A DNA stretch of 64,000 nt, from the NCBI GenBank assembly GCA_018267655.1, contig JAFDYB010000007.1, forward strand, positions 62,001-126,000, in the 5' to 3' direction. This DNA is from Bacteroidota bacterium (GTDB lineage Bacteria > Bacteroidota > Bacteroidia > B-17B0 > Aurantibacillaceae). The translations under genes were made by a program, and so were the position numbers. Below the pieces are notes generated by a model that was not told where the DNA came from, ran no database searches, and saw nothing but the letters and a program-made list of their open reading frames with translations. Positions 1 through 64,000 of the stretch are shown piece by piece; within the stretch, counting starts at the first letter, position 1, and each line of letters starts with the position of its first letter.

Positions 1-1
1 G

Positions 2-2275
2 AATAAGAACAGCGGCTTTTTAGAGATAGAAAATTTTGATGATTTTTTGTATCAACTATACGTTGGGAAAAAATTGAAAAATGAAGAAGTAGACAAAATA
101 GCCGAAGCACTTTTCGAGAAACGTCAACCATTTAAAGCAAAGCAGGCTACTCCGCAGTCCTTTGCCCCTTTAAAATTAAATTGCTTCAAAATTATTTCTA
201 TACCCAAAAATATTTATTCTTCACAAACGAAAATTAAAACTTGGAAGGAGTTAAATGCCTTTAAGGAAGGGAAAGACATGATTGTTGCTCCATCACGAGG
301 TAAAACATATTTCTTTGGTGATCTTGAAAAGATAAAAGGATATTGTAAGGAAATATTAGAAAAGGAAATCGAAATAGAAGACGTCAAAAATGAGTGGCTT
401 CGAAATGAAGATTCATTCTTTAAGAGTATGCTTTATGATTTAATCGAAGCAGCCCTCAAAGAAAAATTAGGATTAATCTGTACACGAAAGAAAAGTGGAA
501 CAAAGAAATTTTATTCTCCAAGTCATACCATTGCCACAGATAACAGTAACTACGTTACATTTGAAGCCATTGAAATTCAATTAAACTATTTAAACGATCA
601 ATTATGGATTAATCTTATGCCATGTGTTGAAGCGATTTCAAAAAGACAGCCGGAAAATCGCTTATCTAAGCAGGCTTTGGCAAACAAAATACTATCTCAA
701 CGATACAACCAACAATACAATGGAACTTTAAAATTTTGGAATGATTTGTTTACTCAGGCGTTTGGAAGTCCAATGGAATTAAAATATTTCGGGTTCTCTA
801 TACAGGTAAATGCCTTAAACGCCTTTGCAGGTGCAAAAATAAACGAGAAAATAACATCTTTTGAAGGAGCATTTAATTTAGTAGAACCAAAGCTGAAATT
901 CAATCTATCGGACAATAATTATTCTACAATTCACCCATTAAAAGGATTAAAGGATTTTTATCCTTTAGATTATTCTTTTACCACTGATCACAATCTTAAA
1001 AGCACATTAAAGCTTGCTATAATCAGCCCTGATGATAAGTTTGATTTGCTGATTAAACAATTGAATTTACTAAAATCAAATGTCCCAATTAAATCAGAGC
1101 GTGAGTACTTAATTGATTATCCGGGATTCGATACCGTTTATCAAAAGTATATTGATTTTCCAGTTAGCAGCACAAGTGAACTTTGTTCTCTTATAAAAAG
1201 TTCAGAAGTATCGAGCATGAATATTCAGCAGTTCTATGATTTGATAAAAAGGAAAATTGATTACTTCGATTCCATCAAGGGTGATTTCAATCTTATCATC
1301 TTATACATACCTAAAGCGTGGGAAAGATTCAGAGAACAAAAAACTGACAATTTTTATTTCGACTTGCACGATTCTGTTAAACTCTATTGCGCTAAAAAGC
1401 ACATCAAGGTTCAATTTATTGAAGAGAAATCCTTGAACTACTTTGATCAATCCAAAGTTCAATGGTGGTTATCACTCGGACTCTATACGAAGTCCAATGG
1501 AATCCCTTGGATGTTGGAAGCTTCTAACGATTCGTCCGCCTATGTTGGATTAGGATTTGCGATAAAGAAGACAGCGACTAAAAACAAAGTTGTTATGGGT
1601 TGTAGCCAAATTTTTGATTCAACTGGTCAAGGATTGCGATTTATGCTTCAGCCCTTAAACAATCCGGTTATTCGTGGGAAGAATCCATTTATGAGCAAAG
1701 AAGATGCACGGAGAATAATGTTGAAACTTCGTGAATCATATAATAGACTTGATACTAACGGCAAACTTGAAAAAATTGTAATACACAAAACAACATACTT
1801 TACAAGGGATGAGATGGAAGGAATTGGGCAAGCATTGGAAGGTGTTCCTCAAATTGAATTATTACAAATTCAAGAACTTCATTCATGGAGAGGAATTCAA
1901 GGTGCGTATGACGCAAGCGGTAAACCAATAATACACAGCTATCCAGTTAAGAGAGGAACGACAGTTCAACTTGACAATCATAGTTTTTTGCTTTGGACAC
2001 ATGGCAATGTAACGGATTCATCGTTAAACGGCGCAAATTATTATCAAGGAAAAAGAGGGATTCCTGCTCCGTTGTTAGTTAAAAGGTTCAGGGGATTTGA
2101 CAGTATAGAAACTACTGCAAATGAGATATTGAGTTTAACTAAAATGAATTGGAATGGTGGGGAACTTTACAAAAAAACACCTGTAACACTTGAGTTCTCA
2201 AAAAGATTGTCTCAAATGTCAAAACAAGATGAACAATTAAACAACACACCTTACGATTTTAGATTTTTTATATAA
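2..2275 (+). CDS. Long prokaryotic Argonaute (long-B-like, catalytically inactive), 5' truncated
   Basis: The frame is open to the left edge, so the N-terminus lies outside the window; the first in-window start-like codon is a TTG at 47 and is probably internal. The last ~330 residues look like MID plus PIWI: a MID segment with a HDSVK motif followed by a Q-containing strand, then WWLSLGLYTKSNGIPW, then the PIWI strands. The first catalytic Asp position reads YVGLGFA (Gly for Asp), the HRDG-like second site reads IHKTTY, and the C-terminal segment reads PVTLEFSKRLS without the usual His/Asp. It should therefore bind a guide and target without slicing, as known for long-B pAgos. It is joined to the downstream HsdR gene by a TAATG overlap, so co-translation is likely. 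Family confidence is high; the subclass and inactivity are inferred from motif reading. Confidence 0.85.
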   Translation, partial: NKNSGFLEIENFDDFLYQLYVGKKLKNEEVDKIAEALFEKRQPFKAKQATPQSFAPLKLNCFKIISIPKNIYSSQTKIKTWKELNAFKEGKDMIVAPSRGKTYFFGDLEKIKGYCKEILEKEIEIEDVKNEWLRNEDSFFKSMLYDLIEAALKEKLGLICTRKKSGTKKFYSPSHTIATDNSNYVTFEAIEIQLNYLNDQLWINLMPCVEAISKRQPENRLSKQALANKILSQRYNQQYNGTLKFWNDLFTQAFGSPMELKYFGFSIQVNALNAFAGAKINEKITSFEGAFNLVEPKLKFNLSDNNYSTIHPLKGLKDFYPLDYSFTTDHNLKSTLKLAIISPDDKFDLLIKQLNLLKSNVPIKSEREYLIDYPGFDTVYQKYIDFPVSSTSELCSLIKSSEVSSMNIQQFYDLIKRKIDYFDSIKGDFNLIILYIPKAWERFREQKTDNFYFDLHDSVKLYCAKKHIKVQFIEEKSLNYFDQSKVQWWLSLGLYTKSNGIPWMLEASNDSSAYVGLGFAIKKTATKNKVVMGCSQIFDSTGQGLRFMLQPLNNPVIRGKNPFMSKEDARRIMLKLRESYNRLDTNGKLEKIVIHKTTYFTRDEMEGIGQALEGVPQIELLQIQELHSWRGIQGAYDASGKPIIHSYPVKRGTTVQLDNHSFLLWTHGNVTDSSLNGANYYQGKRGIPAPLLVKRFRGFDSIETTANEILSLTKMNWNGGELYKKTPVTLEFSKRLSQMSKQDEQLNNTPYDFRFFI

Positions 2276-5200
2276 TGGGAAATTATCAAGAAATAAATGA
2301 TTCGCAAACTCCAGCGTTAAAGCTACTTCAAAAGCTTGGCTGGAAATATATATCTCCTGAAATGACAGAAGTTCAACGAGGCGGTATTTTAAGTAGCGTA
2401 TTATTAGAGGGAGTTTTAGAAGAGAGACTTAAAGAGATAAATAGCTTTGAGTACAAAGGCAGCAGTTATAAATTTTCTGAAGGTAACATTCATGCCGCCA
2501 TTCACACATTGAAGAATTTACCGGATGAAGGTTTAGTTAGAACTAATGAAAAAGCTTTTGATTTATTGACTCTTGGAAAAAGCTACGAAGAGACTATACA
2601 AGGTGATAAAAAAAGTTTCACCATTAAGTATATTGATTGGGTTAACATCGATAATAACGTCTTTCACATAACGGATGAGTATGTTGTTGAAGGGATAAAT
2701 GACACAAGAAGACCTGATTTAGTTCTTTTTGTAAATGGAATACCATTTTGCATTATTGAAAATAAACGAAGAGACAAAAATGCATCCATTGATGAAAGTA
2801 TTTCTCAGCACACTCGCAATCAGGGTAAGGAACAAGGGATACCAAAGTTGTTCTATTATAATCAATTGCTTTTAGCAGTACAACCAAATGAGTTAAAGTA
2901 TGGTGCTATTGATACAAAGCCAAAATTTTGGAGTTATTGGCAAGAGCCTGAAGATATTGAGGCTAAAGTAAAAAGCATTATTAATTCAACAATAAACGGT
3001 ATTCAGAAAGAAGACAGATTACCGACAGAACAGGATCGTGTCTTGTTCTCTCTATGTAGTATAGAGAGATTAATGGAGTTGGTTTTCAAATTTACTTTAT
3101 ACGATGGGGGTGTAAAGAAAATCACACGGTATCAACAGTTTTCTGCTGTTAAACATTCCATTCAAAGAATTAAGGAATTCACAAATGATGGGCAGAGAAA
3201 AGGTGGAGTGATTTGGCATACTCAAGGAAGTGGAAAATCATTAACTATGGTAATGCTTGCTAAAAGCATTGCATTAGAAAAGGAAGTTGTTAATGCTCGA
3301 ATTATTATAGTTACAGATAGAGTTGATTTAGACAAGCAAATATCTAATACTTTCCATTCATGCGGTAAAGAAGCTATTCGAGCTAAAAGTGGAAATCATT
3401 TAATTGAACTATTAAATGAGTCAGGTGTTGAAATCATCACAACGGTAATTGATAAGTTTGAAAGTGCATTGAATAGAAAGGATTTCAACAACGATTCATC
3501 AAACATTTTTGTTTTAGTTGATGAGAGTCACAGAAGTCAATACGGTTCTACGCATGCTAAAATGAAACGTGTATTACCTAAAGCTTGTTATATTGGCTTT
3601 ACCGGAACACCTTTGTTGAAAAAAGATAAGAGTACTGCTGACAAGTTTGGTGGCTTTATTGATAAATACACCATTAACCAAGCGGTAAAGGATAAGGCTG
3701 TCGTTCCGCTTCTATACGAAGGAAGATCAGCAAAGCTTACGGTTAATCAAGGACAGATTGATAGAGGCTTTGATCGTTTAGCAGAACCTTTAAACGAATA
3801 TCAAACAAAGGACTTAAAAAAGAAATTCTCGTCTATAACAGAGATATACAAATCGCAACAGGTAGTTGAGGAGATTGCTTTTGATATTTCTGAACACTTC
3901 TGTAAAAATGTAAAGGGAACAAAATTCAAAGCAATGTTGGCTGTTCCATTAAAAGCAACAGCCATGCAATATCAAAAGTATTTTGAAGATCAAACTAATC
4001 CTTCACTTAAAATCAACACGGCTGTTATCATCTCTGCACCTGATTCACGAGAAGATCATGAGGAGGTTGATGAAGAGCCAAATGACGAAGTACAAAAGTT
4101 TTGGAAACGTATTGTTACTAGAAATGGAACACCTGAGCAATACGAAGAATCTGTAATTCACAAATTCAAGCAAGATGATGATGAAGTTGAATTACTGATT
4201 GTCGTGAGTAAATTATTAACCGGATTTGATTCGCCAAACTGCGCTTATCTATACATAGCAAAACCATTAGCGGAACATAATTTATTGCAAGCGATTGCTC
4301 GTGTTAACCGATTAAAAGAAGGCAAAGACTTCGGTTTCATTATTGATTATGTCGGTATTCTTGGTCAACTTGATTCTGCATTAACTAAATACAGTGCCTT
4401 ACAGGAATTTGATGAAGAGGATTTAGTAGGTACGGTTGTAAATGTAACTGATGAAATTAAAAAGATCGGTCAGCGACACTCAGAACTTTGGGATGTGTTT
4501 AAAGAAGTTAAAAACAAAAAGGATATTGAAGCATTGGAGCGATTCCTTGCGCCAAAAGATATCCGAGATTTGTTCATTGAAAAGTTAACTGCATTTGCGA
4601 AGAACTTACAAGTTGCATTATCTACCGATGAGTTCTACAAACTTGTTGAAGAGAAACAAATCAAACATTATTTAGCAGATCTAAAATTCTTTCAAGGCTT
4701 GCGAGCTTCTATTTCATTGAGGTATGCGGATAAAATCAGTTATAAAGAATACGAATCACGAGTAAGAAAATTATTGGATACCTATATTGGAACAGAAGGT
4801 GTTGAGCAAATAACTGAATCCATTAATATTTTTGATGAGGAGTTATTTAAAAAAGAAGTTGAAAGAGTCACAGGCTCTGTGGCATCTAAAGCTGATGCAA
4901 TCGCTTATAAAATGAAAAAGGTTATAAGTGAGAAAATGGATGAAGACCCGGTGTTTTACAAAAAGTTCTCTCAATTGATTGATGAAACAATTAAGGCATT
5001 CCTTGACAAACGTTTAACTGAAGGGCAATATTTAGAAGCTATTCTGAAAAGCAGAGATAGTTTGGTAAAAGGATCATCTGATGGCACTCCTTCGGTGTTG
5101 AATGGAAAGCCTGAAGCAAGAGCTTTCTACGGAATATTAACTGAGAATATCTTGCCACCTAGTATTGAGCCAATACCAAGCAATATATTAGATTCCTTGG

Positions 5201-5406
5201 CGCAGATGGGAATTGAAATTAATGACATCATTCAAAGGCTTACTATTAGAGATTGGAAACGAAATGAAGATGTTCAGAAGCAAATGAAGAATGATTTGGA
5301 AGATTACCTTTTGGAAAAAAGACGAGATTTAGGCATAGAGATATCATTCACTCAAATTGACAATGTTTTGGAAGAAGTGTTGAAGGTGGCAAAACATAAA
5401 TTTTAA
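2275..5406 (+). CDS. hsdR: Type I restriction enzyme R subunit (HsdR), nuclease-helicase
   Basis: This is the DNA translocase and nuclease subunit of a type I restriction system. Domain order: an N-terminal HsdR nuclease with a PD-ExK pattern (D148 in RPDLV, E162 and K164 in ENK), then a superfamily 2 motor with Walker A GSGKS at about 318-322, a DESH Walker B, a GFTGTP motif III-like element and an ARVNR motif VI, then a helical C-terminus. At 1043 aa it is the normal length for the family. It starts on the last base of the Argonaute stop codon (TAATG) and overlaps the metallopeptidase gene the same way. No hsdM or hsdS is visible; they may lie left of the window or be absent. All motor and nuclease residues I can identify look intact. 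Confidence 0.93.
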   Translation: MGNYQEINDSQTPALKLLQKLGWKYISPEMTEVQRGGILSSVLLEGVLEERLKEINSFEYKGSSYKFSEGNIHAAIHTLKNLPDEGLVRTNEKAFDLLTLGKSYEETIQGDKKSFTIKYIDWVNIDNNVFHITDEYVVEGINDTRRPDLVLFVNGIPFCIIENKRRDKNASIDESISQHTRNQGKEQGIPKLFYYNQLLLAVQPNELKYGAIDTKPKFWSYWQEPEDIEAKVKSIINSTINGIQKEDRLPTEQDRVLFSLCSIERLMELVFKFTLYDGGVKKITRYQQFSAVKHSIQRIKEFTNDGQRKGGVIWHTQGSGKSLTMVMLAKSIALEKEVVNARIIIVTDRVDLDKQISNTFHSCGKEAIRAKSGNHLIELLNESGVEIITTVIDKFESALNRKDFNNDSSNIFVLVDESHRSQYGSTHAKMKRVLPKACYIGFTGTPLLKKDKSTADKFGGFIDKYTINQAVKDKAVVPLLYEGRSAKLTVNQGQIDRGFDRLAEPLNEYQTKDLKKKFSSITEIYKSQQVVEEIAFDISEHFCKNVKGTKFKAMLAVPLKATAMQYQKYFEDQTNPSLKINTAVIISAPDSREDHEEVDEEPNDEVQKFWKRIVTRNGTPEQYEESVIHKFKQDDDEVELLIVVSKLLTGFDSPNCAYLYIAKPLAEHNLLQAIARVNRLKEGKDFGFIIDYVGILGQLDSALTKYSALQEFDEEDLVGTVVNVTDEIKKIGQRHSELWDVFKEVKNKKDIEALERFLAPKDIRDLFIEKLTAFAKNLQVALSTDEFYKLVEEKQIKHYLADLKFFQGLRASISLRYADKISYKEYESRVRKLLDTYIGTEGVEQITESINIFDEELFKKEVERVTGSVASKADAIAYKMKKVISEKMDEDPVFYKKFSQLIDETIKAFLDKRLTEGQYLEAILKSRDSLVKGSSDGTPSVLNGKPEARAFYGILTENILPPSIEPIPSNILDSLAQMGIEINDIIQRLTIRDWKRNEDVQKQMKNDLEDYLLEKRRDLGIEISFTQIDNVLEEVLKVAKHKF

Positions 5407-6116
5407 TGGAAGAGTTTATTCAAGATTCAGAAGTTCAGTACGGAACAACAACTATAAAGTATAAGGTACATTTTAGTACTCGTAAAACATTAGGAATTGA
5501 GGTTCATCCTGATCAAACAATTAAGGTTGTTGCTCCAAACGGAGCTTCTCTTAAGCGCATTGCAGAAAAAGTAGAGAATAAAGCACCATGGATACAAAAG
5601 CAAGTTAGGAAGTTTAAAAAGATAGAGAAATTAGAACCAGCAAAGGAATATGTAAGCGGTGAAAATGTGTTCTATTTAGGCAGGCAATATCGCCTAAAGG
5701 TTATTAAAGGCGCTCAAAGTGTTAAATTGATCGGGAAGTATCTTAAACTAACAACACCTGACAAAGAAGATAAAAGATTGTCATCTGATTTGATTAATAA
5801 ATGGTACTCAGATCATGCTCAAATAAAATTAAACGAAAGGTTTGAGAAGTATAATTACATTCTAAAGCAAGAAAAGATCAAGTTTAATAAACTACAAATC
5901 AAATCAATAAATAAAAGATGGGGAAGTTGTACAAAACTTGGAACAATAACTTTAAATCCGGAATTAATAAAAGTTCCAGTTAACTGTATTGATTATGTGA
6001 TAATTCACGAAATCTGCCATCTTAAATACCTGAATCACAGTCCAAAATTTTTTCGACTTTTAGAAAAATATATACCTAATTGGCGATCTGTTCAAGAAAA
6101 ACTTAATATGTTTTAA
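5406..6116 (+). CDS. YgjP/DUF45-type M48-like metallopeptidase
   Basis: A 236-aa member of the YgjP-like metallopeptidase family, with the conserved RWGSC block at 171-175 and the zinc motif HEICH at 201-205, followed by the LNHSPKFF block that carries a third ligand. These small proteins commonly sit directly after hsdR in type I restriction loci, and their role there is not well defined. The start codon overlaps the hsdR stop (TAATG), making a coupled three-gene unit with the Argonaute. All metal ligands appear intact, unlike those of the ImmA-like protein downstream. Confidence 0.9.
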   Translation: MEEFIQDSEVQYGTTTIKYKVHFSTRKTLGIEVHPDQTIKVVAPNGASLKRIAEKVENKAPWIQKQVRKFKKIEKLEPAKEYVSGENVFYLGRQYRLKVIKGAQSVKLIGKYLKLTTPDKEDKRLSSDLINKWYSDHAQIKLNERFEKYNYILKQEKIKFNKLQIKSINKRWGSCTKLGTITLNPELIKVPVNCIDYVIIHEICHLKYLNHSPKFFRLLEKYIPNWRSVQEKLNMF

Positions 6117-6170
6117 AACGTTGATATACAATACATTGAGATTTTAGTTGGTAATTTATGTGCAATATAT

Positions 6171-6201
6171 TTTGCATAATTGCAGAATATTTATACTTTT
6201 G
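6171..6201 (+). promoter_or_regulatory. Bacteroidota-type promoter of the XRE-ImmA gene with inverted repeat
   Basis: TTTG at 6171-6174 and TACTTTTG at 6194-6201 are separated by 19 bp, matching the Bacteroidota -33/-7 pattern. An inverted repeat TGCAAT (6161-6166) / ATTGCA (6179-6184) straddles the -33 box, where a repressor such as the downstream XRE protein could act. The operator role is inferred. Confidence 0.65.
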
Positions 6202-6231
6202 ATATGCAGTTGAATCGAAAGTATAAGACAG

Positions 6232-7266
6232 ATGAATGCACTCAAATTGAATCCAAAAATGTTAACGGTTGCTCGTGAAAGCAGAGGACTAACTCAAGCT
6301 GAACTAGCAGAGAAACTTAACCTCTCGGCATCTAATGTTAGCCGAATGGAACAGGATTATATTGAGATAACTTCGTCAAATCTAAATTCGATAATTACTG
6401 TTTTAAATTACCCGGAGGAATTCTTCTATCAAGAAGGAGAAACCTTACCTCCTGCTCTTGCTTTGCGTAAGCGCAATATAGTAGCGCAGAAAATAATGGT
6501 TCCGATTGAGGCACAAGTAAACATCTATCGTTTAAACGTAGAAAAGCTTATTAAAGCAATTAATTATCCTGAGATTAGTTTACCTGTACTTGACATCGAG
6601 AAGTTAGGATCGCCTGCGGAAGCTGCACGTAAGCTGCGTAAGCTTTGGAAAATTGAAAAAGGTATTATCCCAAATCTGACACAAGTATTAGAAGAGAATG
6701 GTTTATTCGTAATCAACTTTGATTTTAATACCGACCGTGTAGATGGAATGAGCATTTTAGCGAATGGAAAATTCCCGATTATATTTTCTAATAAGAGAAG
6801 CCTTGGAGATCGTCAACGATTTACTTTGGCTTATGAATTAGGGCATTTAGTGATGCACCTGCAAACCAATCCATCCTTTACAAGAGATATTAGTCATGAA
6901 GCAAATGAGTTTGCTGCTGAATTTCTAATGCCGGAGAAGGATATCAAAGGAGATTTTAAAGATGGCGTAAATTTAAATGTCTTAGCAGATTTAAAACGCA
7001 AATGGAAACTCTCCATGCAAGCTCTACTTTACAGAGCAAATGATATCGGTGTAATTACCGACAATCAAAAAAGGTATTTGATTAATCTTTTTAACTCAAT
7101 GAACATCAGGAGAAGAGAGCCTTCGGAATTGGATATACCAAGAGAGAACCCCATGAAGTTGAGAGATTTGATTACCAATTACAAAAACAAACAAAGATTA
7201 AATGTAAAACAACTCGCTTTGTTTTTTAATTCAAGCGAAGATGAGTTTTTAAGTAAGTATTCTTAG
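6232..7266 (+). CDS. XRE-family regulator fused to ImmA/IrrE-like domain with degenerate zinc motif
   Basis: Residues about 8-65 form a Cro/C1-type helix-turn-helix (LTQAELAEKLNLSASNVSRME). Residues about 150-250 form an ImmA/IrrE (COG2856-type) metallopeptidase-like fold. The expected HExxH reads YELGH at 201-205, so the first zinc-binding His is Tyr, while the downstream HEANEFAAEFLMP block is kept. Such fusions control restriction systems, toxin-antitoxin units and integrative elements, often by cleaving or sensing a partner. Loss of the His suggests a regulator that binds rather than cleaves. It has its own promoter, 116 bp after the metallopeptidase gene, and is followed by a small HTH gene and a terminator. 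It may regulate the defence operon or the adjacent virus-like element. Confidence 0.88.
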   Translation: MNALKLNPKMLTVARESRGLTQAELAEKLNLSASNVSRMEQDYIEITSSNLNSIITVLNYPEEFFYQEGETLPPALALRKRNIVAQKIMVPIEAQVNIYRLNVEKLIKAINYPEISLPVLDIEKLGSPAEAARKLRKLWKIEKGIIPNLTQVLEENGLFVINFDFNTDRVDGMSILANGKFPIIFSNKRSLGDRQRFTLAYELGHLVMHLQTNPSFTRDISHEANEFAAEFLMPEKDIKGDFKDGVNLNVLADLKRKWKLSMQALLYRANDIGVITDNQKRYLINLFNSMNIRRREPSELDIPRENPMKLRDLITNYKNKQRLNVKQLALFFNSSEDEFLSKYS

Positions 7267-7294
7267 CTAGTAACAATTTGATATAGAAAGGGAC

Positions 7295-7498
7295 ATGAGT
7301 ATCACGACAGATAAATTTGATTTAAAGGCTTCCACAAAAAAAGAGATGGCAGCAATTTATGGTGTTTCCGTTAGAACATTTAACACATGGTTAAAACCAT
7401 TTGAAGAAAAAGTAGGAGAAAAAAGAGGTCGCTATTATACAGTGAACCAAGTTGCAACCATCATTGAACTTATCGGTTTACCCGGTACAATGCATTAA
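7295..7498 (+). CDS. Small helix-turn-helix protein (paralogue of 8547-8756)
   Basis: A 67-aa protein with a MerR/excisionase-like helix-turn-helix (KEMAAIYGVSVRTFNTWL) and a C-terminal YYTVNQVATIIELIGLP segment. It shares layout and many residues with the 69-aa protein at 8547-8756 (KVG.R.G.YYT..QV..I.E..GLP.T), so the two are paralogues. It lies 28 bp after the XRE-ImmA gene and is closed off by a strong terminator. A DNA-binding role is likely; the target is unknown. Confidence 0.75.
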   Translation: MSITTDKFDLKASTKKEMAAIYGVSVRTFNTWLKPFEEKVGEKRGRYYTVNQVATIIELIGLPGTMH

Positions 7499-7536
7499 TC
7501 GTATTACAATTTTATTTTCTTGAAAATTTAGTGATG

Positions 7537-7564
7537 GGTGACCGGAGTGGTCACCTTTTTATTT
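7537..7564 (+). terminator. Rho-independent terminator after the defence/regulator module
   Basis: Perfect 7-bp stem GGTGACC / GGTCACC (7537-7543, 7549-7555) with a 5-nt loop, followed by a T-run. It separates the upstream module from the virus-like operon. Confidence 0.88.
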
Positions 7565-7905
7565 TAAAATAAGTCAATCTGAAATTGTCCCTCAATCCTT
7601 CCGCATAAAACCCATGAAAATTCCTAAAAACCCCAAAAAAAATGCAAAGGAATTTCAATCTCCCCCTATTCATCCCACGGTCATCCCGAAATAATCCCGG
7701 ATAAAATCTGCATCAATTTCAAAATTAATCTTCTCTAAAATTCTTAAAGCATCTCAACAATACTAGTAGTTTGATTTAAAAAATTGAACTTCGATGCACT
7801 TAGGAGCGAATGCATGCGCTTACGTGCACTTTGCTTTAAAATTTTGCTATCATCTTCAAAATTTTGTCATCGTATTTAATTTTTTTCACTTGCATGCGCT
7901 TATAG
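7565..7905. other. Gene-free stretch, C-rich and G-poor on + strand, with local repeats
   Basis: No credible gene is present. From about 7571 to 7720 the + strand has many more C than G, with several CCC runs (CCCC, TCCCCC, ATCCCACGG, ATCCCGG), unlike the flanking genes. Rightward it turns AT-rich and carries the 12-bp direct repeats and the promoter of the next operon. It could hold control sites, an attachment site or an origin; I see no defining motif for any of these. Confidence 0.5.
7811..7902. repeat. 12-bp direct repeat pair, TGCATGCGCTTA
   Basis: TGCATGCGCTTA occurs at 7811-7822 and again at 7891-7902, exactly 80 bp apart. The second copy lies just before the operon promoter. Each copy contains the palindrome TGCATGCG/GCATGC, so both may be binding sites for a dimeric regulator. 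Confidence 0.55.
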
Positions 7906-7938
7906 GAAAGTGCCTAAAACTACTGCTGCACCTTTGTA
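7906..7938 (+). promoter_or_regulatory. Element promoter 1 (33-bp shared motif ending GCTGCACCTTTGTA)
   Basis: A 33-bp block from GAAAG to GCTGCACCTTTGTA that recurs at 8816-8848 with 26 of 33 bases identical. The CACCTTTG core resembles a Bacteroidota -7 box. The ATG of the next gene follows after about 50 nt of leader. Confidence 0.65.
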
Positions 7939-7986
7939 TCGTCAATAACAAACGACACAAAATTGTAATCATAAAAACTAAATAAA

Positions 7987-8538
7987 ATGACAGCAGTAAG
8001 AAAAATCAAAACAACATCAGCACCTTATTTAAGAGTAATAAAAGGTGGTAAATCAAGTCCAAAAAGCAACACCATTGAGAACACTTGGATTTTCATTCAC
8101 GCAGCATTGTGGTGCAATAAAGAGTTTACGAATAAAGAAGAAACACATTTTCAGAACTTAATCGCTGCACATTACACTACTGTAAAAAATCCAACAAAGG
8201 TTTTTGAAGAAATTATCGAGCGTGTATGTTTAGCAAAGCGCTATGTAAATAGAAAACGTGGACGCTATTTATCAAAACCAATTGATTGGCTAAACATTAA
8301 CTACCACAAAGGATTAGCCGGAACAGAAGGTTGGAATCAAGAAGTGTGTTTGCAACGCTTAAGCGTACCTGAATACAATAAAGGAATTACGCTACTTGCA
8401 AAATCAATAACCAAGTATCTGCAAGAGCCAACAATCAAAACGATTGTAGCAGTTCGCAAAAAACTAATTGCCCAAAAGCAATTTGATCTCCTTCAAATGT
8501 TCAACAACACAATAATCAATTTTCAAATCAATAAATAA
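7987..8538 (+). CDS. Hypothetical protein, first gene of the virus-like element
   Basis: 183 aa, basic, soluble and mostly helical, with no signal peptide or TM segment. I do not recognise the family. A central block (RKRGRYLSKPIDWLNINYHKG) is rich in basic and aromatic residues and could contact nucleic acid. It follows element promoter 1 and precedes a small HTH gene by 8 bp, which suggests an early or regulatory role rather than a structural one. It is separated from the long structural-like operon by the second promoter. Confidence 0.7.
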   Translation: MTAVRKIKTTSAPYLRVIKGGKSSPKSNTIENTWIFIHAALWCNKEFTNKEETHFQNLIAAHYTTVKNPTKVFEEIIERVCLAKRYVNRKRGRYLSKPIDWLNINYHKGLAGTEGWNQEVCLQRLSVPEYNKGITLLAKSITKYLQEPTIKTIVAVRKKLIAQKQFDLLQMFNNTIINFQINK

Positions 8539-8546
8539 AAAAGACT

Positions 8547-8756
8547 ATGGCAAAAACAGAAGTAAAATCAATCGAAGTGAGACCATACATGCCCGGTGAA
8601 TTGGCAAAACTGTATCAAGTAAGTCATCCAACAATTCTTCGATGGATCAAAGGTCTAGGAGACAAAGTTGGAAAACGTGACGGGCAATATTATACCACTA
8701 AGCAAGTAGAAATAATTTTTGAGGAGTTGGGATTACCAAAGACAATTTATTTCTAA
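8547..8756 (+). CDS. Small helix-turn-helix regulator (paralogue of 7295-7498)
   Basis: 69 aa with a MerR/excisionase-like HTH (GELAKLYQVSHPTILRWI) and a C-terminal YYTTKQVEIIFEELGLP segment. It is co-transcribed with the 183-aa protein, between the two element promoters, which fits an early regulator of the downstream operon. Similarity to the 67-aa protein before the terminator links the left module and this element. Confidence 0.75.
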   Translation: MAKTEVKSIEVRPYMPGELAKLYQVSHPTILRWIKGLGDKVGKRDGQYYTTKQVEIIFEELGLPKTIYF

Positions 8757-8815
8757 AAACAAATCAAATCATTTAAAAACCTCTCTAAACGATTTGATAC
8801 ATGAGCGATAAAGTG

Positions 8816-8848
8816 GAAAGCCACCCAAACCACCGCTGCACCTTTGTA
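8816..8848 (+). promoter_or_regulatory. Element promoter 2 (second copy of the 33-bp motif)
   Basis: The GAAAG...GCTGCACCTTTGTA block matches 7906-7938 at 26 of 33 positions, with the last 14 bases identical. It lies inside the longest possible reading frame of the next gene, which argues that the true start is downstream at 8888. It probably drives the whole 8888-18956 operon. Confidence 0.65.
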
Positions 8849-8887
8849 CTCGTGATGGATGAAATACTAACAACAAAAGAAAAAACG

Positions 8888-9082
8888 ATGTCAGAAATTA
8901 AACACAACCACCAAACGCAAGATGGAACAGGCAATATGCTTTTAACAGCAAGTATCCTGTTCGCAAACATTGATTACTCCGGTCTTGCAGACTATGCGAT
9001 AAAAGCCTTTGTAGGTGGTGCAATATGGATGGCTTTTAAAGTAGGCGGAGAGTATTTAAGTAACAAGATCAAGAAGAAGTAA
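8888..9082 (+). CDS. Small membrane protein (64 aa), start of the structural-like operon
   Basis: The frame could begin at 8801 or 8855, but element promoter 2 (8816-8848) overlaps that part, so ATG 8888, preceded by AAAGAAAAAACG, is the better start. The product has a polar N-terminus, hydrophobic stretches (LLTASILFANIDYSGLADY, then AIKAFVGGAIWMAFKVGG) and a Lys-rich tail. Function unknown. It abuts the next ATG directly after its stop. A small virion or inner-membrane protein is plausible from the context. Confidence 0.65.
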   Translation: MSEIKHNHQTQDGTGNMLLTASILFANIDYSGLADYAIKAFVGGAIWMAFKVGGEYLSNKIKKK

Positions 9083-9598
9083 ATGGCAAGCATTAAAAAA
9101 ATATTGTTGGGTCTAGGCATAGGAGGAGGCTTGGTAGCAGGTGGAACATATCTGTGGAGATTAAATAAGACCTCAGTTAACTTGGAAGTAGTTCCAACAG
9201 TTAAGCTGCACAAGTTGGATTTGCAAGGATTGGTGTTGAGAGTTGATGTGCAATTGAAAAATCCAACTCGCACGAGTTTAAAACTCAAGTTCCCTTTTAT
9301 CAAACTATTGATTAAGGGAAGCAGCATCGGAAGTTCACAGTCGGTTAATCAAGACATCGCACTTCCTGCTTTCGGTGAGGCAAAGTTCGAAGCAATAATG
9401 ATTCGGATTCCAATGTTCAGCCTCCTCTCTACTGCCAAAAGCTTACTACAAGCGGTACAAAATGGAGAAGCCTTTAAGATTGGTGTAACGACCATGACAA
9501 CAATTGACTTGGGACTTAAAAAAGTTCCCTATGAAAAAACAGATGAAGTACAATTAATTGGAGCGCAAAATGGAAGCAACAAAAAAACGGAAGATTAG
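9083..9598 (+). CDS. LEA2/WHy-like membrane-anchored protein of the virus-like element
   Basis: 171 aa: an N-terminal hydrophobic anchor at about 4-23 (KILLGLGIGGGLVAGGTYLW), then a beta-rich domain with the pattern of LEA type 2/WHy proteins, including a VQLKNPTRTSLKLKFP block and a following I-G-S-S segment. LEA2 domains are small beta-sandwiches often found next to membranes. The host has its own LEA2 lipoprotein at 48007-48462 with the equivalent IKNPN block, so this could be a captured host domain. Its 3' end overlaps the next gene by 29 bp. The family call is by pattern only; a role as a virion membrane protein is inferred. Confidence 0.6.
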   Translation: MASIKKILLGLGIGGGLVAGGTYLWRLNKTSVNLEVVPTVKLHKLDLQGLVLRVDVQLKNPTRTSLKLKFPFIKLLIKGSSIGSSQSVNQDIALPAFGEAKFEAIMIRIPMFSLLSTAKSLLQAVQNGEAFKIGVTTMTTIDLGLKKVPYEKTDEVQLIGAQNGSNKKTED

Positions 9599-11207
9599 AA
9601 GCGGAGATGAATACGACCACTTGTTTCCAAAGCCTTTGTTCCTTGATCCAACAATTAAAAAAGGTGCAACAGTAAATGACACAGTCCGATTTATTCCGCA
9701 AGTAGTGCGAGAAACTTTGTCTCAAACTTCAAAGTTAGCTCCACTTCTTAAAGGAAGTAATGTGTACGAGACCTGCAAGAACATTTGGGAATTTGTTTAT
9801 CACCACATCGCTTACAAAAAAGATGAAGATGGTAAAGAACAAATCAGAAGCCCGGCAAGAGGATGGCACGACAGGTTTCATGGGATAGATTGCGATTGTT
9901 ACACGGTGTTTATCAGCAGTATATTGAGCAACTTAAAAATTAAGCACAAACTGAGAATCACAAAATACAGCCAAGATCACTTTCAGCACATCTATCCAAT
10001 AGTGCCGACAACAGGAGGAAATTACATCACGGTCGATTGTGTGGTAGACCGATTCAATTACGAAGAACCATACACAGAAAAACAAGACACAAAAATGGAA
10101 TTAGAATATTTAAATGGCGTACCCAGCACAAACAGCGTAGATGTGCAAGACCTAATGGGTTGGGAAGAGTTAGAAGGTGGCGATCTCGGTAAAATTAAAC
10201 TCTTCAAAAAAATGAGTCAGCCACCGGGAAGTGAAGGCGATACTTCAAAAAAAGGAAAATTAAAAAACCTTTTGCATAAAGGTCTGCATATCACCAACCG
10301 ATTGAACCCTGCTACAACCTTGATTCGTGAAGGAGTTTTAATCAGTATGAAACTCAATCTCTTCAAAGTTGCTCAACGCCTCAAGTATGCGTACTTGAGT
10401 GAAGATGAAGCAAGAAAAAAAGAGATGGACATGGACAAGTTTGCCAAGCTGAAAAAGATAAAGGAAAAATTAGAAAAGATTTTTTACGATGCGGGGGGTA
10501 AGCCTGAGAATTTGAAAAAAGCAATTCTAACAGGAAAAGGAAATTCAAAAGGCAAGCACGATGTAAACGGACTTGGATACATTATCGATGACATGAGTGG
10601 CATGGATGAGAATACACCATCAAGCACTTTGTTAGGAGTTGAAATGTACGAGAGCGAAGGCTTTGGAGAATTAGGTTCAGCAACCGCAGCAGCAGCTTCA
10701 ATCACAGCAGCAACAGGATTCATCGGAGCGATTGCAGGATTACTAAAAGGAATCGGAAACATGTTCCCTAAAAAAAGTAAAGAGGGAGCAGACTTTGAAA
10801 ATCCTGAATCAACACCTGGCGATGGAACATCAACCGCAGAAGTTTCTCAAAATGCAGGGAATGTAAAAATCACAAACAGCGATGATGGTAGTTCAACTAC
10901 ATCAAGCAGTTCAGATGATGCAGGAAGTAAAAAAGCAATGATGAAAACTAGCGGTGGCTCATCCGATAGCAGCGACACTTCTGATCCTGACAAACCACAA
11001 GGCTTTTGGGACAAGAACAAAAAATGGATCAAGCCAACAGCAATTGGATTAACAGGATTAGGATTGGTTTTCCTTGGAGTAAAGATGATGAACAAACCAA
11101 AACCACCTGCGCCACAGCCGGCTTTAACAGGAGTTAATCACAGAAAGAAAAAAAAGAAAGGAGGACGTAAGGGCAAGAAGAAAAAGCAAGCAGTAGCATA
11201 CATGTAA
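9570..11207 (+). CDS. Transglutaminase-like protein with two C-terminal hydrophobic segments
   Basis: The frame extends to a TTG at 9558, but ATG 9570 is preferred. Residues about 60-165 show a transglutaminase/papain-like order: Cys in GIDCDCYTVF (C108/C110), His in HFQHIYP (H140) and Asp in TVDCVVD (D156). After a charged helical region comes an Ala/Gly-rich hydrophobic segment (about 360-395), a Ser/Asp/Thr-rich low-complexity linker, a TM helix (WIKPTAIGLTGLGLVFLGV) and a Lys-rich tail. The enzyme could cleave or cross-link proteins, for example capsid or cell wall components. It is the largest protein of this operon segment and overlaps its upstream neighbour. The fold assignment is from motif order only. 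Confidence 0.6.
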   Translation: MEATKKRKIRSGDEYDHLFPKPLFLDPTIKKGATVNDTVRFIPQVVRETLSQTSKLAPLLKGSNVYETCKNIWEFVYHHIAYKKDEDGKEQIRSPARGWHDRFHGIDCDCYTVFISSILSNLKIKHKLRITKYSQDHFQHIYPIVPTTGGNYITVDCVVDRFNYEEPYTEKQDTKMELEYLNGVPSTNSVDVQDLMGWEELEGGDLGKIKLFKKMSQPPGSEGDTSKKGKLKNLLHKGLHITNRLNPATTLIREGVLISMKLNLFKVAQRLKYAYLSEDEARKKEMDMDKFAKLKKIKEKLEKIFYDAGGKPENLKKAILTGKGNSKGKHDVNGLGYIIDDMSGMDENTPSSTLLGVEMYESEGFGELGSATAAAASITAATGFIGAIAGLLKGIGNMFPKKSKEGADFENPESTPGDGTSTAEVSQNAGNVKITNSDDGSSTTSSSSDDAGSKKAMMKTSGGSSDSSDTSDPDKPQGFWDKNKKWIKPTAIGLTGLGLVFLGVKMMNKPKPPAPQPALTGVNHRKKKKKGGRKGKKKKQAVAYM

Positions 11208-11236
11208 ACAGAAACAAACGATTAAAGAAAAGAGAA

Positions 11237-11824
11237 ATGGCAAAGAGTAAAAACAGTTATCAAAAAGCAGCGCAGAAAAAAGCACTTAGCGGAACAGGCG
11301 ATGCAAGCACCGGAGAGAAAATGAAGGATGCAGCAACCGAGTTGGGAAAAGACATCGTGGTTGGAGTGATTGGTGGCGGAGTTGCAGGTGCTGCATTAGG
11401 GCGATTGTCCTTCCTTGTTGGCGCAGCAGTTTCAGGAGTTGGTCACTTCGCTAAAAGCAGATTAGCATCGGCACTCGGATTAGGCATGATGGCTTCCGGT
11501 ACTTACCAAACAGTATCCGGCATGAACGGAAAACCTGCTGAGGGATTAGAAGGAGTTAAAGAAAGATTACTCGCATTGAAAGATGATATGAAGAAGAGAG
11601 TCTTCCTTGACAAAGTGCTGAAAGCAAAAGCTCCCAAAACCGAAGAGAACGGAACCAACGGACTAGGTCAAGTGCAATACTTCGTGTATCCGAATAGCGA
11701 AGAGTCAATGGGCGAATTGGATATGAGTGCCTTGGATAAATTTCATGAGCAAATTCAAAACCACGCCACCAATGGACTGAACGGAGAAATGGAAATGGTA
11801 GAACCATCAGAAAAAATCTACTAA
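11237..11824 (+). CDS. Membrane protein of the virus-like element
   Basis: 195 aa with two small-residue-rich hydrophobic segments, about 38-58 (VVGVIGGGVAGAALGRLSFL) and 62-90 (AAVSGVGHFAKSRLASALGLGMMA), between a basic N-terminus and an acidic C-terminus ending in a Glu/Met-rich stretch. No family recognised. Gly/Ala-rich double-hydrophobic proteins of this kind occur among inner-membrane proteins of lipid-containing phages, which fits the neighbouring genes. It sits 29 bp after the transglutaminase-like gene and 63 bp before the candidate capsid gene. Confidence 0.65.
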   Translation: MAKSKNSYQKAAQKKALSGTGDASTGEKMKDAATELGKDIVVGVIGGGVAGAALGRLSFLVGAAVSGVGHFAKSRLASALGLGMMASGTYQTVSGMNGKPAEGLEGVKERLLALKDDMKKRVFLDKVLKAKAPKTEENGTNGLGQVQYFVYPNSEESMGELDMSALDKFHEQIQNHATNGLNGEMEMVEPSEKIY

Positions 11825-11887
11825 ACAAAATCATACATCCATCACACAAAAAAATAAACAGAAGTTAAATTTTAAAAACAAAAAATC

Positions 11888-12607
11888 ATGTTAGAATTAT
11901 TAGACGGAACAGAAGAGTACAACAATGCCGGAGCATTACTAGGATTAGATGGTGCAGAAGGAGAAGAACTGTTGGGGGCATTACGCAGAATGAATCCGAT
12001 TGCTCGCCAAAGAACCATTAACAAATTGGCGAGTCCAGGAGTTTCGAGCAAAGGCTCTCGTGCAGAAATGGAAAAGCACTTCCGTGAGTTACCTGCTCAC
12101 ATCAGAACTGCACTAGCAAAAGGAGAATTGCGTTTGGCAGACACCATCATCTACTCCATCAAACCTGTGAATTCAAAAACCATCAAGTTGTTTGAAACAC
12201 AAGATGTAAAAGAAGTTGGTTTGAGAAATATCAGCAATGCGAAGTTGCCAAAGAACCAAGCCTTATTGGTAAGCGGTATCTTCTTATTGGCATCCATTCC
12301 GGCAGATAACACACCGGATAAAGTAATGGGGTCGAAGTTTGGACAATTGGAAGACTTCCCTGCCATCGCAAGCGGAGAGTTCAGCTTAAAAGCGAACAAA
12401 AAAGTGATCATCCCTGAAACAAGCATTGCAGCTTTCAAAACAAGCAACATGCACAGCTTACCATTAGGTTATTACAAATTAGCGAACCCACGCTTAATTC
12501 ATGATGACATCTTGGTTGAGTTTACAGTTGACTTGGGCTCAATGGAAGGACTTGATCCAAAGACCCAATTGTATGTTGGTTTACACGGAACAATCACAAC
12601 TCCTTAA
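11888..12607 (+). CDS. Candidate major capsid protein (beta-rich, 239 aa)
   Basis: A soluble, beta-rich protein with no TM. After a helical N-terminus containing LLGALRRMNPIARQRTINKL, the rest alternates short strands (TIKLFETQD, NQALLVSGIFLLAS, ILVEFTVDL) with loops, as expected for a jelly-roll or other beta-sandwich. It is the only gene in the operon followed at once by a strong hairpin, a layout often seen after highly expressed capsid genes, and it has its own 63-bp leader. I do not recognise the family. The capsid call rests on position, composition and context; an abundant non-capsid virion protein remains possible. Confidence 0.45.
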   Translation: MLELLDGTEEYNNAGALLGLDGAEGEELLGALRRMNPIARQRTINKLASPGVSSKGSRAEMEKHFRELPAHIRTALAKGELRLADTIIYSIKPVNSKTIKLFETQDVKEVGLRNISNAKLPKNQALLVSGIFLLASIPADNTPDKVMGSKFGQLEDFPAIASGEFSLKANKKVIIPETSIAAFKTSNMHSLPLGYYKLANPRLIHDDILVEFTVDLGSMEGLDPKTQLYVGLHGTITTP

Positions 12608-12620
12608 TCATTAACCAATA

Positions 12621-12646
12621 GTCGGGAGAGCAATCTCCCGGCTTTT
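12621..12646 (+). terminator. Intra-operon hairpin after the candidate capsid gene
   Basis: Stem GTCGGGAGA (12621-12629) / TCTCCCGGC (12634-12642), with one G-T pair, loop GCAA, then TTTT. It lies between two same-strand genes of the operon, so it probably acts as a partial terminator or mRNA-end stabiliser. Confidence 0.8.
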
Positions 12647-12659
12647 AAAAAACAATACC

Positions 12660-13043
12660 ATGTTAAAAGCAACAAAGAAAAGATTTGACATAAAGATTAC
12701 TCAGGCGAACTCTACTGTGAGTGACACCTTTGAACTCGACAAGAACATTGTGAAAGTGCATGGTGTGTTGGTTACATCGGATAAGGACGATTTACTGTAT
12801 TACAGAGGCACTCAAAAAATCGAAATCAACAAGGAGGAATTCTTTCCTGAAAACTACGAGAGTAAGTTGTTGATGTCAGGAATCAATGTAGCACCGAAAC
12901 AACGCTACTATGATTTGGGTGGTGTTGCACCGGGCAACGGAAGGGTTCAAATCACCTATAAAGATTTGGACGATGGCAGAACAGCCTTTGTGCCTTACAG
13001 AGTGAGTTTGTATTTAGACTGTGAAATGGAGGATGAGTTATGA
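12660..13043 (+). CDS. Small beta-rich protein, possible minor capsid/jelly-roll protein
   Basis: 127 aa, soluble, predicted mostly strands: DTFELDKNIVKVHGVLVTS near the N-terminus and VPYRVSLYLDCEME at the end. The same arrangement (an FxL strand leading to a V-x-G-I/V strand, and a C-terminal Y-x-V-x-x-Y strand) recurs in the next gene product, so the pair may be related beta-sandwich virion proteins. It lies after the intra-operon hairpin and overlaps the next gene by 4 bp (ATGA). No family recognised. Confidence 0.6.
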   Translation: MLKATKKRFDIKITQANSTVSDTFELDKNIVKVHGVLVTSDKDDLLYYRGTQKIEINKEEFFPENYESKLLMSGINVAPKQRYYDLGGVAPGNGRVQITYKDLDDGRTAFVPYRVSLYLDCEMEDEL

Positions 13044-13591
13044 TGAAGGAAGGAGTTATAATCACTAAGATCAATATCAAGCGACAAGGAGAAAGGAAGC
13101 ACTTTCAAATAAAACTTCCGAACGACACAAAGTACATCATTGGTATTGAGTATGGAGGAAGATTGGTAAGCAAGGGTGATATAAAGGCTACGGATGCTTT
13201 ACCACACGCAATTGCAAAGAGCGAAGTAGCATTAGTAGAAACGCCTTATGTAAAAGCAGAGTATGTTGAAGTAAAAGAAAAAGCAAGAACCTTTTTTAAA
13301 AGAAATCAATTAGTCGGAGAGTTGAAATTACAAAGTAGTGAAGAGTCAAATTGGTTTTATTCAGCGGATGTTTTTTTGAACGACAGCAATATTGGTCTTG
13401 GTGATTTCTCTCAATCCGGATTTCCTGTAAATGATTTTACACACGGCAACAAAAGAACAGAAGAGATTGTGAAGGTAGATGCTGAGTCAACAATTATTCA
13501 GGGATGGTATTTAGATGCCATTGGCAAAACACAAAAAACTGATATCAATTATGAAGTAACCATCTATGTATGGATTAATGTGGAGGAATAG
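13040..13591 (+). CDS. Beta-rich hypothetical protein, possible second minor capsid protein
   Basis: 183 aa, soluble and strand-rich (FQIKLPNDTKYIIGIEYGG near the start, YEVTIYVWINVEE at the end). Its outline resembles the preceding 127-aa protein and it is coupled to it by an ATGA overlap. The middle has an ESNWFYSADVFLND segment. Two or three neighbouring single jelly-roll proteins would fit a tailless icosahedral virus, but this cannot be settled from sequence reading alone. Confidence 0.55.
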   Translation: MMKEGVIITKINIKRQGERKHFQIKLPNDTKYIIGIEYGGRLVSKGDIKATDALPHAIAKSEVALVETPYVKAEYVEVKEKARTFFKRNQLVGELKLQSSEESNWFYSADVFLNDSNIGLGDFSQSGFPVNDFTHGNKRTEEIVKVDAESTIIQGWYLDAIGKTQKTDINYEVTIYVWINVEE

Positions 13592-13594
13592 AAA

Positions 13595-13927
13595 ATGACA
13601 ATAAATCTCGCTTTAGAATACATCCCACGAAGGATGCAGGAGTTAGGATACAAGGCAGATTACTTTATCCGATTCCGACACTTGGTCTTACAACCAAACG
13701 AAGAGCAAATCATTGATGCTTTTAACCAATTCTATTACCTCGTTGAAGAAGCCGAAAACGTGAGAGTTGAAAGTGAAACAGGAATATTCGACTTGAGTGA
13801 AAGCAGCACCAATGAAATGCAATACGAACACCAAAGTAAAATACAGATCACAAATTATTTATCCGGTATTAATCATTTGCGATTTATTCAAGTAATACCA
13901 AAACACAAAATAAAAAAGAAAAGATAA
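13595..13927 (+). CDS. Hypothetical protein of the virus-like element (110 aa)
   Basis: A soluble protein with a LEYIPRRMQELGY start and a basic KHKIKKKR tail. No TM, signal or known domain seen. It starts 3 bp after the previous stop and its stop overlaps the next start by 1 bp (TAATG), so it is co-translated with the structural-like genes. Function unknown. Confidence 0.65.
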   Translation: MTINLALEYIPRRMQELGYKADYFIRFRHLVLQPNEEQIIDAFNQFYYLVEEAENVRVESETGIFDLSESSTNEMQYEHQSKIQITNYLSGINHLRFIQVIPKHKIKKKR

Positions 13928-14790
13928 TGCAACAAACAAATCCATATAACGATGTGAAGCTATCGCAATTTAAAATGTGGCTTCACGACATGGCTACTAA
14001 AGGCGAAGAGAAACATTTTGAAGTGTACGTGAACGATGTAAAAGTTGTGCCACGCACCAATAAGATTGAGCAGATGGATGACCACAAGGCTTATCTAGAA
14101 GATACAACTGAAACGGTAAAAGTATTTGTATATAACACCGAGAACTCAAACCGCTACATCCAGTTCATCTTCTTCATTGAAAAGAAAAAGCCTATTGAAC
14201 ATGTTGAAGCTATCCATGCACCACAGCAACCACAAGGCTTGTCAGGAATTGAGCTGGAGAACAGAATCAACGAGCGATTAACTGCTGCCTTGGCTCAAGA
14301 GAGAGAACGCTGGCAAAATGATTTGATGAAACGTGAGTTTGAAACCTGCAAAAAGGACTTAGCAGATGCAGAAGAATACATCGAAGATTTGGAAAAGCAA
14401 CTGAGCCAATACAAAAGCAAAAAGTTGCATTGGGGCGATGTTAACCTTGGCGATGTAGCCTCTGTCATTGTCGAAGGAATGGTTAAACGAAATCCGCATT
14501 GGGTTGCCAAATTACCCGGTGGAGATGCACTTGCCGGATTGATAGCAACTGAAACAACAACTGAAAACGGAACAGCAGAAGTAGTAGAAAATGAAGTGGT
14601 GTTCAAAAAGAAAACACCTGCCGACGATGGTCTGTCTGAAGAAGTAAAAGCGCAGCTTGGTTTCTTAAAACAATTGGAGACACATTTCAATCAGGAACAA
14701 CTCGACAAGATTATGCTCATCCTGCAGTCCTTTGTGGAAACACCAAAAAACATCGAAACAGTATTTGAACTATTAGAAATCAAAAAGTAA
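13927..14790 (+). CDS. Coiled-coil protein of the virus-like element
   Basis: 287 aa. The N-terminal ~90 residues are a beta-rich domain (HFEVYVNDVKVVPR, TVKVFVYNTEN). Residues about 100-165 form a charged coiled coil (ERERWQNDLMKREFETC, AEEYIEDLEKQLSQY). A helical C-terminal part ends in an LxxLETHFNQEQLDKIM segment. It could be an assembly, spike or scaffolding-type protein. The start overlaps the previous stop by 1 bp and the next gene begins 1 bp after its stop. Family unknown. Confidence 0.65.
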   Translation: MQQTNPYNDVKLSQFKMWLHDMATKGEEKHFEVYVNDVKVVPRTNKIEQMDDHKAYLEDTTETVKVFVYNTENSNRYIQFIFFIEKKKPIEHVEAIHAPQQPQGLSGIELENRINERLTAALAQERERWQNDLMKREFETCKKDLADAEEYIEDLEKQLSQYKSKKLHWGDVNLGDVASVIVEGMVKRNPHWVAKLPGGDALAGLIATETTTENGTAEVVENEVVFKKKTPADDGLSEEVKAQLGFLKQLETHFNQEQLDKIMLILQSFVETPKNIETVFELLEIKK

Positions 14791-14791
14791 A

Positions 14792-14974
14792 ATGAAAAAG
14801 TTTAGTTACGACCTAACCATTGAAGCGGCTACTGAAGCAGAAGCCGACTCAAAAATGAGTGCCATAGGCACTTTATTAAAAAAGCTAACGACTAAGGAGT
14901 TTCTAAAACTTGCCGACATCGTTAAAAATGATCCCGTAAAAACCGCATTAGCAAAAAAAGCATTAGGAGTTTAA
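14792..14974 (+). CDS. Small conserved-looking protein (60 aa)
   Basis: A helical, Ala/Lys-rich 60-aa protein (LTIEAATEAEADSKMSAIGT, then LLKKLTTKEFLKLADIVKND). It is packed with 1-bp gaps between the coiled-coil gene and the annexin-like gene, which supports it being real. No TM or known motif. Confidence 0.6.
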   Translation: MKKFSYDLTIEAATEAEADSKMSAIGTLLKKLTTKEFLKLADIVKNDPVKTALAKKALGV

Positions 14975-14975
14975 A

Positions 14976-15653
14976 ATGAAAAAAGATACCACCAATAATG
15001 ATTTAACCCTGAAGGAGAAAATCCTTTACTCCCTGATTGGATTAGGGATCGTGGGAGGTGGTGTTTTCTTTGGGAGAAAACTTGTTTTGAAGAGTGTCGC
15101 TAACCGTGAAGAGAAAAAATCTTTTGAAGATGGTACTCCGGCAACCTATGCCAAACAAATAAAGATGGCATTTGAAAATGATGGATGGTGGGGAACGGAT
15201 ACCGAAAAATTAAGAAGCACGTTGCGAGAAATTCCAAGCAAACAAGTTTTTGCAAAAGTTCAAGAGTCCTACAAAAAACTCTACAACTCAAATCTCATCA
15301 CCGATATGAGCGATGAGTTACAAACGACCGAGTACAATGAGATGCTTCAAATCATCGGACAGAAACCGGATAAAACAGGCGGTAAACCACAAATAACAGG
15401 TTACAGCTATGTGGGTTGGGCAAAGAGATTAAAAGCAGCCTTTGATAAAAGCTACGGCTTTTTACCCGGTACAGATGAAGATGCTATCAAAGCTGTATTC
15501 AATGAACTGCCAACACAAAAGGCATTCATAGCAACCGGAGTCGCTTATAAAAAGCTTTATGGAAGTGATTTAACAAGCGACTTAAAAGGAGAATTGGAGA
15601 TGTGGGAAATAAACGACTACATGAAAATAATACTATCAAAACCAAAGGGATAA
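14976..15653 (+). CDS. Membrane-anchored protein with two annexin-like repeats
   Basis: 225 aa. One N-terminal TM helix at about 16-34 (LYSLIGLGIVGGGVFFG) is followed by two ~70-residue repeats (about 57-126 and 144-222). They share AK..K.AF, a GTD motif, EIP/ELP with KQVFAK or QKAFIA, YKKLY.S.L..D, EL and M.II. This is the annexin repeat layout: helix A, GTD[E] calcium loop, helices B to E, with acidic residues about 40 positions after the GTD. Annexins bind acidic phospholipids through calcium, so this protein could link a lipid membrane to another virion layer. Bacterial annexins are known but rare. It is coupled to the next gene by a TAATG overlap. Annexin homology is a pattern call; the internal duplication is directly visible. 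Confidence 0.6.
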   Translation: MKKDTTNNDLTLKEKILYSLIGLGIVGGGVFFGRKLVLKSVANREEKKSFEDGTPATYAKQIKMAFENDGWWGTDTEKLRSTLREIPSKQVFAKVQESYKKLYNSNLITDMSDELQTTEYNEMLQIIGQKPDKTGGKPQITGYSYVGWAKRLKAAFDKSYGFLPGTDEDAIKAVFNELPTQKAFIATGVAYKKLYGSDLTSDLKGELEMWEINDYMKIILSKPKG

Positions 15654-16267
15654 TGGAAAACAAAACACACAATAAAAGAAAAACAATCCTGATTGGACTA
15701 GGCGTATTAGGGACTGGAGTCGCAGGTTTCTTAGGATGGAACTATTGGAAAAACAAAAAGAAAGCAAATCAGGAAGAAGATACAAGTTCCTTCACAGAAA
15801 CTGCAAACACAACAACTGCTGCTTCAAGAAACGATGACTTTCCATTGAAGAGAGGAAGTAAAGGAAGCCGAGTAACACTATTGCAAAACGCTTTAGTAAA
15901 AAAATACGGTGCAGGCATACTGCCAAAATATGGAGTGGATGGAATGTTCGGAAAAGAAGTGGAAGCAGCTTTAGTAAAAGCAAAAATGCCGACCACAATC
16001 AACGAAGCAAACTATAGCAAAATTGTAGGTGGCGGTTTAAGTGGCTTAATCAAATACGGAGAAGAAGTGATCTCCATCGAAGAGTGCGAGATCTTCAAAG
16101 TAGAAGGTAAACTCAAAATGAAGATTCCCAAGCACATCATTCTTGGAGTTAAAGAGTTCACGCATCAAGGTTGGATTTATTTCATTCCTAAAAACAGCAC
16201 GGAACTATTCAGGGTAAGAAAAGAACAAGTAAAATCTCTAAAGCAATTTAAAAATGAAAAATCTTAG
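15653..16267 (+). CDS. Membrane-anchored peptidoglycan-binding protein
   Basis: The frame opens at 15602, but ATG 15653, which overlaps the previous stop as TAATG, is the better start and gives 204 aa. It has an N-terminal TM helix (ILIGLGVLGTGVAGFLGWNYW) and a PG_binding_1-like domain at about 60-105 (LKRGSKGSRVTLLQNAL, then YGVDGMFGKEVEAAL). The C-terminus has a beta-rich FKVEGKLKMKIP domain. It probably anchors a membrane or virion to the cell wall, and lies just before two cell-wall enzymes. Confidence 0.75.
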   Translation: MENKTHNKRKTILIGLGVLGTGVAGFLGWNYWKNKKKANQEEDTSSFTETANTTTAASRNDDFPLKRGSKGSRVTLLQNALVKKYGAGILPKYGVDGMFGKEVEAALVKAKMPTTINEANYSKIVGGGLSGLIKYGEEVISIEECEIFKVEGKLKMKIPKHIILGVKEFTHQGWIYFIPKNSTELFRVRKEQVKSLKQFKNEKS

Positions 16268-16700
16268 AAACATAAAATATATCGTGGTTCATTGCACAGC
16301 CACTCCTCCAACAACAACTGTGGAGTCAATCAAACGCTATTGGAAAGAGCAACGTGGATGGGGAGATACTCCCGGCTACCATTATCTAATCCAACGACAA
16401 GGGAATATCCTTCAGCTATTAGATGAAAGTAAAAACAGCAACGGAGTTTATTTACACAACTCGAACTGTATCAATATCGCTTACATCGGTGGCGTTGACA
16501 AGGACAACAAACCTGTCGACAACAGAAGCGATGCTCAAAAACATTCCATGTTTGATTTGATTGTTTCTCTTACTGAGAAATATCCGCAGGCAGAAGTGTT
16601 AGGACACCGTGACTTTCCGGATGTACACAAAGCTTGCCCTTGCTTTGATGTAAAGACATGGTTGAAGGAGTATGAACCCGACTTAGGCAACGCTGCATAA
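16254..16700 (+). CDS. N-acetylmuramoyl-L-alanine amidase (Amidase_2 type)
   Basis: 148 aa, a typical T7-lysozyme-like amidase: KYIVVHCTATPP near the N-terminus (zinc His), PGYHYLIQRQG, and VLGHRDFPDVHKACPCFDV at the end (zinc His and Cys). It cleaves the amide bond between muramic acid and the stem peptide. It lacks a signal peptide, so release would need a holin; a small holin-like protein is encoded 0.7 kb downstream. It overlaps the upstream gene by 14 bp and the next by 1 bp. Likely the endolysin or an entry enzyme of the element. Confidence 0.92.
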   Translation: MKNLRNIKYIVVHCTATPPTTTVESIKRYWKEQRGWGDTPGYHYLIQRQGNILQLLDESKNSNGVYLHNSNCINIAYIGGVDKDNKPVDNRSDAQKHSMFDLIVSLTEKYPQAEVLGHRDFPDVHKACPCFDVKTWLKEYEPDLGNAA

Positions 16701-17389
16701 TGATACTGGCGAAGATCAAAGGGATACTGCGCAGTAAAGGATATGAACTCTATACAAAGCCATACGAGTTAAATATTGTCGGGATCAGGTCAGCAAGTAC
16801 CATCCCCAACAGGTTTGATGATGAGATGCATGTCTTTTACAAAGTAGCTCCTTTAAAGTGGCATTACCATGTTTACAAGGTCACTACTGATCCGGGTACT
16901 TTTTGGTTGCGTAATCCGATGCAGCCTCAAGGTACAGCCATCCTCGCTCAAGGTCAATACAAGGGTGCTTATAAAATTGGATTGCATCAGGGAAAATACA
17001 AAGCGTTAGTTGAGGCGAAGCCCCTAACAGTTATCAGAGATTACGACAGAGATGCAAAACTAGATTTTAGAAATGGCACAAAGAGTAAGGGAATGTATGG
17101 GATTAACATCCACCGTGCAAGTTTGAATGGAATCACCAAGCAAGTAGATAAATACTCAGCCGGATGTCAGGTGTTCGCCAACATAAATGAATTCAATGAG
17201 TTCATGGGATTGGCAGAAAAGCACAGGTCACTACACGGTAACAGTTTTACTTATACGCTGATTGATTTCAGAGCGGTAAAAAGACAAACTCTTAAACGAT
17301 GGGCAATTGGATCGGTTTCGGTAGCATTAGGTTTAACAGCCTTGTGGGGGATTCTAAGAAGGAAGAACAAAAAGAAAAAACAAAAATGA
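16700..17389 (+). CDS. L,D-transpeptidase-like (YkuD-like) enzyme with C-terminal TM
   Basis: 229 aa. The segment around residues 138-165 has a His in YGINIHRAS and a Cys in YSAGCQVF, the spacing and order of the His...SxGC catalytic motif of YkuD-type L,D-transpeptidases. A TM helix near the C-terminus (WAIGSVSVALGLTALWGIL) is followed by a Lys-rich tail. It may cut or remodel peptidoglycan alongside the amidase. Similar soluble proteins occur in Bacteroidota phages; the membrane anchor is unusual. The start overlaps the amidase stop (TAATG). Confidence 0.65.
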   Translation: MILAKIKGILRSKGYELYTKPYELNIVGIRSASTIPNRFDDEMHVFYKVAPLKWHYHVYKVTTDPGTFWLRNPMQPQGTAILAQGQYKGAYKIGLHQGKYKALVEAKPLTVIRDYDRDAKLDFRNGTKSKGMYGINIHRASLNGITKQVDKYSAGCQVFANINEFNEFMGLAEKHRSLHGNSFTYTLIDFRAVKRQTLKRWAIGSVSVALGLTALWGILRRKNKKKKQK

Positions 17390-17610
17390 AAAATCAATTC
17401 TTAATAGCATTAGCAGCTTTACTGAAAGACAAGAACGGTTGTCACAGTCTACGAGAAGTAGCAACTGCTTTATTCATTGTGATAGTAATTATCAGTTGGA
17501 TAGCGCAACAATTCTTCGGAAAAGAAATACCGGAGTTTATGTTTTACTCCCTAGTAGGCTTGGTAGGTGCAGGATGCTTTGGGTACTCGATTGAAAAGAA
17601 ACAAGTGTAA
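17386..17610 (+). CDS. Holin-like small membrane protein
   Basis: The open frame begins at 17299, but ATG 17386, overlapping the previous stop (ATGA), gives a 74-aa protein with two TM helices (VATALFIVIVIISWIAQQFF and EFMFYSLVGLVGAGCFGYSI) and a short charged tail. Size, topology and position right after the wall enzymes fit a holin, though many small virion membrane proteins look alike. Confidence 0.65.
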   Translation: MKNQFLIALAALLKDKNGCHSLREVATALFIVIVIISWIAQQFFGKEIPEFMFYSLVGLVGAGCFGYSIEKKQV

Positions 17611-17632
17611 TTAATTAAAACAAAAGATAAAT

Positions 17633-18238
17633 ATGAAACAGTTATTCTCCGCCTTTATCATAGGCATCATAGTTTGCTTCATTGCTGTAAAAAGCTGCAA
17701 TGACAAACCACAACAGGTAAATGTAAAAGAAGTCAAAAAGGAAATTAAAACCTCCGGCAATTTAGTGGAAACGCTTCATCAAAACTATCAGAAAGTGAAG
17801 CAAGAGTTCAACAAGATAGCCGACTCTTTGAAAACTGAAAACAAAAAGCTGAGTGTGAAATTGCAAAACACAAGAGCTTTACTTAAGAAACAGCAAATGC
17901 TTGTAGCAAGCAATATACCCTGTGACACATTACGAAGGGAAGTTTTAGTGCTGAATGGATTAAGTAAAATGCAAGACAGTTTATGCAACGTCTCCATTAG
18001 TTCATTAAATCAGGCAGTCGCCATCAAGGATTCTCAATTGGTCATTTGCAACCGGAATTACGAAAGCATGTACGACATACAGAAAGAGAATCAGCAAAGA
18101 CAAATGCAACTCGCTAATGATTTGAACACAGCTTTAAAAGCGAACAGAAAAAAGCGATTTGAAAATAAAGCGCTTACCTGTGGGCTTATGATAATGGCAG
18201 GAATAACAACATCACTATTTATTAAATCTCAACAATGA
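17633..18238 (+). CDS. Membrane-anchored coiled-coil protein, spanin-like
   Basis: 201 aa. N-terminal TM at about 3-20 (LFSAFIIGIIVCFIAVKSC), a long charged coiled coil (about 35-165) and a second hydrophobic segment at the C-terminus (LTCGLMIMAGITTSLFI). An N-terminal anchor plus periplasmic coiled coil is the layout of Rz-like inner-membrane spanins; the C-terminal hydrophobic segment would suit a one-gene spanin or a membrane-bridging virion protein. It sits after the holin-like gene and overlaps the next gene by 4 bp (ATGA). Confidence 0.6.
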   Translation: MKQLFSAFIIGIIVCFIAVKSCNDKPQQVNVKEVKKEIKTSGNLVETLHQNYQKVKQEFNKIADSLKTENKKLSVKLQNTRALLKKQQMLVASNIPCDTLRREVLVLNGLSKMQDSLCNVSISSLNQAVAIKDSQLVICNRNYESMYDIQKENQQRQMQLANDLNTALKANRKKRFENKALTCGLMIMAGITTSLFIKSQQ

Positions 18239-18411
18239 TAAAAGAAAAAACCATCGTTTCCACCGCAACATTAGCAACCTCTCTCTTGATGTATTTCTAT
18301 GCAAAGACTGCGGAAAAAGATGCTGTACCCTATGTAATGATAGGTGGATTTATGGGGGCAGTTATCGGAGAGAGCATTGTTGAATATCTAAACAAAAACA
18401 AAAAACAATAA
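18235..18411 (+). CDS. Small two-TM membrane protein (58 aa)
   Basis: ATG 18235 overlaps the previous stop (ATGA). The 58-aa product begins MIKEKTIVSTATLATSLLMY, has two hydrophobic segments (the second around VMIGGFMGAVIGESIVEYL) and ends in a basic KNKKQ tail. It fills the gap between two tightly packed genes, 2 bp before the next ATG, which supports it being real. Possible second holin-like or virion membrane protein. Confidence 0.65.
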   Translation: MIKEKTIVSTATLATSLLMYFYAKTAEKDAVPYVMIGGFMGAVIGESIVEYLNKNKKQ

Positions 18412-18413
18412 TT

Positions 18414-18956
18414 ATGGCGATTACAATTGAAAACAATGGTGCGAGCTTAAAAATCACCGAGGACGGTGCAACTCGCTTTGTATTAAAAAATCAAATCCGT
18501 GAGGTGGAAGTCGTAAGAGATACCATCATCAAGTTGGATATCGGACAGGGCGCATTGAACAACATTTTTGTTGATCAGGCAAGTGTAACTGCTCCGGCTT
18601 CAACAGGTGTGGAAGATCTGCGTGACCAATTAATGGGTTTCATTCAAACCAATACAAACATTACAGGTTTTGCAACTGAAGTAAATCAAAACAAAGAATT
18701 AGAAACACTTAAGTCTTTGCAAGCTACTGTGAATGCATTAAACGAGAAAATGTTTATTGATCCCATCTTAATCGATGAGAGCAATCCAAATGTCATCTAC
18801 AACGGTTATGCATTACCGGGAGCAAAAACTGGCGATCCTGTGTGGGCAATTCAAAAAGTAACAAAAGTGAAAGGTGTGTTGACCTACCAATGGGCAGCAG
18901 GAAACAAAACCTTTGACAAAGTTTGGAACAACAGAACTGCATTAATCTATAGCTAA
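18414..18956 (+). CDS. Putative virion surface/attachment protein
   Basis: 180 aa, soluble. N-terminal beta domain (ITIENNGASLKITEDGATRF), a short helical linker (NQNKELETLKSLQATVNALN), and a C-terminal domain with the pattern GYALPGAKTGDPVWAIQKV ... WAAGNKTF ... WNNRTALIY. I associate this C-terminal pattern with Bacteroidota phage structural proteins, but from memory only. As the last gene of the operon before a terminator, a spike or fibre role is plausible. Confidence 0.55.
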   Translation: MAITIENNGASLKITEDGATRFVLKNQIREVEVVRDTIIKLDIGQGALNNIFVDQASVTAPASTGVEDLRDQLMGFIQTNTNITGFATEVNQNKELETLKSLQATVNALNEKMFIDPILIDESNPNVIYNGYALPGAKTGDPVWAIQKVTKVKGVLTYQWAAGNKTFDKVWNNRTALIYS

Positions 18957-18961
18957 AAATC

Positions 18962-18990
18962 AAAGAGCCTCTTTCGGGAGGCTCTTTATT
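18962..18990 (+). terminator. Rho-independent terminator of the structural-like operon
   Basis: Perfect 10-bp stem AAAGAGCCTC (18962-18971) / GAGGCTCTTT (18978-18987) with a 6-nt loop, ending in a T-rich tract, 5 bp after the stop codon. Confidence 0.92.
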
Positions 18991-19000
18991 CCTTTTTTAA

Positions 19001-19873
19001 ATGAAGACACCAATAACATATTACGGAGGGAAACAAACCCTATTAAAATATTTACTTCCGCTTATCCCACAGCATAAGCTATACTGTGAGCCATTTTTTG
19101 GTGGTGGTGCGGTATTCTTTGCAAAACCGAAATCGGATGTGGAAGTTATTAATGACATTAATGGCGAGGTCATTAATTTTTTTAAAGTCATAAAAACGAA
19201 GTTCCCTGAACTTCAAAAAGAAATTCAATCAACATTACACAGTCGTGAGCTATACAAAAAAGCCATGACGATTTATAACAATCCTGAACGCTATTCTGAT
19301 GTGAAACGAGCGTGGGCATTGTGGACAGCTACCAACCAAGGATTCGCAGGAATGATTGGTTCATGGGGCTTTGGAAAAGACGATTCAAAAGAAGCATCAC
19401 TCGCTAACAAACGTGATGCTTTTACCAAACAATATGAAAGCCGACTTGCAAGAGTGCAAGTGGAAAATAATAATGCAATTAAAGTAATAAAAAGGTGCGA
19501 TGACAAAGAAACATTTATCTATGCAGACCCTCCGTACATTGGTTCGGATCAAGGTCATTATAAAGGTTATTCAGAAGACAATTACCGAGAACTTCTCGAT
19601 GCGCTTTCCAAGGTAAAGGGAAAGTTCCTCTTGAGTTCCTACCCTTCTAAAATTTTGCAATCATACATCACAAAGTATAAGTGGAAAGTACAAAAGGTAT
19701 CGAAGAGCGTGGCAGTAACAAAACATACCGACAAAGTAAAAACGGAAATGATTGTTATGAACTACGATACTTCTAAAATCAAACCTTTTATACATACACT
19801 AAACACGAAGGATGCACGAGACTTAAAAATTATCTACAAACAATTAAATCAATTAAAATTAAAAGCGGCATGA
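19001..19873 (+). CDS. DNA adenine methyltransferase (Dam/D12 class)
   Basis: 290 aa. N-terminal ITYYGGKQTLLKYLLPLIP and EPFFGGGAVFF (SAM-binding motif I), then YADPPYIG (motif IV, DPPY) at about 175. The D12 class N6-adenine layout is complete. It has no nearby restriction partner, so it is probably an orphan phage-type methylase protecting the element from host restriction. It starts 11 bp after the operon terminator, so it has its own or read-through transcription, and overlaps the ATPase gene by 4 bp (ATGA). Confidence 0.92.
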   Translation: MKTPITYYGGKQTLLKYLLPLIPQHKLYCEPFFGGGAVFFAKPKSDVEVINDINGEVINFFKVIKTKFPELQKEIQSTLHSRELYKKAMTIYNNPERYSDVKRAWALWTATNQGFAGMIGSWGFGKDDSKEASLANKRDAFTKQYESRLARVQVENNNAIKVIKRCDDKETFIYADPPYIGSDQGHYKGYSEDNYRELLDALSKVKGKFLLSSYPSKILQSYITKYKWKVQKVSKSVAVTKHTDKVKTEMIVMNYDTSKIKPFIHTLNTKDARDLKIIYKQLNQLKLKAA

Positions 19874-22062
19874 GAATTACAACTAAAAATTATTTTAAAG
19901 CTGTTAGTGAAGTTGGTTTTGAGAACCTTCCGGAAGCGCTTAAAAAATCTCACTCGCTAATAGAAGAACGAACCGACCACGGTAACGACTGGAGCATCTA
20001 CGAACATGATGCAGAAGTGAAACGAGTGTTTGATTTAGCCTTTGAAAAGTTATTTGAATTTATTGATAAAAAGGAAGGCTTGTCAGGCATAAGCGATAAT
20101 CCAATTATTGCTCGTGCTAAGGCGGATGCCGCCGGATATAAGGATTTACCACTCGATAAATTAAAGATGATATACCGCTTGGAATGCGATGCGGAATTAG
20201 AAGATGGCTTAACAGATGAAATCAAAATAAGAAAATCAGCTTTAGAAAAAGCGATAGCAGAAAAAGAAGGTAAAGCAATACCAAAAGAAACAATGAAACA
20301 AGAATCTACAATAGCAGAAAAGTTTGTAAAGAGATTTTTACTTCTTGATGGCAAAACAATACAAAAGCAAGAGATTGAGGGATTTCTTAATGATGTACAA
20401 AGTGCAATTAAAAGTAAAAAGATTACAGCGGACTCAAGGCTATCTAAGGAAGTTCAACTTGTTCAAACAAAGCTTTTATCTCTTTTGAATACAATGGGTA
20501 AAAGTATCAAGGTTGTTTTATCTGCTACTACAAAGAAGCAATTTACTGCTGCTTTAAATAAGGAAAAGAAAAAGCCGGCTACAAAGAAATCAAGTAAGAA
20601 ATCATTGAGTGGTGTTGAAGAAAAACCGGAAGTGGTTGATCCAAAACAAAACTTGATGAACAGTATAGATTTTGCGAAGCTGCATTTTAACTCAATTGGT
20701 TTCTCCGGAAAATGGTTTGACCTTATTGGTGATCCAAGTCCAGGATTTACAGCGATGGTTTTTGGAAGACCTAAAATGGGGAAGTCTTATTTATGCGTAG
20801 ACTTTGCCGGATACTTGGCTCGCAATCATGGAACGGTTCTTTATGTTGCTAACGAAGAGAAGTTGGATGCTACTCTTCAAATGAAACTCAACGATAAAAA
20901 CGTAAAGCACGAAAATTTGTTTGTGAGTGATTATTTGCCAAGTGATTTAAGCAAGTATCAGTTTGTTATTTTGGATAGCGTTAACAATCTTGGGTTAAGT
21001 CCACAAGACTTGCAAATGTTGAAACGCATGAATCCGGGTAAATCATTCATCTTTATTTTTCAAACAACTAAAGATGGAAAGTTTAAAGGTGCAAATTCAT
21101 ATCAGCATGATGTGGATGTTGTTATTGAAGTTCCGGAAAGAGGAAAGGCTGTGCAGTTTGGTCGTTTCAATCAAGGTGGAGAGATGAGCATTTTTGATGA
21201 TGCTCCGCAAGAGCTTTCAGGCGTAAAACAAAACGTGATTGAGATTGAAGCAGAATTACCTATTCCATTAGGCGAACTGTTTATTTATATCAAACGTAAG
21301 GGAGAGAAAGAAGAAGATGTCACCGACATTTTAGATAACGAACCTGAACGTGCAATTGCAGAAATAACCAAGATTGTAAATTCCATCATCAAGAAAAGGA
21401 AAGTCAATGTGAAAGTTCTTGAAATAGAACATGCATATAATGACTCATACAATGTTACTCACGGAGTTGCGTATTTCTCAATTAAGCTCAGCGGTTCAAA
21501 GACAGATTTAAAAAAGATTGCGGGAGAGGATAAAGAGATTGTTTACGATTGGGAAGGTGCTGTAAGTGGTGTCAGAAAGAGCGGAAAGAACTTGGAAGTT
21601 CCGAAGAAAGTATCGAACGTAGACACCATGAAAAAGAAGCAAAAACAAGAAGCGGACTGGACAGAGCCAAAGCATCTGAACAACTCCGATTGGCGTGATT
21701 TAAAATTGGTAAAGAAATACTATGATGAAGGTGATTTCAAACAAGCGATGAATTATGCCTCAAGATTGGAGACTATTGTTCGGGAAGAAATTCCACCTAA
21801 AATTTGGGTAGAGATCGGTGGTGAATTAACTCAAACCGGAAAAGACCGAATGATGTCGAAAGATTATGAGAACCGTGCAGACGACATTAACCCAAGGTTT
21901 ATTTTTAGCACAACATCAACTGCTTTATTAGTGGAGGCTCTGAGGGGAGACTTTGATTTAAAGCTGCTTATTAGGCGAGAATTAGCCAACAGGGGGCTTA
22001 ATGCCGAGGGCAATTGGGTTGGCTTTGATAAAGCTGCTCAAATCCATAAGATCAAAAAATAA
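19870..22062 (+). CDS. RadA/RecA-like ATPase fused to polyvalent-protein domains
   Basis: 730 aa. Residues about 10-65 (ALKKSHSLIEERTDHGNDW and on) resemble an N-terminal domain I associate with Bacteroidota mobile-element helicases. A helical region follows to about 230 with a Lys/Ser-rich linker. The ATPase core at about 260-460 has Walker A GRPKMGKS (299-306), a Walker B-like FVILDSVNN (about 364-372) and a RadA-like FQTTKDGKFKGANS ... HDVDVVIEV ... GRFNQGG run. A further ~270 residues are unassigned. It is more like RadA/RecA ATPases than HerA/FtsK packaging ATPases. A role in replication, recombination or packaging of the element is open. Coupled to the methylase gene. Confidence 0.7.
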   Translation: MRITTKNYFKAVSEVGFENLPEALKKSHSLIEERTDHGNDWSIYEHDAEVKRVFDLAFEKLFEFIDKKEGLSGISDNPIIARAKADAAGYKDLPLDKLKMIYRLECDAELEDGLTDEIKIRKSALEKAIAEKEGKAIPKETMKQESTIAEKFVKRFLLLDGKTIQKQEIEGFLNDVQSAIKSKKITADSRLSKEVQLVQTKLLSLLNTMGKSIKVVLSATTKKQFTAALNKEKKKPATKKSSKKSLSGVEEKPEVVDPKQNLMNSIDFAKLHFNSIGFSGKWFDLIGDPSPGFTAMVFGRPKMGKSYLCVDFAGYLARNHGTVLYVANEEKLDATLQMKLNDKNVKHENLFVSDYLPSDLSKYQFVILDSVNNLGLSPQDLQMLKRMNPGKSFIFIFQTTKDGKFKGANSYQHDVDVVIEVPERGKAVQFGRFNQGGEMSIFDDAPQELSGVKQNVIEIEAELPIPLGELFIYIKRKGEKEEDVTDILDNEPERAIAEITKIVNSIIKKRKVNVKVLEIEHAYNDSYNVTHGVAYFSIKLSGSKTDLKKIAGEDKEIVYDWEGAVSGVRKSGKNLEVPKKVSNVDTMKKKQKQEADWTEPKHLNNSDWRDLKLVKKYYDEGDFKQAMNYASRLETIVREEIPPKIWVEIGGELTQTGKDRMMSKDYENRADDINPRFIFSTTSTALLVEALRGDFDLKLLIRRELANRGLNAEGNWVGFDKAAQIHKIKK

Positions 22063-22085
22063 CGGGCTTTAATCGTTTGAATTTT

Positions 22086-22108
22086 AGCGGAGAAAATCTC
22101 CGCTTTTG
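22086..22108 (+). terminator. Terminator after the ATPase gene
   Basis: Perfect 8-bp stem AGCGGAGA (22086-22093) / TCTCCGCT (22097-22104) with loop AAA and a short T-run, 23 bp after the stop codon. Confidence 0.88.
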
Positions 22109-22140
22109 GTCGTTCTTTGAAATATTGTAAAGAAATTTTT

Positions 22141-22159
22141 AATCATTTACCAAATGATT
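22141..22159. promoter_or_regulatory. Inverted repeat upstream of the NYN gene
   Basis: AATCATTT (22141-22148) / AAATGATT (22152-22159) is a perfect 8-bp inverted repeat with a 3-bp spacer, about 50 bp before the NYN start. A weaker pair TTCTTT/AAAGAA lies just upstream (22113-22134). Possible operator; no T-run follows. Confidence 0.4.
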
Positions 22160-22207
22160 ACTACCTTTCTTCTCGTTAGGTATTTAGGGTTAAACTAAAG
22201 TAAAGAT

Positions 22208-23008
22208 ATGAACGAAAATAAATTCAATATTGCTGTCCTTATTGATGGTGACAATGCGCAAGCAAAAATAATAAAAGAGATTTTAGAAGAAGTTTCTAAA
22301 TACGGTAAAGCTACCATTAGAAGAATCTACGGGGACTGGACAACCCCGCAAATGAATAGTTGGAAGGATATAATTAATCAACATTCTATAAACCCTATTC
22401 AAAAATTTTCCTACACTACTGGAAAAAATTCAACTGATAGTGCAATGATAATTGACGCAATGGACATTTTGCACAGTCGAAGCGTAGAGGGCTTTTGCCT
22501 TGTTTCGAGTGATAGTGATTATACAGGTTTAGCCAAGAGGATTAGGGAAGAGGGATTGTTCGTAATGGGAATTGGTAGGATGACAACTCCAGTTGCCTTT
22601 GTACAATCATGTGAAATTTTTACTTTTTGCGAGAATTTAGTTGTACCTGAAGTCGAAAGTAAGGTAGTAGAAAAACCAACTAAAGATGCTACGGCTAAGA
22701 AAGAAACAAGCAAGCCTGAGATTAAAAAAGCTAAAGAAGAGAAAGTTGCTGTTGAGGAGGTAAAAGTGGTTGTACCGAAACTTGATGTGAGTATTATTGA
22801 TAAAGCATTTGAGATTTCCACCAATGAAGAAGAAGAAGCATACATTGCAACTGTTGGGTCATCTCTAAGAAAAATTGATCCGAGCTTTGATCCACGAACT
22901 TATGGTTTCAAAAACCTAACTCAGCTTTTCGAAAGTATTGACAAATATGTGATTGTAAAGAATGAAGTGAATGGTTTGTTTCATTCTTTGGTTAAGTTAA
23001 AGAGGTAA
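22208..23008 (+). CDS. NYN (LabA/DUF88-like) putative RNase with C-terminal LOTUS-like domain
   Basis: 266 aa. The N-terminal NYN/PIN-like domain shows the acidic residues of the family: LIDGDNAQ at about 11-18, NSTDSAMIIDAMD and LVSSDSDYTGLAKRIRE. A Lys/Glu/Val-rich linker (about 155-195) leads to a C-terminal ~70-residue domain that looks like an OST-HTH/LOTUS fold (SSLRKIDPSFDPRTYGFKNL, then LFESIDKYV). NYN-LOTUS proteins are thought to be RNA-binding nucleases. It is flanked by a terminator upstream and the convergent repressor gene downstream. A role in defence or RNA turnover is open. Confidence 0.85.
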   Translation: MNENKFNIAVLIDGDNAQAKIIKEILEEVSKYGKATIRRIYGDWTTPQMNSWKDIINQHSINPIQKFSYTTGKNSTDSAMIIDAMDILHSRSVEGFCLVSSDSDYTGLAKRIREEGLFVMGIGRMTTPVAFVQSCEIFTFCENLVVPEVESKVVEKPTKDATAKKETSKPEIKKAKEEKVAVEEVKVVVPKLDVSIIDKAFEISTNEEEEAYIATVGSSLRKIDPSFDPRTYGFKNLTQLFESIDKYVIVKNEVNGLFHSLVKLKR

Positions 23009-23015
23009 TCCGAAC

Positions 23016-23789
23016 TTAGTGGATTTTCGATTTTATTTCGCTTATTTCAAGTCGAAGATTATGGAACATGTCTTTAATATTCATAACACCTAAATCATCC
23101 GGCTGAAACTCCTTGGTACAGAAGCTGCAAACGTGTTCCCAAATTTCAAGAATATCGTTCGCCTTTACTTCAAAAGGTTTATACACGGCATTATCAGAAT
23201 GCAACAAGAACGTATTTTCTTTTTTGTTTTTTCTATACAGTCGTTTGTAAACTATTCCATCGTTTCTACTTAAAACAACATAAGTCTTTCCGTCCTTAAT
23301 ATCTGCAGTACTTTCAATGTAACGACCAACGATAAATGAACCTTCTTTGTGAGGAGGCATTGAGTCTCCTTCAATTGGAAAGGCTCTGTGTTTACCATTC
23401 GATACAAATGGTAACTGCATCTGCTGTAGCTTCTCTATGAAATCGGGATCGCTGTAACCACTTAAATATCCTGCCTTGGCTTTGTGCGGAAGTATTTCAA
23501 TGTAGTCTCTGCCTGACTTGTCAATTGTGATCGGTAGCAAGAGTCTATTGTCTTCCATTTTGAGCATACTCTCAGCTGGTATTTTTTTCAGATTTACCGA
23601 GATAAGAATATCAATACTAACATGGAAATATAAAGCCATTCGTTTAAGAATATCAAACGGAGGTTCACTTATACCTTCTTCATATTTGGCAAGGCGAACC
23701 CTTGTGATGATTAAATCATCAGCTAGTTTCTTTTGGGAGATTCCTTTTTGTGCCCTTAGATGCCTTATGTTATCTGAGAAAATCGACAT
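23016..23789 (-). CDS. LexA-like repressor: XRE HTH plus S24 self-cleaving peptidase
   Basis: The frame extends to 23831, but the ATG at 23789 (MSIFSDNIRH) gives a proper N-terminal HTH (ISQKKLADDLIITRVRLAKYEEG) and is preferred. The C-terminal S24 domain has the catalytic Ser in EGDSMPP (S143), Lys in IVYKRLYR (K182) and a likely Ala-Gly cleavage site in HKAKAGYL (A106/G107). It is divergent from dinB-dnaE-SRAP and two palindromic sites lie in the shared promoter, so it should repress both itself and the mutagenesis genes until RecA-triggered cleavage. Members of this repressor type replace canonical LexA at such cassettes in Bacteroidota. Confidence 0.88.
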   Translation of the reverse strand: MSIFSDNIRHLRAQKGISQKKLADDLIITRVRLAKYEEGISEPPFDILKRMALYFHVSIDILISVNLKKIPAESMLKMEDNRLLLPITIDKSGRDYIEILPHKAKAGYLSGYSDPDFIEKLQQMQLPFVSNGKHRAFPIEGDSMPPHKEGSFIVGRYIESTADIKDGKTYVVLSRNDGIVYKRLYRKNKKENTFLLHSDNAVYKPFEVKANDILEIWEHVCSFCTKEFQPDDLGVMNIKDMFHNLRLEISEIKSKIH

Positions 23790-23807
23790 TGATACAATTT
23801 GTATCAA
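23789..23807. promoter_or_regulatory. Operator 1: perfect palindrome at the repressor gene start
   Basis: TTGATACAA-T-TTGTATCAA is a perfect 9-bp inverted repeat around one base, overlapping the repressor's ATG. Just upstream on the minus strand lies TATATTTG (23808-23815), a -7 box, so binding would block transcription start of the repressor gene (autoregulation). Confidence 0.78.
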
Positions 23808-23822
23808 CAAATATACAAACTT

Positions 23823-23852
23823 TTGATACAAAATGAACTAATTTTGTTTCAA
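23823..23852. promoter_or_regulatory. Operator 2 overlapping the dinB promoter
   Basis: TTGATACAAAAT (23823-23834) and ATTTTGTTTCAA (23841-23852) form an 11-of-12 inverted repeat with the same TTGATACAA half-site as operator 1. It contains TAATTTTG (23839-23846), the likely -7 box for dinB, so repressor binding would shut off the cassette. Confidence 0.7.
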
Positions 23853-23886
23853 GATATTTTATAACCCCGAAACCTTCTTAATAACA

Positions 23887-25056
23887 ATGAGCAGATCTAT
23901 TGTACATATGGATTTGGATACCTTTTTTGTCTCTTGTGAGAGATTGGTTAATCCAAAATTAAACGGACTGCCACTTATTATTGGTGGCACTTCTGACAGA
24001 GGAGTTGTTTCCTCTTGCTCCTACGAAGCACGAACATTTGGCGTTCGTTCAGCAATGCCTATGAAATTAGCATTACGACTCTGTCCACAGGCGAAAGTAA
24101 TTAAAGGAGATATGGAACTATATTCTAATAAATCTCATGAGGTTACATCTATAATTAAAGATAAAGCCCCGGTGGTTGAAAAGGCAAGCATTGACGAATT
24201 CTATCTTGACATCACAGGGATGGATAAATTTTTTGGTTGCTACAAATGGACAAATGAGTTAACTGCTAAAGTGATGAAGGAATCCGGCTTACCAATGACC
24301 TTTGCTTTATCTGTAAATAAAACTGTTTCTAAAATAGGAACAGGAGAAGCAAAACCACTTGGCAAATTAGAAATTCCGGAAACTAATGTAAAACAGTTTT
24401 TAAATCCTCTGCCTATTCAAAAGATACCAATGCTCGGAGATGTAACATTTCAATTACTCTCACGCATTGGAATTAGAAACATTCAAACACTATCAGAAAT
24501 GCCAGCGGAGTTGCTGCAACAAATGATAGGGAAGAATGGTCTTGAAATATGGAAAAAAGCAAATGGAATAGACAACACTCCGGTCGAACCCTATTCAGAA
24601 AGAAAATCTATCTCAACAGAACACACCTTTGAAAAGGATACGATTGATATTGTTAAACTGAAAGCTCTACTTGTTGCAATGGTTGAGAAACTAGCGTATC
24701 AGTTACGCTCGGAGCAATTGCTTACTTCTACCGTAGTAATTAAAATACGCTACAACAATTTTGATACAGAAACAAAGCAATGCAGAACAATCTATACATC
24801 CTGTGATCATATTTTAATTGATAAAGTAACAGACCTCTTTGATAAAGTCTACGACAGAAGAATGCGATTAAGATTGATAGGGGTTCGCTTCACAGGCTTA
24901 GTAAGAGGCACATATCAAATAGACATGTTTGATGACACTACCAAAATGATGTCGTTGTATCAAGCTATTGATAGAATGAAAAACCGATTCGGTTTTGATG
25001 CCGTTACTCGCTGTGCAGGAACATTAATGAAAGAAAGTAGAAAAGTTAAAAGATGA
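23887..25056 (+). CDS. dinB: Y-family DNA polymerase IV (DinB)
   Basis: 389 aa translesion polymerase. The catalytic acidic residues are in HMDLDTFF (D9) and SIDEFYLD (D103/E104). The finger/palm blocks (SSCSYEARTFGVRSAMP) are typical. Near the C-terminus QIDMFDD resembles a beta-clamp-binding motif. It is transcribed from the operator-controlled promoter and followed after 6 bp by the dnaE-type gene, forming a damage-inducible mutagenesis operon. Confidence 0.95.
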   Translation: MSRSIVHMDLDTFFVSCERLVNPKLNGLPLIIGGTSDRGVVSSCSYEARTFGVRSAMPMKLALRLCPQAKVIKGDMELYSNKSHEVTSIIKDKAPVVEKASIDEFYLDITGMDKFFGCYKWTNELTAKVMKESGLPMTFALSVNKTVSKIGTGEAKPLGKLEIPETNVKQFLNPLPIQKIPMLGDVTFQLLSRIGIRNIQTLSEMPAELLQQMIGKNGLEIWKKANGIDNTPVEPYSERKSISTEHTFEKDTIDIVKLKALLVAMVEKLAYQLRSEQLLTSTVVIKIRYNNFDTETKQCRTIYTSCDHILIDKVTDLFDKVYDRRMRLRLIGVRFTGLVRGTYQIDMFDDTTKMMSLYQAIDRMKNRFGFDAVTRCAGTLMKESRKVKR

Positions 25057-25062
25057 AAAACC

Positions 25063-28000
25063 ATGTATTTAAATTGCCATTCATATCACAGCCTCCGTTA
25101 CGGAACAATTCCTTTATCAGATTTAATAGAGCAAGCAAAAATTTGCCAAGTAAGAACATTAGCTTTAACTGATATAAATACCGTTACAGGGATTTATGAC
25201 TTTTATAAAGAATGTAAAGCGGCAGATATAAAACCACTTGTTGGTATTGAATTTCGGCAGGATAACAAATTACTTTTCATTGGGCTTGCAAAAAGCAAAG
25301 ATGGTATTGGTGAGATGTGTCGTCTTATAACAAAACACAATTTTGACAACACACCGCTACCATCAGTCGCTCCTGCATTCTCTAATGTTGCTGTAATTTA
25401 TCCTATGGATAATACCCCAAACGAATTGCGAGACTTTGAATACATAGGTGTGCAAAGCAATCAATTAATCAAGCTGTTTAGACCTGAATGGAAAAACAGA
25501 ATAGACAAAATGGTCGTGCTTCATCCTGTTACGTTCAGAACAAAAAAAGAATTCAATCTTCACAAGATTTTAAGAGCGATTGACAACAACGTCATTCTTT
25601 CCAAACTTAAAAAGAGAGACTTTTGCAACACCACGGAATTAATGATACCAACAGAAATGTTGCTCAATAAATTCAAAGACTATCCTGAAATTATTCAAAA
25701 CACAGAACAGTTAATTGAAGAGTGCAATTTTGAATTTCAATTTCATACTCCACGAAATCGAAAGTATTATACTGAAAGCAAAGAGGCTGATAAATTACTA
25801 CTTGAAAATTTAGCACATCAAGGATTAGTCAAACGCTATGGTAAAAACAACAAGGAAGCACACGCAAGAGTATTAAAAGAACTAAAGGTTATTGATGAAT
25901 TAAACTTCAGCGGATACTTTCTTATTACATGGGACATTATTCGCTTCAGTAACAGTTGTGGCTTCATGCATGTTGGTCGGGGCAGCGGTGCAAATAGTAT
26001 TGTGAGTTATTGTTTAGGAATAACTGATATCTGTCCGATCGAATTGGATTTATACTTTGAGCGTTTCTTAAACTCAAATAGAAAGAGTCCACCGGACTTT
26101 GATATTGATTGGTCATGGCAGGAACGAGATATCATTCTTGAATATATCTTTAAGAGATTCGGTGCAGATCACGTTGCTTTTTGTGGGACAAATGTTGAGT
26201 TCAAGTATCGTTCAATATTTCGTGAAGTTGGAAAGGTATTCGGTCTTCCAAAAGAAGAGCTTGATGCATTGGCAAAATCACCAATGCATGCTCACGATAA
26301 AAATTCGGTTGCTCAATTGGTCGAAGAGTACGGAATGATGCTTGAGAAGTATCCGAATCAAAGAAGTATGCACTCCTGCGGTATTCTAATATCAGAAGAA
26401 CCCATCACAAATTTTACTGCATTAGAAATGCCACCGAAAGGATTTCCAATTGTTCAATTTGACATGCACATTGCTGAAGATGTCGGCTTCGAGAAATTCG
26501 ACATCTTGAGTCAACGAGGATTAGGCACAATTGACGACACAGTAAAATTGATTGAAAAGAATCGAGGAATTAAAGTAAACATTCGAGATGTTTCACTTTC
26601 AAAAAATGAACCTAAGTGTAATGAATGGTTAAGTAAGGGAAAGACACTTGGTTGCTTTTATATTGAGAGTCCTGCCATGAGAGGACTTCTTAGAAGATTA
26701 AAATGTGACAACTATAAAGTTCTTGTAGCTGCATCAAGTATTATTCGACCGGGCGTTGCTCAAAGCGGTATGATGAGGGAATACATCTTTAGGCACAACA
26801 ACCCGGATAAATTTGAATACTTCCATGATGTCTTCAAAGAGCAATTAGGCGAAACATATGGTGTGATGGTTTATCAAGAGGATGTAATAAAAATTGCATT
26901 GCATTATGCCGGACTTGAAGCTTCGTATGGAGATATTTTGCGGAGGGCAATTAGTGGTAAAAGCAGATCGCTAAAAGAATTAATTGCAGTAAAAGAGCAA
27001 TTCTTTTTGTCCTGCGAAAAGAAAGGTCACCCACAAAAACTTAGTGAGGAAGTGTATAGACAGATTGAATCCTTTGCAGGATATTCTTTTTGTAAAGCAC
27101 ACTCTGCTTCATACGCAGTTGAGAGTTATCAAAGCCTTTACTTAAAAGTTTATTATGGAATAGAATTCATGGTCTCTGCCATAAACAACGGTGGCGGTTT
27201 TTACAGAGCAGAAATTTATGTTCATGAAGCGAAGATGTCCGGTGCAACCATTCATAATCCTTGTGTAAATAAAAGCCTTTATCAAACGACTGTTTATGGA
27301 ACAGATGTGTATTTAGGTTTGATGCATTTGAGGAGCCTGGAATCAACACTTGCTAACTCCATAATTGAAGAGAGAGAAAAGAATGGGGACTATAAATCTT
27401 TAGAAGATTTTATAAGACGCATTCCAATTGGTATTGAGGGAATACAGACGCTCATCTTCATTGGTGCATTTAGATTTACAGGCAAGGGTAAAAATGAACT
27501 TGTATTAGAAGCAAGGTTGATTCTAGTTAACTTTAGACCTGAACGCAGAAACGTACTATTGATTGAGGAGCCGGTAAAAGAATACAAACTTCCTGTTTTG
27601 CAAAGATCAGAATTTGAAGACGCATTCGATGAAATTGAAATCCTGAGCTTTCCGGTGTCATGCTCTCCATTTGATTTGCTAAAAACAAAATTCAGAGGAG
27701 ATGTTTTAGCAAAAGATCTATTGAATCATCATAAAAAAAATGTTCGAATGATGGCTTATCTAGTATCGACAAAGCAAGTTCCAACAAAAAAGGGTACAAT
27801 GTATTTTGGTACTTGGATAGATGCTGAAGGAGAGTATTTTGACACTGCACATTTTGCCAATAGTTTAGTTAACTATCCCTTCCTTGGTGGTGGCTGCTAT
27901 TTGCTCTATGGCAAAGTGGAAGTTGATTTTCATTTTCCAACAATCACTATAACGAAAATGGCAAAAATGCCATTTGTTCCTGACCCAAGATATTCAAGTT

Positions 28001-28122
28001 CAAGTGGAAGGCAATACAAAGTTCATGAGCAAATCAAGCAGGACATTAGCCCTACTCATCGTGCGCCTTATCCACAGGAACATGAGATTGGTCTCCCACG
28101 AAAAAAAATGAACGCAGAGTAA
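25063..28122 (+). CDS. dnaE2: DNA polymerase III alpha subunit, error-prone DnaE2/ImuC-like
   Basis: 1019 aa. N-terminal PHP domain (NCHSYHSLRYGT), palm with PPDFDIDW at about 344 carrying two catalytic Asp, GRGSGANSIVSY upstream, and a helix-hairpin-helix region near 785-830. The final OB region is followed by a short unstructured tail. It is shorter than replicative DnaE and lies next to dinB under a LexA-like repressor, as DnaE2/ImuC polymerases do. No imuA or imuB homologue is visible; DinB presumably takes the Y-family role. Confidence 0.9.
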   Translation: MYLNCHSYHSLRYGTIPLSDLIEQAKICQVRTLALTDINTVTGIYDFYKECKAADIKPLVGIEFRQDNKLLFIGLAKSKDGIGEMCRLITKHNFDNTPLPSVAPAFSNVAVIYPMDNTPNELRDFEYIGVQSNQLIKLFRPEWKNRIDKMVVLHPVTFRTKKEFNLHKILRAIDNNVILSKLKKRDFCNTTELMIPTEMLLNKFKDYPEIIQNTEQLIEECNFEFQFHTPRNRKYYTESKEADKLLLENLAHQGLVKRYGKNNKEAHARVLKELKVIDELNFSGYFLITWDIIRFSNSCGFMHVGRGSGANSIVSYCLGITDICPIELDLYFERFLNSNRKSPPDFDIDWSWQERDIILEYIFKRFGADHVAFCGTNVEFKYRSIFREVGKVFGLPKEELDALAKSPMHAHDKNSVAQLVEEYGMMLEKYPNQRSMHSCGILISEEPITNFTALEMPPKGFPIVQFDMHIAEDVGFEKFDILSQRGLGTIDDTVKLIEKNRGIKVNIRDVSLSKNEPKCNEWLSKGKTLGCFYIESPAMRGLLRRLKCDNYKVLVAASSIIRPGVAQSGMMREYIFRHNNPDKFEYFHDVFKEQLGETYGVMVYQEDVIKIALHYAGLEASYGDILRRAISGKSRSLKELIAVKEQFFLSCEKKGHPQKLSEEVYRQIESFAGYSFCKAHSASYAVESYQSLYLKVYYGIEFMVSAINNGGGFYRAEIYVHEAKMSGATIHNPCVNKSLYQTTVYGTDVYLGLMHLRSLESTLANSIIEEREKNGDYKSLEDFIRRIPIGIEGIQTLIFIGAFRFTGKGKNELVLEARLILVNFRPERRNVLLIEEPVKEYKLPVLQRSEFEDAFDEIEILSFPVSCSPFDLLKTKFRGDVLAKDLLNHHKKNVRMMAYLVSTKQVPTKKGTMYFGTWIDAEGEYFDTAHFANSLVNYPFLGGGCYLLYGKVEVDFHFPTITITKMAKMPFVPDPRYSSSSGRQYKVHEQIKQDISPTHRAPYPQEHEIGLPRKKMNAE

Positions 28123-28163
28123 ATTTACATATTGACTTAACAAAAAATGAAGTAACTTTAAGT

Positions 28164-28973
28164 ATGTGTTATCAAGTAATATCCGAAACTTTGGAAGAGC
28201 TAAGATATGCCCTTCACCGAGGAGATCATCATCGAGCAGATGAACTGCAACGAAAACTTGACGATCTTGAACAGCGCAAGCGAAAAAAAGTTAGCGCAGA
28301 AGATGAGCACCAACCCATCTACTTTGCCAATGGATTTGCACATCCTAAGCTGCGAACATATACAAACATAGAACCATTAGAGCCACAATTTTTCAGTTGG
28401 GGACTAATTCCATCTTGGGTAAAAACTGAGGCGGATGCAAAAAAGATTCAAAATCAAACCCTTAATGCACGGGTAGAATCGATCTTCGAAAAGCCATCTT
28501 TTAGAGAATCAGCGAAAAAAATGCGATGTCTTATTTATGTGGACGGCTTTTTTGAATACCACACCCAAGGCAAAAAGAAATTTCCTTTTAAAATTGCTGC
28601 AAATAATGGCGATCCTTTGGCAATGGCAGGATTATATAGCACTTGGCAAAACAAGGAAAATGGGCAGCTAATTAAAACCATTTCAATTCTTACCACCCAA
28701 GCCAACGATTTAATGGCGAAAATTCACAACGTGCCGAGAGATTCCGAGGAATGTAGAATGCCCTTCGTATTACCGAAAGAAATTCAAGACGAGTGGCTTA
28801 TGGAGGTAAATACGGACAATGACAAAAAGCACCTTTTATCGTTGGCTCAACCTCTAGAAGATGGATATCTGACAGCCTATCCAGTAGCCCAATTAATAGG
28901 CAAGGAAGGGGTCGGCAATTCTGAGGAAGCTTTGAAGAAAAAGGAATACGAGGATTTAGAGTTATCGCTTTAA
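28164..28973 (+). CDS. SOS response-associated peptidase (SRAP, YedK/HMCES family)
   Basis: 269 aa. Cys2 follows Met1 and is the residue that forms a covalent link to abasic sites in single-stranded DNA. Other family residues: Asn in LNARVES, Glu in DGFFEY and His in AKIHN, followed by RMPFVL. It protects abasic ssDNA during replication, which fits a translesion synthesis operon. It starts 42 bp after dnaE2 and probably shares its transcript. An N-terminal helical insertion (EELRYALHRGDHHRADELQ) precedes the usual fold. Confidence 0.93.
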   Translation: MCYQVISETLEELRYALHRGDHHRADELQRKLDDLEQRKRKKVSAEDEHQPIYFANGFAHPKLRTYTNIEPLEPQFFSWGLIPSWVKTEADAKKIQNQTLNARVESIFEKPSFRESAKKMRCLIYVDGFFEYHTQGKKKFPFKIAANNGDPLAMAGLYSTWQNKENGQLIKTISILTTQANDLMAKIHNVPRDSEECRMPFVLPKEIQDEWLMEVNTDNDKKHLLSLAQPLEDGYLTAYPVAQLIGKEGVGNSEEALKKKEYEDLELSL

Positions 28974-28989
28974 TAAAGCTCCTAACTGC

Positions 28990-29011
28990 TTTGAATTTTA
29001 GCGTATTTTTG
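28990..29011 (+). promoter_or_regulatory. Promoter of the metal-related gene pair
   Basis: TATTTTTG at 29004-29011 matches TAnnTTTG and lies only 4 bp before the ATG at 29016, so the leader is very short or absent. TTTG at 28990-28993 is closer than the usual -33 spacing. Confidence 0.5.
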
Positions 29012-29015
29012 TGCC

Positions 29016-29366
29016 ATGAATTATTTGATCAAACTTTTTCTAATCCTAGCATTTCCATTCTTATATTCATGTGCAAATAATTCAACATCCGCTAATGAAG
29101 TATCGCATCTAAAAAGCGGAAATGAAAAGAAGCAAGACTCCACCAGCAAAGAAGATAAGAAGAACTGTTGCGAAAAACCGGAAGCATCTAACACTTCAAT
29201 AATCACTTGTCCCAAATGTGGTTACAAAAAAACAGAAGTATTGCCTACTGAGGTATGTCAATTAAAGTATACTTGTGAAAAATGTATGGCAGTGCTGTAC
29301 CCTAAAAAAGAAGACTGTTGCGTCTTCTGTAGCTATGGTGACCACAAGTGCCCGTCAATGCAGTAG
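29016..29366 (+). CDS. Cysteine-rich lipoprotein, GDCCVxC-type
   Basis: 116 aa. N-terminal lipoprotein signal (LILAFPFLYSC, lipobox Cys19). After a polar linker the C-terminal half is Cys-rich: CPKCGY, CEKCMAVLYP, DCCVFCSYGDHKCPS. That is the pattern of GDCCVxC-domain proteins, often found with heavy-metal (mercury-type) genes. It precedes a metal transporter gene by 21 bp, so the pair probably handles a metal ion, with this protein binding it at the envelope. Most family members lack a lipoprotein signal, which makes this version slightly unusual. Confidence 0.75.
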   Translation: MNYLIKLFLILAFPFLYSCANNSTSANEVSHLKSGNEKKQDSTSKEDKKNCCEKPEASNTSIITCPKCGYKKTEVLPTEVCQLKYTCEKCMAVLYPKKEDCCVFCSYGDHKCPSMQ

Positions 29367-29387
29367 CCAATATAATCTCTTTTGACA

Positions 29388-30179
29388 ATGTTAAAAACCA
29401 CTATTCATATTGCAAAGATGGATTGTCCTTCAGAGGAGAATATGATCCGCATGAAGTTGGATGGTCAACAATTTCAAAAACTCGAATTTGACATACCTAA
29501 CAGAAACCTATATGTGTATCATGATGGTCAAGTTACATCCATTTTTGAAGCTGTAAGCGATTTAAAACTAGGAGCCTCTTTAATAAAAACTGAGGAAAGC
29601 GAATTCTCAAATGTCAATGACGATCATTCCAAGGAAAAAAAATTACTTTGGACGGTGTTATGGATCAATTTTTTACTCTTTATTTTAGAAATTATCACCG
29701 GATTCGTTTCGAGGTCGATGGGATTAGTTGCCGACAGCCTTGATATGCTTGCAGATGCAATTGTGTATGGTTTAAGCCTATATGCTGTTGGACACGTAGC
29801 AGCAAAAAAGAAGCGAGTTGCTAAAATTAGCGGTTACTTTCAGATGGCTTTGGCTCTTTTTGGAATAATTGAAGTAATTAGAAGGTTTTTAGGGGTTGAA
29901 GAAGCTCCTGTATATCAAACAATGATAATTATTTCCCTTTTCGCCCTAATTGGGAATGCAATATCGCTTTACCTGCTTCAAAAGTCAAAAAGTAAAGAAG
30001 CCCACATGCAGGCAAGTATGATTTTTACCAGTAATGACGTAATTGTAAATTTAGGGGTTATAATTGCTGGGGGCATGGTCTATCTGACTTCCTCCAAATA
30101 CCCAGACTTAATAATTGGAATTATTGTCTTTGGTCTTGTGGCAAAAGGCGCATTTCGCATCCTTAAGCTCGCAAAATAA
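29388..30179 (+). CDS. Cation diffusion facilitator-like transporter with N-terminal metal-binding domain
   Basis: The frame opens with TTG 29382, but ATG 29388 is a better start. Residues about 1-75 are an HMA-like fold with a modified site (MDCPSEE rather than CxxC). Then come about six TM helices of the CDF family: ADSLDMLADAIVYGLSLYAVG carries the DxxxD site of TM2, and NDVIVNLGVIIAGG matches TM5, but the His four residues before that Asp is replaced by Phe. The cytoplasmic C-terminal domain of many CDFs is absent. Partner of the Cys-rich lipoprotein. The altered site suggests a substrate other than the usual zinc, which is inference. Confidence 0.82.
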   Translation: MLKTTIHIAKMDCPSEENMIRMKLDGQQFQKLEFDIPNRNLYVYHDGQVTSIFEAVSDLKLGASLIKTEESEFSNVNDDHSKEKKLLWTVLWINFLLFILEIITGFVSRSMGLVADSLDMLADAIVYGLSLYAVGHVAAKKKRVAKISGYFQMALALFGIIEVIRRFLGVEEAPVYQTMIIISLFALIGNAISLYLLQKSKSKEAHMQASMIFTSNDVIVNLGVIIAGGMVYLTSSKYPDLIIGIIVFGLVAKGAFRILKLAK

Positions 30180-30209
30180 TTAACCCCTCAACCAAGAAAA
30201 TTAGGTTGC

Positions 30210-30728
30210 TTAAGAAATTTTATCCTCAGTTAAAAGATGACCGTATAAGTCCCAAATTTGAGCCAAAGCCCTTGTATCTTCTAGGATTTGGTTTACATTT
30301 GGTTCGGACGGGGGTACTAAATCAGACTTCTCAGGTAAATCCTGAGAAGTCTTTTTTTCTGATAGGTACGAAACCTTTGATAATTCAGTAATTAGAGCGA
30401 ACACCGAGTTTACAGTTGTGGTTCGATATTGCTCTGTTTTTGCATCATAGCCTAAACCTGACGGAAACAAAGTATTTTGGAAAACTTGCTTTTGATAGTA
30501 GTCTCCTAAATCCCAAGTTTTCACCAAGTTAGTGGCCAATTTGCAGGTGTAATTTATCAGCTCACTTGGGTTCGATAGATTTTTCTCCAATTCTGCAAGT
30601 CTCGCTGTAAGGGCTTTAATTTTGCCCTCTGTTTCACTCGCAAACTCGGTATAGACATCCAGTGTAACCAATTCCAATGCGTGTCTTTTACGTAAAGCTT
30701 TTTTTCTACTGCGGAATTTGGGTTTAAT
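30210..30728 (-). pseudogene. C-terminal fragment of a serine recombinase
   Basis: The frame is open from 30728 (just after a TGA) to 30210 with no ATG near its start. The translation carries the tail I associate with Bacteroidota site-specific serine recombinases: a coiled-coil (ALTARLAELEKNLSNPSEL), KQVFQNTLFPSGLGYD and QYRTTTVNSVFALI. The catalytic resolvase domain and zinc ribbon are missing. It is a remnant, probably of the recombinase that moved part of the island. Recognition is from memory of the family pattern. Confidence 0.6.
30324..30358 (+). terminator. Strong terminator for the metal gene pair
   Basis: Perfect 12-bp stem AGACTTCTCAGG (30324-30335) / CCTGAGAAGTCT (30341-30352) with a 5-nt loop and T-run, about 145 bp after the CDF stop. 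It lies antisense within the recombinase remnant. Confidence 0.85.
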
Positions 30729-30823
30729 TCAAACCAATTTGTGGGATCACCTTCATAGTCAAATGTTTCTATAAAGTCAAAGCCCAACTTAGTCAATACT
30801 TTTTTGAATTTAAATTTTTCGGG
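30557..30823 (-). pseudogene. Short fragment resembling a GNAT acetyltransferase C-terminus
   Basis: Overlaps the recombinase fragment in another frame and is open from 30823 after a TGA. The first ~30 residues (KKVLTKLGFDFIETFDYE, then NWFELN) look like the final strands of a RimJ-type GNAT acetyltransferase. The rest is out-of-frame recombinase sequence. No start codon or N-terminal half is present. It looks like a recombination join between two broken genes. Confidence 0.4.
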
Positions 30824-30867
30824 TCAGTTATTGCATAAATTTTGTAAGATTGCTGTTACGAACTAGT

Positions 30868-32109
30868 TTACTTTTCGATAATAATCCTCTTCATTAAGTT
30901 ACCATTTGAAAAATCTAATCTTAAGAAGTAAATGCCTTTATTTAGTTTACTAACATCTATCGTATTATCATTTAACATTTCTATTTTTACTATGTTGCCT
31001 AAACACGAATAAAGAGTTACACTTCGTAAATCATTGTTACTTTCTATTTTTATATAATTTGATGATGGGTTTGGAAAAATATTGACTTGTTTATCTATGG
31101 CGTTTTCAATAATACCAACAGTACTATTGTATTTATAAATTCCTGTTATACCTGAGATATAAATGTCAGTAGATGAATTTGTCATACTATTTCCTGTACT
31201 AAGTATTCCTCCAGTCATAGGTGTCATTTGCGTAAAAGACGCACCTCCATTAGTACTTTTATGAGTTGAACCATTTGTTGACAAGGTAATAATATCTGTT
31301 CCTGAGAATAACATTTTAATAGGATTGACTGGTAGAGTTGAAGCAACTTGTTGCCAAGTTACGCCATTATCAACTGATCTGTAAATTTTAGTTGCTGTAG
31401 AACATAAGTAGATCAGACTACCATCCGAAGCTCTACTAATTGAGTTTTTAGAATCATTCCAAGAGCCAGTCGGCGAAAAAGTTGCTGCTGACCAAGAATC
31501 ACCACCATTTGTGCTGTAACCAACTCCGTTATAATAAGTTGCAACTAAATTTCCGTTGGAGGCAACACAATACTCCATAAAATATGCACCAGCTCCTGCT
31601 AACGAATTCCAAGTTATACCCTTGTCTGTTGAGCTATATAAAACTGAATTATTAAAATGATACCATTTTCCATTGGGCGATTGTATGATTCTTGATTGAG
31701 TATTGTATGCACTATTTTGAACTGTAAATGAAGCCCCGTAATTTGTTGATTTTTTTAATTTTGTGATTGGATTAGCATCTTGAACAAATAGAGTGTCGCC
31801 GTCCCAAAATATATCCAGTGGAGCTGTTAACGCCATATTAGCTGGGCTTAACCCAGCTGTATCTGGTACGCTATACACCTGCCAAGTTGCACCATAATCA
31901 TGCGACGTTGTGTAATGATAAGATGATGTAAATGTGGTAGTACTGATTTTTTGAGTAAAGGCCACTATGTTTTTTCCATTTGAAGACACAGCAATTGTCG
32001 AGTACGCTTCCGAATACCCAATATTGTGTGGAGCATTCAAGTTTGTCCATTGTGAAAATGCCATTATATTAGAAAGTATAAACAAAGCAGATAAAGTAAT
32101 TTTTTTCAT
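30868..32109 (-). CDS. Secreted BNR/Asp-box repeat protein with T9SS sorting signal
   Basis: 413 aa. Signal peptide (ITLSALFILSNIMAFSQ), then a beta-propeller-like body with several Asp-box (S-x-D-x-G-x-x-W) motifs: SSTDKGITW, TNGGDSW, SVDNGVTW, STNGGASF. The C-terminal ~75 residues form a type A T9SS sorting domain (NIFPNPSSNYIKIES ... LNKGIYFLRL). It should be exported by the type IX secretion system and possibly surface-attached. Ligand unknown. First intact gene to the right of the island remnants. Confidence 0.9.
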   Translation of the reverse strand: MKKITLSALFILSNIMAFSQWTNLNAPHNIGYSEAYSTIAVSSNGKNIVAFTQKISTTTFTSSYHYTTSHDYGATWQVYSVPDTAGLSPANMALTAPLDIFWDGDTLFVQDANPITKLKKSTNYGASFTVQNSAYNTQSRIIQSPNGKWYHFNNSVLYSSTDKGITWNSLAGAGAYFMEYCVASNGNLVATYYNGVGYSTNGGDSWSAATFSPTGSWNDSKNSISRASDGSLIYLCSTATKIYRSVDNGVTWQQVASTLPVNPIKMLFSGTDIITLSTNGSTHKSTNGGASFTQMTPMTGGILSTGNSMTNSSTDIYISGITGIYKYNSTVGIIENAIDKQVNIFPNPSSNYIKIESNNDLRSVTLYSCLGNIVKIEMLNDNTIDVSKLNKGIYFLRLDFSNGNLMKRIIIEK

Positions 32110-32180
32110 AGTTAGAATATTTTAATTTATTTTAAATGTTCAGTTTTATTGAAGCAAATTTATTTTTTTTAATTACCGGT

Positions 32181-32206
32181 AAAAATACTCAGTTTCGAGT
32201 ATTTTT
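32181..32206. repeat. Perfect inverted repeat between divergent genes
   Basis: AAAAATACTC (32181-32190) / GAGTATTTTT (32197-32206), a perfect 10-bp stem with a 6-nt loop, between the divergent T9SS and EamA genes. Both flanking genes start away from it, so it is not an obvious terminator; it may be an operator. Confidence 0.5.
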
Positions 32207-32306
32207 AAATACCACCTACTGGGCATTATTTTGATACACCAAAACTTAATCTATCAAAGTTTTTCTAAAATAAATTGAATCTCCTTAAATTTACGCTGTT
32301 TTAAAA

Positions 32307-33221
32307 ATGAAAGAAGTAAAATTAAAGCACTTTGCCTTGCTTCACTTTATTGTATTTATTTGGGGCTTTTCTCCAATCTTAGGCAGGTACATTACAGTAA
32401 ACGCACTTTCATTGGTGTGGTACAGAGTATTGATAAGTGTGGCTGTTATGGCTGTTTACATAGTTCTTTCAAAACAATCATTTGTGCTACATCGTAAACA
32501 GTTTATAAAGTTAGGCACAACAGGTTTAATAATATTAATACACTGGCTGTCTTTTTATGGTGCAATAAAAGTTTCGAACGTAAGTGTAACAATGGCTGCT
32601 TTTAGTACCGGGACTTTATTTAGCGCAATTATAGAGCCTGTTTTTTACAAACGCGCCGTAAGAAAATACGAAATTATTATAGGAATAATAATAGTATTAG
32701 CCATAGGTATGATACTTTCAATTGAATTTAAATATTGGCTTGGCATTTTACTTGGCATGTTTGCTGCATTAACCTCATCAATTTTTGGGGTATTAAATGG
32801 CTTATTTGTAAAAGAAATAAAACCTGCCATCATTAGCTTTTATGAATTATTTTCTGCATTAATTGGCCTGAGCATTTATTTTTTATTTACACGTTATTTT
32901 AGTGCTGATTTTTTTGAATTAGATAATGCATCTATTATTGGATTACTTTTACTAAGCTTAGTTTGCACCGTTTTTCCTTTTATAGCATCAGTTAATTTAT
33001 CAAAATACATTAGCCCTTATACCATTGTATTAACCGTAAACCTTGAAACGGTTTACGGAATAATTTGGGCCATAATTCTTTATAAAGAAAATAAAGAATT
33101 AACCATTGGATTTTACATTGGTTTGTTAATTATTTTAATTGCAATATTTCTTAATTCCTATTTTAAGTCACTCGATAATAAAAAACAAAAATTAAATCTA
33201 TCGTCTGAGTTTAACAAGTAA
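32307..33221 (+). CDS. EamA-family (DMT) transporter
   Basis: 304 aa with ten predicted TM helices in two EamA halves. The first half includes HFIVFIWGFSPILGRYI and SVTMAAFSTGTLFSAIIEPV, the second SIFGVLNGLFVKEIKPAII and VNLETVYGIIWAIILYKE. Members export amino acids, metabolites or drugs; the substrate cannot be told here. It stands alone, divergent from the T9SS protein gene. The C-terminus has a short charged tail. Confidence 0.9.
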   Translation: MKEVKLKHFALLHFIVFIWGFSPILGRYITVNALSLVWYRVLISVAVMAVYIVLSKQSFVLHRKQFIKLGTTGLIILIHWLSFYGAIKVSNVSVTMAAFSTGTLFSAIIEPVFYKRAVRKYEIIIGIIIVLAIGMILSIEFKYWLGILLGMFAALTSSIFGVLNGLFVKEIKPAIISFYELFSALIGLSIYFLFTRYFSADFFELDNASIIGLLLLSLVCTVFPFIASVNLSKYISPYTIVLTVNLETVYGIIWAIILYKENKELTIGFYIGLLIILIAIFLNSYFKSLDNKKQKLNLSSEFNK

Positions 33222-33445
33222 GATTGCTGCCACAAGCAACTGTGTTTGCTATTATAATAATTTAAGAAAAACATTACTAAAAGAAAATACACTTTAATAT
33301 TACCCATGCTTGGCATTAAGCTAAGTTTGTAGAATAAAATTAAAAACTTTATCACCTGAAATAATTAAAAACCAAGTATATTTAACTTCTGTTATTGGAA
33401 GTGCATTTTTTCAATTAAACTGTTTAATTTCAATACTAATTTGTT

Positions 33446-35599
33446 ATGACAAAAAAGATTTCTTTACTCTTTATTTTAGCCTTGCCTATTTTTATTTTAG
33501 CTGACGAAGGTATGTGGATGCCACAATTGCTTGAAGCTTTAAATATAAAAGATATGAAACGAAATGGATTAAAGCTTACTGCAAAACAAATTTACGATGT
33601 TAATAGTGCCAGTTTAAAAGATGCTATTTGTTTGTTTGGCGGAGGCTGTACGGCCGAAGTTATTTCAGAAAAGGGGTTACTGTTAACGAATCACCATTGC
33701 GGTTATTCATCAATAGTATCGTTAAGCTCTGTGCAAAATGATTATCTTAAAAATGGCTTTTGGGCATCTAATTTAAATGAAGAGTTTCCGTGCAAAGGCT
33801 TAACCATTACGTTTATTAAGCGAATTGATGATGTAACACAAAAAGTATATGAAAACATAAAGCAAAATTTTTCCGAGTTTCAGAAAGACTCTGTTATAAA
33901 AATCAACATAAAAAAAATCGAATCTGAAGGAAAATCAAAATCAGGTTTCGACTGTTTTATTCGTGCATTTAATTACGGTAATGAATATTATATTTTTCAA
34001 ACAGAAACTTTTAAAGACATTCGTTTAGTAGGTGCTCCGCCAGAAAACATAGGAAAATTTGGTGGAGAAACTGATAATTGGATGTGGCCACGCCATAATG
34101 CCGATTTTTCAATGTTTAGAATATACGCCAATAAAAATAATAAACCATCTGAATTTAGTACTGAAAACGTTCCTTACAAACCGGCATACTCAATACCTAT
34201 TTCATTAAAAGGCTACGAAAAAGGAGATTTTACAATGGTTTATGGGTTTCCGGGTCGTACACAAGAATATTTAAGCTCTGCTGCCGTTAATTTTATATTA
34301 AACCAACAAGATCCTATAAGGGTTAATTTAAGAGAAATTCGTTTAAAAATAATGGAGGACGATATGAAGCTAAACGATACCATTAGGTTAATGTATGCTT
34401 CTCGCTACGCTTCAATAGCCAATTATTATAAAAAGTGGAAAGGTGAAATGCTAGGACTTCAAAAATCAGATGCTGTAAATAAAAAAATAGATTTTGAAAA
34501 AAAATTTATCAATAGCTTAACCGATAAGTTTAAAAAAGAAAAATACAGCACGCTAATAAGTCAATTTAACAAAACCTACACAGATTTTGCAGTACTTGAT
34601 AAACAATATAATTATTTTACCGAATGTTTGTGGGGTGTTGAAGGCTTTAAGTTTGCAGCTAACACCGCTTTACTTTTTAGCGAGTTAAAAAAGAAGCAAT
34701 TAAATAAAGATAATAAATTTGACGTTTTACTAAAAGAAACAAAGGCCTTAATTCCATTTAAAAATATTAATAAGCAAACTGATAAAAAACTTTGCGAAGC
34801 AATGTTAACCGCTTATATTAAAGCCATTGATCAAAGTTTACGTCCAAAAGTGCTCGATTCAATCATTACCGTATTTAAAGGAAATGTAACTGCCTTAACT
34901 GATTTTTTATACAATAACTCAGCTTTTGTTGATAATACTAAAGCGGCCATCATGTTTAGTGATTTTGAAAAAAGCTATGCTATTTATGAGCGCGACCCTG
35001 TTTATGTTATAGCAAGCGATGTGTTTAATTACTATCAAAAAAATATTTATCCTCAAATAAGTTATTACGATTTACAAGTTGCCGACATGCAAAAAGAATA
35101 TATTAAAGGTTTGCGGGAGCAACTAACATCAAAAAAGTTTTATCCCGATGCTAATGGTACACTGCGTGTAGCGTATGGAAAAGTGAGCGAATATGAACCA
35201 AAAGATGGGGTTAAATACTTGTATTATTCAACCATTGATGGCTTGATTGAAAAACAAAAAACAGGCAATGCAGATTACGAGGTGCAAGCAAGGTTAATAG
35301 ACCTATATGAAAAAAAAGATTTTGGAAATTATGCCGATAAAAATGGAAAGCTGAGAATAGCCTTTATTGCATCGAACCACACAACCGGTGGCAATAGTGG
35401 CAGCCCTGTGTTTAACGCAAACGGCGAATTAATTGGCACTAATTTTGACAGAAATTGGGAGGGTACAATGAGTGACATTATGTACAACTCTCAAATTTGC
35501 CGAAATATTACTTTAGATATTAGATACACGCTTTGGATTATTGATAAATACGCCAAAGCTGGCTATTTGTTAAACGAAATGAAGTTAATTAAAGGTTAA
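33446..35599 (+). CDS. S46-family dipeptidyl-peptidase (DPP7/DPP11)
   Basis: 717 aa. Signal peptide (LLFILALPIFILA), then the chymotrypsin-like double beta-barrel with an inserted helical domain. Catalytic His is in LLTNHHCGYSS (about residue 85) and Ser in TGGNSGSPVFN (about 649). The GTMSDIMYNSQICRN stretch after the Ser looks closer to DPP11 (acidic P1) than DPP7, as far as I recall, but specificity is uncertain. It acts in the periplasm, releasing dipeptides from oligopeptides for uptake. Confidence 0.93.
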   Translation: MTKKISLLFILALPIFILADEGMWMPQLLEALNIKDMKRNGLKLTAKQIYDVNSASLKDAICLFGGGCTAEVISEKGLLLTNHHCGYSSIVSLSSVQNDYLKNGFWASNLNEEFPCKGLTITFIKRIDDVTQKVYENIKQNFSEFQKDSVIKINIKKIESEGKSKSGFDCFIRAFNYGNEYYIFQTETFKDIRLVGAPPENIGKFGGETDNWMWPRHNADFSMFRIYANKNNKPSEFSTENVPYKPAYSIPISLKGYEKGDFTMVYGFPGRTQEYLSSAAVNFILNQQDPIRVNLREIRLKIMEDDMKLNDTIRLMYASRYASIANYYKKWKGEMLGLQKSDAVNKKIDFEKKFINSLTDKFKKEKYSTLISQFNKTYTDFAVLDKQYNYFTECLWGVEGFKFAANTALLFSELKKKQLNKDNKFDVLLKETKALIPFKNINKQTDKKLCEAMLTAYIKAIDQSLRPKVLDSIITVFKGNVTALTDFLYNNSAFVDNTKAAIMFSDFEKSYAIYERDPVYVIASDVFNYYQKNIYPQISYYDLQVADMQKEYIKGLREQLTSKKFYPDANGTLRVAYGKVSEYEPKDGVKYLYYSTIDGLIEKQKTGNADYEVQARLIDLYEKKDFGNYADKNGKLRIAFIASNHTTGGNSGSPVFNANGELIGTNFDRNWEGTMSDIMYNSQICRNITLDIRYTLWIIDKYAKAGYLLNEMKLIKG

Positions 35600-35611
35600 C
35601 AAACATGTATT

Positions 35612-35839
35612 TCAAACAGTTCTGAAGCTTAAATACATTTCTTTAAATCTTAAATAAGTTGTTTCAATAAACTCTGCTGTAATTCTTTTTTTTAATTGTT
35701 CAATGGAGCTTATTTCATCGGTATCAAACTTAAATATTTGCTCCATTGGTCCTGCTTCGAATTTAACCAAATATTTTTGATTCATTTGAAAAATACTTAT
35801 AGTCATTGATGGGTGCGGAATTGAATCAACTATTCTCAT
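35612..35839 (-). CDS. Small conserved Bacteroidota protein (75 aa)
   Basis: A soluble protein beginning MRIVDSIPHPSMTISIFQMN, with KYLVKFEAGPMEQIFKF and a helical end. This start and pattern are familiar from conserved small Bacteroidota proteins of unknown function. Its start overlaps the end of the preceding gene by 14 bp, so the two are co-translated. Confidence 0.75.
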   Translation of the reverse strand: MRIVDSIPHPSMTISIFQMNQKYLVKFEAGPMEQIFKFDTDEISSIEQLKKRITAEFIETTYLRFKEMYLSFRTV

Positions 35840-36275
35840 TTTTAAATGCTTTTTTAAAATTCAACATGTTTTTAAATACACCCAATGGACTAACATTTCT
35901 GTCACCGTCTTCGTGTATTCGGCTTTGTATGGCGTGCGCCAATAAAATAAAATGCTTTTTTCCGGCGCGCTTTAGTGCCTCTTCGGCTTTATCATCTCCA
36001 TTAATAATATTAGCGCATGCTGCCCAATCATAGGCTTTTCGATCGAGCAAAAATTTTAAGGCTTTGCTATCATCCCAAATTGCATTTACAAAAGCGGCTA
36101 ATTCAAAATGTTTATTTTGCATTAAAACCGCAAATGCTTTTTTATCATCGCGTATTGCATCGAGTGTAGCAATAAGTTCTTTATAGCCATTATTCATAAG
36201 CCAATTAAAGCCAATTGTGTCTTTTAAACAATGGCGCGTAAATTGATCGATGGCATGTGTAGAATAGAATCTCAT
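35826..36275 (-). CDS. Hypothetical helical protein (149 aa)
   Basis: Almost all helical, built of short repeated units (YKELIATLDAIRDDKKAFAVL, HFELAAFVNAIWDDSKALKFL, YDWAACANIINGDDKAEEAL) spaced about 33 residues apart, so a small alpha-solenoid is likely. It has no signal peptide. It overlaps the downstream 75-aa gene. Function unknown. Confidence 0.75.
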   Translation of the reverse strand: MRFYSTHAIDQFTRHCLKDTIGFNWLMNNGYKELIATLDAIRDDKKAFAVLMQNKHFELAAFVNAIWDDSKALKFLLDRKAYDWAACANIINGDDKAEEALKRAGKKHFILLAHAIQSRIHEDGDRNVSPLGVFKNMLNFKKAFKNENS

Positions 36276-36302
36276 TTTTATAGAGACATCAAATTTACAT
36301 AA

Positions 36303-39300
36303 TTATATTTTTATACCAATAACACAAACGTCATCAACTTGCTCGTTAACCCCTTTCCATTCTTCAAATTTAGAAGAAAGCATGTTTTTTTGCTCGGTAA
36401 AAGGCTTAATGTAGTTTTTTAAAAGTAGCTCTTTAAAGTTTTTAAACTTTAGTTTTTTTCCGTTTGCACCACCAAATTGGTCGGCATAACCGTCAGTTGC
36501 TAAATAAAAAATATCGCCCTGTTTAACATCCATTTGATGTAGTTGAAACTTTTTATTTTCAGCAGAATGGCCTCCAATTGAAAATTTACTTCCTTTAATT
36601 TCTTCTAAGTTATTATTTCTAATAAAAATCAATGGGCGTTGAGCGCCTGAGAAATATAATTTGTTTTCGTTTTTATGATATGCGCAAAGCGCAATGTCCA
36701 TACCGTCGTTAGAGGCATTTTCAGATGTTTTTTTAATGAGTTGGACTAAGCGTTCGTCTATTTTTTTTAATGCTTCTGATGGGTTTATTGTTTTTTGCTC
36801 AACAATAATTTTATTGGTAATTTCTCTACAAATTAGGCTCATAAAGGCCCCCGGAACTCCGTGTCCTGTACAATCGGCAGCAGCAAAAACTGTAATATCA
36901 TCAAAGTGCTCAAACCAAAAAAAGTCACCACTAACAATGTCTTTAGGTTTAAAATGAATAAAACTTTCTGAAAAATTTCGATTGAATTCGTTAACATTTG
37001 GCGAAATGGCTTGCTGAATTTTTTTTGCGTATTTAATGCTATCCGTAATGTCTTTATTTTTCCCTTCAATAATGGCTTTTTGATTTAACACTTCAATAGT
37101 GCGTTCTTTAATTTTTTCTTCAAGATTCTGATATAAAGAGGCGTTATCTATTGCAATACCTGCAGAAACTGAAATGTTTTTAATCAAATCAAAATGATAA
37201 CTACTGTATCTATTTTTTTCAAAACTTTGCACAGTAATAACTCCAATAACATTATCTTTTGAATAAATTGGAAGATAAATTATCGAAGCCGAATCCTTTC
37301 CAGAAATAGGTGCTTGTATGTCTTTAAAATAGTTTGTGTATTCGCTTGTATAATCATTAATATGAATTTCTTTTTTATTTGAAAAGCAAATTGCGGCAAG
37401 CCTGTTTTTATCGTTTACAGAATATGAAAAATCTTCCATTATTTGATTATTTTCCATAAAACTTTTAAACTCTAACATTTTATTTGCAGGGTTGTAAATC
37501 CCTATACCAAACATTGTTGCATCTAATAATTTATTTACATTTTTATAAACTTTGGCAACAATGGTTTGAACTGAAAGAGATGAGCTGATATCTTCGGCTA
37601 TTTGGCTGAGCAAACGCGCATTATCGTACGCTGTTTTTATTTCTTCTGTACGTTCTTTTACTCTTTGGTCGAGATTATTATATAAAGAAGCATTATCAAG
37701 TGCTATTGCTGTATAAACAGCTAAACTTTTTAAAACTTGAACATGATACTCACTATAGGCACTTACATTAAAGCTTTGTACAGTAATAACTCCAATTTTT
37801 TTTCCAGAAGTAGTGAGTGGTAGGTAAATAATAGATTCGGTATTTTGCCCGGGTATAGAGTGGCGCGATCTTACTTTTTTGGTATTAATATACTCTTGTG
37901 TAAAATTATTAATCACTAAATCTTTTTGAGAAATAAAGCATGACACAGCAGGTCTTCCAGAATCTGCCATTTGATAATCATAATCTTCTAACAGCTCTCC
38001 TTTTTCAATAACACCTTTAAACTCAATACTATTTTTTAAATCATTGTAAATACCAATTCCAAACATAGTGGCATCCATAATTTTATTTACGCTTATATAA
38101 ACTTTTTCAATAATTTGATTTATTGAAAAAGTACTTGTAATTTCTTTTCCAATCTCGCTTATTAAGCGAGTGTTTTCGTTGCTTTTTTCAATTTCTTCTT
38201 TTTGTTTTACAATTTGCTCAGTTCGTTGGTTTACTTTTTCTTCAAGATTTTGGTATAAAGAGGCATTATCAAGTGCTACACCAATAGTAGTGCATAAATT
38301 TTTAAGAAGCTCTACATGATAGGGTTGATATGCATTTTTTTGAAAGCTTTGCACTGAAATAATTCCAACAATTTCTTTTTTTGAAAAAAGTGGTAGATAT
38401 ATAATGGAGGCTGAATCTTCACCGCTTACAGATTTTTGCTTAATTTTTAAATATTTGCTGTGTTCAACTAAAAAATCATTAATTACAATTTCTTTTTGTG
38501 ATTGAAAACAAATAGTTGCCAACCTGTTTTTATCTTCTACATCAATTTCAAAATAAGGTATCGTTTTTCCTTTTTCTTTAGTATCGTTAAATTCAAGTTT
38601 TTTAGTTATAGCATTGTACATCCCTATTCCAAAAGTATCGGCAACCATTAATCCATTAATATTGTTATAAACCAAATTAATAATTGTTTCTATTGATAAC
38701 GATGAACTTAGTTCTCTAGCTATTTCGCCTAAGAGCTTTGTATTATCGTGATTTTTCTCAATTTCAATAGTACGCTCTTTTACTCTTAGCTCCATATTGG
38801 CATACAACGATGCGTTGTCAAGCGCAATAGCTGCATACATTGCCAAGTTTTTTAATAACTGTAGGTGATAGTTTGTAAAGGCATTTGCTGTAAAACTTTG
38901 AACGGTAATAACTCCTACCTTTTTATCATTGTTGGTGATCGGTACATATAATATCGACTCGGTGGCATCGCCAACCGTAACACTTGTATCTGTTATTTTT
39001 CCGGATTTAATAAACTCTTCGGTAAAACTATTAATAATATAATCTTGTTGTGTATTATAACACCATACAGCAGGCCTGTCAATATCTTTTTCAACCGAAC
39101 ACGAATAATCTTCAAGTTTAACGCCCTTTTCTATAACACCTTTAAACTCAATGTTGTTAGTTTTACTATCGTAAATACCAATACCAAACATGGCAGCGTC
39201 CATTAATTTATTTACGCTTGTGTAAACTTTTTCAATTATTTCTTCAATTGAAAAAGTGTTTGATATTTCTTTTCCAATTTCGCTTATAATGCGAGCGTTA

Positions 39301-41543
39301 TCAGATGTTTTTTCAATTTCTTCTTTTTGTTTTACAACTTCTATAGTTCGCTCTTTTACTTTGTCCTCCATATACTGGTAGAGGTACGCATTATCAAGTG
39401 CTGTTGCGGTGTATGTAGCTAATGTTTTTAATAAATCGAGTTGATACGGCTGATAAGCATTGCGTTTAAAACTTTGAACGGTAATAACTCCCAATATTTT
39501 TTCACCTAACATCATAGGTGTAAATAAAAGCGAATGAGGCATTTCACCACTTACAACTCTAATTTGTTTTACATATTTACTATATTCCTTTTGATTATCA
39601 TTTAAAAAAATATCTTTTTTGTTTTTAATACACCAAACAGTATAATTATCGTCATCAGTTAACGGTACTTTAACTTCTTCAGTATAAATTTCGCCTCTCT
39701 CGTACTCGTATTTGTATTCAACTACATTTTGTTCAGGGTGATAAATTCTAACGCCAAAACAATCGGCCTCCATTATTTCGTTAACTGATTGCTGCAATTG
39801 TTTGAAAATTTTTCCTAAGCTAAGATTAGATGTAATTTCACGCCCTATTTCCGATATTTTTTTATTGATTTCAAAATTACGTTCTATTTGCTCGTTACTT
39901 TTTTGCAAATCTGTTGTACGCTCTACCACTTTTTGTTCCATTGAGTTATAAAGCGAGGCATTTTCAATAGCAATAGCAGTATATGTAGCAATGTTTCTTA
40001 ATATGTTTAAATGAAATTCGGTATATGAGTTTTTTGAAAAACTTTGAACCGTAATTATTCCCAGTACTTTTTTCTGATAGGTTAAAGGCAAATAAATTAG
40101 CGATTCCGGAGCTTTTCCTACTACGGGTTTTAAATAGTTTTTAATGTATTTAAAAATATCTACGCCATAATCATTTAAAACTATTTCTGTTTTACTTTCA
40201 AAACAAATAACAGGTAAACGATTTTTGTCGCTTAACGAAAAACTTAAATTATTAAAACGATCTTTTTCTTCGATGTAAAGTGGAAATAAAATTTCGTTTT
40301 TTTCTTGATTAAATATTCCAATTCCAAAACCAGCAGCATCCATTAAGTTGTTTACGTTTTTATAAACTGTGTCAACAATTGTTTCAACCGATAAACTTGA
40401 AATTATATGTTGCCCTATTTCACTCATTAATACCAAACTGTTGGAAAAGTTTTCTAATTCTTTAGTTTTCTCTTCCAGTATTTCTTTTTCTTTTTGCGAA
40501 TGAATTAGTTTGTTTTGAGCCTCCAAACCTTTTACGACTCTAGTACTTTTCTCGGTATTAACCTCATCTTTAAACGAAATATATTTTTTATATAAATGAA
40601 TTGCTTCTTTAAAATCTTTTTCTTTTTCAGCAATTAGTGCTAGCTTCTCATAGGCCTGATAAGAACCTTCTTTAAAGTTTATTGCAATAGATAGCTTCAA
40701 TGCGTCATTCAAACATTCTTTAGCTTCAGTTGTTAATTCAGAATCTAAATAAAAACTTCCTAAGTGTAAAAGCGATAGTACCTCGCCCGCTTTAAATCCA
40801 ATTTCTTTTCGTAATTGAATACTTTTATTAAAATTTTCGGTAGCAAGTTTTTTGTTTTTAAGTGCGGCGTAAGTCCGCCCCAAACCATCTAAAGCAAAGG
40901 ATTCTACTTGTTTATTACCCAATTCTTTACTAATACTTGCCGATTTTATATAGTTTTCTAAGGATAAATCATACTTTTTGATATTGTAAAAAGTTTCGCC
41001 CAAACCATCTAAAACTTTTATGTATATATCTTTATTGCCATGTTTTTCACATAAATTTTTACTTTCTTCTAAAACTTCGAGTGCTTTCTCATTTTCTTGA
41101 ATTCTGTAATAAATTGTGCCAAGCCCGTTTAAGCCATCGGCCATACCTAATTCGTCATTTATTTCTTTACTTATATTATAACAATTAAAGTAATATTTTA
41201 TTGACGAATCAAAATCAGAAGTATAGCTAAAATTAGCGCCAATATTGTAATTTGCTTGCGCTTCGTTTTTTTTATCGCCCAATAACTTAAACAACTCAAT
41301 TGCTTGAAAACTATAGGTTAAGGCCAAATCATTATTGGCAATCCAAACGTTTGCTGCTCCAAGTGTTTTTAGTGCAAAAGCTTTTCCTTTTTGGTCATTT
41401 ACCTCCATTGCAAGTTTTAACGCATGTTCTGATAATTCAATAGCTTTTTTAGGATCTTTTCTGTTTAAAGTCCAAGCTTCTGAATTCAAGTTCTCAATTT
41501 GAGTAAATGTAGTTCTTTCTGTTGCTTTGTTTAGCATATGCAA
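36303..41543 (-). CDS. TPR - six GAF domains - SpoIIE/PP2C phosphatase
   Basis: 1746 aa, soluble. Residues about 1-350 are TPR-like helical repeats. Six GAF domains follow with a ~188-residue period, each starting with a SEIGxEI- or GEIARELS-like segment (near 371, 561, 750, 937, 1125 and 1312) and ending in ASLY plus a coiled-coil linker (VKERTIEI or similar). The C-terminal ~260 residues are a SpoIIE-type PP2C phosphatase with GDFFWFEHFDD and ADCTGHGVPGAFMS carrying the metal-binding Asp residues. It probably senses small ligands or redox state through the GAF array and dephosphorylates an anti-sigma antagonist or similar partner. GAF 3 and GAF 5 are very alike, as are GAF 4 and GAF 6, which suggests tandem duplication of pairs. 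Confidence 0.92.
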   Translation of the reverse strand: MHMLNKATERTTFTQIENLNSEAWTLNRKDPKKAIELSEHALKLAMEVNDQKGKAFALKTLGAANVWIANNDLALTYSFQAIELFKLLGDKKNEAQANYNIGANFSYTSDFDSSIKYYFNCYNISKEINDELGMADGLNGLGTIYYRIQENEKALEVLEESKNLCEKHGNKDIYIKVLDGLGETFYNIKKYDLSLENYIKSASISKELGNKQVESFALDGLGRTYAALKNKKLATENFNKSIQLRKEIGFKAGEVLSLLHLGSFYLDSELTTEAKECLNDALKLSIAINFKEGSYQAYEKLALIAEKEKDFKEAIHLYKKYISFKDEVNTEKSTRVVKGLEAQNKLIHSQKEKEILEEKTKELENFSNSLVLMSEIGQHIISSLSVETIVDTVYKNVNNLMDAAGFGIGIFNQEKNEILFPLYIEEKDRFNNLSFSLSDKNRLPVICFESKTEIVLNDYGVDIFKYIKNYLKPVVGKAPESLIYLPLTYQKKVLGIITVQSFSKNSYTEFHLNILRNIATYTAIAIENASLYNSMEQKVVERTTDLQKSNEQIERNFEINKKISEIGREITSNLSLGKIFKQLQQSVNEIMEADCFGVRIYHPEQNVVEYKYEYERGEIYTEEVKVPLTDDDNYTVWCIKNKKDIFLNDNQKEYSKYVKQIRVVSGEMPHSLLFTPMMLGEKILGVITVQSFKRNAYQPYQLDLLKTLATYTATALDNAYLYQYMEDKVKERTIEVVKQKEEIEKTSDNARIISEIGKEISNTFSIEEIIEKVYTSVNKLMDAAMFGIGIYDSKTNNIEFKGVIEKGVKLEDYSCSVEKDIDRPAVWCYNTQQDYIINSFTEEFIKSGKITDTSVTVGDATESILYVPITNNDKKVGVITVQSFTANAFTNYHLQLLKNLAMYAAIALDNASLYANMELRVKERTIEIEKNHDNTKLLGEIARELSSSLSIETIINLVYNNINGLMVADTFGIGMYNAITKKLEFNDTKEKGKTIPYFEIDVEDKNRLATICFQSQKEIVINDFLVEHSKYLKIKQKSVSGEDSASIIYLPLFSKKEIVGIISVQSFQKNAYQPYHVELLKNLCTTIGVALDNASLYQNLEEKVNQRTEQIVKQKEEIEKSNENTRLISEIGKEITSTFSINQIIEKVYISVNKIMDATMFGIGIYNDLKNSIEFKGVIEKGELLEDYDYQMADSGRPAVSCFISQKDLVINNFTQEYINTKKVRSRHSIPGQNTESIIYLPLTTSGKKIGVITVQSFNVSAYSEYHVQVLKSLAVYTAIALDNASLYNNLDQRVKERTEEIKTAYDNARLLSQIAEDISSSLSVQTIVAKVYKNVNKLLDATMFGIGIYNPANKMLEFKSFMENNQIMEDFSYSVNDKNRLAAICFSNKKEIHINDYTSEYTNYFKDIQAPISGKDSASIIYLPIYSKDNVIGVITVQSFEKNRYSSYHFDLIKNISVSAGIAIDNASLYQNLEEKIKERTIEVLNQKAIIEGKNKDITDSIKYAKKIQQAISPNVNEFNRNFSESFIHFKPKDIVSGDFFWFEHFDDITVFAAADCTGHGVPGAFMSLICREITNKIIVEQKTINPSEALKKIDERLVQLIKKTSENASNDGMDIALCAYHKNENKLYFSGAQRPLIFIRNNNLEEIKGSKFSIGGHSAENKKFQLHQMDVKQGDIFYLATDGYADQFGGANGKKLKFKNFKELLLKNYIKPFTEQKNMLSSKFEEWKGVNEQVDDVCVIGIKI

Positions 41544-41680
41544 ACCTTAAAGATATTTTTTTTATTTTAAAATTCAAATTTTATTTTTAGAAATTTTATA
41601 CTTTATCCATGAGGATAATAATTGTAATAATTAGGTTTTTTCAATTGAAAATACATATTTTTAACCTTTTGTTATTTAAA

Positions 41681-43309
41681 ATGGATATTGAATTTAATAA
41701 AAACGAGGACAAAATGAAGTTGCTTATCAGTCAAGTGGAGCAACGTCTTCAAAAAATACATGAAGGTGGTGGAAAAAAACGTATAGACAAACTTCACGAG
41801 CAAGGCAAAATGAGCGCTCGCGAGCGCGTTGAATTTTTATTAGATAAAAATACGCCTAGAACAGAAATTGGCGCTTTTGCCGGATATGAAATGTATGCCG
41901 AACATGGAGGCTGTCCCTCAGGCGGTGTAGTTATTGTAATAGGATATGTTAGCGGCAAACAATGTATTGTTGTTGCAAACGATGCTACTGTTAAAGCAGG
42001 TGCGTGGTTTCCAATTACGGGAAAGAAAAATTTAAGAGCACAAGAAATTGCAATAGAAAACCGACTTCCAATTATTTATTTGGTTGACAGTGCCGGCGTT
42101 TATTTACCTATGCAAGATGAGATTTTTCCGGATAAAGAACATTTTGGGCGAATTTTTAGAAACAACGCTATTATGAGCAGCATGGGTATTACCCAAATTG
42201 CAGCTGTTATGGGAAGCTGTGTTGCCGGTGGTGCATATTTACCTATCATGAGCGATGAGGCTATGATAGTTGATAAAACCGGCTCTATATTTTTAGCCGG
42301 TAGCTATTTGGTAAAAGCAGCCGTTGGCGAAAGCATCGACAATGAGACACTTGGCGGAGCTACTACCCACTGCGAAATTAGCGGCGTTACCGATTATAAA
42401 TGTAAAGATGATGTTGATTGTTTAACCCGCATTCGTAACATTGTAAGCAAAATAGGAATTGCAGATAAAGCCGGTTTTGATAGAATTGAAGCTCAGGCTC
42501 CAAAATTAAACCAAGAAGAAATTTTAGGAATTATTCCCGATTCGCGCGATAAACAATACGACATGTACGAAATTATTAAACGAATTACCGACAATAGCGA
42601 ATACGAAGAGTACAAAGAGCTATACGGCAAATCTATTATTTGCGCTTACGCACGCATCGACGGTTGGGCGGTTGGAATAGTAGCAAATCAACGTAAAGTA
42701 GTTAAAAGTAAAAAAGGCGAAATGCAATTTGGTGGCGTAATTTATAGTGATAGCGCCGATAAAGCAGCGCGTTTTATTATGAATTGTAATCAGAAAAAAA
42801 TTCCTTTAGTGTTTTTGCAAGATGCCACAGGTTTTATGGTTGGCAGCCGGAGCGAGCATGGTGGAATTATTAAAGATGGCGCCAAATTAGTAAATGCAAT
42901 GAGCAATAGTGTTGTTCCAAAATTTACAATAATTGTAGGCAATAGTTACGGTGCTGCAAATTATGCAATGTGTGGCAAAGCATACGACCCTCGCTTAATT
43001 GTGGGTTGGCCCACAGCACAAGTTGCAGTAATGGGAGGAGCACAAGCTGCAAAAGTTTTAGTTCAAATTGAAGTAGCAAGTTTAAAAGCAAAAGGTGAAG
43101 AAATTAATGCTGAAAAAGAAACAGAACTTTTTAATAAAATTAAAGATAAATACGACCAACAAACTACACCTTATTATGCAGCTTCACGTCTATGGCTCGA
43201 TGCAATTATTAATCCACTCGAAACGCGAAAGGTAATTAGCATGGGAATTGAAATGGCAAATGGCGCACCTATTCAAAAGCAATACAACGTTGGTGTAATA
43301 CAAACTTAA
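41681..43309 (+). CDS. Acyl-CoA carboxylase, carboxyltransferase (beta) subunit
   Basis: The frame opens at 41609, but the first 24 residues are hydrophobic and AT-rich without family match; ATG 41681 (MDIEFNKNEDKM) is the natural start, giving 542 aa. Typical carboxyltransferase features: KMSARERVEFLLD, FPITGKKNLRAQEIA, a crotonase-type oxyanion region in GSCVAGGAYLPIMSDE and DATGFMVGSRSE. It transfers carboxyl from biotin to propionyl-, methylcrotonyl- or geranyl-type CoA; the substrate is not certain. The biotin carboxylase subunit is not in this window. Confidence 0.93.
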   Translation: MDIEFNKNEDKMKLLISQVEQRLQKIHEGGGKKRIDKLHEQGKMSARERVEFLLDKNTPRTEIGAFAGYEMYAEHGGCPSGGVVIVIGYVSGKQCIVVANDATVKAGAWFPITGKKNLRAQEIAIENRLPIIYLVDSAGVYLPMQDEIFPDKEHFGRIFRNNAIMSSMGITQIAAVMGSCVAGGAYLPIMSDEAMIVDKTGSIFLAGSYLVKAAVGESIDNETLGGATTHCEISGVTDYKCKDDVDCLTRIRNIVSKIGIADKAGFDRIEAQAPKLNQEEILGIIPDSRDKQYDMYEIIKRITDNSEYEEYKELYGKSIICAYARIDGWAVGIVANQRKVVKSKKGEMQFGGVIYSDSADKAARFIMNCNQKKIPLVFLQDATGFMVGSRSEHGGIIKDGAKLVNAMSNSVVPKFTIIVGNSYGAANYAMCGKAYDPRLIVGWPTAQVAVMGGAQAAKVLVQIEVASLKAKGEEINAEKETELFNKIKDKYDQQTTPYYAASRLWLDAIINPLETRKVISMGIEMANGAPIQKQYNVGVIQT

Positions 43310-43401
43310 AAATAGATTGGTTTGAAAACGTGTACAATAATTTTAAACACAAAAAAGTCTTCTTTTTTTGAAGAGCTATTGATAATACAAAATACTTATT
43401 T

Positions 43402-44649
43402 ATGAATTTTTTAAACTACAATTATTCAGTTACTGAGCGCTTTATTCGATATGCAAAAATTGATACTCAAAGCGACCCTACCTCAAACACATGTCCTAGC
43501 ACAGAGAAACAAAAAAACCTTGCTAAACTACTCGTTAAAGAGCTTAATGAAATTGGGCTTAATGATGTTGAAGCAGATGAGAACAGTTATGTATATGCCA
43601 CATTAAAATCAAACAGCACAAAAAAGGTACCCACAATTTGTTTTTGCTCACACATGGATACATCGCCAGATTGCAGTGGCGCTAATGTAACCCCCATAAT
43701 TCACAAAGCCTACAAGGGCACAGATATTATTTTGCCAAATGATAAAACACAAATAATTAAATTTAGCGAACACCCAGCATTGGCATCTCAAATCGGTAAT
43801 GATATTATTACAACTGATGGCACAACACTTTTAGGTGCCGATAATAAAGCAGGCGTAGCGGAAATAGTTGACGCAATGCAATATTTAATTCAGCACCCCG
43901 AAATAAAACATGGTGATATTAAAGTACTTTTTACACCTGACGAAGAAATTGGAAGAGGTGCTGATAAAGTTAATTTAAAAAAACTAAATGCTCAATTTGC
44001 TTATACTATTGACGGTGAAACCTTAGGGCACATCGAAAATGAAACCTTCAGTGCAGACATGGTAAATGTTGTAATTAAAGGGTTTCCTACTCACCCTGGT
44101 TTTGCAAAAAACAAAATGCAACATGCTGTTAAAATTGCTTCGGAAATTATTACACAACTGCCTGCAAACAAAAGCCCGGAAACAACTGAAAATAAAGAGC
44201 CATTTATACATCCAACTTCAATTTCGGGCGGGTTAGAACAAGTTGAAATTAGTTTTATTATAAGAGCCTTTAGTGATAATGTTTTAAAGCAGTTAGAAGA
44301 TGAGTTAAAACAAATTTGCATATCAATAATATCAAAATATGATAAATGTACTTTTACTTTTGGGGTGAAAGAACAGTATAGAAATATGAAAGCGGTATTA
44401 GATAAACACCCCGAAGTGGTTAATTATGCTATTGAAGCTATTCAACGAATTGGTATTAGTCCGGTATTATCTAGTATTAGGGGTGGTACTGATGGCTCTC
44501 GCTTTTCATTTATGGGTTTGCCATGTCCAAATATTTTTGCCGGCGAACATGCTTTTCATAGCAAATTAGAGTGGGTAAGCGTACAAGACATGCAAAAAGC
44601 TGTACAAACAATTGTAACCATTGCTTCAATTTGGGAAGAAAAACAGTAA
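43402..44649 (+). CDS. pepT: Peptidase T (tripeptide aminopeptidase)
   Basis: 415 aa M20B metallopeptidase. Zinc-binding motifs: CSHMDTSPD (His, Asp), TTLLGADNKAG (Asp bridging zinc), TPDEEIGRGA (general base Glu, metal Glu), and a C-terminal GEHAFHSKLEW with the last His. It removes N-terminal residues from tripeptides in the cytoplasm. Monocistronic by spacing (92 bp from the carboxylase gene). Confidence 0.95.
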   Translation: MNFLNYNYSVTERFIRYAKIDTQSDPTSNTCPSTEKQKNLAKLLVKELNEIGLNDVEADENSYVYATLKSNSTKKVPTICFCSHMDTSPDCSGANVTPIIHKAYKGTDIILPNDKTQIIKFSEHPALASQIGNDIITTDGTTLLGADNKAGVAEIVDAMQYLIQHPEIKHGDIKVLFTPDEEIGRGADKVNLKKLNAQFAYTIDGETLGHIENETFSADMVNVVIKGFPTHPGFAKNKMQHAVKIASEIITQLPANKSPETTENKEPFIHPTSISGGLEQVEISFIIRAFSDNVLKQLEDELKQICISIISKYDKCTFTFGVKEQYRNMKAVLDKHPEVVNYAIEAIQRIGISPVLSSIRGGTDGSRFSFMGLPCPNIFAGEHAFHSKLEWVSVQDMQKAVQTIVTIASIWEEKQ

Positions 44650-44736
44650 TAAAAAAATTGAAAATAGTGTAACCTAATATACTCGTTTTTTTTTTCGCTT
44701 TTGCTTCTATGGAGTATAACATATTTGCTCTTGGTA

Positions 44737-45090
44737 TTATTCTGATATTAGTAAAACAATATAAGGATAAAAAATTATTATTGCAATTATAACTGCAATA
44801 ACTGCAGCAATTAAAACACTTCCGGCAGCTGCATCTTTTATAAATTTTATTTCGGCGCTTTTATCTTTTGAAAATTTATCGCATAATTTTTCAAGAGATG
44901 TATTGAGCAGTTCCATTGCAATAACTAAACCTGATACCATAAGTATTGCTAACCATTCATACCGAGTAATTGAAACTGTTATTCCCAAAACAATAACTAT
45001 TAATAATACAACAAAGTGAATTTTTAAATTTCGCTCAGTTTTAACTGCTGATAAAATACCTGAAAGTGCGTATTTAAAGGAGTTTAACAT
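44737..45090 (-). CDS. dgkA: Diacylglycerol/undecaprenol kinase family protein (DgkA)
   Basis: A GTG at 45096 overlaps the uvrA stop, but ATG 45090 (MLNSFKYALSG) is the better start, giving 117 aa. Three TM helices and the family blocks: NSFKYALSGILSAVKTERN, IAMELLNTSLEKLCD (catalytic Glu) and IKDAAAGSVLIAA (Asp). It phosphorylates a membrane lipid alcohol, in this subgroup often undecaprenol. Probably co-transcribed with uvrA. Confidence 0.93.
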   Translation of the reverse strand: MLNSFKYALSGILSAVKTERNLKIHFVVLLIVIVLGITVSITRYEWLAILMVSGLVIAMELLNTSLEKLCDKFSKDKSAEIKFIKDAAAGSVLIAAVIAVIIAIIIFYPYIVLLISE

Positions 45091-45092
45091 AT

Positions 45093-47984
45093 TCACTTAC
45101 CCATTTCTTTCTTCAAAAATTTACCGGTGTAATTATGTTTAATTTTTATTAGTTCTTCAGGAGTTCCCTCAAACATTAATTGTCCGCCTTCTTTACCACC
45201 CTCCGGACCAATGTCAATAATATAATCGGCTACTTTTATGATGTCTAAATTATGTTCAATTACCACAACTGTATTACCGTCATCAACTAGTTTATTTAAA
45301 ACATTTAAAAGTATGCGTATATCTTCAAAGTGCAGTCCTGTGGTTGGCTCATCTAAAATGTAAAGCGTATTTCCGGTATCACGTTTGCTTAATTCAGTTG
45401 ATAGTTTAACCCGTTGTGCTTCGCCACCACTAAGTGTTGTAGCTTGTTGTCCAAGCGTGATATAACCCAGCCCAACCTCTTGCAATGTTTTAACCTGTCT
45501 AAATATTTTGGGATTGTTTTCGAAAAAAATGCAGGCCTCATCAATTGTCATATTTAAAACATCATTAATTGATTTGCCTTTATATCTAATTTCTAATGTT
45601 TCTCTGTTATACCTTTTGCCGTTGCAAGTGTCGCATTGCACATACACATCGGGTAAAAAATTCATTTCAATTGTTTTAAGTCCTGCGCCGCCACAGGTTT
45701 CGCATCGCCCTCCTTTTAAGTTGAATGAAAAGCGACCGGGTTTGTAACCTCTTATTTTTGCTTCCGGAATATCAGAAAATAAAAATCGAATATCGTCAAA
45801 AGTTTTGGTATATGTAGCCGGGTTACTTCTGGGCGTTCTACCAATAGGACTTTGGTCAATATCAATTATTTTGTCAATATTTTTTATACCTTCAATTTTT
45901 TTGTAAGGTAGAGAAATATGTTCTGACCTGTAAAAGTAATTTGATAAAATGGGATATAGTGTTTCGTTTACTAAACTGCTTTTCCCACTACCACTTACTC
46001 CTGTAACGCAAATAAATTTTCCTAATGGAAAATTAACATCAATGCCTTTTAAGTTATGTCCTGTACAGCCTTTTAAACTTATTTGTTTACCATTTCCCTC
46101 GCGTCTCTTTTTTGGAATTTCAATTTTTAATTTTCCTGTTATGTAATTAGAAGTAATTGTATTATACTTCAGCATTTCATTTGGCGGTGCCTCTGCAATT
46201 ACTCTTCCTCCATGTATTCCTGCTCCCGGCCCAATATCAATTACATAGTCGCTTTCAACTATCATATCTTTATCATGCTCAACTACTAATATTGAATTCC
46301 CAACGTTTCGTAAATTTTTTAATGCATTTATTAAACGTTCGTTGTCTCGCTGATGCAAACCAATACTTGGTTCATCTAAAATATATAAAACACCTACCAA
46401 CTGTGCACCAATTTGTGTGGCTAATCGTATGCGTTGAGCTTCACCTCCACTTAAACTTTTACTGCTTAAATTTAGAGTAACATAATTTAAGCCAACATCT
46501 AATAAAAAACCTATACGTGCGCGAATTTCTTTTAAAATTTCTTTTGCAATAATGTTTTGTTTTTCGCTTAAATGCTTTTCGATTGAACTAAACCAGGTGT
46601 GTAACTGATGTATATCCATTTCAGATAACTCAGCAATATTTTTTTCATTTACTTTAAAAAATAAACTTTCTTTTTTTAATCGAGTGCCATTACACTCGCT
46701 ACATTTCTTTTTATTTTGAAAGCCCTGTACCCATTTAAGTGCGGCTGGTCCGGCATCTTCGTGCGCATATTTTAATATATGATTTATAATACCCTCAAAA
46801 GAACTTGCATAAATGCTGTACTCTACTTCCACATTAAAGATTTCATCTGAGCCATTAAAAATTATGTTTACAGCCCGCTCGTTAATATCTTTAAAGGGAG
46901 TACTCAAATTAAAATCATATACCTTTCCTATTGCTTCTAACTGTTTAAACAGCCAACTATTTTTGCTTGTGCTTATTGAAGCAATGGCTCCTTTTTCAAT
47001 TGACAAATCGGGATTGGGAACTATTTTTTTAATATCAATTTCTGCAACCTCCCCTAACCCGGAACAATTTTGACATGCGCCATAGGGCGAATTAAATGAA
47101 AACAAATTAGGAGCAGGTTCATCGTAACTTATGCCGGTAGTAGGGCACATTAAGTTGCGGCTAAAAAAACGAGCAATAGATTGTTTGTTTTTTAATCCTT
47201 CTTTTTTCCCAAGCTTTGTTACTGTTTTTTTTGCTAATTCATGCTCAGATACCTCACAAATAACAATAGTACCCTTGCCTTGTTTCATAGCAGTTTGCAG
47301 TGAAAGTTGAAGACGTGTTTTAATGTTATTTGATATTTCAAGTATATCAATCACTAATTCAATATCATGAACTTTGTATCGGTCAACCTGGAGTTTTGGT
47401 GCAATGTCAACTACTTTACCGTCAATTCTTATTTTACTGAATCCTTTTTTTCTATAATCTTCAAATAGTTCTCGGTAATGTCCTTTTCGTCCTCTAATAA
47501 TTGGCGCAAGAAGATAAATGTGTTTGTTTTTATATTGCTCTATAATTAAGTTAATAATCTGATCGTCGTTGTAGCGAATCATTTTTTCGCCGGTGTTATA
47601 ACTATATGCATCGCTCGCTCGTGCATATAGCAAACGCAAAAAGTCGTAAATTTCAGTAATCGTGCCAACAGTTGATCGCGGATTTTTGTTAACTGTTTTT
47701 TGTTCAATGCTGATAACAGGACTTAATCCGGAAATTTTATCTACATCAGGGCGCTCTAAACTGCCTATAAATTGCCGAGCATAAGCTGAAAAACTTTCTA
47801 TGTAGCGCCTTTGTCCTTCTGCATAAATTGTGTCGAATGCAAGCGATGATTTTCCGCTGCCGCTTAAGCCAGTAAGCACAACCAATTTATTTCGAGGTAT
47901 TTTTAATGAAATATTTTTTAAATTATGGCTACGAGCGCCAATTATTTCTAAAAACTCTTCGCCATCTTCAATGCTATCGCTCAT
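45093..47984 (-). CDS. uvrA: Excinuclease ABC subunit A (UvrA)
   Basis: 963 aa with two ABC modules. First Walker [15 protein letters not shown] near 40, second [14 protein letters not shown] near 667; ABC signatures [12 protein letters not shown] and [12 protein letters not shown]; Walker [12 protein letters not shown] and [11 protein letters not shown]. Zinc-binding Cys pairs are seen in CPTTG...CQNCSG and CETCGGAG...CDTCNGKR. It recognises DNA damage in nucleotide excision repair. The stop is 2 bp from the dgkA start. Confidence 0.97.
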
Positions 47985-48006
47985 ATTACTGATTTAATTT
48001 TAAAGA

Positions 48007-48462
48007 TTATTCGTGCAAGTTTAACATACGTTCCTTTGCGTTTATGGGCACTTTTTTTCTAATTAAAAACTTCCCGATTTTTACATATCCTTTAACCTCA
48101 ATATTTCCAAAGTTTAAGCCACCGCCCAACATTTTTAAAATATCAGTAAGGCTAACAGATTTAAAATCACTTTTAAGATGAAAATTATATTCTTTTTCGG
48201 TTTTGGCTTTTATTTTAACCCTTTTGGTTGAATGTGCCGTGCCTAAATTTACACCTGAAATAACAACATTAAAATTACTTGGGTAAACATTAAATCCAAT
48301 ATTATTAGGATTTTTAATACCAATGGCAACATCTGCATCAATACCGCTTTGGTTTATTTTATTGATTTTAAAATTTTTTATGCCTGTAAATTCGGCTTCT
48401 TTAAGGGGTTTACACGAAATAAAAAAGATTACTACAACTATAAAACTTAGGTATTTAAACAT
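48007..48462 (-). CDS. LEA type 2 lipoprotein
   Basis: 151 aa. Lipoprotein signal with Cys17 (FIVVVIFFISCKP), then a single LEA2/WHy-type beta domain (VAIGIKNPNNIGFNVYPSNF, VNLGTAHSTKRVKIKAK). These domains occur in envelope lipoproteins of Bacteroidota; function unclear. It ends 22 bp upstream of uvrA on the same strand, so co-transcription is possible. It shares the domain type with the virus-element protein at 9083-9598. Confidence 0.85.
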   Translation of the reverse strand: MFKYLSFIVVVIFFISCKPLKEAEFTGIKNFKINKINQSGIDADVAIGIKNPNNIGFNVYPSNFNVVISGVNLGTAHSTKRVKIKAKTEKEYNFHLKSDFKSVSLTDILKMLGGGLNFGNIEVKGYVKIGKFLIRKKVPINAKERMLNLHE

Positions 48463-48524
48463 TTTTAAAATAAACTCCTAAAGTATTGTATTTTGCGCTT
48501 ATTTTTAAATTAATTTTTTAACCT

Positions 48525-48532
48525 TACTTTTG
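48525..48532 (+). promoter_or_regulatory. fabD promoter -7 box
   Basis: TACTTTTG fits TAnnTTTG and lies 31 bp before the fabD ATG. No well-spaced -33 TTTG was seen. Confidence 0.55.
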
Positions 48533-48563
48533 AGCTTAGTTTGAAAAATTAAAATTAATTAAA

Positions 48564-49448
48564 ATGAAAAAAGCATATATTTTTCCTGGGCAAGGCTCAC
48601 AATTTTCCGGTATGGGAAAAGATTTGTACGAAACAAATTCTCATGCAAAAGAATTGTTTGAGCAAGCAAACGCCTTATTGGGGTTTAAAATTACCGATAC
48701 TATGTTTGGCGGTACCGATGAGGAGTTAAAACAAACAAAAATTACTCAACCGGCAATTTTTTTACATTCTGTAGTTTTAGCGTTAACGCAAAACGATTTT
48801 AATCCTGATATGGTTGCAGGGCACTCCTTAGGAGAATTTTCAGCGCTAGTAGCTAACAAAACTTTAAAGTTTGAAGACGCTTTAATGTTAGTGTATAAAA
48901 GAGCTATGGCAATGCAAAAAGCTTGTGAATTGCAAAAAAGCACTATGGCTGCAATATTAAATTTAGATGATGCGATTGTTGAATCAATCTGTAACGAAGT
49001 TTCTAAAACAGGTAACGTAGTTGTTCCTGCAAATTATAACTGCCCTGGTCAATTGGTTATTTCAGGAAGTATTGATGGGGTTAACATTGCATGTGAAAAA
49101 TTAAAAACAGCCGGTGCAAAACGTGCGCTTATATTACCTGTTGGCGGTGCTTTTCATTCACCACTTATGGAACCTGCAAGAGTTGAATTAGAGACGGCAA
49201 TTAACAATACTCACTTTTCAAATCCTATCTGCCCTATTTATCAAAATGTAGTTGCTGCTGCAGTTTCAAGTCCACAGCAAATAAAAAATAATTTAATTGC
49301 ACAGCTTACAGCACCGGTTAAGTGGACTCAAAGCGTGCTGCAAATGCATAATGATGGCGCATTAAAATTCATTGAAATAGGTCCCGGAAAAGTGCTTCAA
49401 GGACTTGTAAAAAAAATAGTGCCGGCTGCAGAAGCATTAAGCGCTTAA
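48564..49448 (+). CDS. fabD: Malonyl-CoA:ACP transacylase (FabD)
   Basis: 294 aa. PGQGSQFSGMGKDLY at the N-terminus, the nucleophile Ser in VAGHSLGEFSALV (about residue 90), the CoA-binding Arg in LVYKRAMAMQKAC and the catalytic His in PVGGAFHSPLM (about 201). It loads malonyl groups onto acyl carrier protein for fatty acid synthesis. It stands alone here, with its own promoter-like box. Confidence 0.96.
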   Translation: MKKAYIFPGQGSQFSGMGKDLYETNSHAKELFEQANALLGFKITDTMFGGTDEELKQTKITQPAIFLHSVVLALTQNDFNPDMVAGHSLGEFSALVANKTLKFEDALMLVYKRAMAMQKACELQKSTMAAILNLDDAIVESICNEVSKTGNVVVPANYNCPGQLVISGSIDGVNIACEKLKTAGAKRALILPVGGAFHSPLMEPARVELETAINNTHFSNPICPIYQNVVAAAVSSPQQIKNNLIAQLTAPVKWTQSVLQMHNDGALKFIEIGPGKVLQGLVKKIVPAAEALSA

Positions 49449-49527
49449 ATTTATACACTTTTAAACCAAGTAAATGCTCTGCAAAAACAAATGTGCTAAG
49501 TTGTACATTTCAGTTTGCAATGTTTAG

Positions 49528-49535
49528 TACTTTTG
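49528..49535 (+). promoter_or_regulatory. Promoter -7 box of the copper regulator gene
   Basis: TACTTTTG (TAnnTTTG) 31 bp before the ATG at 49567. Confidence 0.55.
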
Positions 49536-49566
49536 TATTTAACCTTTACGTCAAACAATTATAAGC

Positions 49567-50130
49567 ATGCAAACTCTTTTTATTAAAAATATGGTTTGTA
49601 ACCGCTGCATCATGGTGGTACAAAACGAATTAAGTAAATTAGGATTAGATGTAAAAAACGTGAAGCTTGGAGAGGTGTTGTTTGCTAAAGAACTTACACC
49701 TGAAGAGAAAGCTAATTTAGACAGCGTATTAATTCCATTGGGTTTTGAAGTTATTGATGATAAAAAAAGTCGTCTTATAGAAAAAATAAAAAGTATCATT
49801 ATTCACCTTGTGCATCATCAAGATAATAATGCTAAAACCAATCTTTCAGATGTATTAAGCCAGCAACTACATCACGATTACAACTATTTATCTAACTTGT
49901 TTTCAGAGGTTGAGGGTACTACCATTGAAAAATATTTTATTGCTCAAAAAATAGAAAAGGTAAAAGAGTTGTTAGTATATGATGAATTGTCGTTAAGTGA
50001 AATTGCCGATCGCCTTAACTATTCAAGTGTGGCGTATTTGAGTAATCAATTTAAAAAAGTAACCGGCCTAACACCGAGCTATTTTAAGCAAATAAAAGAA
50101 GATAAGAGAAAACCTTTAGATGAGATTTAA
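49567..50130 (+). CDS. AraC-family regulator with N-terminal HMA-like metal-binding domain
   Basis: 187 aa. Residues 1-60 are an HMA-like ferredoxin fold with NMVCNRCIMVV, giving a CxxC pair. Residues about 95-180 are an AraC-type double HTH (ELSLSEIADRLNYSSVAYLS, FKKVTGLTPSYFKQ). The protein could sense copper or another soft metal and control the copper ATPase encoded 0.5 kb downstream. The fusion is typical of Bacteroidota copper loci. Confidence 0.88.
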   Translation: MQTLFIKNMVCNRCIMVVQNELSKLGLDVKNVKLGEVLFAKELTPEEKANLDSVLIPLGFEVIDDKKSRLIEKIKSIIIHLVHHQDNNAKTNLSDVLSQQLHHDYNYLSNLFSEVEGTTIEKYFIAQKIEKVKELLVYDELSLSEIADRLNYSSVAYLSNQFKKVTGLTPSYFKQIKEDKRKPLDEI

Positions 50131-50160
50131 AACTTTTAGTTTATAATTTACCAAAAACCA

Positions 50161-50589
50161 ATGAAACACCTTCAGCTTATTGAAATTATTTTGTACGTGA
50201 ACGACCAGCAAGCAAGTACAAAGTTTTATACTAAATTATTCCGCCAAAGCCCCAATATGAGTGTACCGGGAATGACTGAATTTAAATTGGCTGAAAATTG
50301 TAAATTAGGATTAATGCCCAATAAAGGTATTGCAAAAATACTTTCTAATAAAACACCACACCCCGAACAAGGAAGCGGAATACCAAGATGCGAACTTTAT
50401 TTTTATGTTGACGATATAAATGCTGAATTTAATAACGCAATAAAAATTGGAGCTAAACTAATCAGTTCAATTGAAGGCAGAGAATGGGGGGACAAAGTGT
50501 GCTATTTTTCAGACCTTGACGGGCACATTATTGCATTTGCCACAAAAATCAAAAATATTTATTCTGATAATTTTACAAATCATTCATAG
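50161..50589 (+). CDS. VOC-superfamily (glyoxalase-like) protein
   Basis: 142 aa with the two beta-alpha-beta-beta-beta modules of the vicinal oxygen chelate fold (IEIILYVNDQQASTKFYTKL near the start; CYFSDLDGHIIAFA near the end, whose GHIIAFA carries the usual second metal-ligand segment). The substrate is unknown; family members include glyoxalases, dioxygenases and antibiotic-binding proteins. It lies 30 bp after the regulator gene and 64 bp before copA, so it is probably part of the same operon. Confidence 0.85.
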   Translation: MKHLQLIEIILYVNDQQASTKFYTKLFRQSPNMSVPGMTEFKLAENCKLGLMPNKGIAKILSNKTPHPEQGSGIPRCELYFYVDDINAEFNNAIKIGAKLISSIEGREWGDKVCYFSDLDGHIIAFATKIKNIYSDNFTNHS

Positions 50590-50653
50590 AATTCTACAAC
50601 AATTAGTTCTTGAAACATTGCAAATTTGTACTATAAATTACAAAACATAAATT

Positions 50654-53071
50654 ATGGCAACAGATAAAAATAAAGACATCATTTATCTTCCACTAGAAAA
50701 TGTAGATAGCGAACATTGTGCCTTAATTATTGACAAAAAATTGGCGCAAATTAAAGGTGTAGAAACTCACAAAGTAGAATTAAATAATCGCAGAGCTGCC
50801 ATTACAGTTAATAATGTAGAGGTAGTTACAGAAGCGATTAAAACAATTAAAGTTCTTGGGTATGATGTTACCACTGTCAAAAAAACATTTCCTATATTGG
50901 GTATGAGTTGCGCATCATGTTCTAACAGCGCTCAAACCATTATTCAATCACAAAAGGGCGTGGTAAATGCAGAAGTAAACTTTGCCACCGGAAATTTGAT
51001 GGTAGAATATTTGCCGAATATAACCGATGCTGCCAAACTCCAAAAGGCACTTCAATCTATTGGTTACAACCTATTAATAGAAAATGAAACTTTACAGCAG
51101 GAAACATTGGAAGCTATTCACGAACAAAAAATTAAAACATTAAAAAATAAAACTATTTGGGCAGCCACTTTATCACTTCCGGTAGTGATTTACGGAATGT
51201 TTTTTATGAATGCTCCTTTTGCCAACGAAATCATGTGGGCTTTTTCTACACCTGTTGTGCTATGGTTAGGTCGTAATTTTTTTATAAATGCGTGGAAACA
51301 GGCTAAACATCGCTCTGCTAATATGGATACATTGGTGGCATTAAGTACAGGAATTGCATATACCTTCAGTATATTCAACATGTTATTTCCGGAGTTTTGG
51401 CACACAAAAGGTTTACACGCTCATGTATATTTTGAAGCAGCAGCCGTTATCATCACCTTTATTTTACTGGGTAAATTATTAGAAGAAAGAGCTAAAGGGA
51501 ATACATCAACCGCTATTAAAAAATTAATGAGCTTGCAGTCAAAAACAGTAATTGTTATCCAAGCAGACGGAACAGAAAAAACTACAATCATCGAAGAGGT
51601 AACTATTGGAGATACTATTTTAGTAAAGCCCGGTGATAAAATTGCAGTAGATGGTATAGTTGTTTCAGGCAATTCATACGTTGATGAAAGCATGTTGAGT
51701 GGTGAACCTGTTCCCATAATAAAAAAAGAAAATGAAAAAGTTTTTGCAGGAACTATTAATCAAAAAGGAAGTTTTCAATTTAAAGCTGTTAAGGTTGGCA
51801 AAGAAACCATGCTTGCCCACATTATCAAAATGGTGCAAGATGCGCAAGGTAGCAAGGCACCCGTACAGAAATTAGTAGATAAAATTGCAGGTATATTTGT
51901 TCACACCGTAATTGGAATAGCAATAATTGCCTTTATTTTTTGGGTAATTTTAGGTGATGAAAATGCTGCCGTACAAGGTTTATTAGCTGCCATTACAGTA
52001 TTAGTAATCGCTTGCCCTTGCGCATTGGGATTGGCTACACCTACAGCAATCATGGTAGGTATAGGTAAAGGTGCTGAAAAAGGCATCTTGATAAAAGATG
52101 CCGAAAGCCTGGAATTAGCAAAAAAAATAGATGCAATTATCTTAGATAAAACAGGAACAATTACTGAAGGAAAACCGGAAGTAACCAACATTCAGTGGCT
52201 AAACAACAATGATAACACAAGAGGTATTTTAGTAAGCATTGAAAAACAATCTGAGCACCCATTGGCAGAAGCTGTAGTTAAACACTTTGATGATACTCAA
52301 GTAGTTCAATTAGTTAATTTCAACAGTATTACAGGTTATGGTGCAAAGGCAGTTTTTAATAATGAAACTTATTTTGTAGGAAATAAAAAATTATTAAAAG
52401 AATATAATATTGCTGTGCCTGATGAGTTGCAACAACAAGCCGAAAAATGGAGCAAACAAGCTAAAATTATTATTTGGTTTTCAGATAGCAAACAAGCTTT
52501 GGCCGTACTGGCAATTTCTGATAAAATTAAAAACACTTCTGCGCAGGCTATAAAAGAGATTCAAAAGATGGGAATTGATTTATATATGCTTACAGGTGAT
52601 AACGAAGCTACAGCAAAAGCAATTGCCAATCAAATAGGCATTAAACATTACAAAGCAGAAGTATTGCCACAGCACAAAGCTGATTTTGTAAAAGAACTGC
52701 AAAAACAAGGTAAAATAGTTGCCATGATTGGAGACGGTATCAACGATAGCGCTGCATTAGCAACTTCAGATGTAAGTATTGCCATGGGTAAAGGGAGTGA
52801 TATTGCAATAGAGGTGGCAAAAATTACCATCATATCATCAGACTTAAGCAAAATTTCACAAACAATAAAACTATCCAAACAAACCGTTTCAACTATTCAG
52901 CAAAATTTATTTTGGGCATTCATTTACAACTTAATTGGCATTCCTATTGCTGCAGGTGTTTTATATCCTATTAATGGTTTTCTGTTAAACCCAATGATTG
53001 CAGGTGCAGCAATGGCATTAAGCAGTGTAAGCGTAGTAAGCAACAGTTTACGCTTAAAATGGAAGAGATAA
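50654..53071 (+). CDS. copA: Copper-translocating P-type ATPase (CopA)
   Basis: 805 aa. Two N-terminal HMA-like domains: the first lacks CxxC (only one Cys, in DSEHCALII), the second has GMSCASC. Membrane part with the CPC motif (ACPCALGLATPT), the phosphorylation site DKTGTITEG, SGEPVP in the actuator, HPLAEAV in the nucleotide domain and GDGINDSAAL in the P-domain. It exports copper(I) from the cytoplasm. It is downstream of the HMA-AraC regulator. The first HMA domain looks degenerate. Confidence 0.96.
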   Translation: MATDKNKDIIYLPLENVDSEHCALIIDKKLAQIKGVETHKVELNNRRAAITVNNVEVVTEAIKTIKVLGYDVTTVKKTFPILGMSCASCSNSAQTIIQSQKGVVNAEVNFATGNLMVEYLPNITDAAKLQKALQSIGYNLLIENETLQQETLEAIHEQKIKTLKNKTIWAATLSLPVVIYGMFFMNAPFANEIMWAFSTPVVLWLGRNFFINAWKQAKHRSANMDTLVALSTGIAYTFSIFNMLFPEFWHTKGLHAHVYFEAAAVIITFILLGKLLEERAKGNTSTAIKKLMSLQSKTVIVIQADGTEKTTIIEEVTIGDTILVKPGDKIAVDGIVVSGNSYVDESMLSGEPVPIIKKENEKVFAGTINQKGSFQFKAVKVGKETMLAHIIKMVQDAQGSKAPVQKLVDKIAGIFVHTVIGIAIIAFIFWVILGDENAAVQGLLAAITVLVIACPCALGLATPTAIMVGIGKGAEKGILIKDAESLELAKKIDAIILDKTGTITEGKPEVTNIQWLNNNDNTRGILVSIEKQSEHPLAEAVVKHFDDTQVVQLVNFNSITGYGAKAVFNNETYFVGNKKLLKEYNIAVPDELQQQAEKWSKQAKIIIWFSDSKQALAVLAISDKIKNTSAQAIKEIQKMGIDLYMLTGDNEATAKAIANQIGIKHYKAEVLPQHKADFVKELQKQGKIVAMIGDGINDSAALATSDVSIAMGKGSDIAIEVAKITIISSDLSKISQTIKLSKQTVSTIQQNLFWAFIYNLIGIPIAAGVLYPINGFLLNPMIAGAAMALSSVSVVSNSLRLKWKR

Positions 53072-53274
53072 TGCCAAGTTCTGTTATACCAAGTTTAAAA
53101 ATTTTTCGCGGGTAGCGGCTATGCCTGCAACTTAATCATAATCAAAGATACAAAGCTTCATTACTCAAAAACATCAATATTTTTCAATATTTTCAATGGT
53201 TTATATCTTAAAACATCAACATTTCATGCTTGCAATGAACTTATATTATATTTTAAAATATCCAAATAATACAC

Positions 53275-53282
53275 TACTTTTG
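53275..53282 (+). promoter_or_regulatory. Promoter -7 box just before the GTG start at 53287
   Basis: TACTTTTG (TAnnTTTG), 4 bp before the GTG start, so the transcript would have almost no leader. Confidence 0.5.
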
Positions 53283-53286
53283 CGCC

Positions 53287-53985
53287 GTGAAAAAAAAATT
53301 GTTTTTTTGTTTAGTTGTGTGTATTAATATATTTTATGCTCAATTAAAAATATATAAAACTATTACGCCTACGGTAATTGAATCGATTAGTGATAGCCTA
53401 AACAAATGCTCTTTTAGTAAAACAGATTCATTAGTTTATTTAAAAAAAACATTAAATTACTGTTTAAGTGCATTTCCTTTAATTAGATATAACAAAATAA
53501 AAATTGTAGCAGGAAAATATAATCATCCAATTCTTTCGAAACCTAATTTTTGGGCTATGTTTCAAAGCCCTGATGACCGAGTTTATAAAATCTTTATTAG
53601 TACAGAAACTAATAGTCAGCTAGACAGCATAGTTTACAGCAATTTAACATTAAATGCTGCTGTTGGTTTAATTGCTAAAGAAATAACAAGAATTAAAGAT
53701 TTTAGCACAGAAGGATTTTTCGCCCTTTTTGCAAGAAGTTTTAAGCAACTCTCGCAAGGTGCAAAACAAAAAATAGATAAAGATATTGAGCTAAAAACTA
53801 TTGAAGCAGGTTTAGGATACCAATTGTTAAATCTTATTACCGAAACAAATTCAAAACTTAAAATCGAAAATTGGAAGAATTCAAAACACTATAAACATTA
53901 CTCAAAACACATTAAAAACAGACATTTAAGCATTGATAAAATACAAGGATACATAAAAGAAATGCCTGTGTATATTAATAAATAA
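53287..53985 (+). CDS. Secreted protein with a degenerate zinc-peptidase-like motif
   Basis: GTG start; 232 aa with signal peptide (LFFCLVVCINIFYAQ). A segment NAAVGLIAKEITRIKDFST aligns in form with the GLIAHELSHxxDF motif of a family of Bacteroidota secreted putative metallopeptidases as I remember it; both zinc His positions are replaced (KEITR for HExxH). The remainder is helical with a basic HYKHYSKHIKNRH stretch. It may be a non-catalytic descendant. It stands alone between copA and rocD. Function unknown. Confidence 0.7.
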   Translation: MKKKLFFCLVVCINIFYAQLKIYKTITPTVIESISDSLNKCSFSKTDSLVYLKKTLNYCLSAFPLIRYNKIKIVAGKYNHPILSKPNFWAMFQSPDDRVYKIFISTETNSQLDSIVYSNLTLNAAVGLIAKEITRIKDFSTEGFFALFARSFKQLSQGAKQKIDKDIELKTIEAGLGYQLLNLITETNSKLKIENWKNSKHYKHYSKHIKNRHLSIDKIQGYIKEMPVYINK

Positions 53986-54022
53986 AGGCTTGTTGTTAAT
54001 TATTTTTTTGAAGCAAATTTTG

Positions 54023-54030
54023 TATCTTTG
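54023..54030 (+). promoter_or_regulatory. rocD promoter -7 box
   Basis: TATCTTTG is an exact TAnnTTTG match, 20 bp before the rocD ATG. A TTTG lies at 54007-54010, closer than the usual -33 spacing. Confidence 0.6.
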
Positions 54031-54050
54031 CTATTATAAAATTAGTTACA

Positions 54051-55280
54051 ATGACTTCAACAGCAACAAAATCAGAATATCTTATTGAATTAGAGGAGCA
54101 GTTTGGTGCCCATAACTATCACCCTTTACCGGTGGTACTTGAGCGAGGCGAAGGTGTTTTTTTATTTGACGTTGAGGGTAAGCACTATTATGATTTTTTA
54201 TCAGCATATAGTGCCGTTAACCAAGGGCATTGCCATCAACGTATTGTAAATGCTTTAATTGCACAGGCCCAAAAACTAACGCTTACCTCAAGAGCTTTTC
54301 ACAATAATATTTTGGGAGAGTATTCAAAATTTATAACCAATTTTTTTGGGTACGATAAAGTTCTACCAATGAATACAGGTGTTGAAGGTGGCGAAACTGC
54401 AATTAAACTTGCGCGCCGCTGGGCATACGATGTTAAAGGTGTTGAAGAGAATAAAGCCAAAATTATTTTTGCCAAAGGAAATTTTTGGGGAAGAACAATA
54501 GCTGCAATTTCGAGTAGTTGCGATCCTAGTAGTTACAAAGGCTTTGGACCTTATGTGCCGGGTTACGAACTTATTCCATATAATGATTTGCAGGCTTTAG
54601 AACAAGCCATAAAAGATAAAAACGCAGCTGCATTTATGGTTGAACCAATACAAGGAGAAGCAGGTGTAATAGTCCCTAGCAATGGCTATTTAAAAGCTGT
54701 ACGCGAACTTTGCAGCAAATACAATGTTTTATTTATTGCTGATGAAGTTCAAACAGGTTTAGCGCGCACAGGAAAAATGCTTGCTTGTGATTATGAAAAT
54801 GTGAAGCCTGATATTTTGATTTTAGGAAAAGCACTTAGCGGAGGCACAATGCCTGTTAGTGCCGTATTAGCCAATGATGAAATTATGCTTACCATTAAGC
54901 CAGGCGAACATGGTAGCACGTATGGGGGCAATCCGCTTGCTTGTGCAGTAGCAATTGAAGCTCTTAAAGTATTGAAAGACGAAAAACTATCTGAAAATGC
55001 AGCTATTCTAGGCGAATTATTTAGAGCTGAAATGGATAAGCTAATGGCAGAAACCAATGTAATAACAGCCGTTAGAGGAAAAGGATTATTAAACGCTATT
55101 GTAATAAAAGAAAAAAGCGGGAAAACCGCTTGGGATGTTTGTCTCGATTTTGCAAACAATGGCTTATTAGCAAAACCTACTCACGGTGATATCATTAGAT
55201 TTGCACCTCCATTAGTACTAACTAAAACTCAATTAATGGAGTGTGTTGCCATTATTCGAAAAGTAATTTTAAATTATTAA
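54051..55280 (+). CDS. rocD: Ornithine--oxo-acid aminotransferase (ornithine aminotransferase)
   Basis: 409 aa class III PLP enzyme. [20 protein letters not shown] binds the cofactor phosphate, [14 protein letters not shown] carries the PLP-ring Asp, and [15 protein letters not shown] carries the Schiff-base Lys. It converts ornithine and 2-oxoglutarate to glutamate semialdehyde and glutamate, linking arginine breakdown to proline and glutamate. The N-terminal [19 protein letters not shown] is typical of RocD. Confidence 0.95.
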
Positions 55281-55306
55281 AAAAGTTTAATCAATTTGGC
55301 AATTTG

Positions 55307-55798
55307 ATGTGTCATAAAAACAATGAAATATTTCAACTTCTAAATCAAATTCCAGATCCAGAAATTCCTGTAATATCAATAGTTGAATTAGGCGTAGTTA
55401 GAGATTTAAATATTATTTCTGATACTGAAATACGTGTAACCATTACACCCACATACAGTGGTTGCCCTGCAATGAAACAAATGGAAGATGATGTTAGAGC
55501 AATTTTACACAAAAATGGCTTTACATCGGTTGAAGTTTTAATGAAATATTCGCCCGCGTGGACAACAGATTGGATTAGTGATGATGCAAAAATTAAACTC
55601 CAAAAATATGGTATAGCGCCGCCGGAAGAGTCAACAAGCGATAAATCTTTTTTAAAAGGCTTACCTAAAATTATAACCTGTCCAAAATGCAAAAGTAAAA
55701 ATACTAAAATGATTTCACAATTTGGAAGCACTGCCTGCAAAGCGTTATATAGATGTAACGAGTGCTTAGAACCTTTTGATTATTTTAAATGCATATAA
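55307..55798 (+). CDS. paaD: Phenylacetyl-CoA epoxidase-associated protein PaaD
   Basis: The frame overlaps the rocD end from 55241, but ATG 55307 (MCHKNNEIFQLL) is the family-like start, giving 163 aa. N-terminal MIP18/DUF59-type domain (DPEIPVISIVELGVVRDL, TPTYSGCPAMKQMEDD) and a C-terminal zinc-ribbon-like region (CPKCKSKNTKMISQFGSTAC, CNECLEPFDYFKC). PaaD is thought to help iron-sulfur or metal assembly of the phenylacetyl-CoA epoxidase. The other paa genes are not in the window. Confidence 0.9.
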   Translation: MCHKNNEIFQLLNQIPDPEIPVISIVELGVVRDLNIISDTEIRVTITPTYSGCPAMKQMEDDVRAILHKNGFTSVEVLMKYSPAWTTDWISDDAKIKLQKYGIAPPEESTSDKSFLKGLPKIITCPKCKSKNTKMISQFGSTACKALYRCNECLEPFDYFKCI

Positions 55799-55982
55799 TT
55801 TTGTTGCTTATAAATAGCACATATTCTATTAAAATTTAAAAACACTATTCTTGTCCAATTAAAAAAACCTAAAACTTTTTAGCAACATTTTATTTCAATT
55901 AGCATTCCAATTGTAATGAAAATTAATTAACTTTACTTTAAGACCATTAGAAATTAAGCTGATTTTTATTAAAAAAAATTTT

Positions 55983-57230
55983 TTGAAAGAAATAATTTAT
56001 ATAATTTTAATTTTCTATTCCGCATTTTACAAGGCCGATACTCTTACTGTAAATAAAAATTTGCTTGAAAAAAAGGACTCATTGCTTTTCAATTACTATT
56101 ACTCTAAATATACTGTATTTAAAAAAATAAAGCAATTTGATTCAGCTTTGATATATAGAAAGTGCGCAGATTCCATTGAGGAAGTCATGTTAGATCAAGC
56201 GATTGAAAAACAGACTAACATAATAGAAACAAAATATCAATCAATAAAAAAAGATACAGAAATAAAAGAATTACAACACGAAAATCAACTGTCAACACTT
56301 GAGAATAAGAGGCACAAGCTCTTTATATTATTTATTGTAATAACATCATTTTTAACGGCACTTACCCTCATATTTTATATTAAGCGCTATCGCGAAAAGA
56401 AAAAATCAAATAACGCATTATTAGAAAAACAAAACGTTATTGAACATGCAAACAATGAGCTAAGCACATACATTAATTTAATGAAAGAAAGTATTGATTA
56501 CGCAGCTCATATTCAACAATCAATATTACCGGGAGAGCAAATGCTTAAAAACTATTTTCCTAATTCGTTTATATTAAATAAACCATTAGAGGTAGTAGGA
56601 GGTGACTTTTTTTGGGTGCACAATTCCGATTCAAAAAAAGTTACATATATAGCCCTGGCAGATTGCACCGGCCATGGTGTAGCAGGTGCATTTATGACTT
56701 TGTTAGGCGATTTTATTTTTAATAGAATAATTGAACGGAATGTTGAACTAAAACCATCACAATTTTTGCAAGAGGTAAATGCAACACTATTTAAAGGGAT
56801 AAACTCTCAATATTTACAACAAATAAAAAGTGGCATGAATGTAGTGCTGCTAAAAATAGATACTGAAAAAAAGATAATACAATATTCAGGAGCAAAAAAT
56901 TATTTTTTTCATGCTCAATCACAAAATAAAATTATTGAAATGCCATCAACGGCATATACACTAGGCTATTTAGAAAATTTTGAATTTACCGACTATGAAT
57001 TAAAATACGAAAAAAATGATTTTATTTATTTATGTACTGATGGTTATATGGATCAAAAAGGTGGCGCTAATAAAAGCAAATTAATGAAATCGGGATTTAT
57101 TTCAATCTTAAACAAAATTAAAGAGCAAAAAATAGAAAATCAAAAACAACAATTAGAAAATGAGTTTAATAATTACAAAGAAACTCAAAAACAAATTGAC
57201 GACGTTTTTGTAATTGGAATTGAATTATAA
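55983..57230 (+). CDS. Membrane-bound SpoIIE/PP2C phosphatase with short N-terminal sensor
   Basis: No ATG is present at the start; TTG 55983 is the best start, though the frame is open back to 55920. The 415-aa product has a signal-like N-terminus (IIYIILIFYSAFYKADT), a helical stretch reminiscent of the end of a TPR array, one TM (KLFILFIVITSFLTALTLIF), a coiled coil, and a SpoIIE-type phosphatase (GGDFFWVHNSD, ADCTGHGVAGAFMTLLG, IYLCTDGYMDQKGG). The sensor is much shorter than usual for TPR-TM-SpoIIE proteins, so it may be a 5'-shortened gene. The catalytic domain resembles that of 36303-41543. Confidence 0.85.
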   Translation: MKEIIYIILIFYSAFYKADTLTVNKNLLEKKDSLLFNYYYSKYTVFKKIKQFDSALIYRKCADSIEEVMLDQAIEKQTNIIETKYQSIKKDTEIKELQHENQLSTLENKRHKLFILFIVITSFLTALTLIFYIKRYREKKKSNNALLEKQNVIEHANNELSTYINLMKESIDYAAHIQQSILPGEQMLKNYFPNSFILNKPLEVVGGDFFWVHNSDSKKVTYIALADCTGHGVAGAFMTLLGDFIFNRIIERNVELKPSQFLQEVNATLFKGINSQYLQQIKSGMNVVLLKIDTEKKIIQYSGAKNYFFHAQSQNKIIEMPSTAYTLGYLENFEFTDYELKYEKNDFIYLCTDGYMDQKGGANKSKLMKSGFISILNKIKEQKIENQKQQLENEFNNYKETQKQIDDVFVIGIEL

Positions 57231-57486
57231 ATAAAAAACATATAAATACCTCAACAACAAATTCTCTTTAATTATTCCTTATTATTATTTTTCTTTTACC
57301 CTACCCCTAGCGGAATGTGAGAGTATTTGATTAAAAAAGAGTCAGCATTCAATCTTATCTTTTGCGCTCTTTCTTAACAATAACTTATTATTCAGCTAAT
57401 ATATAAGCAACACTCCTTCAATAATTTTGTTGCGTAAAAAACAAGTAATTAAAGCTGTATTTACGTAAATTTTAAAAAATCAATAA

Positions 57487-60400
57487 ATGAAAAAAACAAT
57501 CTACATTTTTCTTAGCATCATTGCTACGCTCACAATCTCATTTTCAAAGGCACAAATAACCAGTTCGGCAATTAACGGCAAAATTACCGATTCAAAAGGC
57601 GAGGTGTTGCCGGGCGCTCTTATTCAAGCAACTCATAATCCAACGGGAACAAAATACGCTGCTATGACTGATGCTAAAGGAATTTATCACTTAATTAATA
57701 TGAATGTTGGAGGCCCATATTCAATTAAAATTTCATATATCGGACAAAAAAATATTTCAAAAGAAGGAATATTTTTAAAACTTGGCGAAGATCAACACTT
57801 ATCATTTAAACTTGATGAAGAGTCAAACCAATTAGATGAAGTTGAGGTTGTATATAATACCGACGATAATAAAAAAGGAACGGGTACAAAAATTAGTAAA
57901 GAGCAAATTCAGCAACTGCCAACACTTAGCAGAAGCATTACTGATTTTACAAAGCTAACCCCGCAAAGCTCAAACAATTCGTTTGGCGGAACTAATTTTC
58001 GTTACAATAATATCACATTAGATGGCGCAATTAATAACGATGCAATTGGCTTTAGCCCGTCACAAGGGGGAATCAGCGGAACAAGCAATATGGCAAGTAG
58101 TTCTACTCGTTCTAATCCCATTAGTTTAGATGCTATTGAAGATATGGCTGTTGCAATTGCTCCCTATGATGTAAAATTAGGAAACTTTACCGGAGGAAGT
58201 ATAAATGCCGTTACGCGTCGCGGCACCAATATACTAAACGGTTCGGTGTATGGCTTTGGTAGAAATGCCGGAATTACCGGTCCTGATAATTCCGGTGACC
58301 ACAGCGCAATGCCATCGAGTTATTACGACTATCAAACAGGGTTTAGAATAGGATTGCCAATTATAAAAGACAAATTATTTTTCTTTACCAATGCCGAAAC
58401 AACAAATCGTAGAGAACCTGTATTTTATGAAGCTGGCACCAGCGGCTCATTTATAACAACAGCAATCGCCAATCAAATTGCCGACAGTTTAAGTAGCCCT
58501 CATTTTATGGGTTCTCCTACAAATACCTACAACCCAGGCGCAATAAACAACTATAATGTTTACGCCAAAAGCAATAAATTTTTTGGACGCATTGACTATA
58601 ATATTAACGATAAACATCAGCTTTCTTTTCGTACAAACTGGGTAGGTTCTGAGGCAAGTAATTTAGAAAGTAATGCTTCTCAATTTCAATTTGGAAATTA
58701 CGATTTTATTCAAAAAAATAATAACCTAAGTTTTGTGAGCGAACTAAAAAGTCGTTTTACAAATCGCACTTCAAACAGTTTAATACTTGGCTATACTACC
58801 ATTCACGATTGGAGAGAACCAAGCGGCAGTATTTTCCCTCAAATACAAATTAATAATATAAACGGAACCGGTGTAGCTTTTGCCGGCACTAATCGCGAAG
58901 CTGCTGTATTTAATATGGGACAAAGAACATTTGAAATCACCGATAACTTCAATTTATTTTACGGAAAACATAATTTCACATTTGGCACGCATAACGAATT
59001 ATACGGTATCAACTATGGTTTTATAAACTCGTGGAACGGTAGAATTGATTATAATTCCTTAAGTGCTTTTCTTGCAAATCAACCAAGTAGAATGAGGGCT
59101 TACTACAATCTTTCAAACAACGATTTTAATTACAACCGTGCAAACCCGGTATCAAAGTTTAATATTTATTTACTAAGTGCTTACGCTCAAGACGAGTATG
59201 CAATTTTAGATAATTTAAAAATTACTGCAGGCTTGAGGCTTGATTATACAGCAATTGATCATAATCCAAATTTAGCAAGTTCATTTACACAGCCATATAC
59301 CGATAAAAATTATAGTACAACTTATGCGCATACTTTACCAAGTCAAATTAAAAATAATTTATTTGGAATGCCCGTAATATCACCTCGCATTGGCTTTACT
59401 TACGATGTACTGAAAGATAAAAAAATAATTTTACGTGGCGGAAGTGGTGTGTTTCAAGGAAGAATGCCTTTTGCTTGGATGGGTTATGCTTATTACAACA
59501 ATGGAACAAATTTTGGTGCTTTCGATTATAAAAATTTACCGGCAGGTACGCACATTCCTATTAATCAACAATCTTTTTCAAGCTATATTCCTGCTGCTTC
59601 TTACAGCTCAACACCAAGAACTGTTGAAATTGATGTATTTGACAATAATTTTAAAATGCCAAGAGTTTGGAGAAGTAACTTAGCTGTGGACATTAAATTG
59701 CCGGGTGATGTTAAATTAACACTCGAAGGCATGTACACAAAAACATTGTACGATGTAATGTTTCAACAAATTAATTTAAAAGATTCGGTAAAATATTTAC
59801 CTTATTCAAATGGAAACAATCAGCAACCCGTATATTTAAGTGGTGGCTCAAGTGGAGGGAAAGTTAACCCCGCTTACTCAAGTGTTTATTTAATTACAAA
59901 CACTAATCAAGGTCAACGTTATTCACTAACTGCATCGCTTGCAAAAGAATTCAAATTTGGATTAAACGTTACAGCTGCATACACTTACGGTAAATCGTGG
60001 GATATGGCAAATGGTATTCGCAATTCGCCGGAAAGTAATTGGCAAGTAAACCCAGCTCTTAACCCAAATGCTCTAACGCTTCAATATTCTAATTTCGATA
60101 TTCGCCATCGTATTGTCAGTACAATAGGTTATAAAAAATCATGGAATAAAATGCTTACATCTTACTTTAATGTTATATTCACTGCTCAATCAGGTTCGCC
60201 ATATACTTATGCTTACATTAGTAACAAGGTAACAAACAATGGTCAACAAATTGATTTAGCATATATTCCCAATACACAAAATGATGTGAGTTTAACGCAA
60301 TATACCACAAATGTAAATGGCCTTGTTCAAACTATAACTCCGCAACAACAATGGACTGCATTAAACAACTATATTTTAAACGACCCATATTTAAGCCAAC

Positions 60401-60750
60401 ATCGCGGACAATATACCCAACGCAACGCTGCCCGCACACCATGGAACAACACATTAGATTTTAGATTTATGCAAGACATTAACTTTTATGATAAAAAAGA
60501 GCACAAGCACACTTTAACAATTACTTGGGATGTGATTAATGCACTAAACTTGATTGATAAAGCTGCTGGTTTTGTTTACTTTGTGCCCAATACTTTAAAT
60601 TCAACTGTTGGTTTTGGTTTAACGCCTGTAGGCGGAAGCACTAATGGCTTGCCTAATACGAATTATGCTACACCAACTACAGCACCTTACTCAATTGATA
60701 AATTAAACTCACGCTGGCAAATGCAATTAGGGGTGCGTTATACGTTTTAA
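57487..60750 (+). CDS. Oar-like TonB-dependent receptor
   Basis: 1087 aa. Signal peptide (IYIFLSIIATLTISFSKAQ), carboxypeptidase-regulatory-like domain (INGKITDSKGEVLPGALIQA, YSIKISYIGQ), plug domain (TKLTPQSSNNSFGG, GGSINAVTRRGTN) and a long outer-membrane beta-barrel ending in WQMQLGVRYTF with the terminal aromatic residue. The layout is that of Oar-like receptors that import or handle large ligands; the ligand is unknown. It is preceded by a 256-bp gap with no clear promoter seen and followed by a weak hairpin shared with the convergent MMPL gene. Confidence 0.94.
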   Translation: MKKTIYIFLSIIATLTISFSKAQITSSAINGKITDSKGEVLPGALIQATHNPTGTKYAAMTDAKGIYHLINMNVGGPYSIKISYIGQKNISKEGIFLKLGEDQHLSFKLDEESNQLDEVEVVYNTDDNKKGTGTKISKEQIQQLPTLSRSITDFTKLTPQSSNNSFGGTNFRYNNITLDGAINNDAIGFSPSQGGISGTSNMASSSTRSNPISLDAIEDMAVAIAPYDVKLGNFTGGSINAVTRRGTNILNGSVYGFGRNAGITGPDNSGDHSAMPSSYYDYQTGFRIGLPIIKDKLFFFTNAETTNRREPVFYEAGTSGSFITTAIANQIADSLSSPHFMGSPTNTYNPGAINNYNVYAKSNKFFGRIDYNINDKHQLSFRTNWVGSEASNLESNASQFQFGNYDFIQKNNNLSFVSELKSRFTNRTSNSLILGYTTIHDWREPSGSIFPQIQINNINGTGVAFAGTNREAAVFNMGQRTFEITDNFNLFYGKHNFTFGTHNELYGINYGFINSWNGRIDYNSLSAFLANQPSRMRAYYNLSNNDFNYNRANPVSKFNIYLLSAYAQDEYAILDNLKITAGLRLDYTAIDHNPNLASSFTQPYTDKNYSTTYAHTLPSQIKNNLFGMPVISPRIGFTYDVLKDKKIILRGGSGVFQGRMPFAWMGYAYYNNGTNFGAFDYKNLPAGTHIPINQQSFSSYIPAASYSSTPRTVEIDVFDNNFKMPRVWRSNLAVDIKLPGDVKLTLEGMYTKTLYDVMFQQINLKDSVKYLPYSNGNNQQPVYLSGGSSGGKVNPAYSSVYLITNTNQGQRYSLTASLAKEFKFGLNVTAAYTYGKSWDMANGIRNSPESNWQVNPALNPNALTLQYSNFDIRHRIVSTIGYKKSWNKMLTSYFNVIFTAQSGSPYTYAYISNKVTNNGQQIDLAYIPNTQNDVSLTQYTTNVNGLVQTITPQQQWTALNNYILNDPYLSQHRGQYTQRNAARTPWNNTLDFRFMQDINFYDKKEHKHTLTITWDVINALNLIDKAAGFVYFVPNTLNSTVGFGLTPVGGSTNGLPNTNYATPTTAPYSIDKLNSRWQMQLGVRYTF

Positions 60751-60810
60751 TACCAAGTTCAAATGCATTATACCCTAATCTGTTCGTTCTTTTTTTACTT
60801 TAAAAAAAAA

Positions 60811-60846
60811 CCTTCCGTAATTCTTACTACAGAAAGATTTTTTTCG
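60811..60846. terminator. Possible bidirectional terminator
   Basis: Imperfect hairpin around CTTCCGTA and TACAGAAAG with an A-run before (60802-60810) and a T-run after (60838-60844), between the convergent TonB receptor and MMPL genes. The stem has one mismatch and one bulge. Confidence 0.45.
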
Positions 60847-60947
60847 TCATATCCACAAAAAACAATTTTGCAAACTCTAAAAAAGCATATCTGTACTTGC
60901 CATCATTGCTGTTAGGTAGTATTGTCGGTGCAGCTTCAAAAATAATA

Positions 60948-63296
60948 TTACTGATTGTTTAAATCTATTACGGAATCTTGGAGCATTTCTTTTTTAAATT
61001 TTTTATTGTGAATAGATAATAAAATAGCCGGTAGCAGTATTAAATTAGTAAACATTGATAAAAGCAGAGTCAACGATACTAAAACGCCTAAAGCAATTGT
61101 GCCTCCGAAGCTACTTGCTGAAAATATTGCAAATCCGCAAAATAATATTATATTGGTATATACCATACTTAATCCGGTATCTTTAATAGCTGCTGAAATT
61201 GCTTGACCTGCTGTGTGTTTATAATTTTTAAGCTCTTGTTTATATTTAGTAAGAAAATAAATTGTACCGTCACTTGATATGCCAAAGGCTATACTAAAAA
61301 TTAAAATTGTAGATGGTTTAAAACGGATGTTTAAATATCCCATTATCCCTGCTGTTATTGCTAACGGAATAAGGCAAGGAAGTTTTGAAAGCACAATAAT
61401 TCTAACCGAACGAAATAAAAAAATACCTACAACAGCAATTAAAACAATTTCAATTATTAAACTTTCAATTAAATTAGATAAGAGATAATCATTACTTTTT
61501 AAAAAAACTAAGCTATGTCCGGTGAGTTGAACATTATAATTTTTTTCTTCAAAAATAGAGTCAATTTTAGGTTTTAATTCATCTAATAAAACTTTCATTT
61601 TCTTTGAGCCAATATCAGCACATTGATAACTGACACGTGTATTTTGTTTGATAGTATCTAAAAAATTAGCGAGGCGTTTATTTTGTCCTTTAATGCTACC
61701 GGTATATTCTGTTAACTTTCTTAAATCATCAATGCTGGGAAGTTTGTAATATTTTGATTCACCTCCTTTAAATGCTTGATATGAAAATTTTACAGCTTCA
61801 ATTACAGATAATGGTTTTGAAAATTGTGGGTATTCAGCCATTAGTTTTTCAAGACGTTTTATTTTATATAAAGTGCGGGCATTATCACTAAATACGCCAT
61901 TTTCTTTTTTTGTATCTATCGAAATTTCAAAAGGTAAAACCCCATTAAAGTTTTTTTCAAAAAATCGCAAATCAGAAAATACAGGATCTTTTTCAGGTAA
62001 ATCATCAACCACAAAGCCATTCATATCAATAAATTTAAAACCAATAATTGAAATAAGTGTTATAATTGTAGTGCTTATATAAATTGCCTTGCGTTTATTT
62101 TGTACTAAAAAATTCACCTTGTTCAAAAAAGCACTTATTATTTTTCCATCTTGGTGTTTTGTGTGTTTTGCAATAGGGGTAGGTAAAATATTAAGCATTA
62201 TGGGTATTAAAATCAGCGTAATAAAATAAGTTGCCATCACACTTATTGATGAAATAATACCAAACTCAACCAACATACTACTATGCGTAAAGTATAAAAC
62301 GCCAAAGCCAATAGCTGTTGTTATATTGGCTAAAAACAGAGAGATACCTATAGTTTCAATACTTTTAGAAATTGCGTTTAATTTATTTTGGTGTGCTACA
62401 AACTCACGTTGGTATTTATTAATTAAAAAAATACAATTAGGTAAACCAATTACCATAATTATTGGTGCTAATAACCCCGACAGAACGGTTATTTTATAAC
62501 CGAAACACTCCATTATACCTATTGACCATACCACGCCAACCAACACGATAACGAGTGAAAAAAACACAATGTTAAGTGCTCTAAAAAAGAACCATAGTAT
62601 TATTGAAGTAACAATTATGGCCAATATTAAGAACAGTGTTGTTTCAGATGATATTTTTTTCATTAATACGGTGCGTATAAAAGGCATACCTGAATAATGC
62701 ATTTCAATACCATAATTTTTGCCAAAAGTGTCGCCCATTTCAACAATGTCTTTTACCATTTTTAAACGGTGCGGCGAATTAAGATCCTTCCTATGAAACG
62801 TAATTGCAATTAAATTAGCATTTGTTTTCTTATTGTATAAAAAACCGTCATAAAAGGGTAAATTTAAAAATGAATGTTTAAGACTATCTGCCTCAACATT
62901 TGAAAGTTTTGATTTATTAGTTAATGCAACAAAGTTAATCTTTTGTGCAGAATCATTCAAAACCAGGTTGTATGCTAATGGAATTGATAATACATCGCGA
63001 ATGCCGTCAATTGCTTTTATCTCACGGCTTAACTTAAGTAACCCGTTGAGCTTGGTTGTTTCAAATAAATTACTATCGGCAAAACCCATTACCATTACAT
63101 TTCCATCTTCGCCAAAGTTTTGTTTAAAGCGTTTGTAAGCAGTATAAGCACTATCTGTATCAGGTAATATTTTGGCGAATTCATACGAAAGCTGCATTTG
63201 CGATGCTTTATAGGCCATAAATACAGTTGCTAAGCTTACAGCTATTACAAAAACTAATTTGTTTTTTAATAATATTGATGCAAATTTTTTGTACAT
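60948..63296 (-). CDS. MMPL/RND-family transporter
   Basis: 782 aa with two copies of one TM helix, a large periplasmic loop and five TM helices. First half: TM near 15-30 (LVFVIAVSLATVFMAY), loop, then ETTLFLILAIIVTSIILWFF and onward to about 375. Second half starts near 405 (KAIYISTTIITLISIIGF), with IALGVLVSLTLLLSMFTNLI near the end. The sterol-sensing-like GLPNCIFLINKYQREF and ISSDGTIYFLTKYKQEL segments are present, with acidic or polar residues in mid-helix. Such proteins export lipids, hopanoids or other hydrophobic molecules using the proton gradient. The substrate is unknown. Confidence 0.9.
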   Translation of the reverse strand: MYKKFASILLKNKLVFVIAVSLATVFMAYKASQMQLSYEFAKILPDTDSAYTAYKRFKQNFGEDGNVMVMGFADSNLFETTKLNGLLKLSREIKAIDGIRDVLSIPLAYNLVLNDSAQKINFVALTNKSKLSNVEADSLKHSFLNLPFYDGFLYNKKTNANLIAITFHRKDLNSPHRLKMVKDIVEMGDTFGKNYGIEMHYSGMPFIRTVLMKKISSETTLFLILAIIVTSIILWFFFRALNIVFFSLVIVLVGVVWSIGIMECFGYKITVLSGLLAPIIMVIGLPNCIFLINKYQREFVAHQNKLNAISKSIETIGISLFLANITTAIGFGVLYFTHSSMLVEFGIISSISVMATYFITLILIPIMLNILPTPIAKHTKHQDGKIISAFLNKVNFLVQNKRKAIYISTTIITLISIIGFKFIDMNGFVVDDLPEKDPVFSDLRFFEKNFNGVLPFEISIDTKKENGVFSDNARTLYKIKRLEKLMAEYPQFSKPLSVIEAVKFSYQAFKGGESKYYKLPSIDDLRKLTEYTGSIKGQNKRLANFLDTIKQNTRVSYQCADIGSKKMKVLLDELKPKIDSIFEEKNYNVQLTGHSLVFLKSNDYLLSNLIESLIIEIVLIAVVGIFLFRSVRIIVLSKLPCLIPLAITAGIMGYLNIRFKPSTILIFSIAFGISSDGTIYFLTKYKQELKNYKHTAGQAISAAIKDTGLSMVYTNIILFCGFAIFSASSFGGTIALGVLVSLTLLLSMFTNLILLPAILLSIHNKKFKKEMLQDSVIDLNNQ

Positions 63297-63348
63297 TATT
63301 TTTCTAAATATAAGAACTTAATTTTTCCTTCGGTTTTGTTTAACTTAT

Positions 63349-64000
63349 TTATCGCTTAAACTTCTTTTTAAAAGGCTTTTTAAAATTATTTTTATTTTCT
63401 AAAGGCTTATACTCTGGGGCTGTTTCAAAGCCGGCAGGCAACATTTTTTTTTCAACCTCTCTTCCCATTAAACTTTCAATATTGTAAAACTTATGTTGAT
63501 CTTTTGTGCTTATAAATGTAATAGCGGTTCCGGTTTTACTAGCCCTTGCTGTACGACCAATACGGTGAATATAATCTTCCGGATCCGGTGGAACATCGTA
63601 GTTAACTACTAAATCAATTCCATCAACGTCAATACCTCGCGATAAAATATCGGTGCCAATTAGCATTGTAATTAATTTTGCTTTAAATGCGCTCATTATA
63701 TCTTCTCTTTCACGCTGCTCTAAATCAGAATGAAAGGCCTTTAAGTTTAGTTTTGTATCACTTAAAATTTGCTCTAATTGTTTTACTTTATCTTTTGTTG
63801 ATGCAAAAATGATAGTGCTGTTATATTCGCCGTTCAAAATTATTTCTTTAATAAGTTTACTTTTTTGATTTTCGTGAAGCACATAGGCTAATTGTAATAT
63901 ACCCTCTGCCGGCTTACTAATAGCTATATTTATTTGTTTTGGATTTGTTGTAATTTGTGTTGCTAACTCTCGCATTTTTGCAGGCATGGTGGCCGAAAAT
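63349..64000 (-). CDS. DEAD-box RNA helicase, C-terminal part (cut by window edge)
   Basis: The frame continues off the right edge: the residues before the first ATG read FSAT, completing the SAT motif III. Visible are the RecA2 domain motifs: TIIFASTKDKV (IV), TDILSRGIDVDGIDLVVNYD (V) and HRIGRTARASKTG (VI), then a short tail ending in a Lys/Phe-rich KKPFKKKFKR stretch. A general ATP-dependent RNA helicase likely active in cold adaptation or ribosome assembly. The N-terminal RecA1 domain is outside the window. Confidence 0.93.
   Translation of the reverse strand, partial: FSATMPAKMRELATQITTNPKQINIAISKPAEGILQLAYVLHENQKSKLIKEIILNGEYNSTIIFASTKDKVKQLEQILSDTKLNLKAFHSDLEQREREDIMSAFKAKLITMLIGTDILSRGIDVDGIDLVVNYDVPPDPEDYIHRIGRTARASKTGTAITFISTKDQHKFYNIESLMGREVEKKMLPAGFETAPEYKPLENKNNFKKPFKKKFKR

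Follow-up and report, generated by a model that had tools for sequence, protein, structure and literature searches.

The window, that is the whole 64,000-nucleotide stretch analysed here (G000:C79:62001-126000), opens inside a prokaryotic Argonaute (pAgo) gene. Its extension to the left (L001, C79:47001-67000; the window coordinate is the L001 coordinate minus 15000) and the window together show an operon in the order half-hsdS, hsdM, hsdS, Schlafen/AlbA_2, SIR2-APAZ-pAgo, hsdR and YgjP (Table 1). The supposition in the initial annotation that hsdM and hsdS lie just left of the window, with the pAgo inside a type I restriction-modification (R-M) operon, is thus borne out. The Ago gene starts 833 bases left of the first base, at window position -832, and the window carries the last 757 of its 1,035 residues.

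Table 1. Features of the operon in L001 and window coordinates
Feature	L001	Window	Strand	Basis
Half-HsdS, one target-recognition domain, 189 aa	9984-10553	-5016..-4447	+	left extension
HsdM	10550-12070	-4450..-2930	+	Pfam
HsdS	12070-13290	-2930..-1710	+	Pfam
SLFN_AlbA_2 (Schlafen/AlbA_2)	13292-14167	-1708..-833	+	left extension
SIR2-APAZ-MID-PIWI fusion (SPARSA-type short pAgo), 1,035 aa	14168-17275	1..2275 (part in window)	+	PADLOC, PDB, AlphaFold/Foldseek
HsdR, type I restriction motor-nuclease		2275..5406	+	Pfam domains, motifs
YgjP-like metallopeptidase, HEICH motif		5406..6116	+	PF01863, 201 bits
TAATG overlap, Ago stop/hsdR start		2273..2277	+	sequence
TAATG overlap, hsdR stop/YgjP start		5404..5408	+	sequence

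From the half-hsdS to YgjP, each gene either shares a few bases with the next or lies within one base of it, and both TAATG junctions claimed in the initial annotation are exact in the sequence. Stop/start overlaps are frequent in operons and are by themselves weak evidence; the strong evidence for the arrangement is its recurrence in other genomes, not these overlaps. The sole promoter match, a weak one of the Bacteroidota type (TTTG-N20-TACATTTG, L001:9932-9963), ends 20 bases before the half-hsdS, and this pattern is expected by chance about 1.5 times per 20 kb. Scans for sigma-70-type promoters gave no signal above chance. The operon genes are presumably transcribed jointly.

The full-length Ago is covered from residue 4 to 1035 by the PADLOC model SIR2-PNTD1-PNTD2 (SIR2-APAZ-pAgo; PDLC02420) with 1,272 bits. 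SIR2_2 is its sole Pfam match, and a search of the genome with the Pfam Piwi model gave no match; that model is blind to this short pAgo. The closest solved structures, by phmmer against PDB and by Foldseek, are those of SPARSA. In the phmmer comparison the SPARSA pAgo (8in8 and others) matches residues 571-1035 with an E value of 7e-68 and the SPARSA Sir2 subunit matches with 1e-36. An AlphaFold model built from 34 homologues (mean pLDDT 85) resembles the SPARSA pAgo with a TMt of 0.91 and the SIR2-APAZ chain with a TMt of 0.65 over 608 columns. The NADase activity of GsSir2 depends on the dyad N142/H186 (PMC10781750), which aligns with N144/H187 in the present protein; both residues are invariant across the 34-homologue alignment, and the catalytic Asn-His dyad of the SIR2 domain is thus intact. 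An APAZ region lies between SIR2 and MID, as seen both in the full-length PADLOC match and in the predicted structure, and the Ago part consists of MID-PIWI without the N-PAZ half of long pAgos. By sequence and model, the protein is therefore a one-polypeptide SPARSA, a SIR2-APAZ-short-pAgo fusion with its own predicted NADase effector.

This differs from the initial annotation, which had classified the pAgo as long-B, a type built as N-PAZ-MID-PIWI with a separate effector gene, and had proposed HsdR as the effector of an inactive Ago. Neither the long N-PAZ-MID-PIWI architecture nor the need for a separate effector is found here, and this candidate was abandoned once the protein was read beyond the window edge. 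The effector had escaped the first reading because the edge cut off the SIR2 part, and the idea of an inactive Ago in need of HsdR falls because the protein carries an effector of its own.

The type I system itself looks complete because the motifs of HsdM and HsdR are kept (PD..ENK, GSGKS, DESH, NPPF and DPACGSG). HsdR has the Pfam domains HSDR_N, SWI2_SNF2, T1R_D3-like and T1RH-like_C with intact PD-(D/E)XK, GSGKS and DESH motifs, and the domain matches agree with the earlier identification of hsdR followed by a YgjP-type metallopeptidase. With HsdM and HsdS complete, HsdR has its usual partners. A half-HsdS of about 180-220 amino acids with one target-recognition domain precedes hsdM, besides a full hsdS, in 15 of 20 related operons (L154, L157-L159, L161-L166, L168-L170, L172 and L173); as a dimer, this conserved protein perhaps provides a second specificity.

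Next to groEL, a large serine recombinase ORF (L001:5540-7210, minus strand) runs across a tRNA-Leu (L001:5614-5698, plus strand). Among the congeners listed, similarity around groEL ends with that gene, and the tRNA matches at another place; an island or a rearrangement therefore seems to begin here. The other end of such an island was not found. A 16-base repeat of the tRNA region is absent within 96 kb, and the groEL-tRNA link is missing from the congeners listed, so that the tRNA-Leu is at most a candidate island end. To the right, 115 bases after the operon, an XRE-HTH and M78 (ImmA/IrrE-like) protein with a PADLOC RmrA match (window 6232-7266) may have a regulatory role or belong to defence in its own right. 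A block of small co-directional genes follows (window 7987-19873), with an amidase (phrog_822) and a protein whose first residues point to a Dam-like methylase. This block looks like a prophage or mobile element; a PHROG match was absent for eight of ten proteins tested from window 7987-22062.

A scan of 84,980 species genomes yielded 293 relatives of the Ago, and the best 80 of these, mostly fused proteins or fragments, were fetched with their surroundings. ORFs were called, and HMMs for HsdM/S/R, YgjP and others were built from the fetched loci. Including the present locus, type I hsd genes were found in the co-directional run of the Ago in 15 of 81 loci, a rough figure because many contigs end near the Ago and because the sample was made up of the nearest 80 homologues instead of being random. 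In five further loci of this set the Ago lies beside other restriction-type genes. More than three quarters of the best 80 homologues have no detected R-M gene in the operon, partly owing to contig ends. Strong hsdM or hsdR matches occur in the flanks of 18 loci and lie on the Ago strand in all 18; when near-copies are counted once (about 14 loci), random orientation is unlikely (2 x 0.5^14, about 1e-4).

The relatives are found behind or inside several type I arrangements, near Hma-like, type III-like or Eco57I-like genes, or as split pairs on plasmids. The order is hsdM-hsdS-Ago-hsdR in L109, a metagenome bin that bears the label Methanobrevibacter and may be mis-binned, and also in L110, with a transposase gene in between. 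Other type I orders are hsdM-Ago-hsdS-...-hsdR (L101), half-hsdS-hsdM-x-x-Ago-hsdS-x-hsdR-YgjP (L112), hsdM-hsdS-hsdR-Ago (L074) and hsdR-hsdM-hsdS-Ago (L058); in most type I cases elsewhere, hsdR does not directly follow the Ago. The neighbour is an Eco57I-type methylase in L046, a Hma-like helicase/DUF1156/DUF499 set in L047 and, assigned through DNA 86-89% identical to L047, in L048, and ResIII genes in L057 and L064, which are called type III-like on the basis of that gene only. A split SIR2-APAZ and pAgo pair is likewise embedded (L035), and related split pairs stand alone on plasmids without adjoining R-M genes. The initial annotation held that its proposal would fall if no other genome kept the adjacency. 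Comparable embeddings do exist, but a conserved trio of pAgo, hsdR and YgjP does not: YgjP goes with this hsdR scaffold, and a YgjP match was found in only 3 of the 93 loci compared. A fixed partnership of SIR2-Ago with AlbA_2 was rejected as well, since an HMM derived from the AlbA_2 protein matched only itself among the 93 loci; the Schlafen domain nevertheless recurs among the cargo genes described below.

On a quick tree of 68 fused Agos, in which some branches are long, the five cases of an Ago embedded between hsd genes require as many separate changes, each of them forced by starred branches, and flanking type I cases require eight, of which six are forced. Exchange between systems is seen at closer range. 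Across the type I loci L051 and L066 and the ResIII locus L057, the Ago DNA is 92-96% identical. The match of the two type I loci to L057 sets in 6-8 bases ahead of the Ago start codon; the genes further upstream are different. The Ago has therefore joined different R-M systems while hardly changing. G743, from the same genus and with the gene order of L058, has an Ago of 45% identity, which there follows another type I system.

Direct repeats of roughly 130-150 bases, forming an imperfect hairpin with attC-like AAC...GTT ends, were observed 3' of the Ago in several Bacteroidota loci (L066:13320-13494 and 15311-15460; L057:13340-13480; likewise L051, L053, L058/L187, L059 and L189). In L109 such repeats lie near 4260 and 15240, on either side of the hsdM-hsdS-Ago-hsdR unit. 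The hairpins suggested integron cassettes, a candidate that was rejected because no integron integrase scored above the curated cut-off in any of the 12 genomes tested.

The operons with the 20 closest hsdR genes, taken from hsdR relatives in the same class, show what the scaffold is like without the Ago, which is present in none of them. YgjP is the last gene, after hsdR, in 19 of the 20 and is therefore part of the R-M scaffold, not of a trio with the Ago. Other genes lie between hsdM/hsdS and hsdR in all 18 related operons with hsdM or hsdS in view. Seventy of these cargo proteins were matched to families such as DUF3800, calcineurin-like phosphoesterase, RhuM, Fic, RecG-C HATPase, Schlafen AlbA_2, SMODS/CBASS, Pycsar effector, patatin and kinases, and the cargo of the Ago-less operons also matches many PADLOC candidates. 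The present locus thus has a co-directional foreign defence gene between hsd genes, and operon relatives that do without it. A conserved scaffold holds the Ago as one cargo among many, and its AlbA_2 neighbour is probably another cargo gene.

SPARSA (GsSir2/Ago; PDB 8in8, 8jkz and 8k87) shares the domains and the catalytic Asn-His dyad with the present protein, which differs in being one polypeptide instead of two, in its embedding in a type I R-M operon and in its identity of about 30% to the solved pAgo. The present protein has the architecture of the fused SIR2-APAZ short pAgos surveyed by Ryazansky et al. 2018 (PMC6299218), who listed HsdS and Schlafen AlbA_2 among pAgo-operon proteins and found DNA-binding proteins in 33% of fused-group operons; embedding between hsd genes, repeated origin and exchange between R-M types are absent from that survey. 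A statistical link of pAgo genes to phage-defence genes, R-M included, was reported by Makarova et al. 2009.

Embedding of defence modules in type I loci is already established for DarTG2, TgvAB and PrrC. The RRDM island, RptR-hsdM-hsdS-DarTG2-hsdR-M48 (PMC12255303), likewise has a defence module between hsdS and hsdR and an M48 peptidase behind hsdR, but it carries a toxin-antitoxin system in place of the Argonaute, and a RptR regulator stands in front where the present operon has a half-HsdS. TgvAB, which is embedded in the type I locus of VPI-2 in Vibrio cholerae, differs in being a GmrSD-like, modification-dependent restriction system. It protects without HsdR nuclease activity, though more weakly alone than the whole cluster does (PMC11411939). 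PrrC in EcoprrI is a suicide effector within a type I locus, as SIR2-Ago is predicted to be; PrrC senses inhibition of its R-M enzyme, a dependence that is a feature of PrrC and for SIR2-Ago a proposal only. Among the openly accessible journal papers searched, none was found that places a SPARSA inside a type I operon.

The explanation we consider probable is that the type I operon has a defence cargo slot that co-expresses an autonomous SPARSA-like NADase as a back-up, and not an effector HsdR steered by the Ago. In this reading the operon is a complete type I system with two cargo genes, the Schlafen/AlbA_2 gene and the SIR2-APAZ-short-pAgo, in a slot that separates hsdS from hsdR. HsdM/S/R would first restrict unmethylated incoming DNA. 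If invader DNA persisted and was transcribed, SIR2-Ago would load a small RNA guide and recognise complementary invader DNA, whereupon the SIR2 domain would hydrolyse NAD+ and the infected cell would be arrested or killed. RNA guide, DNA target and NAD+ depletion are taken over from characterised SPARSA and may apply here by analogy. The operon would give shared expression and joint inheritance, so that a cell receives the restriction barrier and its abortive back-up in one step, and the Ago would need no physical dependence on HsdR. Most likely the embedded Ago serves as a suicidal defence that backs up restriction, the two presumably acting in layers. The plasmid-borne two-gene relatives without R-M neighbours and, by analogy, the TgvAB experiments argue for autonomy of the Ago. 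The weaker protection by TgvAB alone suggests that operon context can matter all the same, and the recurrent choice of several R-M types exceeds what a neutral slot needs, which makes a functional link to restriction possible.

The main rival is a guard or circuit role. SIR2-Ago would be kept next to R-M genes in order to react to phages that block, evade or overwhelm restriction, in the manner of PrrC in EcoprrI, or because DNA processed by the R-M system supplies guides or targets. The repeated association with several R-M types, the exchange of an almost unchanged Ago and the PrrC precedent speak for this, but most fetched homologues lack a detected R-M gene (with the reservation about contig ends), the plasmid relatives stand alone and the slot also houses many unrelated systems, and we regard it as unlikely. 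The same low expectation attaches to a single circuit in which the trigger for RNA-guided NAD+ depletion comes from, or is licensed by, DNA that the R-M enzyme has processed or left unprotected, or blockage of that enzyme. Such a circuit could work with R-M systems of every type and would then account for near-identical Agos after type I operons in some genomes and after a type III-like gene in another.

It is quite improbable that the Ago and AlbA_2 genes merely hitch-hike in a recombination-prone slot with no role tied to the operon. The many unrelated genes in the slot, the resemblance of the hairpin repeats after several Ago genes to recombination points, and the nearby tRNA-Leu and large serine recombinase would fit, but strong hsd matches near the Ago are always co-directional, the cargo is rich in anti-phage families and internal embedding arose several times. 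Least credible is the dedicated pairing of the initial annotation, a guide-bound Ago that directs or licenses the HsdR translocase-nuclease: translational coupling of the two genes is in its favour, but the Ago brings a SIR2 effector of its own, the dyad of which is intact, HsdR has its complete HsdM and HsdS partners, the 20 related hsdR operons do without an Ago, and the relatives have varied R-M neighbours with the Ago mostly not immediately before hsdR.

With the defence cargo slot as the preferred reading, a predicted RNA-guided NADase of the Argonaute family joins the modules carried as cargo in type I operons, and such embedding has happened repeatedly and beside several R-M types. Whether programmable abortive infection is coupled to restriction or only lodged in the operon with it thereby becomes a testable question. 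The finding also makes type I operons a practical hunting ground for new defence genes.
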